NCBI GenBank assembly: GCA_032358165.1
Contig: JAALGY010000033.1
Location: 3,720,001-3,784,000, forward strand
From: Diplosphaera chodatii
Taxonomy: Eukaryota; Chlorophyta; Trebouxiophyceae; Prasiolales; Stichococcaceae
Length of the DNA: 64,000 bases
Direction: 5' to 3'
The notes under the pieces were generated by a model. That model searched no databases. It saw only the letters and a list, made by a program, of their open reading frames with translations, and was not told the origin of the DNA. Positions 1 to 64,000 of the stretch are shown here, piece after piece; within the stretch, counting starts at the first letter, position 1; each line of letters begins with the position of its first letter. Both the position numbers and the translations under genes were made by a program.

Positions 1-2
1 AC

Positions 3-572
3 ACCGCGACGTCCACCGACACCTGTCGCAGCATCACAAAAACCGAGGGGACCATTGTGAACATCGATGGCGCAAACGACACCACCTGCGGTCAGCTGGC
101 GCGCTCGATAGGCGTCCCCGTCTGCATCAATCCGGACGTGAACAAGTGCCGGAAGGACACCATCTGCGGCCTCGCCATCAGCGCCGACCTGCAGGAAATG
201 CTGATGGCGCAGCCCGACTTTTGCGACATCCTGTCCGAATGCCAGTCGGCGCCGGAGCTCACGACGCTGGAGGACCTGCCCACGCTGGCGATGACGATCC
301 AGCAGCAGACGTCCGCCGTGGCGCAGGCGACCGCGGGCGGCACCCACCCCGCGCTGACCTCCCTTGCCGAGGTGCAGCAGACAAACTCAGCGGCTGCGCT
401 GCGCGTCACGCTGACGCCAAACTGGTTTACTGACGAGGACCAGTCGGGCATGACGCGCTTCGAGTTTGGCGAGATCGAGACCGCCGCCAGAAAGCTGCTG
501 GCAACCGCATGGCGGCCGACGCCGTACCGCCCCTCCGGCTTCATGCAGGTCATGCACCCGCGGCGGTACTGA
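3..572 (+). CDS. 3' end of an unidentified Cys-containing protein (partial)
   Basis: One open frame runs in from the left edge and stops with TGA at 570-572, giving about 189 residues, so only the C-terminal part is visible. The first 80 residues carry spaced cysteines (for example TTCGQLARSIGVPVC, NKCRKDTIC, DFCDILSEC), which could form disulfides in a secreted or lumenal domain. The rest is Thr/Ala-rich and ends in HPRRY. I recognise no family and see no membrane segment in this part. The overlapping minus-strand frame is taken as a shadow because codon composition favours the plus frame. Whether an intron interrupts the piece upstream cannot be seen. It ends about 650 nt from the convergent helicase gene. 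Confidence 0.55.
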   Translation, partial: TATSTDTCRSITKTEGTIVNIDGANDTTCGQLARSIGVPVCINPDVNKCRKDTICGLAISADLQEMLMAQPDFCDILSECQSAPELTTLEDLPTLAMTIQQQTSAVAQATAGGTHPALTSLAEVQQTNSAAALRVTLTPNWFTDEDQSGMTRFEFGEIETAARKLLATAWRPTPYRPSGFMQVMHPRRY

Positions 573-1223
573 TAGACGTGAGCCATACATGTGAGGTGTT
601 GGTATGGCAAGTTATGGTGGGCGTGCAGCGGACGTCGCACATGCTACCAGCTGTACGTGTCAGCGTAGTGGTGGCTGGCACGGGCTGTTCCCATGACCAA
701 GACCTACACACCACATGCCATGCTGGTGCATGCAGCATTGGCACCGCACACATTTGTGCAAACTCTCTTTCTTTCCTCATTTGCCAAACGTGGCATCCTT
801 TTGGGGCGGGCGTATTGGGTTGCTGTTAATCAGGAATGGAAGTGGCAGACTTCGGGAAATGAAATTGCTTTGCAGACTGTATGAGAGGGACACTCATGAG
901 CACCCCTGGCCAGAATTCGTTCTGTCAGTATTTGCAGTATTGTCCGAGTTGTGCGACAAGGTCCTGTCGTACCCTTTGTTGTAGATAATTTCCACACATG
1001 AAAGATCTGCAGATCGTACCAGCAATACACAGCAAGGCCTGACCCACCTCGCAGGACACTACCCATGCCTACAATACAGGAGGTCAGTCAGCAGACTGCA
1101 CAGACACCAGCGCCGCTGCTGCTGAGTACATGCGCAACAGCAACGACCTGCATTGACACCATAGCGCCCTGCTGCCATGCCACAAATAAGGCCGTCCGCG
1201 ACCAGAAACTGCCGCCGCTGGCA
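573..1223. other. Convergent intergenic region
   Basis: This stretch holds the 3' flanks of the left-edge gene (+) and the FANCJ-like gene (-). Short ORFs occur on both strands, but none has splice context or a recognisable motif. It is less GC-rich than the neighbouring exons. I see no repeat or RNA gene. Confidence 0.5.
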
Positions 1224-4200
1224 TCACGGGGAGAGCAGCGGCGCCATTGCCGCGTCATATGCATTGGCCATCACCTGCATGTGCAGCGGGCTCACGGTCA
1301 AGCTGCTGCTGACGCCCTGGCTTTTGACGCCTTGTTGGCGGCAGTCCATCCAGTCGCTGCAGCATATCCCTGATGCGACACCACTGTGCGCTTGCTTGCT
1401 GGGGGCCAGCAGCCTGCTCACCTCGAGAGCCCGGTCCAGCGTCCAGAGCTCCGTGGCTGCGACGCCACCGCAGTCGCCGCCAGCCGCCGCGACGCCCACA
1501 TCACCAGCAGGAGCCGCGCCTCCGCCAAAGCCGGCCGCTGTTCGGTCCCCACCGCCGCTGCCGCCCGCCGCCGCCTCGGCGCCGGCAAACAGGTCGGCGA
1601 TGGAGCGGCCACGGGTGGCGGCGTCGCTCGCGCCGCTGTTCCCAGAGCCTCGGCCGCCGCCGCCGCCTGCACCGCCGCTGAATGCATCTTCTCTGCCGCC
1701 AGCGCCAAGCCCGCCGCCGCCGCTGCCCGAGGCCCGCTGCGCGGCCGGGGCGGGGGCCCGGGGCGGCGTCGGCGGTGGCGGGGCCCCGTAGGCGGCCATG
1801 GCGGCGGCGCCGGCGGCCGCCAGGCGGCCCAGGCCCCGGGGCAGGCGCGTGCGCCAGGCGGCCCGCAGCCGGCGCAGCGCCGCCAGCAGCTCCCCGTCCG
1901 ACGTGATCTCCCCTGTGAGCACCCTGTGCAGGAAGCGGATCGTCACGATGTCACAGTAGCAACCCACGAGGCACTGATGCCATTGCTTCAACACAAAAGT
2001 ACATTATGAAACCACATTGCACCCCGGGGTAGGTGCGGTGAGTCAGATTAGAGGAAGAACAGCCTCACTGGGACATGCCGAAGCAGCCGGCGATGGCGCG
2101 GCAGGCGGCGGCGGTGCGGCCCTGCCGGTCGGCCAGCTGCGGGACGTGCGCCGCCAGGAAGGCGCTGAAATCCGCCAGGTCCGCCTGTGCGGGCAGCACT
2201 GAGCAGGTCGGGCCACTTTGGCAGGTCGGCACAGCTGCAAGTGGCCTCAGCTTTGTCTGCGAGCAACACGCTTAAGACATCCAGGAGCCGGCAGCCCATA
2301 CCGGCGCCGCAACGAGAAAAGGGCGGCATACAATATGCTGCACATCTATCAGCACAGCGGTCTGCCTGCACAGGCTCAGCCGCACAGGGGGTGTGTGTGT
2401 TTGCCGGCACCTGGAGCCATGCTTCGACGTCGGCCTCCAGCAGGGCGGGCACTGCTGCGGCGCTGAGTGAGGCCCGCCGCGCCGCCTGAGGCGTACCAAA
2501 GCCCATCGCTGCAGGTGACAGGGCAGCAGGCTGCGCTGCAGCGGCAGAGCGCCGGCAGGGCGTCGCCGCAGCCTCAGGCGCCGCGCTCGCAGCGACTGCT
2601 GCAGCTCCACCAGTTGCCGGAACCGCTGCTGCAGGGCCGCCGCCCGCCCACCCGGCGGCCGCTGAACTGTGGCTGCCCGCTGCCGGCGGCTGCCCCGCCG
2701 CCGCTCCAGCTGCCGCGAGCGCATCCTCTTCCATGTCCCACGCATCGTCGACGTCGTCCGCAAACACGCCCAGCGCCGGCGGCGCCGTGAGCGGAAGCAT
2801 TGGGGCACGTTGCTGCCCTACCGCGAGCCACTGCTTAGGTGCCGCCGCCACATGGCCGCCAGCAGCTGGCGCTCCTGACGACGGCGGCGCCGGCGCGGCG
2901 ACGGGGGCGAACGGCGCCGGTGGCGGCTGTGCATCGGGCGCTGGCGACAGGCCTGTGTCGGGGAGAAGTCCACCAGCACCTGCAGCTGTGGCCGTCGTGC
3001 CTCCAGCGCTGCCTGCAGCCGAATGCTGCTGGATGGCTGGCGACGCTGCTGACGGGAGCCCTGCCGTTTGGGGGTTGGCGCTGCGGTCCGCGAGCGGCGG
3101 GCGGCCGCCCTTGGAGCTGCTGTGCACAGCCTGGTGCTGCGTTGCGGCCGCCCTGCACACACGCAAGCGAGCATGTGAGCAAGCGCATGTACACAAGCAA
3201 CAGTGTCAGGAGTCGGTTTGTCAGCCACAACTCTGGCGCAGCACAAGGGCTGGGCAGGAGCTGGTGATGCACAGGTGGTAGGGTGCAGATGCCACTCATG
3301 GCGGTGTGCACCCAGGCACAGTACTTGTTGATTCAAGGACAGCAGGAGCACTTGGCTGCGATTGGGGCTGGTGTGGCCGCACCTGCGGGGCGACGAGACC
3401 CGGCGGCGGCGGGCGGGCGGCGGCTCGTCGGAGCTGCGGGAGGCCCCGGAGCAGCGCCCCGCCTCCGAGTCCGAGGAGCCCGGCAGGAAGTACTGGAACT
3501 GCGCGCTGGGCTGCATCGGCTCCGCCGCTGTGGGCGCGGCCGGCTGGTGCGGCGGCGCAGCGGCACGGTTTGGCTCCGCTGCTGCAGGCTTGGCTGGCTG
3601 CATCGGCTGCAGGGGCGGCTGATGCTGCTGCTGCTGCTCTTCGACATGGACATGGTGGCTTGGCTGCGGCTGGTGCTGCTGCTGCTGTTGGTCACCATCA
3701 CCCTGCGGCCGCTGCCCTTGCCAGCCTGCCTGCTGGTGAACGACCCGCTGGTGGTGGTGCGGCACTGCGCTGGACACCGTCGGCAGCGGCACCGCAGGCT
3801 GCGCCCAGTGCTGCTGCTGCTGCTGTTGATGTTGACGTTGCGTCAGTTGGGGTGCTGCAGGGACTTGTGGCGGCACAGGCGCTGATGCATGTGTGGTCGT
3901 GGACGCGGGTGCAGTGGCACCAGCAGCAGCATCGGGCGAGCTATCCAACAGGGGTGAGGGTTGCCGCACAGGCGCCGGCGCCGCAGCGATGGCCGCCGCC
4001 GCCTGCGGGCCCGGCATGAAGGGCGGCAGCATGCAGCGGAAGCCCGGCGGCGTGCCCGGCGCCGCCGGGACATTGCCCGCCGGCTGCACGGCAGCCGGCC
4101 CCGGCGCTGCGTGCGGCTGCGGGGGTGCCTCGGCATGGCCAGGAGCAGGACTTCGCTGCGGCGCTCCAGGGCAGATCGCCCTGCTGCCTTGGTGAGATGC

Positions 4201-7200
4201 TTGCTGTACTACTGGCTGGCCATTCGGCAGAGCTGCAGAGGCGGAGCCAAGCAGGCCACCGAACAGCCATGCCCGCTGCTGTGCCGCTGCACCATGCTGG
4301 TGGCTGCTTGTGAATGGCTGCCCTGCCGCACAGTCATCCAGCTGATGCTGCACGCCTGCTGCCGACAGCAGGGGCTGCATGTTCACCTCCGCTGCTGTGC
4401 CCACTGCAGCAGGCAGCCCACCGCCTGAGTCGTCGCTTGCCAGCACGCCCTCATTCTCTGCGTGGCCCAGCAGCTGGTGCCCCTGCCGCTGCCGCTGCCG
4501 CTGCTGCTGCCTCTGCTGCTCCTGCTGCTGGTGGTGGGCATGCCTGCTGTGCGGGTCCGGCAGGGCTGCCGCTGTCTCCGAATGCAGGGGCACACCCTGT
4601 GCCGCCTGCCACGGATGAAGCGCAGCACTCTGGACGTCAACGATGGGCCGGCTGAAGGGGGGCAGGCCTGCAGCATCTGCCTGCAGAGCCGCCAGCTGCT
4701 GCTCGTCCGGGCTGTCTGGGAACATCCACCGCTGGCCAGGCTGCTGCAAGTGTTGTGGGAACGGCCGGCCGCTTGCCTGTCGGTTTGCTTGGCACCCACC
4801 CTGGAGCTCTATCCGGGGCTGCAGCGGCTCGCGCAGCTGCTGCTGCTGGGTCAGCTGCAGCCGCCCTGCCGGTGCGTCAGTGACACTGGCGGCGCCACTG
4901 GTTGGTGCCACAGCAGCAGGTGGCCGCGGCTGCAGCTGAGCATGTGCGGCACCGGCAGCGAGCGGCAGCAGATCGCCACCCTGATGCACAACCGCCGCTG
5001 CCGCGCCCTCGTCAGCAGGCTCAGGGCGGGGTAGCTTCGCCGCCTGGCCGCTGCTGCTACGGCTGCCATTGCTATGCGGCTGCAGCCACTCGGGCTGCGT
5101 CCACGACTCCAGCGGCCGGTGCTCGTCCCCGGTGTGCATGTCTACATCGGCGTCAGCGCCTGCCCACAGCAGGGTTGTGGCTGAGTCTCCGGCAGCCTCT
5201 CAATACCCTGCTTCCATTCACCACGCGCTTGCCCACAGCCATGTGTCTGCACAGCAGAAGGAACCATCCCACGGGTGTGCAAGGTGCCGGCAGCTCACCA
5301 CCTGCAGGCTTGGCGGCGCGCCGCTTGCTGCCGCGGCCCCTGCTGGCGGCCCGCTGCGCCTCGGCCGCCGCCCGCTCGTGCGCGGCCTTCCGCTCCGCCG
5401 CCGCCGCCGCCACCCGGTCCGCTGCCTCTGCCACCTGTTTGCATTCAGAGCGCAAGGGCCATAGGCTTGCAGTGCCCAAGTTCGGGGTCTCTGGCACGTG
5501 TTGATGTGCTGTGCAGCACCCATGCGGGAGCAGAAGAGAGCAAGGAGAGTCAGGGGTGCAGGCCGGCACCTGTTTGGGCGGGTTGGCGGCGATGCCCTGG
5601 AAAAAGGCCGCCAGGGATACAAAGGTGGCGTCGCACGGCTGCGGGTCCTGAATCGCGCCCCTCACCCTGCAGCGCCACCCACCGCTCGGCTTCAACTGCA
5701 TGGCGGTTGCCAAGGCAGGCAAGCACACAAGCTGCACATGTTCGATGACTGTGCGGTAGCTGATCTGGCACAAGGCACGAAATGCAGCAGCAGGACATGG
5801 CTGACAGCTAGCTCAGGGAGCGGCAGTGGACCCACCAGCGCGACAGCTGCTCCTGGTTGCGGGGCTGCGTGAAGCGGTGGTCCAGCAGCAGGATGGCGCC
5901 GTAGTCCCCCTTGTGCCGGATGCACCGCCCCACCGCCTGGTTCAGCGCCCTGCAGCGGCGAAGTCTGATCCTTCAGCCCCAGGGAGGCTCCAAGATTTAG
6001 CAGGACACTCACCCCGCAAGCATGCCACAGCGCCACTACGCGGGTGGGTGCAAAGCCCCTGTTGCAGTGCCCTTCGTGACCAAGCAGTGCACCATTTACC
6101 CATCACAGGGAGGTGCAAGGTCTCCTCGCCAAGTGAGACACGGACCTGAAGGCCTGCAGCTGGTACCAGGCGTCGCCTGACAGCAGGTTGCGCCCGGGAC
6201 AGTTGCTGTTGTACAGCTTCTTCGCCTTGACCTGCGGTCGTGCACAACCGGCTGGTGACATGCAGACAGCAAAGTGGATACGTTGAAAGATCTACACTGT
6301 ATGCTTATAATCGGCAGCCAATGGTAAACTGCAGATTTCCACCTGAAGGTCCATGGCGTTGGGGAATGGCAGGCCCAGGATGACGACGCAACGTGCGTTT
6401 GCATCGGCGAAGTCCAGGCCTTCCGAAACCTGCGGCAGGCCATACAGCACCAGCGTTCAGTGGGCCGGCGGCAGCAGCTGCATGATGCTGACCAGCCTGA
6501 GGTAGCAAGAGCATTCACACAGCGGTTGGTCCTGAGTCGGCCTCGTGAAAGAACTGCAGCGGCATAAAGGCATGAACTGAGCAGGTGCCGGACTGCTCGT
6601 TTACCTTGCCACGGCACACGGCGAAGAGGACGGCCCCTCGGCTGCTATCAATGCCTGCATAGAAGTCGCGCATGGCGGCGTCGAAATGATCGCCAGTGCC
6701 ATGCGGCTCCTGTACCACTGGCTTTACCGCCTCGATCTGCTGCCACAGCCCTGTAGCCTGCAATGGTAACAATCTGTCCTCAAAAGTGGAGGGTCTCCTC
6801 GCAGAAATCCACAGACTTTGTTGTGGCCTTTCAATCTGGCAGCGCTGTTGTGACAACACAGAGGCCCACTGTGCTGTGGGAATCGACTTGCAGCCAGACT
6901 GTGCGCACACCTGCCAGCGTGCGGTGAGCACATCCATCACAGAGTAGCTGGGGAAAAAGAACAGGACGCCATCCGGCACCACCTGAGGCCCAGCAGCAGC
7001 AGCACCAGCTGTCATTCCTGATGATAGACGTTAGAACGGGGCATTTCGCAGGTGAGCCGCATGTAATCACAACCTTGCCGCACCTGGCACACTCGCAGGG
7101 CAATGGCGCCAACAGCGTCCTGGAACTCCGCTTTGCTCTGCGTCTTGTATTCGCAGGACAGGCGGCCACCCTGCGCATCCAGTCCCAGCGGCGCGGCCCA

Positions 7201-10200
7201 CACCTGCATAGCCATTTAGAGTGTACATGGCTAGCTTTCCATAACCATCGCCTTGTGACACTGGCAGAATTTGCTGTCCGCTGGGCAAGCATGCTGGCAT
7301 GGGCAGTGTGCGCAGCACTGGTCACGCAGATGCCTTAAGCATTGTAAGGTCGAGTTGCGACATGTGTGAGCACGGACCCAGCACCTGCTTCTGCATGTCG
7401 ACCACATGCGCAGTGGCGATGTCGAGGGGGAAGGGCGCCCCCAGCTGCGCAGCACAGCACACCTTCAGTCACACTGTTCTGCTGATGCCCATCTTCTAGC
7501 ATGCTCACACGGACACAGCACGTTACCTCTCCCAATATTTGCAGCAATGCCAAGCACCAAGACGTAAATGTCATCAGCAGACCTCCGAGGCGAATGACGC
7601 CATGGGCGACAGGGTGCCGGACGTCAGGATGACGGAGTGCGACTCGGCGGACAGCGCCGCAAAGGCGATCGCCGGGTTGAGGCACCACACCGCCAGCCTG
7701 ATGACGACCGGCGACTGGGCCTCCTCGTCTCTGCGAATGGACAGTGGCAACGACTTGCCCTGACATTCAGCGGCACCATGTGCCTTCCAAGCGGTTGCAT
7801 GGCGGGCATGACGACGTCTGCAATGGGATCGCCACAGTCAGCTGCTGCCATGGATGAGGTCCCCCGAAGTGCGCACATATCTGGCATCACATTGCAGTCT
7901 GTCGGTGAGCAGTTTCTCCAGACCATCCCGGGTACGGGCATGTGTGACCTCACGGCAGTCGACACCAGTCTGTATCACATGGTACTGCCACATGCCTGGT
8001 CCGGCGACCGCGCACACGTGGGGCGCTGCTCCGCTGGCGGTCCTCCCGCGTGATGCACATCTTGAAGTCACGGTGGCGCTGCTGGCCACCCTGCAGCGCA
8101 CCGCCTGGCCGTCAGTAGGGCAGCATCAGGCACATCAATGTGTGCACATGGCTGCAGACATTTGGCCGGAACAGATGCCTCCGTTACAACATGCAGCAGT
8201 CAATTTGCATTGAGTGTTGCGTGTGGCAGGTGTTACCAGCCTTGCCTGTTGTGCTGGGCATTGTCGAGTGGAGGAGTACCTAGCATGTGGTTCTGATACA
8301 TTAAGGACATTTACAGGAACCATTTGGCGATGCCTGACAATTGGATGGGCAAGGACAGAGTGGCACCTCGTAAAGCAGGTGCAGGCAGGTCAGCAAGCGG
8401 CTGAGCACGCCCAGGGCGAGCGACCCCGCCCCGCAGCCGCCGCCCTGGCTGCCCATCGCCACCTCGCGCTCCTGGCCCTGTAGCAGAGTCCAGCAGTCAG
8501 GACACACGGTGCGAACGATGTCATGTTGCACTGGAAGCTCTGGAGGCAGCGCCGACGTGCTGCTGCGTGCAGCAGCCGTTGGGCCAGAAGAAGAGGACAA
8601 ACATTTGCTGCAGGTGCGCAGCTGCGAGCATTAGGTGAGGCGAGGCTGGGGCGATGCATCCCATCATGTATGTCACTGCATGGCACCTCTGCAGGGCCCG
8701 CCCAGCGTGCTTTGGCCTTCTCCTCCTCTGCGCGGGCCGCCTCGTACAGAGTCCACAGCGTGCTGCAAGTGGTCGGGTCCCATGCGATGTCAGCCAGCTT
8801 GGCCACTGCCTGCTGTGGCGTACAAGCACAGCAGTCGATGATCAGCGGAGCACACGAGCAGTGGGTGCATGCAGCTTGTTGATCCCATTGCATGCATCCG
8901 TTGACTTGCTGTGGCACTTGACCACAACTGTCCCAACGAGTGCCTGGTCATGACTGATCTGCCCGTGCTGCAGCACAAGCGTGCAGGGGGAGCGCGGCCA
9001 TGCCCTGCTGTGCGGGGCTTCAACCTTGAGAGCCTGGGTCATGCACAGGCAAGATTGGAGCACATCTCATGGCACCTGCGGCCCGTGCAGCAGGGTGCGT
9101 TGGCCGCGGCCCTCGCGCTCCTGGGGCGCCGCCGCCGCCTCGCCCCGCAGCCACTCCGCCAGGCGGCGGACGCCCGCCGCCAGCGGCGCATAGAGCCCCA
9201 CGCCTGTGGAGACACGGGGTAGCATCGAGCAGAAGTGGGAGCATCCGGACCCAGACTGCGGTCAACAGTCCAGCGCCTGCAGGTGTGAGAGAATCGGCCA
9301 TGTGTCTCGAGAACCACGTGGACGTCACTCAGGGTATGCCACGAGCATGCCGGGACGGCGCACCCTCAATGGGCCCTTCCACCCCGGGGTTCAGCGCCTC
9401 GGCCTTCAGCAGCGCCGCGTGCGCCTCCTCGAGGACGTCCAGGTCCATGTCCATCGACGCCGCCTCCCTGCCGTATAGAAAGCGCCGATGGTTTGGTGTA
9501 CAACCTTAATAGTACAAGCGCCCAGTTGCGCCCCCCGGGTATGCAGCTGTGCAGGCCCCTCTGGGGGACATCAGGTCGTTGAGGCAGTAGCATGCCTCGA
9601 CCTCTCGGGTAATGTTGGCGTGCATGCAAGCACAGCTCACACCACAAAACAGGACTCGCACCCTACTTGCACCCCACCTGGCGGTGTCCTCAATGTTGTG
9701 GCCCTCGTCAAAGATGATGACTGACTCGGCCAGGTTGATGTCCATTGACGCGCGGATGACTGGGTCCACCTGAGGCGGTCCACCACAGGCGGCGTCTGGC
9801 AGCTGTACACTGAATGACATTCCTGGGATGACGATGGTGGTGTCGTGGTTGCCATGGCCATGGCAGTGGCAGGTGCAAAACACTGCTCAACTTCAATTGT
9901 TCGCAGGCAATCGCGCATGATGAAGTACTGGCACACAGGAGGGCACAGCTGTAGTCCATCAGAACTGCAACGGTCTCAGTCGGCCTCACCAGGTAGCTGT
10001 AAGGGCAGAACACGATCTCGGCGCCTTGCGCAAACTCGCGGGAGGCGAAGTAGGGGCAGGCCGAGAGCCGCCTGCCCTCGGCGGCCAGGTCCTCGATGTC
10101 GTGCACCTGCAGCACAGAGCAGCCGGAGTCTGGTGGCCGCTGAACGACATTGCTAGCATCTGCCTGCATGTGCACTTTGGCCATTTGGTGCGAGATGCGC

Positions 10201-11990
10201 CAGCCACCGACAGATGCAGCCGGTGCTAGGCGACATGGTGAGCTGAGCATTTGCATTGGGGTGTGCGGCAAGTTGCAATCCAGTCTACAGCGGCGCGCCT
10301 TGAGCCGTTCGGAGTTGTTGGACAGCAGCTTGGCACGCTCGGCGTGGCGGCAGCCGCCGTCCTCCCGCAGCTTATCACACCCCTCGTCCACGGAGGGCTC
10401 CTTCGACACCTTCTTGTGGATGCAGTAGTGCCGCCGCGAGCCCTGCAGGCGGCACAGCCAGATATTGCCAGCAGTCCCGGTTTGCCAACTGTTAGACCGA
10501 GGTTCGGATGGTTGAGACAATGGGTGAAATGCGCTACTGAGGGCCCCGCATGCACGCACTGCACGCCCGACACCACATGTCCACCAAAATGCTTCTGCAA
10601 GTCCGTAGGTTCACCACAGCGCCTACCAGGATGGCCATCTTGGGACGGTATACGGTCCGTTTGAACTCCCTGACGACCTGGAGATCAAGGTGACATGGGG
10701 ATCAAAGCAGGAAATGCATCACGGTTTTGACAGTGTTTGCGCAATGCATGGCATATCCGGGGCCAGCATGCTGCACCTTGAATTCATCTGGCTGAGCTGG
10801 CATCCATGAAGCTCGGATGTTGCAGCTACTCACCTGCGCGATCTGGCTGTGGGTGCGCGTCGCAAAGTAGATGCGTGGCACCTTTCTCCGCCTCTGCCCA
10901 ACCTGTGCCGGCGCATCCCCTGGCTGCTGCTGCTGCTGCACACTGCCTGCCTCCTGCTTCCCGGCACTGCTGCCGTCTGCCTGTGCACTACCACCGCCGG
11001 CGCTAGCGCCATCCACCGCACATCCCTGCTGGGCAGCCGTGCTGCTGCTGTGTTGTGCCGCGGGCGCAGCGCCACACCCAGCTGCCGGACCGGATTTGAC
11101 TGCCGGGTCGCTGGCAGCGGCTGTGTCTGATTCACCGCTATCTCTGAGCCGCTTGGTGCCCCCACTGTACCTATGTGGTCACCAGCAGACTGGTCACATG
11201 ATGTTGCATGGTGTCAGTATTGGCAAGGCTCCCATCTGCAGCAGTGCCCACATTTGGCCCACTGTTCAGATTCTGCATGGCATCAGCTGTTTTACCTGAA
11301 GCTGTCGAGCTCAGCCACAGGGCCGTCCGGAGCATTGGCCTGTCGCTTCACCGCCAGGTTCTGCACAGCCAGCATCCTGATTGCTGAGGCGGTTTTGCAG
11401 TGCCTTCGTCTGTCCAGAGCTTAGTGAGTGCATCCCTTGTCTGCAATGCTGCTGCGGTGAGGCAAGTCTGCAATACATGTGCCGCAGGTGGATGTGGCAA
11501 CACTGGCCTTGTGTTGCCGTCAGGCACCTGCAACTGCTCCTTCGCAATCGCCGCACGCTGAGCATCCTGCCATGCAAGCGCCGCGCACAGCAACGACAGC
11601 GTCTTGCCGCATCCTGTAGGTGCCTCCAGCAGGGCGTTCTGACCCTTCTTCAGTGCGATCAGCATCTGCAGCAAAAATTAGGTGCATGCGACCTTTGGCG
11701 CCCGCATTGGCTTGTACACATGTGTCGCAACGCTGGTCACCATGTCGCATGAAATGATGCAAAGCAGTGCTGTGCGCTGACACTGTTACGGGAATCAAGA
11801 GCCGGGCGTAGTGTCGGCAGGTCTATTGAGGTACTGTGTGCGCTGTGGCGTGCTGTGCTATGCTATGCAGCGAGCCATGACGGCATACAGCGTGACTTCT
11901 TACCTTTGTCATGAAGACAAGCTGCACATGGTACGGCTGATGCGGGAAATGGACGGTGTAGCCCGCCAATTGTTGCGTTGCACCCTGCAT
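1224..11990 (-). CDS. FANCJ/BRIP1-type Fe-S DNA helicase with a long C-terminal extension
   Basis: A superfamily-2 (XPD/Rad3-like) 5'-3' DNA helicase of the FANCJ branch, expected to act in the nucleus on crosslinks and G-quadruplexes. Twenty-eight exons keep one frame (about 2,026 aa): 11990-11904, 11665-11528, 11339-11296, 11170-10834, 10677-10627, 10442-10289, 10129-9990, 9769-9678, 9467-9364, 9203-9076, 8812-8687, 8621-8532, 8477-8367, 8090-8018, 7728-7583, 7444-7385, 7203-7084, 6982-6911, 6757-6605, 6429-6343, 6231-6146, 5949-5836, 5666-5570, 5434-5299, 5159-3383, 3152-2411, 2184-2069, 1923-1224. Motifs: Q-like [10 protein letters not shown]; Walker A APTGCGKT (44-51); Ia [14 protein letters not shown]; Fe-S cysteines near 226, 241, 250 and 274; Walker B DEGH (338-341) instead of [22 protein letters not shown]; motif [16 protein letters not shown]. 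From about residue 870 follows a Gln/Ala/Pro-rich tail of some 1,150 residues, far longer than the human tail. The ATG at 11990 directly precedes the Q-like motif. The FANCJ assignment rests on recalled family motifs. Confidence 0.9.
4470..4535. repeat. CTG/CCG trinucleotide repeat coding for Gln/Arg
   Basis: Runs of ctgccg and ctgctg in the helicase tail exon 5159-3383. On the minus strand they encode alternating Gln-Arg and poly-Gln (reads like [16 protein letters not shown]). Part of the low-complexity extension. Confidence 0.7.
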
Positions 11991-12936
11991 GCTGGGCGAT
12001 GCTCAGCAGGAACGGTGTCTCAATGATCACGCCATCCTCCTGGCCCAGAGCTGCGGGCCAGCCCGTGAATCATATGATACATCTCGCAACAACGCTTGCA
12101 GTCTTACGACCTAGCAGCTGTTTGTAGCTGCGGGGTTTGGGCTTTGTACCAGGTCACAAGGGGCCGAAGCTGTGGGCATGGCGGAAACCGCCCTCGTAAA
12201 CCTTGCACACCCCCGGCATGATCGGATCTCGCTCGGCAGGGCGCGCAGGGAGCCACACTGGTGCAGTGCAGTCTGCAAAACTATCGTTGCGTGACGTTCA
12301 CTGGTATCTGATCCGCGCTACGACCGGCTAGCCATCTTGCAGCAGCGGGAGACGCGACTTTTGGGCTGGTGCGTTGCATTCTGGGCGCTTTCGACACGCA
12401 AGCGACGAGCGTTGTTTGACGTGCGTGACTTGCGTAGGATAGCTTAGCATTAGCTGCATGTAGTGGGCATGATCAAGCTGTACGTAGCTGCGATCCGTGA
12501 GCAGAGCTGTCACTTGACCGAGACACATCGTGTCGAGCGCACAGAAGGGCGCCACCTGTATTGAGACTGTGTTCAGCGCTGCTTTTCAGCTGCTGAATGT
12601 GAGTACATCAAGTCAGTTGTGCACAGCTACCGGCCGTAGGGGCGCCAGTCTTGCAAACCATAGCACCCCAGCTGCTGTGAGGGGTCACTGCGTCTATCCA
12701 ACAATTGCCGCGTACTCGGCATGCCTGACATCCCTGCAACTTGAGATTCCCGACGGGCCTGGTCGGCACTGCAATATTCGGGTGGCTCGAAGCCCATGAG
12801 TGTATCTGTCTTTTTCTGCATACGCACAGATGGCAGGAACCCATGGCTTGGGGAAGGACCTGCTGTGGCCCTCGCACCCTGGCATGCTTGCATGCTGTGC
12901 TACCGACAGTCCTGACGGACTAATGCCTCCCCGCAG
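11991..12936. promoter_or_regulatory. Divergent 5' region between the helicase gene and the 12.9-16 kb gene
   Basis: This spacer lies between the minus-strand helicase start (ATG at 11990) and the first resolved exon of the plus-strand gene (12937), so it should contain promoters for both. A first exon of the right-hand gene probably lies here. One candidate is an ATG at 12469 followed by a plausible GTGAGC donor near 12497, but nothing confirms it. I see no recognisable TATA box or operator. Confidence 0.4.
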
Positions 12937-15900
12937 GTCGTGGTTCGTGCATCAGCACCCCCGAGCACCTCGTTTGCGGCGGCCGAGGCAGCCTCCGGCA
13001 GTGTTGCAGCAGCCCGGCAGCAGGGGCGCAGCATGGCGCTGCCAAAGCTGGACATGGGCAGCGTGAAGGACAGCGAGGAGAGGGAGAAGACGACGCTGCG
13101 GGAGAGCATGCGCAAGCTGTCGCGCAAGGCGTCGGCCAGCCTGCGGCGGGGCCTCACCCCCCGCGGCTCCCGCCACGAGCGCAAGGACTCCTTCGACTCC
13201 CTGGACGACGCCGCGGTGCGCCTGCGACCCTGATCAGCCAGTCATCACGCGACCTGAGCTGCCACAGAAAGTCCGTGTGCTGCTGTGGTTGGCGGTCCAT
13301 CAGCTTGTATGATGACCCTCCTAAACTGCTGGACCAAATCATGCACAGCTGTCGTTGGCAGCCCTGTGTCAGCAAACTCCTTACCCAGTATGCAAAAGGT
13401 ATGCATCACATCTGCAGCGACAAGCTACCGACACCAAGCGTAAACAGAACAGCTGAACATCAGCTGCAATGTACCATTTCCCGAGACCTGATGTCGATGA
13501 CTTCGAACGCAGGACGACGCCTTGTCGGGCGCACTTGGGCCGCAGTCGTCGCAGGGCTCCGAGTCGCTGCCGCCGCAGTCCCAGCCACTGTCGCAGCCGC
13601 CGCTGGTAGAGCCCCCGCGCGTCGAGCATGCACGCCTCCCGCAGTTCGAGCCCGCCGAGAGCGCCTTCAATGCTGCCAAGGTGCGGCACGCTGTACTGGA
13701 TGCATACCCTTAGCAACTAACCTATACATCCTTTGTAGCTTCCCTCTCTTGTATGAGTGGCAGCTCAGGCTCTGGTGAGCTTGACAGCTGAGCAGCCTAC
13801 GGGCTTCCTCTTGAACCAGGACCGCTTTGGCTTCACTCACACATTGTTGCCTGGCAGGAAGAGGCATCTGAGGAGGGAGGCAAGCAGGGGCTGCCTGCGC
13901 CTGCAGACGTCGCGCCGCTTGCCAGCAGCGCCAGCACGCAGGACATTCCCCCGAGCAAGCCGGCGCCTCAGCCTGCGGGCGACACCGATCGGGCGCCGGG
14001 GCCCGCGCCCAGCAAGCTGCAGGTGCCTGAGCCTGCAGGTTCTTTGCACATTGACAGCAGCAACCCAGTAACGGCTCCTGGCACGCTGCCCGACAGCAGC
14101 AAGCAGTGGCCCGTGTCCGGCCCTGTCGAACGGCGGGCGCCCGAGGCCGCTGCCGACAGCAAGCAGACACCGTCTCACAGCGTCAAGGCCGCTTCGGCTG
14201 ACACCTTCGACCTTCGCCGGCCAACGGCTGGCAAGGTTAGCCGCGACCTGGTGACGCCCGTAGGTGCTCGAGCACGACCACTTGAGCCCACGCCTCGAAC
14301 AGCCAGCCCGGAACAGCCCACGATGTGTACTTCAAAAATGTGCCAGCAACCCCACGTGCAGTCCAGCCCAGTGGCTGGTGTGACTATGACATGTCCATCG
14401 CAGCCACCGATGCCGCGCTCTGAGTCAGGCAGCGGCGTAGATCTGCGGACGAACCCGACGGCGCCATCTGTGCTAGGGCAGTCGGCGGGTGCTCGTGCAG
14501 AAGTGCGGGCTTGGCCCCCTTCACTGGCTGTTTGTCAGCCCTGAGTGCATGCAGATCCAGGTGCCGATGTCACGCGCACATGCCACAGCTGCTCATGACT
14601 CTGGGAGAAGCCCCAGCTCATGGCTGGGCACCCCGCTGCAGGTTGACCAGCTGCTGCAGGCGCCATCTGCGCCAGGCCTGTCAGCCGACCTGCTGCCTGT
14701 CAAGAAACAGGCAACATGCCGGTGCAATACGTCTGAGTCATGGACGGCTCTAGTGCACTTGTCGCTGAGTTGCAGCCCGACAACCTGCCCACTTCTGGGA
14801 TCCATTCCTTACTAGCGGTCGATCAACAGTATCAGCGCCGAAGTGGCCCTCGCAGTCCTGCCCACTTAGCACCCTGGGCGATCCATCCTCCTGCAGGTAG
14901 AGGGCTGATGTTTGCTGACCCTCCCGCTCGGTGTTTGCTGCAGGGGGACCCGGCGCCGCATATGGAGGCGCCGCCGCGCGGCCGGCCCGACCTGCCCCAG
15001 TTCGAGGACGTCAGCGACGCCGCGGCGGTGACGGCCGCCAAGGCCACCGCCTGGGAGCCGGTACACAAAAGCATATTCTGTGCCGATATTGATCCGGGAC
15101 ACTACTCGCACATCGCAGTTGAAACTGGCGACAGTGCAGGGGTGACCGCTGATGTCCAAATTACAGCCCCGGGCTGCGCATGTAGATGCCAGATGTGCGT
15201 CACAGCGTCTGCAGACACACGGGCGCCTGTGTGCCGGAACGTCACGTGACTCGACCTCCGCCGCCTGGGTGCGCAGGTGCCGGCGGGCGCAGCAGCAGCG
15301 GAGCCGACGGGTGACGCGCAGGAGGAGGCAGAGGCCATGGTGCAGGATCCCCCCTCCGCGGTGAGACGTACACATGAACGGCTACAGGCGATCTGCCGCT
15401 GCTTTCACGGGTCGTGTTCGACTGTGTGCTTGGTGCCTGTCATGCTGGCCGCTGCACATACCACATCGCCCTCTGCCCGGCAGTACGTGCGTTGTTTGAT
15501 GCGAATCATGTGTACCAGCACGGGACATTCTCTGAGGCAGGGCGTTCATGTGTGCAGCCACGGCAGGGCCGTCCCAAGTGGCAGGAGGTCGCCCTGGCGG
15601 TGTCCATCTTCGCCGTCGGCATCATCGGGGCAGGTGCGTCGGAAGGGACTGCTTCGCAAGCCCCCTTGTATGTTACACTGCACTTGCTCAAGCAGCTGCC
15701 TCCTTGACTCTCCGCGGCTGCTGCTCAGCCTCGACCCGGTAACTCGCAGCGGCGGCACATCTGCATTATTGTAGCCCAGCTGCTGGGCGTCTCGGCAGTG
15801 AGCAAGCGTTAGCAGTGTATGTACGGATGCTAGTACAGTGACGCACAACTGATGATGCTTTTGCAACTGGGGCAGAGCCAGCGATCAACGCGTGGCGCAG

Positions 15901-15975
15901 ACGGCGGCAGCCACAGTCGCCGCCGATCGTGGATGCAAAGGCCGCAAAACAGAAGGGCGGCTGGGGATTCTCATG
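12937..15975 (+). CDS. Ser/Pro/Ala-rich protein with one C-terminal membrane segment (5' exon unresolved)
   Basis: Exons sharing one frame: 12937-13215, 13513-13680, from 13858 to a donor near 14260 or 14489, about 14948-15060, about 15277-15360, an exon ending near 15632 that carries the membrane segment, and a last exon stopping at 15975. The N-terminal exon has a basic, Ser-rich stretch (RESMRKLSRKASASLRRG) and an acidic Ser motif (KDSFDSLDDA). The middle is disordered, rich in Pro, Ser and Ala. One hydrophobic helix, VALAVSIFAVGIIGA, lies about 30 residues from the end and is followed by a basic stretch (WRRRRQPQ) and the C-terminus KGGWGFS. This suggests a membrane-anchored protein with a large soluble N-terminal region. 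I recognise no family, and no start codon is assigned. Confidence 0.6.
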
Positions 15976-17332
15976 AGTGGGAATGTCATGCAGTAGCAGG
16001 CATGCATCTTGCTCCTGGCGCGAGCCAACCGGTCTTATAGCAGCCAGATAGGATGGGCCACCACACGAAGAGCTGAGAGCTGGCATCATCCACAATCCGC
16101 ACCTGAGAACGCTGCGCTGAGCTATGGCACAAGGAGCAGGGTGCACATACCGGTAGCAGCAACATACCACTCCTGACGCTCTTGCACCTGGCACACTATA
16201 CTGGACCTAGGCACACCACCGCAATTTTGAGGATGGCATCAGGAGTACTGGCTTGCAGTTGGTCACCTACAGCTGAGATGCATGTGCGGAGTTGCAGTGC
16301 TTGATACCAGAGTGGCGTGGGGCACTGCTAGTGGTACACAGTGTGTGCAATGTGCAAACTGTAACTGGGCAGGTATCGTTCAGTCACCTCGGCATTTACA
16401 TAATCGAAAACAGGTGCATGGCAATCAAGGAATGAATACATGAGTACACCCGAGCCTGCAAACTCGTGAGCACAGAATTCAAAGCCAACATGCACAGGCA
16501 AGCGCAAAAGCACGCCGTCAAGACAACCACATGTTCAAGGCAAGATCCCCATGGCAAAACCAGGTGCAACCAGCCAGCCACTTGTCCCTTGAGGCAACAA
16601 TCTTCTCAATGCGACTGCGGGCTGCTGTGGCAAGCAAGAAAACTCACACATCACTGGCGACTGCAGAGCTCGCCACGAACACATGCACATCGAGTCATGT
16701 CGTAAGCCTGGCTAACTCCCCACAAACCGCCGCCTGTCGCGGTTGATATTGAAAATCAGGGTATGATAAAAACCCCTTGGATCGGCCCGTGCAAGAGCCG
16801 GGAAAGCAAAATGAATGCCGTGAGCCCCCCCTGGGGTGGGGGCCCGCCAGGCCCGCTGCTGGATGCGGTGATCCAGGGGGGCCCGGCAAGGGTTATGGGT
16901 GGCGCAGATCCTGCCGCTGCTGAAGCCGCAGGCGCCTGGAGGTGGGCACGCAGACTGCTGCGACGCCAGCAGCTGCGTCGCTCGCCAACAACTTGCGTAA
17001 CTCAAGTCTTGCTAATCTTAGTCTTGAACCCATCCTGGCCACTGCCGGCCGTAGTTATGCTGCCGGCACTGCAGGCCTGGCGTAGCCTGCAGTCCGTTTT
17101 TGGGAGTTCCTACCCCAGGGGCCGAGCAGCACACTCGGCCCCTTGCTTCTGGCTTCACCTGCTGCAGCCGTGCTGCAGCTGCGCCCTGGCAGCGGGAGGC
17201 TGCACCTCGCCTGCTGCTCCTTGGTGTTCCTGTCAGGCGGACGTTCGCTGGCAGCCGCCACGCCGCTGCCGCCGCCGCTAGTATACTAAACTGCTGGCAT
17301 GCTGTCCATGCGTCTGGCGTTGCCGCCGCAGC
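15976..17332. other. Convergent intergenic region, no gene recognised
   Basis: About 1.35 kb between the stop of the plus-strand membrane-segment gene and the stop of the minus-strand HMG-box gene. ORFs here are short, on both strands, and lack paired splice sites or motifs. It is AT-richer than the flanking exons. A 3' UTR for each neighbour must lie here. I see no transposon ends or long repeats. Confidence 0.5.
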
Positions 17333-20300
17333 TCAGGCGACAGCGATGCGGTGCGAGTTTGCCGCCGCCGCCTGCATGGATGCCAGCACCTCCAGGGTGC
17401 CGACCTCCAGCTCCAGCTCAGCGGCTGCCGTGGAAGCGGAGACCTGAAGCGGCGCACCAGCGCCGCCCAAGCTGCCCGCAAGGCCGCCGCTGTCGACCCT
17501 GCCGCCGTGCTTGGGGCTCGCTGTAGGCTTGGCGACGCCGCCGGCTGCAGGCCCGCCCTGTGGTGCCCCGGGGTGGGGCGTCAGCTCGCCGCTGCCCAGC
17601 TGGCGGATGGGGGGCCGGCGCACGCTGCACACCAAGCAGATGCAGGGTTTGCAGGCTGAGCACACCTTCCGTCAAGGCAGGGGATCACAGCAGCTCGTCT
17701 CGAGTAACATGCAAAGAAGAAGCAGATATCACAACGACGCACAGAGGACAGAGGCCTAAACCCTACCGTGATGAGCGCTTGCGTCGGTGCACGGCGGGCG
17801 AGTCGCCTGCTGCACCATTGGTGGGCGCAGCGCCGTCTGACGGCACCGCAGCGGGACGCTTGCGCTTCTGCCGCGCCTGCACCAGAGAATAATGCATGTC
17901 AACATCCTGGCGGCGGCCAGCTCACGCAGCTTCTGAGTAGCTCCCAAGCAGCACAAGCCGAGCTGGCAGCTTACTGCATGCAGCACAGCCACAGGACCGC
18001 TTGACGACGTGGACAGGGGCTGTCAACACCACGTGGGGTGGATTGTGCACCTGGCCGGAGGCGGCGCTGCTGGCGCCGCGGGCCGAGCGGGCGCGGGCGG
18101 CGCGCTGCACCCACCCCTGCTTCTCGTCCTTGCTGAGCCGCCCCCACAGCTGGCCCACCAGCTGCGCACGCACGCACACATGCAGCTTATATATCACGTT
18201 TCATTTAAACACAGTAAGCAAGAATGTCGGTCAGGTTTCGCGCCCACCGGTCCAGCACTCGAGCACAACGGCACCCGAGCAGCAGCTGTTGTCCAGCGCC
18301 GGGGTTGGACACGGCATCAGAGGACATGAGGCGTGGCGCCTCGTGCACCCCAGCAATAGCAAGCTGCTGACCTTCTCGACCTCGACGGAGGTCGCGCCCG
18401 GGTTGGCGGCGCGCACAGCGTCCCGCGTGTGCAGCCCAAACGCTGTGAAGGCGGTCCAGCCCTTGGCCGCCACGCGGGGCGCCTTGACGGTCGCGGCGCT
18501 GGGGTTCAGCAGGCCCTGAGGACAATGACGAAACGACTTGCAGGGCCGTCCCTGAGCTGGAAGCAGGTCCATGGGCTGCTGCTGCTGCACAGCACCGGTG
18601 CATTGTAGGCTGCAGGGTCTGTGGCAGGGAGCCCGGCGAGCTGTTGCCGCGCACATTGGGGGCCAGCAACTCATCAATCACGCATGAACAACCACGAATG
18701 CATGCCCACCTGCGAGCTCAGCGCCGCCTCGGCTGCGGCGGCGCCCTGAGAAAGCGCCTCGGGCGTCAGGCGGCCCTGGGGCGCCTGCTGCTGCCCCGGG
18801 GCCTCCTCAGCACCGTCCCTCGCAGCCGCCGACTCGACTGCCACAGTCTGGCGCAGGGCTGGCGCGGTCCGGCGCTGCTTCTTTGCGAGCGGGCCTGCCG
18901 CCGCGCCGTCTGCGATGCCGCCATCGGCGGCCTGGCCGCCTGCATTGGGGCTTGCAGGGTCGACGGCGGCTGCAGCCACCGCTCGCAGGGAGGGGCCGCC
19001 CCTCGCGCTGCTGCTGAGGCGCGCAGTTTGGGCGAACGCCGCCAGGGCGGCCGTCGAGTAGCTGGCGGGGTCCCAGGGGTTGGCGGCCGCGGCGAGCTGG
19101 CCGAGGTACCCGCGCAGCGCGTCGGTGCTGCCGGCGGACAGGCGCTGCAAGGGGGCCCAGCTGGCCGGGCTGCCCACGCTGCCCGCGCTGAGGCTGCCCT
19201 TGCTCAGGCTGCGCAGGTCGAAGCTTGAGGCATCGAACGAGCCTGCATGCAGTGGCGACTTTTGATCGGATTGCTGTGTGATCACACGTGGGCAAATGTC
19301 CGATGCAAATAGACTGTTGACATGAGCATCTGCACATAGAATGCTATCGAGGGGTGCAACAGGCTGCTGCTGCCTGGCTACTGCAGGGTAAGCCACACAC
19401 CTGCATGCATGGTGCCAGCGTCGAAGGCGCCTGCGCCCAGCATGCTGCTGCCGCTGATGTTGCTGCCGCTCCAGCTGGGCACGTTGAGCTTCGGCATCCC
19501 GGGAAGGGGATAGCCAAACAGCGAGGCAGACGCCGCTGCGGAGCCTGCATGTGCATGTGGGAACATGTCAGGGCATGTCAGAACCATTCTGACTACATGA
19601 TGTTCAGCAGTGCTGGGATGCACACTGTAGTGCCTGTGCCTGAGCATAGGAAGGTATGATCGCTCAGTCACCTGCAAGTGGTGCGGACGGCACCGCGCTT
19701 CTGGCGGCAATGAAGGGCGAAAGCGACAGCACAGGCTGCTCCTGGGCGCCCCGGAGGGCAGGTGGCACCCGGGCCGCAGCGTTGAAACGCGAGAATGCGC
19801 CGCCGCTGCTCGGCTGCCCAGGCTTCAAGCCGGGGTGTGGGCCGCCGGCGGGGGCTGCGGCAAAAGGGTTGGGGCTGACGCCGCCGACATGCAGCTGCTG
19901 CGCTGCGTACTGCGCCGCATCTGGCGCCGCCTGCTCAGCGATATTGGGTCCTCCTGCAGGGTCTGTTGCGCCGGCTGCCCTGGGTGCCGCTGCTGCTGCG
20001 GGGTGGGCCACGGCGGCGACGCGGCTGGGGCTGGGCTTGAACAGCCCGAGGGGCGCCTGGGCCAAGAGGGGGGTCCGCACGCGGGGGGGCGGCGTGGGGG
20101 TGGGCCTCGCTACAGGGGTGAGTGGCCCGGCGGCTGCTGCCCTCTGGGGCGACGTCTGGCCGGTGGCGATTGGCGGCAGCGGGCTGCGGCTGCCCGTGGC
20201 GGCGGCGCTAAACCCTGCCGGGGAGTCCCGGGGTGACGCAGTGGTGGCGCCGGTCTGGACCACCCGCTGCTGCAGGGTGTCCTGCTTGCCCTGCTGCGGC

Positions 20301-21895
20301 GCCGCCTGCTGCCGCAGCTGCAGCGGCGGCAGCGCCGCCGTCTGCACCAGCACCGACGGCGAGGGCGGCTGAGGCGCTGCGGCAGCGGGGGCGCGGGCCG
20401 CAGCCAGCGCCGCATGTGCCGCTGCGACGGGGTCGGACGCAGCGGGGGCGGAGCCAGCCACAGGAGGGCGATCGTCGACCTGTGCCTGCCTCGTGGCGTG
20501 CGCGCTCTGCTGCGCAGCGGCCGGGTAGTGCGCCTCCTGCCCATCGGCGCCAGATGGGCTGCTTCCTGCTGCCGGCCCTGCTGCTGCCTCGTGCGCCACG
20601 TCCGTGGCGGTGCTCACCGAGCTGCTGGTGCTGGTCTTGGCGAAATCCTGCTGCAGCTTGCGCTGCACTACAGGGTTGGCTAGCCCAAACGCCTACACAG
20701 CACCAACAGCGCCGATGAGTGGGAATGTCGTAGCACACATCAGGATGACGCATGAGCCCCAGCATATGGGGCAGCCAGGATGCTTAGTAATCTCCATCAA
20801 TATTGCAGATGAGCAGCCCACCTTCACGCCGTTCACATACTGGTTGCTGCCCTGCGCCAGCGCAGCCGCCACCATGGCTGCCGTGGGGTTGCTGCCAACA
20901 AACGGCTGGCTACTGTTCTCCAGAGTCACCTGGAGCATGGCAGCATGCAACCGGTCTCCTGGGGTTCAGAGTCGGGACGAGCTGGATTTCCACGCCGTGC
21001 AGTCCATTTCCATCAGCAGCTGGTGAGGTATGGAGGTGGACACATGGCGGTGTGGGGGGAGGGCGCACGGTGCAGGTCGGGCCGCTGGGCGCTGAGCATG
21101 CTGCGGTCTCCATGCTGGCTGGCGGTCCAGTTCCCAAAAGCCGCTGGCAGCTGGCTCTGCGGCGGGCAGTTGGTTGGTTGACTCAGCGTTCGGCGCACAA
21201 GGGCAGGTTGACTGTTTTGCACACAAGGAGCGTGGCAGCGATCAGTAGTGTGCACCCAGCAAACTTGCAGCACAGTACCTGTAGTTGGCTGGCAGCCGTA
21301 GGCCCAGCTGCTCCGTGCTGTCTTCAAAGGCTCCAACGTCCCATACAGTGGTGCGGCAGGAGCTACCCCGCAGCGAGAAAGGCGTCGCAACCACCTGCGA
21401 GTGAGGGGTGGGCAACGCTCGTTAGGTCTTCTGCGTATCAGCCGATCCGCCGCACAATTGCACGGCCCCCGCGACACCCCTCATAGCATCTAAAACGTCT
21501 CCCACAGCGCAGATACTGGGCGCAAAATCGCAACGTGCAACAGCGTGGCAGATGGGTCGACTTGCAGGCGGTGATTGGGTTGGCTGTTGCTGCGGGGCGC
21601 CGCTGCTGCGCGCCTCTCCAGTGGGGCCGGCCCGTCTCATGTGCATCTAGGGTGTGCTTGCATGCATGGTCCCCGGTGGCAGGGGAGCTCGCGAGCGAAA
21701 TGTGGTTCTGCGTAAGTCTGCAGGCCCTGGCCCACTCCGCGAAGGTGCTGCGCACAGCAGCTTCGCCTAATCGTACAGAAAGCAAGCCGCTCTACGCCGT
21801 CCTATAAACGATCCCAGTGACGCTGCAAACGCATCAAGGAGGTGTGTCACGATCAGCGGCACTGATCGCACCTGCTGATATGCCACCGGCTCCAT
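17333..21895 (-). CDS. HMG-box DNA-binding protein
   Basis: Twelve exons keep frame and give 891 residues: 21895-21872 (tentative ATG exon), 21394-21274, 21019-20952, 20929-20822, 20692-19672, 19544-19401, 19242-18710, 18515-18372, 18161-18051, 17876-17767, 17624-17333. That list has eleven resolved entries; a further short exon is not excluded. The HMG box (about 685-750) is split over two exons: AKGWTAFTAFGLHTRDAVRA and NPGATSVEVEK, then LVGQLWGRLSKDEKQGWVQR. Basic clusters ARQKRKRP and HRRKRSS follow and look like nuclear localisation signals. The N-terminus has a non-low-complexity region (TTVWDVGAFEDSTEQLGLRL, HGVEIQLVPTLNP) that I cannot assign, then about 340 residues rich in Ala, Pro and Ser. 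Likely nuclear and non-sequence-specific or bent-DNA binding, by family. The start exon is supported only by frame phase. Confidence 0.75.
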
Positions 21896-22282
21896 CTTGT
21901 GCGACTGGCATGTTGCTCACGGCCGTCCGCTGCAACTGCCCACCCGCAGTGCGCACCACCCTACCCCAGCACTGCGCATGCTGCCCGTCTGAGTCTAAGC
22001 TGCGCGCAGGTGTATGGTGCGCTGCGCCTGCAGCCCTGCACCCGCGACGCGTCGAGGAGAAGGCAAGCTTCAGGCCAGCTTTCGCCGATCTTTGTCGTGA
22101 GTCAGTGCCATGTGGATGTGTGTCATCAGAAGGTACAGCCTAGGGTTTTGACACTTCTCAACTCCCGGAGCCTTGCACCCATACTGTGATGGGAGGTTGT
22201 GCACTGCAACACTCATCGCGCACTGTTGCTACTATCATTTGCGTAGCAGAGCGGTGCATCTATACGAATGGCGCGTTGATCG
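21896..22282. promoter_or_regulatory. Short divergent promoter region (HMG-box gene / ValRS)
   Basis: If the tentative HMG start at 21895 is right, only 387 nt separate it from the valyl-tRNA synthetase start at 22283 on the other strand, so the two genes probably share a bidirectional promoter. No TATA-like or named motif is evident. Confidence 0.35.
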
Positions 22283-25200
22283 ATGCTGCACAGGGCCTGC
22301 AGACTGCTGCCCAGGATGCTACTGCCAGTGGCGCAGCCAGCTTGCTCCGCAGGCTGCACTCTGCCACCCTCTGTGTTTCAAATCCTGCGTCCAAGGGCAC
22401 GCCTGTTTCACGTGGGTGGCTGGCGCCTGGGATCGACCCCAGCGGTGCATGTAGGCCGGTGTCTAGCGGCCTGCCTCCCATGCGGCGGCGGCAGGTCCGC
22501 ATCCAGCGCGGCAGCTGGGCGCAGGCGGTCTTTCCTGACGACCAGCAGAAGCGGCGTTGCAGCGCATGCTGCAGCCACGGATGCTCAGGCTCCTGCAGGT
22601 GGCGCGGCCGCCTCCCCGCCAGGTGGGGTGCTTGCGATGCGACGCTGTGCATGATGTGTACTTCTGGAGCAAACGCGCGGCGTGATGGTATGATTGAGGA
22701 GGAGGTGGACAGGCGACCTTGAATCATATTTTTTTCCGTGGCGATGACCTCAGCATCTTGTCCTCGGGCTGGTTGCAGGCCACAGCGGTGCGGAGCTGCC
22801 GAAAAACTTTGATCCCGCCGCCAGTGAGGAGCGCTTGTACAGCTGGTATGCAGATGTGCCGCAACCGCAAGACATGCTGTATACTCACTTGCATCATGCA
22901 CGCCGTCAGGTTGCAATGCTCGATTGTTGTAAGCAGTGTCTCAGGATCAAATGCACCGCCACAGGTGGGAGGAGCAGGGCTTCTTCCGGCCGGATGAATC
23001 CGCCAGCGGCGAGCCGTTCACCATGCCGATGCCGCCGCCCAACGTGACGGGCCGCCTGCACATGGGCCATGCCATGTTCGTCACGTTGCAGGCGAGCTCA
23101 CCTGCAGTCCTCCACGTCTCGGCAAGCGCGCTATTTGCAGCACCATTGCATGCGGTCCCTCTGGATGCTGCGGGCACTGGACGACCTCTTGTTATAGAGA
23201 CGCGCAGGACATCATGGCGCGCTTTGCGCGCATGCGTGGGCGCCCCACCCTGTGGCTGCCGGGCACCGACCATGCCGGCATCGCCACGCAGGTGCCACTT
23301 TGTGCACCGAACATAGCATGGCAGGAGCATGCATGCAGCCGGTCCTCAAGAGCTAATCAGACCATCTTGCCTTACCCGTAGAGGGCGCATGGAACAGAGC
23401 TGCTAGGCATGGGGCATGCATGCAAGTGTGAAGTTGCACCGATATGTTGCGAGAACATGGCCATACATCAGCTGGCATCCATGTGCGCTGACATGCTGCT
23501 GGACTTTGCCCTGCACAGCTGGTAGTGGAGAAGCTGCTGGCGAGCGAGGGCACCTCCCGCAAGGAGCTGGGCCGTGAGGCCTTCACGGAGCGCGTGTGGG
23601 AGTGGAAGGTGCGAAGCCGAGGGGCATGCCTGCTGTCTCAAACACTGACATGACGTCACGCACGGTCACACACCACCAAGGCAGCCCTCAAGCGCTTGCA
23701 CAGCGGCGCCGGCGATCCACCTGCAAGGCGATAGCTCAGTGGACTGGTGATTCTGCAGAGGACGCACGGCGGGGCGATCACGGGGCAGCTGCGGCGGCTG
23801 GGCGCCTCCTGCGACTGGTCCCGCGAGCGCTTCACGCTCGACGCCGCCCTCAGCGGTGAGGGGACGATCGTCATACGGATTGGTGTGTGGATGCGTTGCT
23901 ATGGGGTGAGTGGTGCAACATGACACGATCGCGTTGCTGGTGTGCACCTGCAGATGCGGTGACAGAGGCATTTGTGCGGCTGCACGAGCGGGGCCTCATC
24001 TACAAGGGGTCCTACCTCGTCAACTGGTCACCCAATCTACAGACAGCGGTCTCCGATCTGGAGGTGCGCCTGCACCTCATGCACCTTATAGACCGGGCCT
24101 CATGCTATATGGGAGCACCTGAGCATGCTGCAGCCCTTGCCCATCACCTGACAAATCACACGTGGCCTGACCTTGCAGGTCGAGTATTCAGAAGAGCCGG
24201 GGTCCATGTTTTACTTCCAGTATCCTGTTGCTGGTGGCGGCAGCGATGACTTTCTGCCGGTGGGTGATGGCTCGAGCTTGGCTGCTGAGTATTGCTGTCA
24301 AACGCTGACTGTTTAGCGGTAGAATTCCCGATGCTGATAGTCATTGTGAATGCAAATGCTTTGTGTGTGCGCAGGTGGCGACTACGCGGCCAGAGACCAT
24401 TCTGGGCGACACGGCAGTGGCTGTGCATCCGGAGGACCCCCGCTTTGCACAATTCATCGGCAAGCAGTGCGCGGTGCCGTTCACAGACAGGTGGGGCACG
24501 CGCAGCTACTGACTGTGCAGAGGAACACTGTGACTGCCCCGTGCGCTTGAATGTGATGCTTCCCCTCCATCCTTCTGAGGCACATCACTCTGACAACATA
24601 GACATCCTGGCTCATCCATACAACTTGACTGATGTGTGATGCCTGCTCAGGACCATCCCGATTGTGGCAGACGAGGCAGTGGACCGTGAGTTTGGCACGG
24701 GCGCACTGAAGATCACCCCTGGTCACGACCCAGTCGACTTCGAGGTAGCTGCCTGGGGCTGGTGTTGCCTGCTGCCGCTGCTGGACCAGGTCACATAGAC
24801 CTGTGTCCAGTTCCGTAGGCCAACAATTGTCGCGAGGGAGACATACCAACCCACTGTTGTAGAGGGTGGCTGAGACCAAGGGAAACGCTGGGCAGATCTC
24901 CATCGTAGGTGGGGCAGCGGCGCGGGCTGCAGATCATCAACATCATGAACAATGACGGCAGCCTGAACGACAACGCCGGACGGTTTGCGGGTCTGGATCG
25001 GAGTGAGGCACGGACGGCTGTATGGGAGGCACTGGAGGTGCGCATGCCAGAAATCAAATTCGTGTGCGCATGCCTGAGTGCTGCCAGATGCCTCTGTCAG
25101 CACCTCACACAGTGTGCTGGGCCGTTTCAAGCTCGCAACCTGTGGTGGCACCCACACTGGAATCATGAACCCATCGAGAAAGCTGATGCCTTGAGTTGCT

Positions 25201-28200
25201 TGTGCAGCGGGAGAGAGGCAGGAGCATCCGTCGCTGAGGCCACACCACACGCTTGCTGAAAATGCCTCGACACCTGCCCTGCAGGCAGAGGGGCTGGCCA
25301 TCAAGCGGGAACCCCACACCAACCGGGTGCCCCGTTCTCAGCGGGGCGGCGAGGTGGTCGAGCCCCTGGTGCGGCCCTGGAGCATGTCACGAAACGCACC
25401 TTGCTAGGAGACAGACCTTCCTTGCACATGCACATGCGCTGACTGCAGGCCGCACACACTTGACCTTGCACCCATGGTGAGTGCTGACTGCCGGTGCGGA
25501 TGTACATGCAAGCAGGTGAGGTGCATTTGTCGCGCTTCCTGTGCAGGTGCGCCCGCAGTGGTTCGTCCGCATGGAGCCGCTCGCACAGCCGGCGCTCGAC
25601 GCCGTGGCAGTGGGCGACGTGCGCATTGTGCCGGACCGCTTCGAGAAGGTGTACAACCGGTGGCTGGAGAACATCCGGGTACGCTTTGTCCTGGGCGGTC
25701 TGGCCAGCAAAGATGCCAGCGCATGTGCCAGGAGAGCATGGCCGCGGTGTGGCTGCTGTTGGGAGCAGCCAGCACTGATGACACCATTGCAGTCCTGATG
25801 TGACACGCGCCTCTCGCGCGCAGGACTGGTGCATCTCACGGCAGCTGTGGTGGGGCCACCAGATACCCGTCTGGTACGTCTTTCCGGACGAGGCAGCGGC
25901 AGCAGCATCCAGCACGGGCGTCTCAGACGACTTCGTCGTCGCTCGCAACGAGGCAGACGCTTTGACAGCAGCACGGCAGCAGTGAGCTCATACCGGGGCT
26001 TACTGTTGCTCAAGCGTGTTATTGGCAGCTGTCCACCTACAATGATGGTGGAGCACAAAGAGAAATGCTTCCTCTATCTGGCTCTGGCCTGCGTCCACCA
26101 TCAGCATGCTGCATACACTGCCCGCCGCAGGCATGGCGAGGGTGTGGCATTGCGGCAGGAGCAGGATGTGCTGGACACCTGGTTCTCATCAGGGCTGTGG
26201 TGCGTAGCATCCCTCGCGCATGCCTGCCCTGTGTCTGAAATGTGGCAGCATGAGGCGAGTAAGTTTCAACACACATGAATCTGCTGCAAGAAGGCAGAAT
26301 TGGACCGTGGTCAGCATGCTGCCAAGACTGCAAGCTGATGTGACCACCCTGCATCACATCAGGCCATTCAGCACGCTGGGGTGGCCCGATGAGGGCGCGG
26401 CCGACCTGCAGCGCTTCTTCCCCACCCAGGTGGGGCGCTGGCTGGGCCCCTTGCACTGCCGACAGCACAGTTCTTTCTACGACCAGTGGCACGGAACCGG
26501 CTCTCGATGCAAAGTACTCATGGTGGTTGCACCCAGGTGGAACGCCCCTCCAAAGCCACAGGGCTGCGTGCCTGCAGGTGCTGGAGACGGGGCACGACAT
26601 CCTGTTCTTCTGGGTCGCGCGCATGGTCATGATGAGCCTGGCGCTCACCGGCAGGGCGCCCTTCCACACCGTGCTGCTGCACGGCCTGGTGAGCCCTTCC
26701 TGCGCCGACCCGCGTCAGGCGAGCGGGATCACCTGCTCATGAGCTCCAGTCATGTGCGGAAGCGGCCCACTGCTGCCGCTGGCCTTCGTCAGCCGCCAGC
26801 AGCAGCAGTTGCAACATGCACAACGCCCGCCGCCAGCCTTGCGCACACGCTTTGCAGGTGCGGGATGGCCAGGGACGCAAGATGTCCAAGTCGCTGGGCA
26901 ATGTGGTGGACCCCCTGGACTCCATTGCAGAGTACGGCGCAGATGCACTGCGCTACACACTGGCTACTGGTGAGTTGTACACCGCACAACAAACCCATGC
27001 TTAAGCGAGAACAGAACATGTTGAATGGTATGTGCTGCAGCTGGGCGCGAGCACAGCGTGGTTTGTTTGGATGGCATCAGTGTGCTGGGAGGCTGAGGAG
27101 TGGCACGAGCAGAAATCCAACACGCTCAGCTTGTCGACCTGCAGGCACCACCATGGGGCAGGACCTCAACCTGGCCATGGACCGCGTGCTGTCCTCCCGC
27201 AACTTCGCCAACAAGCTGTGGAACGCCGGCAAGTTCATTCTGAGCAACCTCAGCGGCAGCGGCGACGGCAGCAACGGCAGCGGCAGCGGCAGCGGCAGCG
27301 CAGAGTGGCAGTCGCTTGCGCAGGCAGACTTCAGCGGCTCGGGCTCGCTGCAGGGCCTGCCCCTGACAGAGCGCTGGATCCTGTCCTCGCTGCACCAGGC
27401 AAGTGCGGGACAGAGGTCTGCTTGGTGGTGTGGCGATCGTCATCCACCCTTGCATTCATGGGCAGTACACGCGCAAGGACCGCGTGGTACATCACGGCGC
27501 TGAGTCCTGCTGAGCGTGCAGCGTGTGCCCTCTCTCAGCGCACAGCCTCTTGTCCACAAGTGTGCTGAGGTAGCTGCCAGTGCGTCGGCTCAGCACGGAC
27601 GGGACGCACCCGTTGGGGGGCCAAGCAGGCCGGCGTGCCGGGTCAGCTGCTTGGGTGGCAGCCCAGGTGCGGTCGTGTGCACACTGACGGCTCCTGGCCG
27701 TGCGGCAGGTGGTGCAGCGCAGCACGGCGGCGCACGAGAAGCTGGAGATGGCGGAGGCGGGGCGCCTGCTGTACGATTTTGTGTGGGGCGACTTCGCCGA
27801 CTGGTACATCGAGGTGCTCGCAGAGCTGGACCGCATCGACGCATGTATGACTCATCTGGAGCTCACGCCGCGCGTGTCGCAGGCTTGCTTGCTGAGGGCA
27901 TGGGCCTGCCACAGACAGTCATTTCGCCAGATCCTTGGATGGATGGGAGGTGTGCCCTCGGTGTGACTATCATCTGCCCCATAAACAACAGCACGGTTGC
28001 CGTTGCGATGCCCCTCGAAACACCCTGTAGCACCCCGCAGGCGGCCAAGGCGCGGCTGTACGGCGACGACGAGGCGGCCGCGGCGCAGACCAAGCGGGTG
28101 CTGGTGTACGCCTACGACGCGGTGCTGCGGCTGGCGCACCCCTTCATGCCCTTCATCACCGAGGAGCTGTGGCAGGCGCTGCCGCACTCAGGTGCGCTGC

Positions 28201-29510
28201 TGCTGCCGGCACTGGTGTCTGCTGTTATAACAGTGTGACACATTTGTGTACAAGGCGCTGAACAACTTAGCCAGGGGCATCGGCATGACGCTGCCGTCAG
28301 TTGGCATATCCTGCTGCTGAAGATTTCGCATCTGCTGAGAAAATGGAGTCCAAAGAAGCGGCTGAAGCTCTTGGCTTCTGGCGGCGCAGGCAAGGCGCTG
28401 ATAGTGGCGCCATGGCCGTCGGACAGCGCACCAGTCGACGGGCAGGCCCTGGAGCAATTTGAGGTGCTGCAGTCAGCCGTGCGGGGCGTGCGGAACGCAC
28501 GGGCAGAGTATGGCGTGACCCCCGGCAAGCGCGTGGCAGCCACCGTCGTCGTGCCGGGCGACACAGCTCTCAGGTGCGAGGTCTTCCCCGCAGCGCACGG
28601 AGACGGTCTACTGGATGCAGCCTGGCCCGCAAGGGCGATGTGCTGCTTCCAGCCTTGGTGCAGTGGCCTCCCCTGGTGAACAATATGTCACGAAGGATCC
28701 TTGTCGACCACAACAGGGAAGGCGCTGTGCTGCAGGGAAGCGCTGCAGAGCGAGTCGGCAGTGTTGTGTACGCTGGCCAAGCTGGACGGCGCCGGCTTTG
28801 CCGTGGCCGGGTCTGCGCCGGCCGCCGGTGGCGAGGGGCAGCAGATCAGCCTGGTGGTGGCGGAGGGGGTGGAGGTGGTGCTACCCCTGGCAGGTGGGAA
28901 TTTGGGCTGCGCAGGGATCAAATGCCGATTCGAGGTCGATAGCAGCGTGATGTCTGGTGATCAGCCTCGGTGCAGCAAAGGAGGGCGGTGGTGGTGCCCC
29001 CCTGCGGGCAAGCAAGTTGCAAAGACGGCGGCGCTGCTGAGGTGAAGCGCGCCGGCACACAGCTGTCATGCCGAGCTTTGGCATCCGTCTCCAGGATCGT
29101 TGGCACACAAGCATGTGGGGGCCGTGCCTGCAGGGCTGTTCGACGCGAAGAAGGAGGCGGAGCGGCTGAAGAAGCAGCAGGCCAAGCTGGAGAAGGAGCT
29201 GGCGGGGCTGACGGGGCGGCTGTCCAACCCCAAGTTCCTGGAGAATGCGCAGGCGGCGGTGGTGGAAGAGACCCGCGCGGCGCAGGTGCGCCTGCTGTGT
29301 GCACACTGCACCCTGTCATAATGCTGCTTATCCAGAGGGAGGATGCGGATTGAGTAGGGATTAAGCACGGCCCAGCATGTCGGGTGTGACTTGGCATCCC
29401 GTGTGACGTGATGGCGGGTGCCTCGCCCGGCGCAGGCCGAGGGGCAGGAGCAGCTGGAGGCGGTAAAGCAGAAGCTGGAGCAGATGGCGCAGCTAGCAGC
29501 CACGCAGTGA
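22283..29510 (+). CDS. Valyl-tRNA synthetase, organelle-targeted
   Basis: Charges tRNA-Val; class I synthetase. Twenty-five exons keep frame for 1,048 residues: 22283-22622, 22779-22845, 22965-23091, 23208-23291, 23519-23608, 23759-23855, 23954-24063, 24179-24259, 24375-24490, 24651-24744, 24909-25037, 25285-25368, 25547-25678, 25824-25981, 26131-26199, 26363-26429, 26578-26688, 26858-26969, 27145-27398, 27709-27813, 28041-28191, 28390-28573, 28736-28893, 29134-29285, 29436-29510. Motifs: HIGH signature as [15 protein letters not shown], editing-domain [30 protein letters not shown], and KMSKS in [10 protein letters not shown]. The C-terminus is a coiled-coil arm ([18 protein letters not shown]), the Val_tRNA-synt_C type. 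The first ~110 residues are Arg/Ser/Ala-rich with few acids and look like a plastid or mitochondrial transit peptide. The length fits bacterial-type enzymes plus the leader. Two introns are GC-AG (23092-23207, 27399-27708). Confidence 0.95.
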
Positions 29511-30182
29511 GCCGAAACGCTGGGGCTGAGGACAGGGTAGCCTCTGGCTTGTATGCATGGGGCGACCACAGTGGGCAGCGGCAGCAGTTTGCAGCAGTCA
29601 AACCGAGCTCGCCTGGGCGACTCGCACACCTGCCCTTGACGCGCAGGAGCGTTTGGCGAGGCAGACTGTCGCTGAGAATGTGCATCGACTGTGGTCATAT
29701 GCTGGCAAAGCACACTGGGCGAGCAAAGTGATCGTGCTGAAGTTGGGAAGATGGCAGCTCATGCCCTGTAGCACCGAGCAAACACATTGACCATATACAC
29801 AAGTTGCACAACTCCATCTGTCACAATCACCTGTTGCTTCCTGCAAATACGCGACAGCGAGCGGCATCTCGCACAGCCTCTGCTCAATTCCCCAGCTTCC
29901 GGACCTGAAGCATCCCTGCTGTCGAATGTCCCAAGTCATCGGTGCTGCAGCACCACCTACTTGTCTGCACTCCCCTGAAGCCTTCTTAGGTCAGAGGTCA
30001 GCGCTCGGCCGCTTGCAAAGGTCGACGGCTCGTAATACTGGTGAAGCTGCGGTAAGTGCGTGTATCATGTCGCCACGCAATGCCGCTGTTCAAGGTGCTC
30101 GACATGAGTACGTTCAGCACGCCGCCATGTCCTCACAACCAGTTGTACCGCCAGGTCTCCAAGCGTTTCGCCACGTGACGGC
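29511..30182. other. Spacer between ValRS and the At4g00755-like gene
   Basis: It holds the ValRS 3' UTR and the promoter, and perhaps an unresolved 5' exon, of the next plus-strand gene. An ATG at 29926 opens a frame with a GTAAGT-like donor near 30052, and a short stretch reading LYRQVSKRF near 30150 resembles the end of an F-box. I could not join these to the next exons in frame, so they are left unannotated. Confidence 0.4.
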
Positions 30183-32770
30183 ATGGCGCTGGTGGCATGG
30201 CGCCCCCGGGACGAGCAGAACGCTGCCATGGATGTGTTCCGCATGCAGGCAAGCTGTCCAGCTGCATCCAGAAACACTTCAGCTGCGATACACATGAGCA
30301 GCTTGCACGGGGAGGACGACACTTGCCGGCACCCGCCGGGTTGTCCGAACCGGTACACCCTACTCCTGCCATATACTCCTGCGATGCCCTTTCTCACGGG
30401 CAGATCCGGGCGGTGCTGCGGTCGCGGGGCCTCCTGTTCTGCGACGACGAGGGCTGCGAGGCGGGCGCCTCCCTGGCGTCCGACCACGCGCGCGCCACGG
30501 CGGACGCGCTGCGCCACGAGCAGCTGGTCGCCGCCGGCGTGGCCGCCAGCAGCACAGATTCTCAGGAGCAGACGGTTGGTGCGTCGCCTGCCACTGCTGT
30601 TTGGTCAGGCGCCAACTTCATTGCTGCCAGGCGGTCTTGCCAGACGGTCCGGCACGACTTGACAATCGCATTCCAAACACAATTGAAAATCGGAAGCAAA
30701 CTGCAGCAGGCACATGTTCAAACCCTGATGCCCACCACATCGGGTCGCTGCAGACAACACGACGGCGGACGACGACAGCTTCTGGAGCAGCACGGGGCGG
30801 CCCAACCCCGAGGGCGTGGACGCCCTGACGTACCGCCTGGCGGACCCGCTGTGCGTGCTGCGCGCGGTGTCGGTGGCCGTGTACCGGGCCCGCTACCAGT
30901 TTGGGTGAGCGGCATGGGTCCGGCTACCACGAGGCCCGGCCACTGCGTTGGGAGATGCTCGGGGTGCTGTCAGCTGGGGTGCATACAGGGGCGGCAGAGC
31001 AACACGGACTGTCACCAGGTATGCTTCGGTCTGCCAGCACCGTGAAGCGTGGTGCCGAGCCGCGAGGCGCCGGCCGTGCGCCGGGCAGGAAGCTGAGGCT
31101 GCCCAGAACAGCGTCGCACACAGCGTGGCGCTCATGCTGCCCACACTGTGCTGCTGTTGGGACCAGTCACAAAAGAGGCCTGCTGTGGACTGCGGCATTC
31201 AGACACCATGACCGGTGGACGAGTCCCGCTTGACTAGACTGGACTGGTGGTGCTGCAGGGAGCCGGTGTACCCGCCGCTGCAGGTCAGCTTCGAGGTGGG
31301 GCCGTCGCCCTCGGCGCTGCACCCGGCGGGGCCGCGGCACGACGTGGCGGCGGCCGACTGGCCGCAGACCTTCCAGCTGCCGCCCCAGGCGCCGGTGCGA
31401 CGATGCCACAGCGCCTTGTCAGTACCCTGGTGGCTAGTCGCATGTCGGTGGTTGGATGAGTCACGGGTTGGCGGATAATGTGCAGTGTTATGGGTGGGTC
31501 TGACTGTGCTGCAGTGGACCTTGCAGGTGGGCGGCTACCTGCGGGTGCTGCTGCACGGGCGGCGGCAGCAGCAGATGGAGGACATGGAGTACTACTTAGC
31601 CATCAGGTACTGTGCGCGCTTCCATCGGCGTGCTTGACAGCAGCGCAATCGACTGAAGCTTCTAGCACACGGCACGGCACGCTACTCGTGACAGGCGCGC
31701 GCAAAGTTGATATCGCAGTTTCATGCTGCATTCCTCGACGTGCCTCAGGCATGTGGCGGCGTACGGGGAGCGGGTGCCGCCGGCGGCGGTGACCGGCCTG
31801 AAGCAGCTGCTGCGCTCATCGCGAGTGCAGCTTCCCGCTTCCTCCCTGCTGCCGGCCTCCGCGCTGCTCCACCTCCCGCAGCCCCCAGCCAAGTGCGCAC
31901 CCGGGCCCCTAGGGACCCTTCATGTCAATCGGCTGTTTCGCTTTGTTCTGGGGCTCAGGTGTTTGCTCACCTGCTGCGCTTGCGGCCATCTTGGTGCATG
32001 CTCTTGTTGAAAACAATGTTATCTACTGATGTGTTTCTTCCATCAACGTGGTTGGACCCGGAGTGTGCAGGCGGCAGAGGCACAGCGCAGAGCAGACGCA
32101 CGCGGCGGCACGGCGGCTGCTGCTGGAGCAGGGCGCCCGGCAGCCGGTATGCTTATAGGCTCATGGTGCACTTCAATGCATGACAGTGTGCCCTATCGTG
32201 ACGAGCAGTGCAAGGCACACGTAGCAGGTTGGATGAGCACTTGGCAGCAGTCCTGTATACAGAGGGTCGCGCTGCAGGGCGCACTCAGGACGCGGCTGGC
32301 GGCGTTCCTCGGCTTCTTTGGGCCCCCTGAGCCGGGGGACCCGGGGGAAGCTGGCGCGCCCATGCAAGCAGGCGCGGCGGCGACTGATCCAGCAGCGCAG
32401 CTGGGCGAAGCCGCCTTGCAACACGGCGGCGAACCAGCCGACGGCAGCGGCAGCCCAAGTGCGTCTGCTGTTTTGGGCAGCTGCGTCAAGCCGCCCTGCT
32501 GTCGTCCTGGTATGCAGTGGCGGCGGTGTCTCACACCACATTACTGGAATCTTACCCGGCTCAGCAGCATGAGGTAACCCACCATCAGCCAGCAAATAAC
32601 AGTGGTTGTTGGTGCTGTGTGCAGATGAGGAGCCGATGTTCATATGGACGCCGGCAGAGGTGCTGCGGGAGAGGCAGAGGCGGCAGCAGGAAGCCGAGGA
32701 AGCTGAGGCAATGGACATGGCAGAAACTGACGCAGGCCCACAGCCCCCTGTGCAGCCGCCGCATGATTGA
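30183..32770 (+). CDS. Plant F-box At4g00755-like protein (F-box not resolved)
   Basis: Tentative first exon 30183-30248 (ATG; GC donor), then 30404-30578, 30754-30904, 31259-31394, 31527-31606, 31749-31892, 32071-32146, 32278-32458 (or a later donor near 32510), 32625-32770; about 384 residues. The diagnostic part is DDSFWSSTGRPNPEGVDALT, followed by YRLADPLCVL, YRARYQFGEPVYPP and VGGYLRVLLHGRRQQQMEDM. These match the conserved region I recall downstream of the F-box in the plant At4g00755 family, which acts as a substrate adaptor of SCF ubiquitin ligases. The C-terminal exons are Ala/Gln-rich and end in an acidic EAEEAEAMDMAETD stretch. The F-box itself should lie upstream near 29.9-30.2 kb but is not assembled, so the function is inferred from the downstream region only. 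Confidence 0.7.
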
Positions 32771-32963
32771 TCCGCCGAGAGGGCTGAGCGGCAAGCGTAC
32801 TGAGCAACCAGACGTGTAGCTTTCTGTATATTGATTACGTGTGTTGGCTGTAGTGTGTCACAAGCTCATTAGGCTCTTGTATGAGTACCACAATGCGTCA
32901 GCACGTTGTCGTGTTGCTCAGTGCTGCACAACTGATGGAGCCCTGTTGGAAGACACTGCTGTA

Positions 32964-35799
32964 TCAGACCGAGGCTGCAAAGCTGCAGATGGTCGGTCTT
33001 GCAGAGTCGTGCACCACCTGCCTCAGAAACTGCACATGCACCCTGCGTCGCCTGTGCCGCTCCCTCACATCCCTAGCGGCTGCGGCGGCGGCCGCCTGCT
33101 GCTGCTTGAGCGGGTTTTGTTGGAGCCCCTCGGCGGCAGCAGGCGAGGTGCAGTAGGCGATGCCCATCGACGCTGAGCAGTGCACAGCCGTCAGCGTGAT
33201 GTGCGATGTGTCACTGCCGGCGACACCACCGCCGCTGTTTGGGCCGTCGTCTGCGGCATTCCCGCTGCTGCCTCCGCTACCGGGCTGCACCCGCACCGCC
33301 AGGATGCCGCAGTCCTTCGGCTGCCCAGGTGCCTGGAGGTATGAGCCAAAAATCTAAGGCCAGAGCAGTTTTGCGGTACATCAAACTATGGGTCTCCAAC
33401 CTGCGCTTCGCAGCTGACACTGCTGGAGCGTTAATTATTCCGACCATGTGTCCCCTATACAGCAGAGGCAGCGGAGCATGCCTGCAGGATGCCCTCTTGC
33501 AGCGCAGCGCTGCAGCCGGCATCCAGGTCGGTCCCGGCATCGGCGGCGGCAGCGGACACTGCGCGCGCGAGGCCGGCCCGGATGATGGCCTCGCCCACCC
33601 CCGAGACGCTGCACCCCACCGCTGGCCTGCAGGCGCGACATCAACACGCTGTTGCCCAACAAGAAACCTGTTACTTCATCAGGCATGCGGCCGGCAGCAG
33701 GCAGGGTCCATGGCTTCGATGCCGACAGGCAGCGTGACTGGGTGCTGACGAGCATTGCCCTGGGTTCGTGGCGTTGGGCTTGATCACACTTGCGCAATCT
33801 GACGCGGTGACCTCCCCGAACCTGCAGGCGTCTGACCCAACGACGTGGTGGTGCCTTCTGAAGCTTTCAAGTTTGCGGAGCCCACCTGCTATCCGAGGCG
33901 GCTTGGGCGTAGCAGCCGGCGCCGAAGACCGCCGCCTCGCCCACTCGGCCGCCGGTCTTCATGGCGATGCCACCCGAGGACACACCCGCAGCAACCCTCC
34001 CTGTAGTGCAGCTGACGGGAGGGTGCACCACTTACAGTTCTGGAGTACACGGCAGCTCCAATGCTTTGGTGCACCCCGTGGATCACACCGCCACCCTGCT
34101 GAACTCGGCAAACGCACCATGAGCACCTTGCGTGCAGAGCTCATGCCTTCGACACAGGAAGCAGCGTGACCGACGGGGCCAGCTGAACCCACCTTGAGCA
34201 TCCACCACAATACAGCCGACTGTGTCATGGACCACACTGTGTTCGCATGTGCCAGCCGCATCCCGCATTCTGCTGCAGTTCTTGCTGCCTGCTGCACCGG
34301 CCGGCGCCGAGGGTGTGGAACCGCTGCAATGGTTCTGGAGGCTGTCGGGGCATGAAGCAGCTGTGCTGGTGCGCCGCCGCTTGGCTGTCCTGCCTACAGC
34401 CTGTGCACTTGGAAGGGCTGACCCCGAGTCCCCTGAGAGATGACTCCCCGCCGCAACGACCTCCTCTGTGCCGAGGTGCTCTGGCTGCTGCCGAGTTGCG
34501 GGCTCCGCCTCGGCGGCTGCGATCATGGCACGGTAGCGCTCCCACTGCCCGCGCGCCTGGGGTGTGACATGCCACTGCAGCGGCAGCGGCATAAGTTTGA
34601 GCCCAGAAGGTGGCAGCGCGTAATGCACGCTTAGGGGAGGGGTCTGGCTTCGGTCTGGCGCATCGCCCCTGCTGCACGGTTGCAATGCAAAGACTTTGCG
34701 AGCGCCAACTCACGTTGATGGGTTCGTACTGTTCAACTGTTCCAACCCAGGAATATGCCGTTTGCCACACCTGTTTTGCTTCCTCGGCCGTCGGTGCAGC
34801 GGGCAGGCCCCGGCTGCGCGCCCACTGCCGAGCCGCATCGCCTGCCAGCACCCTGCGGAGGAGGTTTTCGAGATTAGGGTCCAGTGGTGGCCCCTGTCAT
34901 GAAATTGCTGTGGTGGACAAAGGTGCCCTGGATGGTGTTTCCAAAGCAGGTTGCGCTCTGGCTGCTGGATTTCATTGTGCGTGAAGTTTGCCTGCTGCAA
35001 AGCGCACATGGGTCGCACCCGCCCGAGCGACAGCGGCTGCCGGCCCTCGGTTGCCAGGCAGCATGCCACCCTGATGGGGTTTGTCACCCCTGTTGCACAT
35101 TGTAGAAACTTTGTATCAGCACTGCACCACCAGCAAGCACCGATGAGCGGCGTGCATCGCTGTGCATGCCTGGCGCAGTGCGCACACCTTGCATGCAAGG
35201 ACGCTGGGAGCGTAAGCTGTCTTCTCACCTGGAACTGCCGCCACTGCACCGAAGGCCCCGGTATCATCCATCACGCTCGCGTCGCACTCCACAGTGCCGG
35301 CCAGTGTCAGGTTTGACCCACGGCCCGCATTGCAGACCTCACAGTCCTGCTCCAATACACCGCGGCTGTCTTTGCTAATTGCGCAATGATTGACACATGT
35401 ACAGGAAGCATCTAACATGCATTCAGGTTCGGCACTCTGCAGTGCTGGGTGTCAGCCAAACAGCCAGCAGAGCCTCGAGATGGTGTTCCTATCTTGATTG
35501 TGCTGTACGGTCACCTCCAGCGCGGCAATGGCAGCAGCCACTGCTTCGATGCAATCGGCACCCGCATCCAGCGCTGCCATGCCAGCGCAGCACGCCTGCC
35601 TCATGGCTGCGCATACGCAGCAGACTGGCTGGCTCATGCATTGCGTTTCTCAGGATTGGGGATGCACTGTGCACATCGAATTTGGTGCACCGCATCATTG
35701 GCATTGGATAGCCTCCATACACAGTTGGTCACCTTCGCGATATTGCTGTTCGAGCTTCTTGGAGTGGTAGCCGGCGCCCACGTGCACAGCTATCAGCAT
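32964..35799 (-). CDS. Taspase 1 (threonine aspartase, Ntn hydrolase)
   Basis: A type 2 asparaginase-family protease that self-cleaves to expose a Thr nucleophile. Nine exons keep frame for 509 residues: 35799-35733, 35606-35515, 35346-35229, 35089-35008, 34852-34714, 34574-34193, 34000-33886, 33626-33461, 33332-32964. Motifs: N-terminal [34 protein letters not shown] with [10 protein letters not shown]; the autocleavage site [10 protein letters not shown] with nucleophile Thr about residue 284; [28 protein letters not shown]; and [14 protein letters not shown]. As in human taspase, a disordered linker precedes the nucleophile; here it is longer (about 110 residues) and holds a basic AKRRRTS cluster like the human nuclear signal. 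The exon 8 donor is uncertain (GTATAG at 33460, or a GC donor at 33481). The first ATG in frame, 35799, is used. It converges on the F-box-like gene with a 193-nt gap. Confidence 0.92.
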
Positions 35800-36480
35800 C
35801 GAGACCACTGCCGCGCTTGCGCAGCATGCGTGAAGTACACCGGACACCGGTGCGTGCGGCGCCAATCCGAGCAACAGCACTTTCCATAGCCTCTACATGG
35901 CAAACACGAAAGTAAATTAAACCTATGATGGATCTGTGTGAAAGCAGAACCCGTGTCTTACAAACAATCCCTGAGACATTCCTGAGCTCTCAAACTGGCG
36001 ATGCTTGTTTCGGCACTGCAGGCGCCCGTTGACATTGCCGGTACAAATGCACAAAGCACGTGCCTCGTAACACCATACTCGTCCGCTTCCCAAACTGCTT
36101 CTGCAAACCAAGCAGTATCAACCAAAATCCTCTACCGCAGAGCCCCTTCATGGGCTGATTCTCGCATCAACGCCCAGCAAGGCGTGCATCTGATGCGTGC
36201 GCCCGCGCACACACCTTGTGCTCTGGCATGCTGTATGTAGTTTGTAGAGCCGTCCGAGCCACACTATCCGCTTCGAGTAATGAGCAGATATCATTCTATA
36301 ATTTGAGACAGTGCAGAGCCACTCCCGCGCAACATTGCTGAACTGCTCGATGGCGTCGCAGCTTGTAGGCAAGCAGTGTCCAGCATACACAGCAGGTGAC
36401 TGTAGACATCATGAAGCTATACATTTGTTACCGAATAAAGGCGCCTGCTGCCAAGGCGCTTGCAATGTGGCGTACTGCTC
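35800..36480. promoter_or_regulatory. Divergent promoter region (taspase / thioredoxin-like gene)
   Basis: About 680 nt between two divergent start codons, AT-richer than the flanking exons. It should carry both promoters. I see no ORF with support and no named regulatory motif. Confidence 0.45.
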
Positions 36481-37830
36481 ATGCGGCGCACCACCTGGCA
36501 TGCAGACCAATTCGATTGGCTGCGGGGTGACCCAACCGATGTGCCGGTGTACGGCCACCCAACCGTCGTTGAGCTATGGGCGTCGTGGTAAATGACATGA
36601 TTATGCACCCTCCAACATGCAGTGGGCCTCTTTGCATGACCATCGAATATAAGTTGACCCAGCGACCTTCTCGCCGGTATTTGCGGCCTGACTGTGTGCC
36701 AGGGCTGTGCTCAGCTTCGCGTGTGACCTTGCAGGTGCGGACCCTGCAGACAGGTGTTTCCGCACCTGTCCCGCATGCAGCGCGAGTTTGCAGATCGTGG
36801 CCTGGAGGTGGTCGGCATCAGGTGACACTCGCAGAAGAAGCTGCGGTACTGCACCAAACGGCCCCTGCAAAGCCCTCGCAAGCCAATTTGCTGCGACTGG
36901 CATTGGTGCACTGCAGCATCGAGGCAACGACGCCACAGCTGCAGCAGTTTGTCAGCGGCCAGGGCGACAAGATGGCGTACCGCGCTGCCGCCAGCGAACG
37001 GTGAGAGGCTGCAGTACCTGCCCATGATGTGACACAGCATGATGCATGTCGGCGCAATCATACTTCCAACAGCCTTCTGCCAACCTGCAACGTGCAGCTG
37101 CAACGTATACTGCGCATAGGGCTGCCCGCTGCTGCTGCTGACATGTTGCAGCGACACTGTCAACGCCATGCACACGCTCCCATACTGAAGGGTGGGCCAG
37201 GAGCTGATGGCGGCGGCGGGGGTGTCGGGCATCCCGCACAGCCTGGTAGTGGACCGTGCAGGCGTCATCAGGTTCAGTGGCCACCCGGCTGACCCGGCCT
37301 TTGTGGCTGCCGTGCGCGAGGTATGGCATTGCCGCACTCTCCCACATGGATGCCTACCATCAGGCGCCGGCAAGAAGCTCTGGTCAACCTGTTCCTGCAG
37401 CTTCAGGTGGGCAACAGCCACATGGTGTGTGGTACAGCCAAGTAAGCTATCGATGGCTCAAGCCCTTGAAGCTGTGCTGCTTGGCAGGGCACAGTGCCAG
37501 CGGAGCCAGAACGCAGGGAGCTCCCGCGCATCGCAGCTAGCGCCGAGGAGCTCTCAGCCAAGCCGGTGCACGCTTGGTCTATGTCAGGAGGCATTTTTGC
37601 ATGCAGTTTGGTTGCTGCCGCCTTGCCATGGCCTCGACCAGCGAACGGATAAATATTGACGAGTTGACATTTGACGGGTTGCGTGCATACATTTTCCATC
37701 ATAGGTGCGGGAGCTGAAGCACATCCTGGACGAGCGCCAGATCAGCTACGCCGGGCGCAGCGAGAAGCGGGAGCTGGTGGACCGCATCCGGGACACGTGC
37801 CAGAATGTCACCTACTTTGCCACCGGCTGA
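36481..37830 (+). CDS. Thioredoxin-like protein with C-terminal SAP/ARMET-like segment
   Basis: Seven exons keep frame for 215 residues: 36481-36587, 36735-36821, 36917-37000, 37191-37320, 37364-37406, 37495-37565, 37705-37830. The N-terminal half is a redoxin/TlpA-type thioredoxin fold: HPTVVELWASW runs into the active site WCGPC (residues 36-40), then FPHLSRMQREFADRGLEVVG, and the cis-Pro loop VSGIPHSLVVDRAG. A short Ala/Pro/Glu-rich linker leads to RELKHILDERQISYAGRSEK and RELVDRIRDTCQ, which resembles the SAP-like C-terminal domain of ARMET/MANF proteins. No signal peptide is visible, so the compartment is unclear. Thiol-disulfide oxidoreductase activity is inferred from the intact CGPC. 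The ATG at 36481 opens the exon directly in frame. Confidence 0.85.
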
Positions 37831-38488
37831 GCAGCAGCAGCAGCAGCAGCAGATGCCTGTGTTGCCAAATGGACTCTCACATATGCAGGGTTCAACTTGC
37901 CAGGCGGCTAAGGTCAACTGTAGATGTGTTGCAAAGTATGTGGACATTGTTCTCACATTGTTCTCAGTTGCCAAGTAGTTGTGGGGGTTGCCAGCCACCA
38001 GGCAATCGCCATGGTGTCAGGACGCCGGAACGTTTGTCGATTCTGCAGATCATATAGTGGCACTGAAATCTCAGTTGCCGGTCAGGCAAGACCTACTGTT
38101 GCCAAGAGAAACCCAATCTCGTGCTTCCAGCTTCTTCGCACCTACTGCTAGTATAAAGCTCCATTGCTGACTCACCATCAGCATGTTCGGCAGTGTCTGA
38201 GTGTTCAAGCAACTTTCGTAGTGCATACAGTCGTTGCTCGCCCTGCCAGTGTGTCCAATGACACGTATCTAACAGTATCTACAGACGGGCGCACTCGGGG
38301 AGGTGCACTCGGCAGACACCGACATCTGCTCAAGCACTGGGCTGCGACCGTGCAGCAGCGATCTCATAGGGCATCTCATAGGGCAGTCAGCGTCAGGACG
38401 GCTGAAGACTGAGCACACGTCGTTGCCTGCGAGCAGCCGTCTGCTGACTATTAGATATCCCAGCGCGACGCCTCAAGCAGCGCTCGGC
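37831..38488. other. Spacer with short tandem repeats
   Basis: It follows the thioredoxin-like stop and begins with a short (GCA)n run at about 37831-37852. Two imperfect tandem copies of cattgttctca lie near 37947-37970, and a perfect 12-bp tandem duplication lies at 38361-38384. I see no supported gene. Confidence 0.4.
38361..38384. repeat. 12-bp perfect tandem duplication
   Basis: The unit atctcatagggc occurs twice back to back. It lies upstream of the small ORF at 38489 and may be a replication-slippage product or part of its promoter. Confidence 0.7.
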
Positions 38489-38860
38489 ATGGAACCGAAG
38501 CCTGCCAACACCAAGATCACGCCGCAAGATGTCGGCACCGCATCCGCTGATGCCGGCGGCGCAGGCGGCAGCCATCACGGCGGAGACGCCGCGGCGGGAG
38601 TCACCATTGGTGCTGCCAGTGCGCCAGAGGCGGTGGAGACGCTCGACGACGGTCAGGCAGCCGGGGCGTCTGCTCGGGGGCGGCTGCAGCACCCGCAGCA
38701 ACAAACTGTAGCGCAGCAGCATGGCGATGAGCAGCATGATGGATACGGCGGCGGACAGTCGGCCGGCCGGCGGGAGTACATGGCCCAGTATCAGCGCCGG
38801 TATCCTGCCAGCTACCATGAGGCGGGCTTCGGAGAGGATGAGGGCGGCAGCGGCAACTGA
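38489..38860 (+). CDS. Small low-complexity protein of unknown function
   Basis: A single-exon frame from ATG 38489 to TGA gives 123 residues. It starts MEPKPANTKITPQDVGTAS, is rich in Gly, Ala, His and Gln, and ends in a less biased, aromatic segment (GRREYMAQYQRRYPASYHEA followed by GFGEDEGGSGN). The antisense strand is also open, so coding status is uncertain; the Tyr-rich C-terminus is the best argument for the plus frame. No family recognised; predicted soluble and disordered. Confidence 0.45.
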   Translation: MEPKPANTKITPQDVGTASADAGGAGGSHHGGDAAAGVTIGAASAPEAVETLDDGQAAGASARGRLQHPQQQTVAQQHGDEQHDGYGGGQSAGRREYMAQYQRRYPASYHEAGFGEDEGGSGN

Positions 38861-39511
38861 AATCGAATGACCTTCTGTGCCGTTTGTGAGCTTCGCGGCG
38901 GACCCATACTTGTACCAACAGATGTACATTATGCAATGGTCATAGTGTCTGTGTGGTTTGTGAAGCAACTTGGAAGGTGGCAACGAATCGGCATGCATGC
39001 CAGGATTGCCAGCAGCAAGCACCCCAGCATATTAGGTGCTTCCAGCTTCCACAGCTGCGTCCAGCTTGGGGCGGCCAGCATGCTGTGCAGAGCCAGTGCG
39101 CGCTTCTGGCACTGAGAAACATACATCTAGTACATGCTTTGTGCCGAACACTGTTCCACGGAAGTGCCAAACGTACCGGGTGCTGATCTGACTCTTGAAT
39201 TGCACCTTCAGAAGCTTGCATCAGTCGCACTTCTACAGTCGCAAGGCATCAGTTGCTGCAGCATTCAATCAAGTACAGCACAGCAAATCGCACCCTGACA
39301 GTCCTGCAGCCATGGGCGTCAAGGAGCCCATGAACTTTGCAGCAGCAACAACAGCGCCCGCAAAGGTGCATTTGCGGTGGTACATGCACCCTGTATTTTC
39401 ATCACGCTGGTCCTGACAGTAACAGGACAAAGCTGACGTGAGTACACGCAGCATCAGATGTGCTGCGCTGTGCATCACACGAGCACCAGGCAAGACCTGA
39501 GTGCTGTCGTG
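38861..39511. other. Spacer upstream of eIF3h
   Basis: No supported gene. It should include the eIF3h promoter and 5' UTR and the 3' flank of the small ORF. Short ORFs on both strands show no motif. Confidence 0.4.
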
Positions 39512-42046
39512 ATGGACTCGATGCGGCACGACCGACCGGCGTGTCCTGGCACGCGACAGGCGAAGGACAGCCGGCTGCGGGCGGTGCAGCTGGAGGGCCA
39601 CGTCATCCTGAAGCTCGTGAAGCACTGCCAGGAGTGCGCGCCGAACCTGGTCACCGGCCAGCTGCTGGGCCTGGACGTGGGGTCCACCCTGGAGGTCACA
39701 GACTCCTTCCCATTCCCGGTGAGTGCCGTGCCCATCCGATTTGCGTCGAGTTGCGTCCTGCACGCTGGCCACCTGTACTTGCCTGCCAGCGTTTCGATGC
39801 GACAGAGACCATTCAGACGCTCGAGTACAGAGCCGGGGGTCGGAGGAGGAGGGCGGGGCGGATGTGGGCGCGGAGTACCAGCTGGACATGATGCGGTGCC
39901 TGCGGGAGGTCAACGCCGACAACAACACCGTCGGCTGGTGCGCCCGGTTCTCAGCCTGCGCCCCTGTGCACCGCCCTGCAGCGCAGCGGGCAGCGTGCGG
40001 CACTCGAGGGACGAAGCCTGCGTGACATGTCGGCGGCTCGTTGCTGCCGGAGTGCTCAAACATGCCGCTTGCTTGGAGAGCAGTCGCCAGCGGGCGACCC
40101 ACACGCTGCAGCAGCGAGGACCGCCCGACGCGCTGGTCGTGCCGCGCAGGTACCAGTCCACCGTGATGGGCTCCTTCCAGACGGTGGAGCTGATTGAGAC
40201 GTTCATCAACTATCAGGAGAGCATCAAGCGGTGCATAGCCCTGGTGGTGGACCCCGCCAGCTACGCCTCCGGCACCCCCGCGCTCAAGGTGCAAAAAGAC
40301 AAGGGCAAGCACTCCTTTCGACTTGGAAACGACCCCTAGGATCACTCCCTGATCAATATGTTGCTGATCAGCTGTATGCCTGTCTCGAAGGCAGAGCCCT
40401 CTGGAAGTATAGCATCTTGACCAACTGCATTTTCGTGCCGCCTACGTGCACAGTGGCTGCGCACCGCGTGCAAATTTCAGCTGTGCCCTCCTGACAACAG
40501 TGCATACACAGCTAATGCACTATTACCATACGCCGGCCAAGCTGTGGCCTGCGTGGCAGCTTCGCAGGGCGCCGTCTGGCAGTGACACGCGTGGCTCGGC
40601 GGCCCATGCTCTGTCGTCGCCCGCTGCAGGCCATCAAGCTGAAGGACGGGTTCATGGAGCTGTACAAGGGGAAGGGCGCCCCGGGGCTGACCGCCGACAA
40701 GCTCAAGGGCGCGGGAATCGGCTGGACCGACATCTTCGAGGAGATCCCGGTGTCGGTGCAGAACTCCAACCTCGTCTGCGCGCTCATGGCGCAGGTGAGC
40801 CCAGCCACACGAACGCACATGAGACGGCTGCAGCGGGCATGGCTGCGCGCCTCAGGCTAGTGGCAGCTCTGCATATGTACTTGGCATGCCGCCTTCCAAG
40901 CTCGCAATGGTAGCCTCGTGCCGGTCTGCCTACAACCCCCTTGGTGTACAGTGCTGGTCCAGTTCTACACCAAAGCACCTCTCCCAAATCTGTAACGGTA
41001 TACGTTGTTTGCAACTTGAGGTGACCCTCTTGCCCTCAGCACCCGCCGTGCCCGCTGCAGGTGTCGCCGGCGGGCGGCGCGGCGGGGGAGGGCGACTTCC
41101 AGCGGCTGGGCCTCGCGATGGCGCCGCCCCTGGGCCGCGCCGCCGAGTTCCTGTCCGACTCGCTGGACGACGTGCAGGTGACACGTTACCAGAAAGCGGC
41201 CAATGTGCAGGCTGGCGTGCGCAGTACAGTGCACGCCTGTGGGCATGCTTGCAGCCAACCTTGCCAAATGAGCACGAGCGAGCTCCCAGGCAAGCATGCA
41301 CATCGTCAACACGGCGCTGTGCCGACTCCCCTTGTGCTGGCGGCAGGCTGAGGCGGGGAAGGTGTCGTTCTACCACCGCGCGGCGGCGCGGCAGCAGCAG
41401 CAGCAGGCCGCCTGGCTGCAGAAGCGGCGCCAGGTGCCTTTTTACCCTCTCCTACTTGTTATCAACCATCAGCGTTGGAACAGGACCCAAGCGTTGGACT
41501 TCCTTCAACCTCCACAGTTGGCATCGGCGTTTTGACCGTGAGCATCCCATGGTCTGGGCAGCCACTGCAGTGTGCTGCCTGCTGACTGCCTTTCAAGCGA
41601 CAATCGAAGTGGGGTTGCATGCATTGCTGCAGGAGAACGCGGCGCGGCGGGCGGCAGGGGAGGAGCCGCTGCCCGAGGAGGAGCCGGGGCTGTTCAAGCC
41701 GCTGCCAGAGCCCAGCCAGCTGGACAACGTGCTGCTGGCCAACCAGATGGACGCGTGCGTTTCCAAACCCTGGTCCCGTCACCTGCATTGCTTGTCTGAT
41801 CCCCGGTGTCCACCAGTTTGCTGGCCGTCCATTACCATGATCAGATGGTCTGTTGTCTGGCTCATCAAGGGCTCGCCTATGTCGATTGAGAGTCCTCTGG
41901 AAAAGGCGGAGTGCTGCCATCACTGTGTGGCTGACCGGCATACTTTTTATGGGTGCAGCTACACAGACGCGGTGAACAGCATTGGCGGAGCCGGCCTGCA
42001 AAAGCTGTTCCTGCTGAACAGCCTGCAGCAGACGGCAGGCACATGA
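39512..42046 (+). CDS. Translation initiation factor eIF3 subunit h
   Basis: A subunit of the eIF3 complex, cytoplasmic. Eight exons keep frame for 343 residues, close to the ~350 of animal and plant eIF3h: 39512-39718, 39831-39937, 40150-40288, 40630-40794, 41061-41177, 41347-41433, 41633-41754, 41959-42046. The MPN domain contains VQLEGHVILKLVKHCQE, TGQLLGLDVGSTLEVTDSFP and YQLDMMRCLREVNADNNTVG, followed by WYQSTVMGSFQTVELIETF, so the JAMM His residues of active deubiquitinases are missing, as is normal for eIF3h. Later parts match the family: GWTDIFEEIPVSVQNSNLV, a Gln-run helix (RAAARQQQQQAAWLQKRRQ), GEEPLPEEEPGLFKPLPEP and a C-terminal helix (LQKLFLLNSLQQ). The start at 39512 gives the expected ~28-residue leader before the MPN domain. 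Confidence 0.93.
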
Positions 42047-42717
42047 CCGAGCACAGCCAAGAGTGACGGTGCATGTGCCGACTGTGAGCATTGCTTTTTG
42101 ATGCAACGCTCCCTCCTGTGAGAAGATGCATGGTACAACGTGATACCCGTTACCAAAGCAATACACTATGCACACTCGCATACATCAAGCACAGAAATTG
42201 ACAGCTAATGATATCTGCCGATCTGACACTGGATGCCGATCTAGCACTGATTGGCACTCGCGCGCACACATATGCTGCCCGACAACGTCTCGTCAAACTG
42301 CACTCTCACAAAGTACTGTTGCTCAACCCAGGCACACAGGCAATCCGAGCCCACGTGTCAAGCTGCCTGCACAAAATTGGTAGTGCCAAAATGCCCGCTG
42401 GGTGCTGCACCCAGCGAAACGTATGCCCCCGCACCCGGCTCAGGCCACAAAATTGGAGAGCCATGCCCATGGCTGCCACGTCCTTGATCTTGCCTCGCTT
42501 TGCACTTGCTGCTCCCTCTCACTGAGCCCACTGCTGCCTGACAGGCCTGTCTGCATGCAGCCTGTTTGCATGCTGAGGTCCCGCCCTGCTGTATGCATGC
42601 CTGCATGTAGAATGCCCAGCAGGCTGCCAGACAATGGTCTACCCTGCGGCCGCCAGACTGTGAAGCGTTCTTGGCAGCCGCAGCCGGCTGAGCAGCTGCG
42701 ATGCTGCTTTGCTGCAA
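42047..42717. other. Convergent intergenic region (eIF3h / EamA transporter)
   Basis: About 670 nt holding the 3' flanks of eIF3h (+) and the EamA transporter (-). Short ORFs occur on both strands without support. No RNA gene or repeat seen. Confidence 0.45.
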
Positions 42718-45389
42718 CTAGGCACTCTTGGGCTTCTTGGGCGCCTTCTCGGTGCCGCCGCCGCCGAACTGCGCGCCGAGGCTGGAGGCGATGATGAGTC
42801 CAGCCCCTGCCCACCCCAGCGGACCCCACCTGCACACAGAATTTAAGACCACTTCTGCTGTCCAGCCACGGTATGTAAGGCTTGGTTCCTCCCCATCACT
42901 AAGCTGGATCGTCAGCATAACCTGCACGTTTGCCGCCATGTGGCCAGCTGAGAGAGGAAAGCAAGGGGAACGAAAGTCATAGAAGCTGCGTGTGCGTGGG
43001 CAGCAGCACGGCATCGCGTTGGGCTGTCAAAACCCAACGCTGTTTACAAGTTGATCAGTTCCTGCGGGGAGTCATGGGCGCACCGCTCGCCCAGGATGCC
43101 CCACGCCAGGCCCGCGCCCCACAGCGGCTCCGCGGAGTAGATGATGGCGGCCACGGGCGCGGATACCTCCTTGAGCGCATTCATCTCAATCCACCTGTCG
43201 CACGGATGGCAGGGTTTGCTAGGTTGTAGGTACAGCAGGTAAACTGCGCTTTTGCACTGGCTGGCAGGCAATTCTCATGCAGTGATCTTCTGATGGTTGG
43301 TACAGGAGTTAAATGCAAAGCGCACAGTGTCAGGGCAGTCGTGCCGAGGCCCATGAACAGCAGCGCCGGCCATGGCAGGTCCAGCAGGCTGCTGAATGTG
43401 CCGGCAAAGCCATGCTCCTGCATTGTAAAAAGGATTACTGTCGCACAATGCATGTGTACAGAGGGAATTTTTGTGTTAGGCACCCATGGCAGTGTGGCCT
43501 AGTTGTGGCGTAGTGACAGCAGGAGCCCTACGAGAACACACTGCATACCTGGAAGCTGCTGAAGATCTCCGGCGCCGACACCAGCGCTGACGCCGCAGCC
43601 AGGCCTGCCAGCTGCACAGCAATCAGCTCCGTTGTCTCCTCCACCTGCAGGCAATACACCAAGCCTCCATCCAGTGTGTCACTGGCATTCTCAATGTCGT
43701 GCACACGTGCAGGACACCTTTCTCGACTGGAGCCAGTGTTATTGCAGTCAGAAATTTGAAAACAAGAGTAAGTGATTCCGTGAGGGGGCGGCACACCTCA
43801 GCAGTGACAATTTCCGAGCGGTACTTGTGCACGCCGAACAGCGTCGCACTTACAATGCACAGGGCATCGCCCCACCTGCACACCAGACATCCTGTATAAC
43901 GAGGTGATGAATGAAGTCCGAGAGGGTGGGCGACTGGCAGAGCTGTCTATTCTCGAGTCAGGGCAAAATTGCAAATTCAGGTGGAAGGTAAAGGCGCTTG
44001 CAAGTGCATGTGGTATGAAGCATGATGTCACTGATAGCGTGTCAAGCATTGCGGCTACAGGAGCTCACGTGGGGTCGCCGCCGCTGCTGGTCAGCATGCC
44101 CACGCCGATCATCGCTGTCACAGCCGCCACCCATGTGCTCGACGATACCTGCAAAGCAGAGTGCAGCCCTTCAGGGGTTAGCTGACAAGTCATTTTCCTT
44201 CGTTCCCAACCCCACACAGAAAATTTCACTACTGTCCTCGCCAGCGAACCCGTCTGAACGTTGAGGAGGGTATAATGTCTGCACTGCACTGGCAGTACTT
44301 GTGCTGAGCTGACTGGAACAGCATAACTCACTTTCCGACCCGTCGATCCCACCAAAATCGGGACTGCTATGACCGTAAAAGTGCCTACATTATACGATGA
44401 AAACCACCTGAAGGCGCCGTTCAATGCAAGGTAATAGGTCCTGCTGTGTACTGCAAGTTGCTTGTTGACAACGCAGGGCAAAAGCCATAGCAGGTGCCGC
44501 AGGCCGTCTGATTATCCATCTGCACCTGTGAAGGCGCCCCGCGCCGCTGTGGTCATCTCCAGGCCGCTGGCCTGCGCCGTGTAGCCGCCAAACAACCACA
44601 GCGCCAGCTCAGCCGCGCTGCGGCGGACCTGCGGGATCTTCAGGCCCCGCCACACGTACGGCGCAAAGGCCAGGGCGGCGAGACCGAAGCGCGTGGCCGA
44701 CAGCGCCGTCGATGACATGCTGTCCTCTGCCGCCTTGATGGCAACCTTGCATTGCAACGCAGACAGCATGATCGCTCCCAGCGCTGACGGCATGCTATGA
44801 GTACTCTCCCGCTGCGCGATCTCCCAACTAAATAGCCTTACTACAACAGTGGGCACCATGAGTCGGCGGCATGGTCCGCAGACTGTGCAGGCAGCGGCAC
44901 AGCGGGCACGGGATGTGCAGTGTTGCAATGGCGACTCACCATGTTGGAACCGAAGAGCGCGGCGCCCAGGTTCAGCAGCAGCATGCCCTTAAGCGAGGCG
45001 CTCATGCCGCCGGGCTCATCCGCTGCGCCGCCGCCGCTGGAATGGCGATCCTCCTCTGCCGCTGAGGTTTCTGTCGCTGAGATCTGCGCGATGCGTGAGC
45101 GCAGATTCGCCTCATCGAGGGCGCCGGCTGAGTCCAGCGCCCCCGGACTGAAGGATGCATCCACGCTGCTGGAGGGGGTGGTGTTTCGACTGGACCGCTC
45201 AATTACCGCGGCTGCCCTGTCGGACGTGGCATCATCCTGCTGCGCTTTGGCGCTGGGGTAGGCGAGCGCAACGATGCCTTGACGCGCACATCGACTCCTG
45301 GTTGTTCTTGAGACACGACAGACGTTCAGCAACCGGGCTGATCGCCAAGGGAGTAGCAAGCCTCTATGTGACGCCATTGAGGTAGCCAT
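42718..45389 (-). CDS. EamA/DMT-family transporter, probably plastid envelope
   Basis: A drug/metabolite-transporter superfamily permease with about ten helices. Nine exons keep frame for 430 residues: 45389-44940, 44745-44526, 44384-44332, 44148-44069, 43875-43797, 43644-43549, 43417-43326, 43194-43084, 42829-42718. The first exon encodes a Ser/Arg-rich leader (MATSMASHRGLLLPWRSARL) typical of plastid transit peptides, then a disordered acidic stretch. Two EamA repeats follow. Repeat 1 has LLLNLGAALFGSNM, ATRFGLAALAFAPYVWRGL, ELALWLFGGYTAQASGLEM and AVPILVGSTGRKV. Repeat 2 has DALCIVSATLFGVHKYRSE, FMGLGTTALTLWIEMNAL, SAPVAAIIYSAEPLWGAGLA and AGAGLIIASSLGAQFGG. The C-terminus is a Lys-rich EKAPKKPKSA tail. 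The substrate cannot be told from sequence. Confidence 0.9.
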
Positions 45390-46225
45390 AAATGTGCGTA
45401 TCGCTGCAAAATGTGCCAAGAAAATGTGTTGCACCCCCAATAATATGACAGGCCGCCAGGGGGAAGCTTGGTGTTGCTGACTGTGAGCGGCGTTCCTGAT
45501 CAACAGCGCCTGCCTACAATCCAGACGACGGGCAGATCATACTGCGGCACAAGAGCTTCCTCCAAGCAAGCGAGTGCACGTTTGTCAGCGGCCCGTGAGG
45601 GATCAAACAATCTTCGGGCCACACATGACCCGTGGCACGTGCGCCAAGATCTGCTGACGCATGCCTCCAAGGGGTGGAAGCAGACAGTGCAGACAGTGCG
45701 ATGCCCTGCTTCCCTGTGGCTGTGGCCTACTCCACATGTCATGTTCCATACATACGAGCACTGACGTTAATTCAGTCCAACGAGTGGCAGTGCGGTGCTA
45801 TGTAACTCAACAGTGCCATCACTCTATCGCCATCACTTGACCATCACAGCTCAAATTTGACACAAGCATCCCATATGTACAGCGAGATTCGCTTTGGCAG
45901 TGTACAGCACCTTGCTTGGCGTTTGCACGCACCGTAATCAATCACGTCAAGGCAACGCACACGCACATTGCTGCAGTCTGATGCCACGTGCAGCATGCCA
46001 GCTTCAGCAAATAAACTTCATGCTATACATTCTCGGTTCGAACCGCATCATCAGGTGATCAGCTTGGTGCATGTGTGGGAGACCGTCGGGGCTCTGAGTG
46101 AACCAACACGCTTGTTCGCCATGCCGCGATCGCAGCTTGTCAAGCACAGTCGTGCGTATATATAGGGCTGCTGGCACTCGAGGCGTCGGGCGATATGCTC
46201 AGCCTGAGGGCCAGAGCGACGACCG
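45390..46225. promoter_or_regulatory. Divergent promoter region (EamA transporter / kinase)
   Basis: About 840 nt between two divergent start codons. It is AT-richer than the exons and includes a TATATATA run near 46155-46163, about 65 nt upstream of the kinase ATG, which could be a TATA box. I see no supported gene. Confidence 0.45.
46155..46163 (+). promoter_or_regulatory. Possible TATA box of the kinase gene
   Basis: The sequence gtatatata stands out in an otherwise GC-rich stretch and lies about 65 nt before the kinase start codon at 46226, a plausible distance for a TATA element with a short 5' UTR. No transcription-start evidence is available. Confidence 0.35.
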
Positions 46226-49200
46226 ATGACCTCAGCCTTCAGTGGCAGCAGCGGCGGCGCCTTTGCACGATGGGTGCCGCCGGAACTGGATTCCCTTCCC
46301 TGCATGCCGGCAGCGCCGCTGGCGCCGCTGCCGCAGCTGACAGCTGGCCTTGCAGCCTTCATGGCGTCGTGCATGCTCACCACCGGCGCCGCCGGAAGCG
46401 CCCCCACCATCAGCAGCACTGCAGGAGTCTCGAAGCTGGCCAGGAGCACGGCAGTTGCGGCTCCCCAGGCAGCGACGGCGGAAGCAGCGGCAGAAGCCCC
46501 CGAGGGCGGCTGGACGCTGCCGGATGGGCGGCTGCGGGTGGGCATGCACCTGCCGCTGCTGGCCCGCCGATACAGGTCGTGATGGCCTGCAGTGTAACAC
46601 CTCTCTCAAACCTGTTGTCAAGCACTAGCTGTCCTGGGATGGACAGGCTGTGGGGCAATGTTGTGGCATGACGCTGTTAGGAGCATGGCGCATGCTTGGG
46701 CACACATGCAGCGGGTACATGCCTCCAGCCTGCAGCCAGCTGGACCTTCGAGCGACGGTCCTTTCACCTGGGCTGGCATCTGCATCGTGTAGGTACCTGG
46801 GGCCAGTCGGGGACGGGGCGTCAGCACAGGTGGTGCTAGCGGCGGACGAGTTGCGGCGGGGGTCGCCGCCGGTGGTGCTGAAGGTCATGCGCCGCCACCT
46901 GGCGGCCGCGGGCCAGAAGGTGCGTCCAGTGTGCGGCCGCTGCGCACAACAGGAGCAGTGGCTCCGCGCCACAGGCCCATGGCCGTGAGCTTCGTTTTCA
47001 ACGTCACGGGCTATCAGGCCTGCGGCCTGACGACTGCATGATGAGGGCGTACGAAGTGAGACCCTGAACCAATGCAATGCAAACACAAAAGCAGCTCGTT
47101 GATATGTGCTTGTAAAATGACCGCCAGGGTCTGGGCCATGGGTGCCAGATGTAGGAATTGATCTCCCTTACATATGTATATCGTGGCATGGCCCGTGTTG
47201 TGCAACTATGATTGATGCATAACTCTGTGCAGGAGGCAAGGGCGCTGCGGTATCTGTCGGTGGCAGCCCACCCTGCAGCGGCCGCCCACATTGTGTCACT
47301 ACGTGGAGCATTCCACTTTAAGGTGCGTTGCCACAGACACTCACGAGACTCTGCTTGATGTCATTGCAGCCTTGGCAGTGCTGCGGTGCTCTTGCACACT
47401 GGTAATGAGCACTTGTATGACTGCGTCTCCTGTGCAGCCGTTCACCACACTGCTGCAGCAGGCAACTGGGTCTGATGTAACTCCTCAGCGTCACTACAGG
47501 GCCACTTTGTGCTGGTGTTAGAGCGGCTGCGAGGCAGCCTTTTGGACCACATCGTGGCTATGGCGGCTGCGGTGCCTGCTGCACGGGTCGCTGCGCTGCG
47601 GAAAATTGCACAGCAACTGCTGGTGGGTGGACACCAGCAGCGGCTCGCTTGAGGCTCGTGCACATGAAGCCAGGAGCATGTGGTCGTGTATGCCGAGCTA
47701 CTGCAAATTTGCAGTGCAAAAAGCAACAGCAGAAGTCATTGGCATGCTTTCCCATCACCGAACCCCGCACCTGGACGTGTCGTGCACCACTTGCAGACCG
47801 CTGTGGACGCCCTGCATGCGTCCGGCATGGTGCACACAGACCTGAAGCCGGACAATGTGCTTTTGGCACAGCAGGCAGGTGCGAATCAATTTCAGCACTG
47901 ACCACGGACAGCAGCATCACTGAGGATTGACTGCGCCGCAGCCACCTGCAGGCATTGCCAGCAGGCTACTTGCAGCCGGCGACATACGGTTGTCTGCCTG
48001 ACTGCACTGCAGGCGCCGCAGGGGTGGGCGTGAAGCTGGCCGACTTCGGCAGCTGCTTCGCCGCAGCGGGCGTCGACACCGCGCGCCTCAGCTTCGAGCT
48101 GCAGACGCTGTCCTACCGTGCTCCAGAGGCAAGCGTCGCCAGAACGCGTCAATTGGGATAAGCATCGCACCTGCACCTGCACATGCATTCTGGTCTCAGC
48201 TCAGTGAATAGTGCCAGCCACGGCATGAGATGTGCATGCTGCCGGGCGGGCTCAACCTGCAAGCAGTGCCTGAAGTTCACATCGCATCATTTCAGGGCCG
48301 CAGTCGTGTGGGAATGGTTACCTGGAGATGACGCTTGATGGTGACACCTCATGATACACACGCCACCATATGTCTGCTTAATGACCATTGCAGGTCGTCA
48401 GCGGCTCGGCGGCTGTTGGACCCGCGGCCGACATGTGGTCGCTGGGCTGCATTTTGGCAGAGGTCGCGCTGCAGCGGCCGCTGTTCCCGGCGCACGCGCC
48501 AGCTGGCTTGCTGCAGCAGGTGTCCTGCTGGACGTGATACGGCATTCATGCAGGGCATGCTGCCAACATTGCACGTGTCTGGCCATGCTGCGAGGTTGTG
48601 CGGCCAGGCCGCAACCTCATGATAAGAGGTGTCGATCGCCCAACAGATCTCGGCGGCGCTTGGCCCTGGGGGCAGCGATGCTGCAGGCATGCGGCCGGCA
48701 GCAGCGTCGCATGCTGAGACTGCGCACGGGGCGGAGCCTGTCACAGGGCTGATGCCACATTGCGGCGAGCTGCACGGTTGGCACCTGACGGCGCCGCCGC
48801 TGCTGCGGGAACTGGCCACCCTGGTGCGGATGACATCATGCATTCTGCGGATTTTGGCAGTTTTCAGCAACTTACTGCTGCTAGTTTGTGCCGCTGCTAG
48901 TAACCCCACTGAATCGGGAACAAGATCCCGCCTGGGATACGCTGGGACAGCTGCAGCCAAATGAGACGCCTTGGCGAGGTTTCCTGGGTAGAGTAGAGCA
49001 GGGGTGTCTTCAATTCGATCCAGGGTGAGAAAGTAATGTTGCAGGACCGCAGCCTCGCGGACCTGGTGTCGAGGCTGCTCGTCATCGAGCCGGGTGCCCG
49101 GCTGAGTGCGCGCAGCGCTCTGCAGCATGCCTTCCTGCATCCGCTGACGCCGCTGGCGGCGGTCCTGCGATCCCAGGCGGCTGCCGCTTCGGCTGCTGCT

Positions 49201-50488
49201 GCAGCTGCGCAGGTACAGTGCTGGGCCTGCAGACACCGTACCCATAGTCCTACAACCAAGTTCGATGCTTGTTCTAAGAGAAACAGAAACTGCGCAGTGC
49301 GCGACGAACGACTGGTTAAGGTCGCCTTTTCGTGACCCCGCGCTGCTGCGTCATCAGGCGCCAGCACCTCTGGGAGCGTCGGCGGGTCCGGCAGCAGCGC
49401 GGCAGCGGCCGGCGCCGCCGGTGCGGCCGGCGCCGAGACGCGGCTTGCCCAGCCCGGCGGCAGCAGCAGCGCCGGCAGCGGATGTGGGAATGCCTGAACA
49501 CCGGGGCAGGTCAGCAAGTGACGCCGTCAGGTTCGACTCCCCTGCGGATGGGCACTGGAGTGCAGCGCTGCAAGCACCCAGCGAGCAGGCAGCGGCAGAA
49601 GCGCAGGCTGCTGCAGCCCTGCAGCCCTCGCACCCATCTCGCCTGTCTCCTGCGCATCGTACGTCGCCCGGCATGGCGCCTCAGGCATTGGCTGCTGAGT
49701 TCAAGTGCAGCCAGCAGACAGCGCTGTCTGGGGCGGCCAGTGTTGTGGCTGCTAGCACAGCTCTCAGGAGACAGCACAGCGTGCTACAGGGGGCACATGC
49801 CCAGCAGCAGGATGTGCAGCAGAAGCAGCAAGCTGAGGCTGCGTCTGCAGTGCTTCCTCCGCCCCCTGCAGGGGCGCCAGTGGCCACAGCCAAAACCGCA
49901 GCAGCGCCGCCACCGGCAGACAGCAGCGGCTGCACAGCAGCGACAGACGGCAAGGGCGGTCTCCACCTGGACAGCAGCAGTCTCCACCCGGACGGCAGCA
50001 CAGCCGACCCGCAGGGCGCCTGGCTGCGGCTGGGGCCGCTGATCGACGAGGTGTCGCCTCCATGCGAGTCACCACAGGGGGGCCGGATGCCCAAGCCGCT
50101 CAAGCCCCACCAGCAGCCGGCGCATGGGCACCAGCCAGCCGCCAGCGCCGGCAGCGGCCAGTTGAACCCCGCAGTCCGAAGCAGCGCGCATGCCGGCAGC
50201 GCGCCTGCTCAGGGCCTCGCATCTGCGGCGGCCGCCTCAGAGGGCAGCGGCGGCAGCGGCGGCAGCAGCAGCGGGGACGATGATGGTACAACCACTGCTG
50301 CACACTCTGCTGCAGTCGAGGCCCTGGCGGCTCTGGCGTCGTCCATGCCGCCGCGCCCGAGGCCAGCGCTTCTGCGGCAGCAGCGGCGGGAGGCGCCCAC
50401 AGCTGGCAGCAGCGTCAAGCCGGGGCATCGTGCTGCTGCCAAGCCGCAGCCGTCTGCAGCAAAGCGGCCCAGGTGGGCCGATAGATGA
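46226..50488 (+). CDS. DYRK/HIPK-like protein kinase with atypical activation loop
   Basis: A CMGC-group protein kinase, 829 residues over ten exons: 46226-46575, 46793-46919, 47233-47322, 47500-47622, 47797-47878, 48013-48128, 48394-48519, 48647-48823, 49045-49212, 49358-50488. The first ~116 residues are a disordered Ala-rich leader. Kinase motifs: Gly-loop GPVGDGASAQVV (121-131), VAIK-type lysine in VVLKVMRR (Lys147), catalytic loop HTDLKPDNVLL (Asp245), DFG in LADFGSCF (Asp268), APE as YRAPE (292-296), and DMWSLGCILAEVALQRPLF. DFGSC and the Q-T-x-x-YR spacing place it near DYRK/HIPK kinases, but the second Tyr of the DYRK YxY motif aligns with Glu286. The last exon encodes a ~377-residue Ala/Gln/Pro/Ser-rich tail ending in KRPRWADR. 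The intron after YRAPE appears to use a GC donor (48129). Substrates unknown. Confidence 0.88.
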
Positions 50489-51273
50489 TTGGCGTCAGTT
50501 GCATGCTCTGCAGTCCTTCCGTCGCTGTCCTGCGAACCATGAGCCCAGCTTGCATAGCATCCAGTGCCTGTATGCTATGCTGAAACCCCTGCACTGCATC
50601 ATCACGCAGGCCAAACCCAGCGGGCTTCAAGGATGTGGGGCCAGATATGGCCGGGGCCGGGGCCAGGGCCTCACCCGCTGCCGACTCTGGCCGCAGCAGC
50701 AAGCGGCGCGCAGCATCGGCTGCAGCCGCTGACGACGCCACGACGGCGACGCAGCCCAGAGGCACGCCGCAGCGCGGCCTGCGGGACCGGCAGCCAGCCG
50801 GCAGCAGGAAGCCCTGGTGGCAGGTGTAGGGGATCCGTTGCGATGCAATGCAACTGAGCATTCCCAGACAGCGTGCGTGGTTTCGGTCAACAAGTTGGTG
50901 TTTTCGTGCAAGGTCTGTCGCTGTGAAGTTCCGGGTGGGCTGCCAATTCATGGGCGTCATCATGGTACTCAGCCAGCAGACACTGGGTCATGAGCCATCA
51001 GATCTGCCTGCGCTCGAAGTGCCGGTATATCTTGTGATTCCAATCGGAGTTCAGCGCAAGCACTGTGTTGAGATCACGAAGGCACGACGCTGCGCACCAA
51101 AGGCATGCCCCGTTTCAACCCTGTTGCACCATGAAATCGGAACAGCTGTGCCCCTTGTTACATCGCAGAAGCGCTGCACGAGACTCGCTGCCCGACCACC
51201 CAGCAGTGCACACTCCAACGAATCAGCCGATGCTGCCCGCTGCGACCTCAGCAGGTTGCATCAATCAGTGCAG
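50489..51273. other. Convergent intergenic region (kinase / JmjC-GYF gene)
   Basis: It contains the kinase 3' UTR and the 3' flank of the minus-strand JmjC-GYF gene. A minus-strand frame around 50415-50963 and a plus-strand frame around 50848-51555 are open, but neither has motif or splice support. Confidence 0.4.
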
Positions 51274-54200
51274 TCATTGACCCCTGCCGCCGAGGCTGCC
51301 ACGGCCTCTGCCGTGCATGCGGCCGCGGCCGCGTCCCCCGCCGCTGGCGAGCGCATGCTGCGGCGGCGGGCGCTGATACAGCGGGCGCTGCGTCGGCTGC
51401 TGGTAGCTCTGCGCCTGCAGGACACCAGTGACGGGGTCGGCTGCCGAGCGATCGGGCATCAAGGAGGTGCACAACTCATGACTTACGCTGCCGCCGTCTG
51501 GTCATACAACATGCTACGTGGGCGCAATGTCTGGCTGCGAAAGTCTGGTCTTTGACGCCAGAGCCCGCGAGGCGTCAGCACGCCGAACCGTACTGCACAA
51601 CTGCTTGGCCCCTGTTCCAAGGGCGAGTACTGCGGGCTGCAGCTTGCCTGACGTCCATGCAGCCAGACCCTGCGCCCTTGCGGTCGCCTGCAGCACCCCC
51701 CCGCACAACCCAGTCATCCACCTACCGTGTCATTCCCCTAGTCAGAATTACGTCCCTGCCGCCGGGGTGCAGTCGGACGCCCCTCTTCTCATGACCCTGA
51801 CCCGATCCGACACAGGGAGTCCATGCGGCATCCGCCACTCACCCCGGTGCCCATGTTGCCAGGGTGCAGGCCGGCGCGGTGCAGCTCGCCCGACAGCCAG
51901 GCCGCAGGGTCCCGGCACACCGGCAGCCGCAGCAGCGACGCCACGGCCGCCAGCGCCGCGTGCTGCAAGATGGCAGGATGCAATCAACACGAGGCGCATG
52001 GTGCTTCCCGCCATGATGGCATAACTGTCACTGGCTCTGCAGGCTTGAGCAGCAAGCGCTGCAAGACTGTTGCTCATGCGGTGCGGCAGACGTCAGTGCT
52101 CAATGCTAGCTGCTGCGGTGTTACCATACAGCTGCAGTGAGCGCTTTTGAGCAGGTGCCTGGAAATGAGCCCGGGCACCACTGCCAGCAGCTTCACAACA
52201 GCAGGCGACCTACAGCGAAAGGGGGCGCCGGGCGCGGATAGGGTAGCTACCTGCGGCACAGGACGCAGCACCGCCAGCGCTGCTTCCAGCTGCCGCTGAT
52301 CCCGCAGATGCCCTGCCGTCTACAGTGGAGACAACAAAACGCCTGAGAAGACGCCCTGGGAACTGTTCATTGTAGGAACGCGATCATGAGGTTGAGACGT
52401 AATTGCGACGGCTGCAAACAGATATGAACATGTGCCAATGTGACAAAGTGTGCTTCAAGCCCTGCGTGCAGGGCTACTGGTGGCCTGACACCGGCATCAT
52501 ACCTGCGCATCCTGCAGCTTTGCAGCCACTGCCGACGGCACACCCCACTGCTCTGGCGCAATACCACTCTGCTGCAGGGTGGGTTGGCCGCCACCCAGCC
52601 GCTGGGCCGCCTGCCGCCGCAGCGACTCAGTGTCGAGCTGGACGCCGTTCAGGATTTTGCTCGCGGCCACTACTGGATTGCTGCCTGACGTCGCTCCGCT
52701 CCCCATCATCTGCGCCCTGCCCTGCACTTGTTCCCACGGCGCAGCCAGAGTGGCTGAGCCGCCGGCGGCAGCGGCGGGGCCTGCGTGGCCATGCGCAGCC
52801 GCAGCTGCAGGGCCAGGCAGCTGTGAGACGCGCTGAGCAGCCTGCCGCTGAAGGGATTCCGGGTCATACATGCCACGCGCGGTGTGCATTGGCCGGGGGC
52901 CGCCGGGCTGCAGGGCCGGCGGGTGCTGCAGGGTGTGTGCAGGTGCAGGTGGTGGCGGCGGACGCAACGCAGGAGCACAGCCCGGCCGCTGCGCACGGGC
53001 GGGCATCTGCAGTTGCGGCGTCGGCCAGCTGCCATGCAGCTGCCCGGGCGCCTGGTGCATGGCAGGCCGCCACGGCTGCTGCGGCCCTGGAGGCCGACCG
53101 GTGTGTGCTAACCCTAACGTCTGCTGCATCGGGGGCCTGATGTACTGCTGCAGCTGTGGCGTGGGCTGGTGCTGTTGCTGCTGCTGCGCCGGCGGCGGCG
53201 GCTGTGACTGCTGCTGTGGCTGCACAGAGACGTGCTGCTGATGATGATGTGCCACGCCTGGCTGCTGGGGTTTGTCAGCAGGACGCGCCACAGGATGCTG
53301 CTGCTGCTGTGTCCAGAGCGGCTGCAGCTGCTGCTGTGGCTGCGGCAGGGCCTGCGCATGCTGGTGCCAAGGCTGCTGCTGCCGCTGCCCTGCCGGCAGG
53401 GCAGGGTGCTGTGGCGGCACCGCCTGATGCATCGCCGTCGCTGCCGGCTGCGGCGGCCACTGCTGCGGTACGAGGGGGCATGGCGCCTGCACAGCAGTTG
53501 GCGCTGGCAACTGCGGCGGCTGCTGGTGGCCAACGTGCCACGACGGCTGCTGCTGCTGCTGCGCTGCAGGCTGCTGTCGCACCGGCGGCAAGTTCCAGGC
53601 TCCACCCTGTGCAGATGCTGCTGGTATTGGCGCCACAGCCTGCTGCACAGCGGGGGGCTGCTCTGGAGCCAGCGGCTGCTGCGACGGCGTTGCAGCTGAG
53701 TGCTGCGGCGTCGATGGCAGCGGCTGCGGGGGCTGCGTGCTGCTGCTGCCTGCTGGCAGGGTCCCTGGCCCATGAGTGCCGCCATCTGGGGCGCTGGTGA
53801 CGACGGGTGCGGATGGGGCCTGCCCCGCCGCCGCCAGCCGCTGCTGCTGCTCCTGCAGTCACCACAGTGACGACACAATAGCTGCAGGGCTTTGGCAGGT
53901 GGTAACACTCGCAGCTGGCAAGGATGCCACTGTCAAACGCGGCGATGAGCAGCTGCAGATGCATTGGCCCTACACTCCAAAGCATACCGACTCGTCCTTC
54001 ATGCGCCGCCAGCGGGCCTTGCGGTTCAGCTTCTGCAGCAGAGCGGGGTCCTCTGGCAGCGGCGGCGGCGGCGGCGGCTGCAGGTCTCCCTCCGCGGCTG
54101 CTGCCTGCGGTTGGCTGTCGGCCGGAGCAGCCTGCTGCCGGGGCGCACCCGGCGATGCTGCAGGGCGGGCCAGGGCCGCCTGATCTGTGAGTGGCAGGGT

Positions 54201-57200
54201 GCTGGCTGCTGCCAGCGGGGCGGCAGTGGGAAGCGGGAAGCGGGGCACTGCAACGCTCTGCACTGCTGCCTGCAGCAGGCTGAAGTCGATGCCGGCCGGC
54301 GGCAGGGGCTGCGGCAGCGGCTGCCGGCCAGCCTGCAGCTGCGCTGGCGGTGTTGGCGGCGGCGCATGTTGAAGGCCAGCTGGGGGTGCGGCTGGCCACG
54401 GTCCGCGGCCGACAGCGCCGGATGGCGACGGCGCGTGCGGAGGGGCGACATGCACAGGCGGTGACGAAGGCGGTGCCGCTGCGGCAGGTGCACCGACCCT
54501 CTCAGTCGGGCTCCAGTCGGGGGCGGCAGGCGGCTCCCAGTCTGGCGCAGCAGGCGGCTCCCAGTCGGGCTTAGCATGCTCTGCCCTGGGCTCGGCAGGT
54601 GGATTCCAATCCGGCAGGTCGGCTACTGGTGGCTGCTGCCGGTGCTGCTGCTGCGCCTGCTGCGGCTCGTGATGGGTGTGCTGGGCCGAGGGAGGGGCGG
54701 CAGCCGCGGAAGCAGCAGCAGCAGCAGCAGCAGCAGCCGCAGACTGCACGATCAGCGCCGGCGCCGGCGCCCCTGACCCGAGCGGCGGGCTGTGCTGGGC
54801 GAAGGGGTCGTAGCCCCCCTCGAAGCCCGGCGGAGAGGCGGGTGCTTCAGCCCCGCCTGCGTCTCCTACGATGCAGTGCCCGTCGACCTCACAGTGCTGA
54901 TGCAGATGCGCCCTCTTCCTGACTACTGCCGACCGCCACACTCAGCAAGACAAGGTGCACTGCTGCACGTTTCGCTGTACCTCTATACTGTGTCGTGCAC
55001 ATTTCTCCATCTACGTCAGCAAAAAGCATGCAACATAGAGCCCAGAAAAGGGCAACACACCTGCAGCTGGAGAAAGGACACGACCTACAGGCGATCGGGC
55101 AGGCACAGCATTCTGAGTCGCCATCTTCCCATCGGGCCATGGCTGTGGCTGTGGCTGTGGCTGTGGCTGTGGCTGCAACTGCGGCTGCGGCTGCGGCTGT
55201 TTGCCGGCCTCAGCAGCCGCCACCAACTGCGCTGTCGACTTCAGGAGCTGGCTTGCCTGCAGCCGTAAATGCACAGCAGGCAGCTCATGCCCAGATCCCT
55301 CATGGATCCCCGCCGCAGCAAATGCACATTGTCGTTGCCGTTTAGGAGCATTGCTAACACAGTGCGGCTGCACGTTTCTAAAACGCACAATCAAACAGAG
55401 CCTTTGGCTAGTCGATTGCCTCAGGAGCGCACCTGGATGGACACTCCGGCTTCTTCATCATGCAGCATGTCTGTGGCCCTCAGCGAGCCCCTGCAAAAAG
55501 CATATGGTTACAGCACATGGGATCCCAGGGCGCTGGGTACAACAACAGCATGGATGGTCCAGCACTGGCAGGGCATGCAGCAACACCAGCAGCTACAGAG
55601 GTGCCTTTCGTATGCCGGAGCCAAAGGTTCGCACCTGGCGAGCAGCTTTCGAAGCTGGGATAGGGAGTAGGGGCCCTTCTCCTCGCCGTCTCCACCGGTG
55701 AAGACCCACTCGCCCTCATCCTCGGCCTGCACCGCCGCCGCCACCTGCACCGAACAGCAGAACCGCTTGCTAAACTTATGACGCAGGCCCTGGGCTGCTT
55801 CCAACGCATGCACGCACGCCAGTCGCTTGCAGGTTCGCAGGTTGCTGCGAGTGCCTCAGACACCAGCAGACGCATGCACCATGCACAGGGACAGCGCACA
55901 GGAATTCTGGCAAGCCGCACCACGTCTCAGGCTGCTTGCAGAGTATGCGGCAAGGGCTGACGCTGCGGGGTGTGCAGGCGTTTGCACATTGAGACATTGC
56001 AGGGCGTGGCATAAGGCAACAGCTGGGCTATGTACCTCCTGCTGCAGCGCGGCCAGCGTTTCCCGTCGCCACCGCTGCTGCGAGCCAAGCCCCTTGGGGG
56101 AGCGCACCCCTCGGCTGCCACGGCCTGTGTCGTCCCACCGCCGCCGCTTCGGGTCCCGGCCGCCTTCGGTGCTATGTCAGTTGCGACACAGCTGCTTCAG
56201 AGCTCGTCTTGATACACCTGAGTGTGGCACCTCGGCGCAACTGTGTATCTTACAGCACAGCATCCCGATCGCATCACAGGGTGGGTGCATGTCAGGGAGC
56301 CACAGCAAGGACCACAGACAGCAACCTGGTTGCACGGCGGCCGTCAGCTGGGCTGCGCTTCGGCGGGTGACCGGCCCTTGGCGGAGGCGGGCTGCTGGGC
56401 TGTGCTGCATCGCGAGGCTGCTGCATCCGTGCCGCCTGCACTCAGGTGATGCATCCATGTAGTGCTGACGAACCCCGAAGCGAGGCACACCATTGGCAGC
56501 ACCTGTCCTAGTCGGCTTCCATTGTGAAATGCATGCAACAGGCATCGAACACGGCTGCTGAGTGACCACTTGCCAGAACACATCTGAGGCCTGTACATAC
56601 CTGGTCCAGGAACAGGCGCAGGGGCGCTGTGCCGCGCGCCGGGTGGGCGACGGGCGTGTCCTGGGGCAGCAGCCCGCCGCCGGCCAGCGCCGCCAGCTGC
56701 TGCAGTGTGAAGGGCCCCTGCACATGGTGGGACAGGTGGCTGAAAGCTGCTGCCCCAACAGCCGTGCAGTTGTACACCCACCTGCATGCTCCTGTGCACA
56801 GTCGTCTGTCTGTGCGTCGCAATCACACACGCTGCACAGGAGCCCCCTTGCATAGGCCCCTTGCACAGGTCCCCATGCTTAAGGGACCTGGTCAGCCAGG
56901 CAGGCCCCAGCCATACCTGCAGCTTGCCAGCAGCGTTGCGGTAGCTGAAGACACGCTGGGGGTCCGGCTTTGGCGCAGCTAATGGCGCAGCGTTGGCAGC
57001 GGTCTCGGCCAGGTCGCTTCTGCCGAGAGCCCTGCGCACAAGCCAGAACAGCACATCAGAATCGCAACAGACCAAAGCATTTGTCAAGCACCATCGTGCC
57101 AACCATGCCTGGGCATGTGAATCTCAGGTGTGGCGTGTTCAGGCATGCGAGCTGGCGTCTCGACGACCGTGAGCCGTTCCCACCCGAGAGCCTGTTTCAG

Positions 57201-60200
57201 CGCGGCAATGCGGCGGCTGATGCGGGCTCCGCCGTCGCTGAGCGTCAGCTGCCCTTTTGCCACCCTCGCCTGACACACCAACGACAGCGCATGCGTTGCT
57301 ATTGCTGATGTGCTTGCACTGGGCTTGCTTGCGAAGCACTTTTTAAAACAGTAAGGGTTACTGATGCGGAAAGGCAGGGCACAGCAGGAACTGCCCGGAA
57401 ATATGATGGCACCTGCAAGCCCAGCTCATGCTGCAGCAGCCCCTGCAGGCGGGCCGCCTCAGCGGCGGGGGTCTTCTGCTGCCCCTGCGGACCTTTCAGC
57501 GCCTGCGGCTGTGACTGCTGCTGCTGCATCTGCTGCCGCTGCTGCTGCAGCTCCTGCTTCCGCTTCAGCATCTGGGCGGCTGCGCCGCGACCGCCCGGCT
57601 TGAACAGCCCCTCGGGCGCTGGAGCCTATGTGTGGTGAAGAAAACCCTGTAACATGTGGTTCCTTGACACTGGATGATCTCCTCACAGCCTGGAGTGTCC
57701 GAGTCTGCATGGTGGGTGGCACAGGCTGCGGTGCATGGGAGGGATACTGGGCAAAACTTGGCAGGGGGCATGGCGCAGCCTTGCGCACCGGCAGGGCGGG
57801 CTCCTGAGCGGCAGCCGCCTTGCCCCTGGCTGCTGCCGGTGCCGGCCGGGCCTTTGCTGCGCCCCGCCGCGGCCGCCCGGCTGCTGGCGCGGCCCGCCGC
57901 CGCCGCCTCGGCCTGTAGTCGTTGTCGAGGTCAGCCCCGGAGTCTGCAGCATCTGAGGACTCGGACGCGTCACCCGAAGCTCCATTCGCGTCGCCCAAGG
58001 CGGCTGGATGGGCCGGGTCGAAGCCCATGGGGTCGTTCGGCGCGATGCCCTGCGCCAGAAAGGCGTCGGCAGCGTCGTCCAGAAAGCTGCCGCCGCCTGC
58101 AAGGAATGGCCAACGCTCGTCAGCCATCCAGCTCAGCACACTGCCAGCTGCGGACACCTGCAGCCTGCTCTGTCCACAGGCGCGCCGCTGCGGGGCATGG
58201 GCACAGCCCAGCAGCACCATCTTCACGCCAGGACACCAGCTCCACACGTCCATCGGGTGGCACGCTTTCGGGGCTGCTGGCAGGGGGAACTGGAGGCCCC
58301 ACCGTAGGGCCGGGTGAACATGCCCAGGTCCAGGTCTTCGAACTCCGTGGCACCCAAATCCAGCAGGTCCGCCGCGAAGCTGGGCGGCAGCAGCTCGGCG
58401 TCCAACTCACCTGCGGCGCAACACGTATCACTGTCAAAGCCTGAGAGCCCAGCGCCAGCAGCAGCTGAAACACAAGCTGCTGCATTCTGCGGCGCTGGTC
58501 TATGTTCAGGCATCATATCCATGCATACCTGCGGCGACTTCGCCCGGCAGCGGCGGCAGGTCGCTGGCGGCGGAGTCTGCAGCGGCGGCCAGGTCGGCAC
58601 CGCCGCCATGAAAGCCGCCGTTCTGCAGCTCGACAACTGGAGCAGCCGCATGAGCGGCCGCCTGAGGCATGGCGCCATTGCCAAGAACGTGTGCACCCTC
58701 CTCGTGAACGTGGCCATTGCCCGCGGCGGCCCGGCCGCCGAGGCGGTCTTGAGTTGCAGCCGATTCGCCGTCGCTGCCGTCTGCAGCGGCGGCGGCGGCC
58801 GTGCCGGCGGTGCGGCGGCTGCTGCCTCCACCGCCGGGGCGGTGGCCGCCGCCGCCGCCGCCGCTGATGCTGGCTTGGTGGCTGAGGCGGCGCTGCCTGG
58901 CCGCTGCCCTCCTGGCGGCTGCTGCTCGCTCCGCTGCCTCCTCGGCGGCAATGCGCCTGGCGGCACCTGCAAAGCATGGGATTCCGCCAATCAGTACACC
59001 ATAGGAACGCACGCATACCCCAGTGACACTGGCAACCTTGCTCCATACATGGTCGCATCTCCTGTGCTGCTGGCGGGCTGATCAGTGCGGGTCACCTACT
59101 GCTGCCAGCTGGTTGACAGACCATGCCAGTTGCAATGCTCCCAGCTTGTGGGACTCAGGGTTGGTGCCTGTATGAATGGAGTGGACCTGGCGGGGGCGGC
59201 GGCGGGGTGCGCTTCGGGATGATGAAACCCGAGGGCTTGAGGCGTGCGCTGGCGGGCGATGCCGGGCCGGCCTTGCTGTCAGCAGCATCGACGCCGCCAG
59301 CAGCGCTGCGCTGCGCATGAGGGCCGTCCAGATCCGCAGCTGCAGACCCTTCCTCAGCGGGGCGTGCGGCGCCATGCGGCTTGCTCATGGACACTGCCCG
59401 CGCTGATCCCGCATGCCCTGCCGCCGGCGCTGCCGCTGTCGGCACCTGCGCTGCGCTGCCTGCATGGCTGCCGGCCGGCGCTGACGCTGACACTTGCCAC
59501 GCGTGCATCACGCTGGTGAGCGCCTCCGACAGCTGGGCCAGCAGACCTGAGGGGCACAAGCGAGGGGTCGGACAGCGCGTGTGAAGCAATGTCTGTACAC
59601 CGGCATGGCTGGAGAAAACAGGCCGAGCAGAAGGCGTGCACGATGCAGTTGCTGCCTGTCTCGGGTAGTGCAATTGTGAATGCACCCGCTGGGTTGGCAA
59701 TGGAGGCGGGCGCTCCTGAGGTGACACCGCGGCGGGTGCGGCTACGTCCCCACCCCTGCATCGCGCATCAATAACCGTGACTCCACTTGGTCGTTGAGCA
59801 ACGTATGACATCTTGACAACCACCACCACAAGACCAACGCACACGCTCGCAACTTCACAAGTGCGTGTGTTGTCAGCCCGTCAGGTTGCAGGCCGCTGAG
59901 GGCAGTCGTCGGCTCAGCTTGGCATGCAACAGGCGCACTCGAAGGCTGCCACGGGAGCCAGTGGGCAATGCAAGCAGGACCAGGCACTCGCAGCGTTCCA
60001 CATTCTCAGCCGCAGGCGAACAGGCCGAGCAATCCCACCTGCAGCGCTTCCAGCAGCATGGGCAGGCCGTCCACCTCCCACCGTGTGATGGCGCCAGGGC
60101 CAAACTCGTCTGGAGGCGTGCCTGCACACATTACGGCCGTCGTATTGCACAGCAATGGCCCTAGCCGAGTTGCGTGCCATGATAATCACGCCAGCCCATG

Positions 60201-62976
60201 CGCAATGTGAGCACGGCGGAGACACTACTTGGGCATGGCAACATGCAACTGTCATGAACAGCTAGGTTGAACAGCGGATGTGCATGCACCGCGGCGGCAG
60301 TTTTGCGAGGGGGTCCACCCTGTCACGATGGTCTGAACACTGGGTTCCAGGCTTGCAGTCACGCAGACCCTTGACCCACACCTGCTGCCAGCACCGCCTG
60401 CAGCCGGGCGACGTAGTGCGAGGCGGCGTGCCACATCAGCGTCCTGAACAGCGGGAAGCGGAAGGGTAGCGCCACGCCCAGGCGGCCCTCCATCTCCCAC
60501 ACCGCCAGCTGCGCCCTGTACGCCAAACGTGCAGCAGCGTCTTTTCCACACCGATGCTGGGTTCGCGGCCTGTGGTTGAGCTGTTGCAGTCCCCGCAGTG
60601 GAGCTGAGCACTTGGTCGCTGCCTCGAAACGCTGGTCCTGTCGATGGTCATATGCAACTACAGGCAGGCCAGCCGAAGGACTAGTTTCACCCTCCGGATG
60701 TCAGTACCGTGGTTGTGATCCATGCAACACAGGACATGGGGTACGCACCTGAGGTCCAGGCCGTGCAGGAAGTTGCCGCCAACGACGATAGAGTCTTCGG
60801 GCGTCACCACCGCGTGCGGCCAGCCGCCCGGGATGAGCAGCGTCTCTCCGGCAGACACGTCGATGCGCACGCCGCCGCTGGCGACGTCCGCAAAGAAGCT
60901 GGAGGCCTGCAGCAGAGTCAGCGTCACACTCTGGCCAGGCGCCTGGACAGGGCCAATGCCTCGGGGGACACTGTCAAACTCTGCCGACCCAAGCACGTGA
61001 ACCAAGGCGTATTGCAGGTGCTGCAGCCTCAGGCGCGAGCTTGCCTGTTCCTCTGAGGACGCCCATCGCTCGAAGGCGGCGGTGTTGGCGGCGGTCGGCG
61101 GGAAGGCGAGGAACACCTTGCGGCCGGACACCACGTGGTACCAGACGGACGAGCCGCCGAAGTCCACGTGGAAGTCGGTGAAGGATCCCGCGGGGCTCAT
61201 CAGCGCGTACAGCAGCACCTCGGGCCGCGGCTGCAATGCAAAGATACAAGCTGTACAGCGGCTCTCGGGACAACTACACGTACTGCAGCAGCACCTCAGG
61301 CAGCAGCTGCCTTTAGCCGGATACCCAGTGCGCGCCCCATGAGACGGGTGTATTGGCAGGGTGCATAGGGTGTCGCGGTTCGTACCTGCGCCTCTGAGGG
61401 CCAGGCGGTGGCCACCAGGTCGATGGCGCGCACCACTCCCGGCGCACCCACGTGCTCCTGCGCAGTGTGGACTGCCGTAGTCACAGCAAGCGCCAGCCGC
61501 AGCGTGTGAAAACACGAGGACCAGCAGGCCCATGATGTCGCACCAGCCTCCCGGGGCTGATGTGGGCGGGTGCCACTCTGCTTGCCTCCCCGCTGGCCGA
61601 CCCACGCAGCACACGCCGGCGCACACGCTCCGCCCAGTAGTGTTTTAGGTTTAGGGTGACGGCGCGGCCGGCCCACCCCAGCGGACCCACCTCCAGGGGC
61701 GTGCCAGCGAGGCTGAGCGACACCACGTTCAGCAGCTTGCGGCGCGCGTCTGCCGGTGTCGCCCAGTACTGCGCCCACTCCCGCAGCGACATCCGGGGGC
61801 CGGCACCCTGCAGCGCCACCGGCAGGGGGCTCAGCAGCTTGCCTGCAGTACGCTTTGTCAGGCGTGACCAGCAACCCTGCATCGCATGCTTCCCCGGCAC
61901 GCGTCCGCTCCCGACGAGCGGCGCAGCGGCACCTGCGTCCTGACGTTGATGGTGGGCGCCCGGGCGTCCGGACCCACCGCGGCGCAGATGCTGCCCGGCG
62001 TCAGCGGCTGCTCCGGCAGCCGCATGCCCAGCGCCTGGCATGGCGGGGGTGCACAAGTCACGAGTGCTCCACCGCTGCGATGCTGGAATGGGGGTTAGCT
62101 GGCTGACTCGGAGTGTGCTGCAGGGCAACTCGGTGATGGACATGCTGCCACCACTGCCTCGCCGAGAGTGTTTGCGCCTGTGAGGCGCAGGCCGCCGCCA
62201 GCATGGGCTCCCTGAAGCCGCTGCGCTGCAGGGCCTCCAGGGACAGTTCCCTGCGACATGATAGGCAACCCGTCACCGTGTATGCAAACGCTCGAGTTGC
62301 TGCCTGGAGTGCGAACAACAATGCTGGGTGGGCAAGCCATCAATGCTGCTGTTACACCGCTCACTGGGGCTGGAACTTGGCAGTGAGATCCGCAAAGTCC
62401 CCCTGCAGCAGCGCCTGCGAGAGCCGCAGGTGGTCCAGGGGCGGCGGCGCAGCAGCGGGCGCCTCGTCTTGTGGCTCAGCATAGTGCGCCTGTGTTCAAC
62501 AGCCAGCACGAGGTGGTCACGCCTGGGCCGGCAGTCGAGAGTGGCAATCAGGGCGTCACAGGAACGACGTGTTTCCTTGTGACGGCGCAGATGACGCCAG
62601 GTGATCTGAACGTCATGTGGAGGACAGCAGCGCAGCGGGAAGGCACCTTGTTGCTGCTGCGGTCTCGAAGCGCACGGGCTGCTGTCGGCTCTGCTGTGCC
62701 ATCCGACTGCACTGCCAGGCCGCTGGTCGCCGTACCGATGGCGCCGCCAGCTGCCTGCCCAGCTGCTGCTGCCGCCAGAAGCTTTGCGTGAGGGGCGGTG
62801 GCGTCTGCGTCGACATCATCCTCATGGGAACTTCCCCGGGGGATGGCTGTCCGGTCTGCATGCGCAGCTGCATGCTGGGCCGCCACAGCTACGGCATCGG
62901 CGGGTGTCGGGGTCGCCAAGGAGGTGCCAGTTTGCGCTACGGCCGTGTTGCCTTCCGACAGAGACACCCAGCCCAT
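51274..62976 (-). CDS. KDM2/PHF8-type JmjC demethylase fused to two GYF-type domains
   Basis: Predicted nuclear Fe(II)/2-oxoglutarate histone lysine demethylase, about 2,200 aa. Exons keeping frame: 62976-62647, 62489-62365, 62250-62178, 62034-61933, 61807-61691, 61457-61386, 61230-61045, 60906-60749, 60515-60382, 60121-60039, 59755-59686, 59546-59187, 58966-58529, 58410-58303, 58096-57687, 57625-57413, 57269-57109, 57031-56917, 56717-56601, 56435-56326, 56171-56036, 55744-55635, 55490-55433, 55256-55089, 54896-53988, 53852-52503, 52319-52251, 51962-51843; last exon about 51474-51274 (edge uncertain). JmjC part: MSLREWAQYWATPADARRKL, FTDFHVDFGGSSVWYHV (His294, Asp296), Lys311 for 2-oxoglutarate, GGWPHAVVTPED (His366), and a post-JmjC LPFRFPLFRTLMWHAASHYV as in KDM2/PHF8. 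GYF-like domains: VFSYRNAAGKLQGPFTLQQL (~1070-1115) and EWVFTGGDGEEKGPYSLSQL (~1218-1262). A Gln/Pro-rich tail ends in an RG-rich C-terminus. No PHD, CXXC or F-box was seen. Confidence 0.75.
54478..54590 (-). repeat. Coding tandem repeat PDWEPPAA
   Basis: Inside the large exon 54896-53988 of the JmjC-GYF gene, about 24-nt units encode DWEPPAAP with small changes, preceded by DWNPPAEP and followed by DWSPTER. The spacing is regular, so this looks like recent unit expansion within a disordered Pro-rich region. Trp-Pro/acidic units of this kind could be short linear binding motifs, but that is speculation. Confidence 0.6.
54711..54738. repeat. (AGC)n trinucleotide microsatellite in coding sequence
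   Basis: About nine uninterrupted AGC units lie in the exon 54896-53988. On the minus coding strand they read as a poly-Ala run. Likely length-polymorphic. Confidence 0.75.
55139..55200. repeat. (GTGGCT)n hexanucleotide repeat coding for Pro-Gln
   Basis: Tandem gtggct units, then gcggct units, lie in exon 55256-55089 of the JmjC-GYF gene. On the minus strand they encode an alternating Pro-Gln run of about nine repeats. Likely slippage-prone. Confidence 0.75.
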
Positions 62977-64000
62977 CACCGGCTAAAGCTCAGCCTACAG
63001 TGCCGCATGGCCTGCGCAAATGATGCAGCACGGTAAGCTCAGGCAGAGTGTGGGGAAGCCAGCACTGCACTTGTCAGACAACGTTAGCGTGACTGCAGAT
63101 GGGTCTGGTATGTATGTGCTGAATGACAAGGTTTGTGGATGCACTTGCCCAGCTGGCACGCACCCTACGGCAGTTCATCCTGGCGCCAGTTCAAGTGCAA
63201 CATGGCAGAACCACCAACACGCGCTAATCCTTGTGCTGCAGTGCGATAATATTCACAGCCATCGTTGAGGGCGCAAAGAGAGAAACACGGAGGGCTACGA
63301 CATGCAGGCCATGATGGTGCATTGCGACGCCGCAGCAACCCCCTCACGATGTGCGGTCGCATACAGAAACCTGCCAAGATCGCCGACACTGCAAGATAAA
63401 CAAATCAAAGCTGCAACACCGGAGGCTGAGTCTGAACTTTCAGGGGCTGAGCTCGTGTTGCAGTTCGTAAGTAACTGCAGGAATGCTCACCCTGTAGCAG
63501 AGCTGGCCATGCATTGCCGCCATGCGCGCCCCAGCACGAAGCACTTGGCGCTTTGTGCTTGTACTATCTTCACCAATTGCTGATCCTGATGTTGCACGAC
63601 AGCCTACTCTGACCTCGCGCAGTAGCTTTCCAGCTGTCGACACCATTCTGTTCACCAGGGCAGCCCAGCCTCGGCACATACCTTTGTGGCCGTCTCGCAT
63701 AGCCGCTGGCAGTCTCATCCTCAAGCCAGCCTTGCACAACTTTCAAGACTGTCAGCCGGGACGCTGCATTGTTCGCCAAGTGGCGGCTACAGCCGGCAGC
63801 AGCGGCGGACGGCCTCCTGCATTGTGAGGCCCTGCAGCTTGTTTCAATTTGTCAGCAATTGCTAACATATACCTCCTATGCATGACGTTTCATCGTGTTA
63901 CACAGGATCTATAAAGTATGCAAGAGTCGCCTCTCTACAGTTGACGCTTGATGGCGCTCTTGTTGATGCAGCACCGGCGGGATGGCGGATCAGCAGCAGC
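62977..64000. other. 5' flank of the JmjC-GYF gene, to the window edge
   Basis: About 1 kb upstream of the JmjC-GYF start. Only short unsupported ORFs are seen on both strands. It should include the promoter and perhaps untranslated exons; the neighbouring gene to the right lies outside the window. Confidence 0.4.

Follow-up and report, generated by a model that had tools for sequence, protein, structure and literature searches.

Among the lysine demethylases of the JmjC family, KDM7 proper carries a PHD finger, and KDM2 proper combines CXXC, PHD, F-box and LRR domains. With regard to plants, passages of a 2008 survey treat the KDM2 subfamily as animal-specific, give no plant member and leave the plant H3K36 demethylases open (PMC2579438), and a term search of the available text of two later plant surveys returned no mention of KDM2 or PHF8 (PMC9029850, PMC10178440), and none of KDM7 in the former. 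Canonical GYF proteins are treated in parts of PMC5657617 and PMC12249416. Sections of the latter give the signature as GPF-X4-[M/V/I]-X2-W-X3-GYF, and the groove of GIGYF2 as Y538, F549, W557, Y562, F563 and L567, and a section of the former describes that the substitutions Y575A and W570A/Y575A in PSIG1 of Arabidopsis abolish its interaction with the PPGF protein SMG7. Excerpts of the papers on plant GYF domains speak of SET-GYF or NERD/ZMP proteins (PMC7313042, PMC3567966, PMC5406457, PMC13132833, PMC9699677).

Here we analyse a locus in a 64,000-nucleotide stretch of the Diplosphaera chodatii genome (85.6 Mb in 55 contigs), hereafter the window, which covers positions 3720001-3784000 of contig C27 and in which a KDM2/7-type JmjC domain and two GYF-like domains are predicted in the same protein.

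Results

Minus-strand exons were joined by hand from the open frames of window positions 64000-50001, whereas those of the plus strand were listed only. A chain of 28 consecutive minus-strand exons, the number proposed in the sequence-only reading, could be reproduced, from the ATG at 62976 to a stop ending at 51274, with matching phases, a single terminal stop and a product of 2,123 aa; the exon number did not survive refinement, which led to 29 exons and 2,122 aa on the minus strand (62976-51274). Compared to the first chain, one exon was added and three boundaries were moved. The end of exon 3 was shifted by +15 bases to 62163, at a GC donor; an extra exon at 59755-59686, missed or cut short in the first chain, was included, with the following exon starting at 59546; and the end of exon 15 was moved earlier, to 57789. 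These corrections were made by nucleotide alignment to a second copy of the gene on contig C26, with orthologues compared by eye. All 28 introns have an AG acceptor, and the donor is GT in 26 of them and GC in introns 3 and 7. The splice from 55635 to 55490, by which the second GYF-like segment had been extended, is correct and also kept in the C26 copy.

The refined model reads, in order, JmjC, jumonji helical domain (JHD), linker, hairpin, two GYF-like domains, Pro/Gln-rich tail and RG end. Exons 1 and 2 (62976-62647, 62489-62365) encode a mostly low-complexity N-terminal region (aa 1-151), the ATG of which is kept in the C26 copy (dN/dS 0.40). Downstream, a TGTAA at 51158-51162 (minus strand), a candidate poly(A) signal of the green-algal type, follows the stop at a distance of 112 nt, and in the C26 copy the corresponding distance is 169 nt. 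Since a further TGTAA of the C26 copy lies at 387699, within an intron that separates the halves of the gene, this motif is uninformative. The plus strand of window positions 50000-64000 contains 14 open frames of at least 150 aa, the longest within the gene span having 256 aa (57674-58444); these are probably GC-rich shadow frames.

The second copy was found by searching the same genome with the catalytic core, which gave seven matches on C26 of 63-93% identity, five of them at 85-93%. The region C26:381501-400000 is colinear with the window gene and its flanks, and the copy itself (C26:382980-394502) yields a model of 29 exons and 2,136 aa with one terminal stop. As this model was drawn by exon transfer and the boundary changes come from the same alignment, it is not fully independent. 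With the first-chain exons, 12 stops were met on C26 (three boundaries could not be transferred and the end of exon 15 was wrong); the frame was open after three boundaries had been moved, and the 6.4 kb of coding sequence required nothing further. All 28 introns have the same position and phase in the two copies, and exon lengths differ in 8 of the 29 exons, always by multiples of three. At the final boundaries, identity between the copies is 73-94% in the 29 exons and 41-73% of the longer intron in the 28 introns. The introns of the C26 copy have AG acceptors and GT donors throughout (28/28 each), also where the window gene has GC (62162-62161 in intron 3 and 61044-61043 in intron 7); these differences are donor changes since the copies separated.

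The dN/dS between the copies (Nei-Gojobori) is 0.365 overall and ranges from 0 to 0.51 in all 14 segments. The linker between the JmjC and GYF halves is encoded by exons 13-15 (58966-58529, 58410-58303, 58096-57789), with values of 0.44 for the linker of exons 12-13, 0 for exon 14 and 0.17 for exon 15. Exon 14 encodes an acidic/hydrophobic segment of 36 aa, all of which are identical between the copies despite a dS of 0.31, and no match to it above shuffles was found among the 111 proteins compared. Exons 24-26 (55256-55061, 54856-53988, 53852-52503) encode the Pro/Gln/Ala-rich tail (0.40-0.51, the two biggest exons having 0.45 and 0.51), and exons 27-29 (52319-52251, 51962-51843, 51414-51274) a conserved C-terminal segment, the RG-rich end and the TGA (0.15 for exons 27-28, 0.30 for exon 29). 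Conservation of linker and tail is detectable between the two copies of this genome and not beyond them. From these comparisons, the exons across the supposed boundary between two genes look translated in one frame.

Stretches of the window, including 20001-23000 and 49000-51200, are colinear with C26 in inverted orientation, the identity being mostly 69-81%, and several JmjC and GYF loci seemingly occur in contig pairs. The dS over the JmjC-GYF gene is about 0.4, far above the allelic level. The genome thus looks duplicated, suggesting allopolyploidy, a hybrid or an old whole-genome duplication.

The catalytic region begins in exons 3-5 (62250-62163, 62034-61933, 61807-61691), which encode the N-terminal part of the KDM2/7 core with N242, as placed by alignment to PHF8. 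The JmjC domain follows in exons 6-8 (61457-61386, 61230-61045, 60906-60749), with T296, H299, D301, Y309, K316, H371 and N385 at the cofactor site, and exons 9-12 (60515-60382, 60121-60039, 59755-59686, 59546-59187) encode the JHD, the following helices and the start of the linker, as judged from the Pfam match, the C26 alignment and similarity by eye to a protein of Apatococcus lobatus (P0004). In the 2,123-aa protein, Pfam JmjC (PF02373) scored 30.6 bits (cut-off 24) over profile positions 2-114 of 114, and the JHD (PF17811) 29.4 bits (cut-off 23.4). By phmmer, the core matched PHF8 (E 1.1e-61) and KDM2A (E 2.1e-60) over positions 2-271 and 3-271 of 321, the PHF8 alignment spanning 270 residues, in support of the KDM2/PHF8-type JmjC domain that had been recognised from the sequence. 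PHD, CXXC, F-box and LRR were not among the seven Pfam families matching the whole protein at E up to 1, nor was SET among the Pfam families at that threshold. Since the PHD finger or CXXC-PHD-F-box-LRR series was not found, we filed the protein as a KDM2/7-type core, neither KDM2 nor KDM7 proper.

The eight active-site positions checked, N242 and the seven of the JmjC exons, include the Fe(II) contacts (H-x-D...H) and the 2-oxoglutarate contacts (Thr/Lys), and all eight are identical to PHF8 in both genomic copies. The designation as histone-lysine demethylase agrees with these residues, from which demethylation itself is predicted. Alternatively, the JmjC fold could have been retained for binding in a catalytically silent scaffold. 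Loss of active-site residues is exemplified by P0047 of [Myrmecia] bisecta, a member of the same tree group in which the two Fe-binding His positions are occupied by R and Y and the Thr position by A; judging from these residues, it may be a pseudo-enzyme. PHF2-type changes occur in animals. However, with all eight residues intact in both copies, and with the JmjC-JHD part among the most constrained segments of the gene (dN/dS 0.175 over 359 codons), we regard a silent scaffold as unlikely for the D. chodatii protein.

Beyond the linker, exons 16-17 (57625-57413, 57269-57184) encode a conserved helical hairpin with an L-x-D-x-G tip (aa about 949-993), which precedes the first GYF-like domain in exons 18-19 (57031-56917, 56717-56601; GPF at F1034; dN/dS 0.32). 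Following a spacer in exons 20-21 (56435-56326, 56171-56036; dN/dS 0.27), exons 22-23 (55744-55635, 55490-55433; dN/dS 0.18) encode the second GYF-like domain, with GPY at Y1178 and then MLHDEEAGVS. Pfam GYF_2 (PF14237) matched the whole protein in two stretches with 33.1 bits (cut-off 25.8), and both GYF-type segments noted before are thus present; taken singly, they scored 20.3 and 24.8 bits, under the same cut-off. Canonical GYF (PF02213) scored 16.5 bits, under its cut-off of 25.7. When the segments were aligned to solved structures, GIGYF1 was the best match (E 6e-4), and in the aligned block its Trp and Gly-Tyr-Phe are replaced by Leu and Gly-Glu-Leu. Neither the signature W nor the GYF tripeptide is found in the modules of the window protein, the first of which retains Tyr and Phe at two groove positions. 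Across 20 algal GYF copies, counted gap-free from GP[F/Y] (with GSF and GPW variants in P0001) and including weak copies of P0001, P0022, P0028 and P0029, the groove Trp position is aromatic in two and the Tyr position in none. Another gene of the same genome (L010) has an intact W and GYF. By their residues, the modules are GYF_2-like, not canonical.

In the AlphaFold model of the relative P0021, the hairpin and both GYF segments reach a pLDDT of about 79-94, the hairpin being two helices at about 90, and values are mostly low elsewhere (mean 47.6). Foldseek and VIA-align 2 returned KDM7-type cores, and 1wh2 and GIGYF1 for the GYF parts, 1wh2 being the first GYF row in Foldseek (E 0.036, TMt 0.61).

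The GYF-type segments had also been proposed to act as modules for Pro-rich ligands. Binding of proline peptides is not supported, because the ligand-binding Trp and Tyr, which PSIG1 needs to bind PPGF, are missing. The same single gene could still encode modules that, like those of GIGYF/PSIG1, bind proline-rich PPG-hydrophobic motifs, perhaps within the protein itself (the PPGF at aa 1282, or poly-Pro runs). The position of this PPGF is shared by the two copies, two further PPG-hydrophobic sites occur in the C26 copy (3 against 0.60 in shuffles), PSIG1 also has a PPGF, with self-binding suggested in part of PMC5657617, and the first module keeps its two groove aromatics. On the other hand, the groove Trp and Tyr are lost in the algal copies as counted above, the motif count of the window copy is near that of shuffles (1 against 0.61) and the motif is absent from nine of ten other proteins checked, the exception being PPGV in P0003. 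We therefore find binding of this kind improbable.

To place the gene among its relatives, the catalytic region was used as a query against proteins of about 1,168-3,715 aa, which gave 19 matches among 7,988 scored. Four of these are long and algal or probably algal, namely Bryopsis sp. KO-2023 P0001, Micractinium sp. CCAP 211/92 P0002, the EukProt entry P0003 and P0004 of A. lobatus. Pfam was run on nine of the 19. P0002 and P0003 have two GYF_2 stretches above and JmjC below cut-off, with the JHD above in P0002 and below in P0003; P0001 has JmjC and JHD above cut-off and one GYF_2 below; in P0004, the annotated JmjC of which lacks its second half, JmjC was not matched, and the JHD and a single GYF_2 scored below cut-off; no GYF was seen in the other five. 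Eight further proteins came from a profile search based on these relatives (10 matches among 7,986). JmjC and JHD are above cut-off and GYF below it (19.0-24.8 bits) in P0020, P0021 and P0023, Picochlorum P0022 combines a HARE-HTH domain with a degenerate GYF (11.9 bits), and Pfam found no GYF in P0024-P0027. Whole-protein GYF scores are thus below the Pfam cut-off in several relatives.

Two profiles of the GYF segments were run on 111 proteins and on shuffled controls, one of which reached E 0.07. The training rows, which match by construction, were the window protein, the C26 copy, P0002, P0003, P0020, P0021 and P0023, with P0004 for the second profile; outside training, P0022 (E 4e-9) and P0001 (E 1.6e-7, two stretches) were matched. 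A third search, of shorter proteins, gave 84 matches among 7,990, including the moss P0030, a second Bryopsis gene (P0031) and the Myrmecia protein. No GYF domain is listed in any of these 84, and none reached E 0.1 with the GYF profiles, the nearest being P0028 (0.34); P0028 and P0029 have a diverged GPY segment beside the hairpin. GYF above cut-off was found in none of the HARE-HTH KDM2/7 relatives, the moss or Myrmecia.

The hairpin has no named family in Pfam and none in the PDB. Its profile, trained on the window protein, the C26 copy, P0001-P0004, P0020-P0022 and P0024, matched P0023 and P0025-P0028 (E 7e-6 or better) and, weakly, P0029 outside training, with no match in the moss or the other short relatives. 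The hairpin is kept also in relatives without GYF. Other C-terminal partners were seen on KDM2/7 cores of the same tree group: HARE-HTH, above cut-off in P0022 and just below in P0024-P0026, and SWIB, below cut-off in P0005 and P0006. The moss protein (Ceratodon purpureus P0030) represents a KDM2/7-type gene in a land plant and has M at the active-site Thr position.

In a tree of 81 rows, many of them metagenome proteins, made by a quick method with SH-aLRT as its support, the window protein, the C26 copy and Apatococcus grouped together (91). They lie within a group of 45 rows, which includes all named green algae and the moss and is separated from the 36 rows that include animals, fungi and diatoms (97); 29 of the 78 inner branches of the whole tree are without resolution. 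The HARE-HTH rows are nested in a Micractinium-like clade (99), suggesting a loss of the GYF modules in these rows. As judged from the domain matches, the JmjC-GYF arrangement is shared by several green algae and is not unique to the D. chodatii genome.

It is very unlikely that a KDM2/7-like demethylase gene and an adjacent gene for a separate GYF protein were joined on paper by plausible splice sites. In favour of two genes, alternative splice sites are plentiful in GC-rich DNA, the single-gene model is itself predicted from sequence, many JmjC relatives are short (203-776 aa for the 84 matches), P0028 and P0029 end shortly beyond the first GYF-like segment, and the intronic TGTAA of the C26 copy lies between the halves. 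Against two genes, frame, intron positions and purifying selection are preserved in the C26 copy throughout linker exons 12-17, with exon 14 unchanged as protein, P0002, P0003, P0020, P0021 and P0023 have JmjC or JHD and two GYF matches in one chain, and P0021 and P0023 start within the JmjC core as if from unspliced DNA, in which case both halves would share one open frame. The joining of JmjC and GYF in a single gene, as first proposed, is upheld by the intact colinear copy, by dN/dS of at most 0.51 in all segments and by the occurrence of both domain types in one chain elsewhere.

Discussion

We consider it likely that the locus is one gene for a KDM2/7-type demethylase, the hairpin-GYF part of which tethers the enzyme to a partner through a non-PPG ligand. 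This nuclear green-algal gene would give rise to a KDM2/KDM7-type Fe(II)/2-oxoglutarate lysine demethylase, in which the catalytic core and JHD are joined by a low-complexity linker to the hairpin and two GYF_2-like domains, followed by the Pro/Gln-rich tail and the RG end, linker and tail being presumably disordered. The core would most likely remove mono- and dimethyl groups from a lysine of the histone H3 tail, of the K36 or K9 class. The hairpin-GYF part, in place of the PHD/CXXC reader of the animal and fungal relatives, would serve to dock the demethylase to a partner protein of chromatin or of the transcription machinery, by a ligand other than the canonical PPG-hydrophobic motif.

A wider reading, which we offer tentatively and hold to be rather doubtful, is that of a green-lineage demethylase class predating the split of Ulvophyceae and Trebouxiophyceae, in which the place of the PHD/CXXC reader was taken by the hairpin and two GYF-type domains, the groove of which is remodelled and no longer a proline groove. 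It would be the eraser counterpart of the plant SET-GYF writers, so that histones would be methylated and demethylated by enzymes tethered alike through GYF.

In the sequence-only reading, this architecture was not known to have been described, and no paper on a JmjC-GYF protein was recognised, by titles and term counts, in open-licence PubMed Central; predicted, uncharacterised database proteins do share it. It is a new domain arrangement of a known kind of enzyme. A green-algal KDM2/7-type enzyme that is tied to GYF modules and has a relative in a moss (P0030) provides a defined eraser candidate and a natural test of demethylase targeting without a PHD or CXXC reader; the hairpin, and the GYF modules in which the usual groove is lost, are domain pieces lacking an assigned ligand.

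Compared with the known systems, the algal protein has the catalytic core, the JHD and the Fe(II) and 2-oxoglutarate residues in common with KDM7/PHF8, PHF2, KIAA1718 and KDM2A/JHDM1A, and differs from them in that Pfam finds no PHD, CXXC, F-box or LRR domain; instead, it has the hairpin and two GYF_2-like domains. The Picochlorum-type KDM2/7 proteins (P0022, P0024-P0026) share JmjC and the same hairpin, P0022 and P0024 having been in the hairpin training and P0025 and P0026 not, whereas they have a C-terminal HARE-HTH (above cut-off in P0022 only) and a GYF that is degenerate (P0022) or not found. The NERD/ZMP-type plant GYF proteins and the GYF domain of At5g08430 (1wh2), presumably their kin, resemble the algal protein in having a GYF domain in a chromatin protein. 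In contrast, the NERD/ZMP type has zinc finger/PHD, SWIB and Plus-3 domains, with JmjC not mentioned for it in the sections concerned of PMC13132833 and PMC9699677. GIGYF1/2, PSIG1/EXA1 and CD2BP2 share the fold and the GPF/GPY core with the algal modules, from which the signature W and GYF tripeptide, as given in part of PMC12249416, are absent. Finally, ATXR3/SDG2 and ATXR7/SDG25 likewise combine a GYF-type domain and an enzyme of histone-lysine methylation in one chain, according to passages of PMC13132833 and PMC7313042, and the second algal GYF scored 22 bits with the GYF model of ATXR3 (cut-off 27). However, ATXR3 and ATXR7 write H3K4 methylation by means of SET, whereas the algal protein, without a SET match, has a demethylase-type core.
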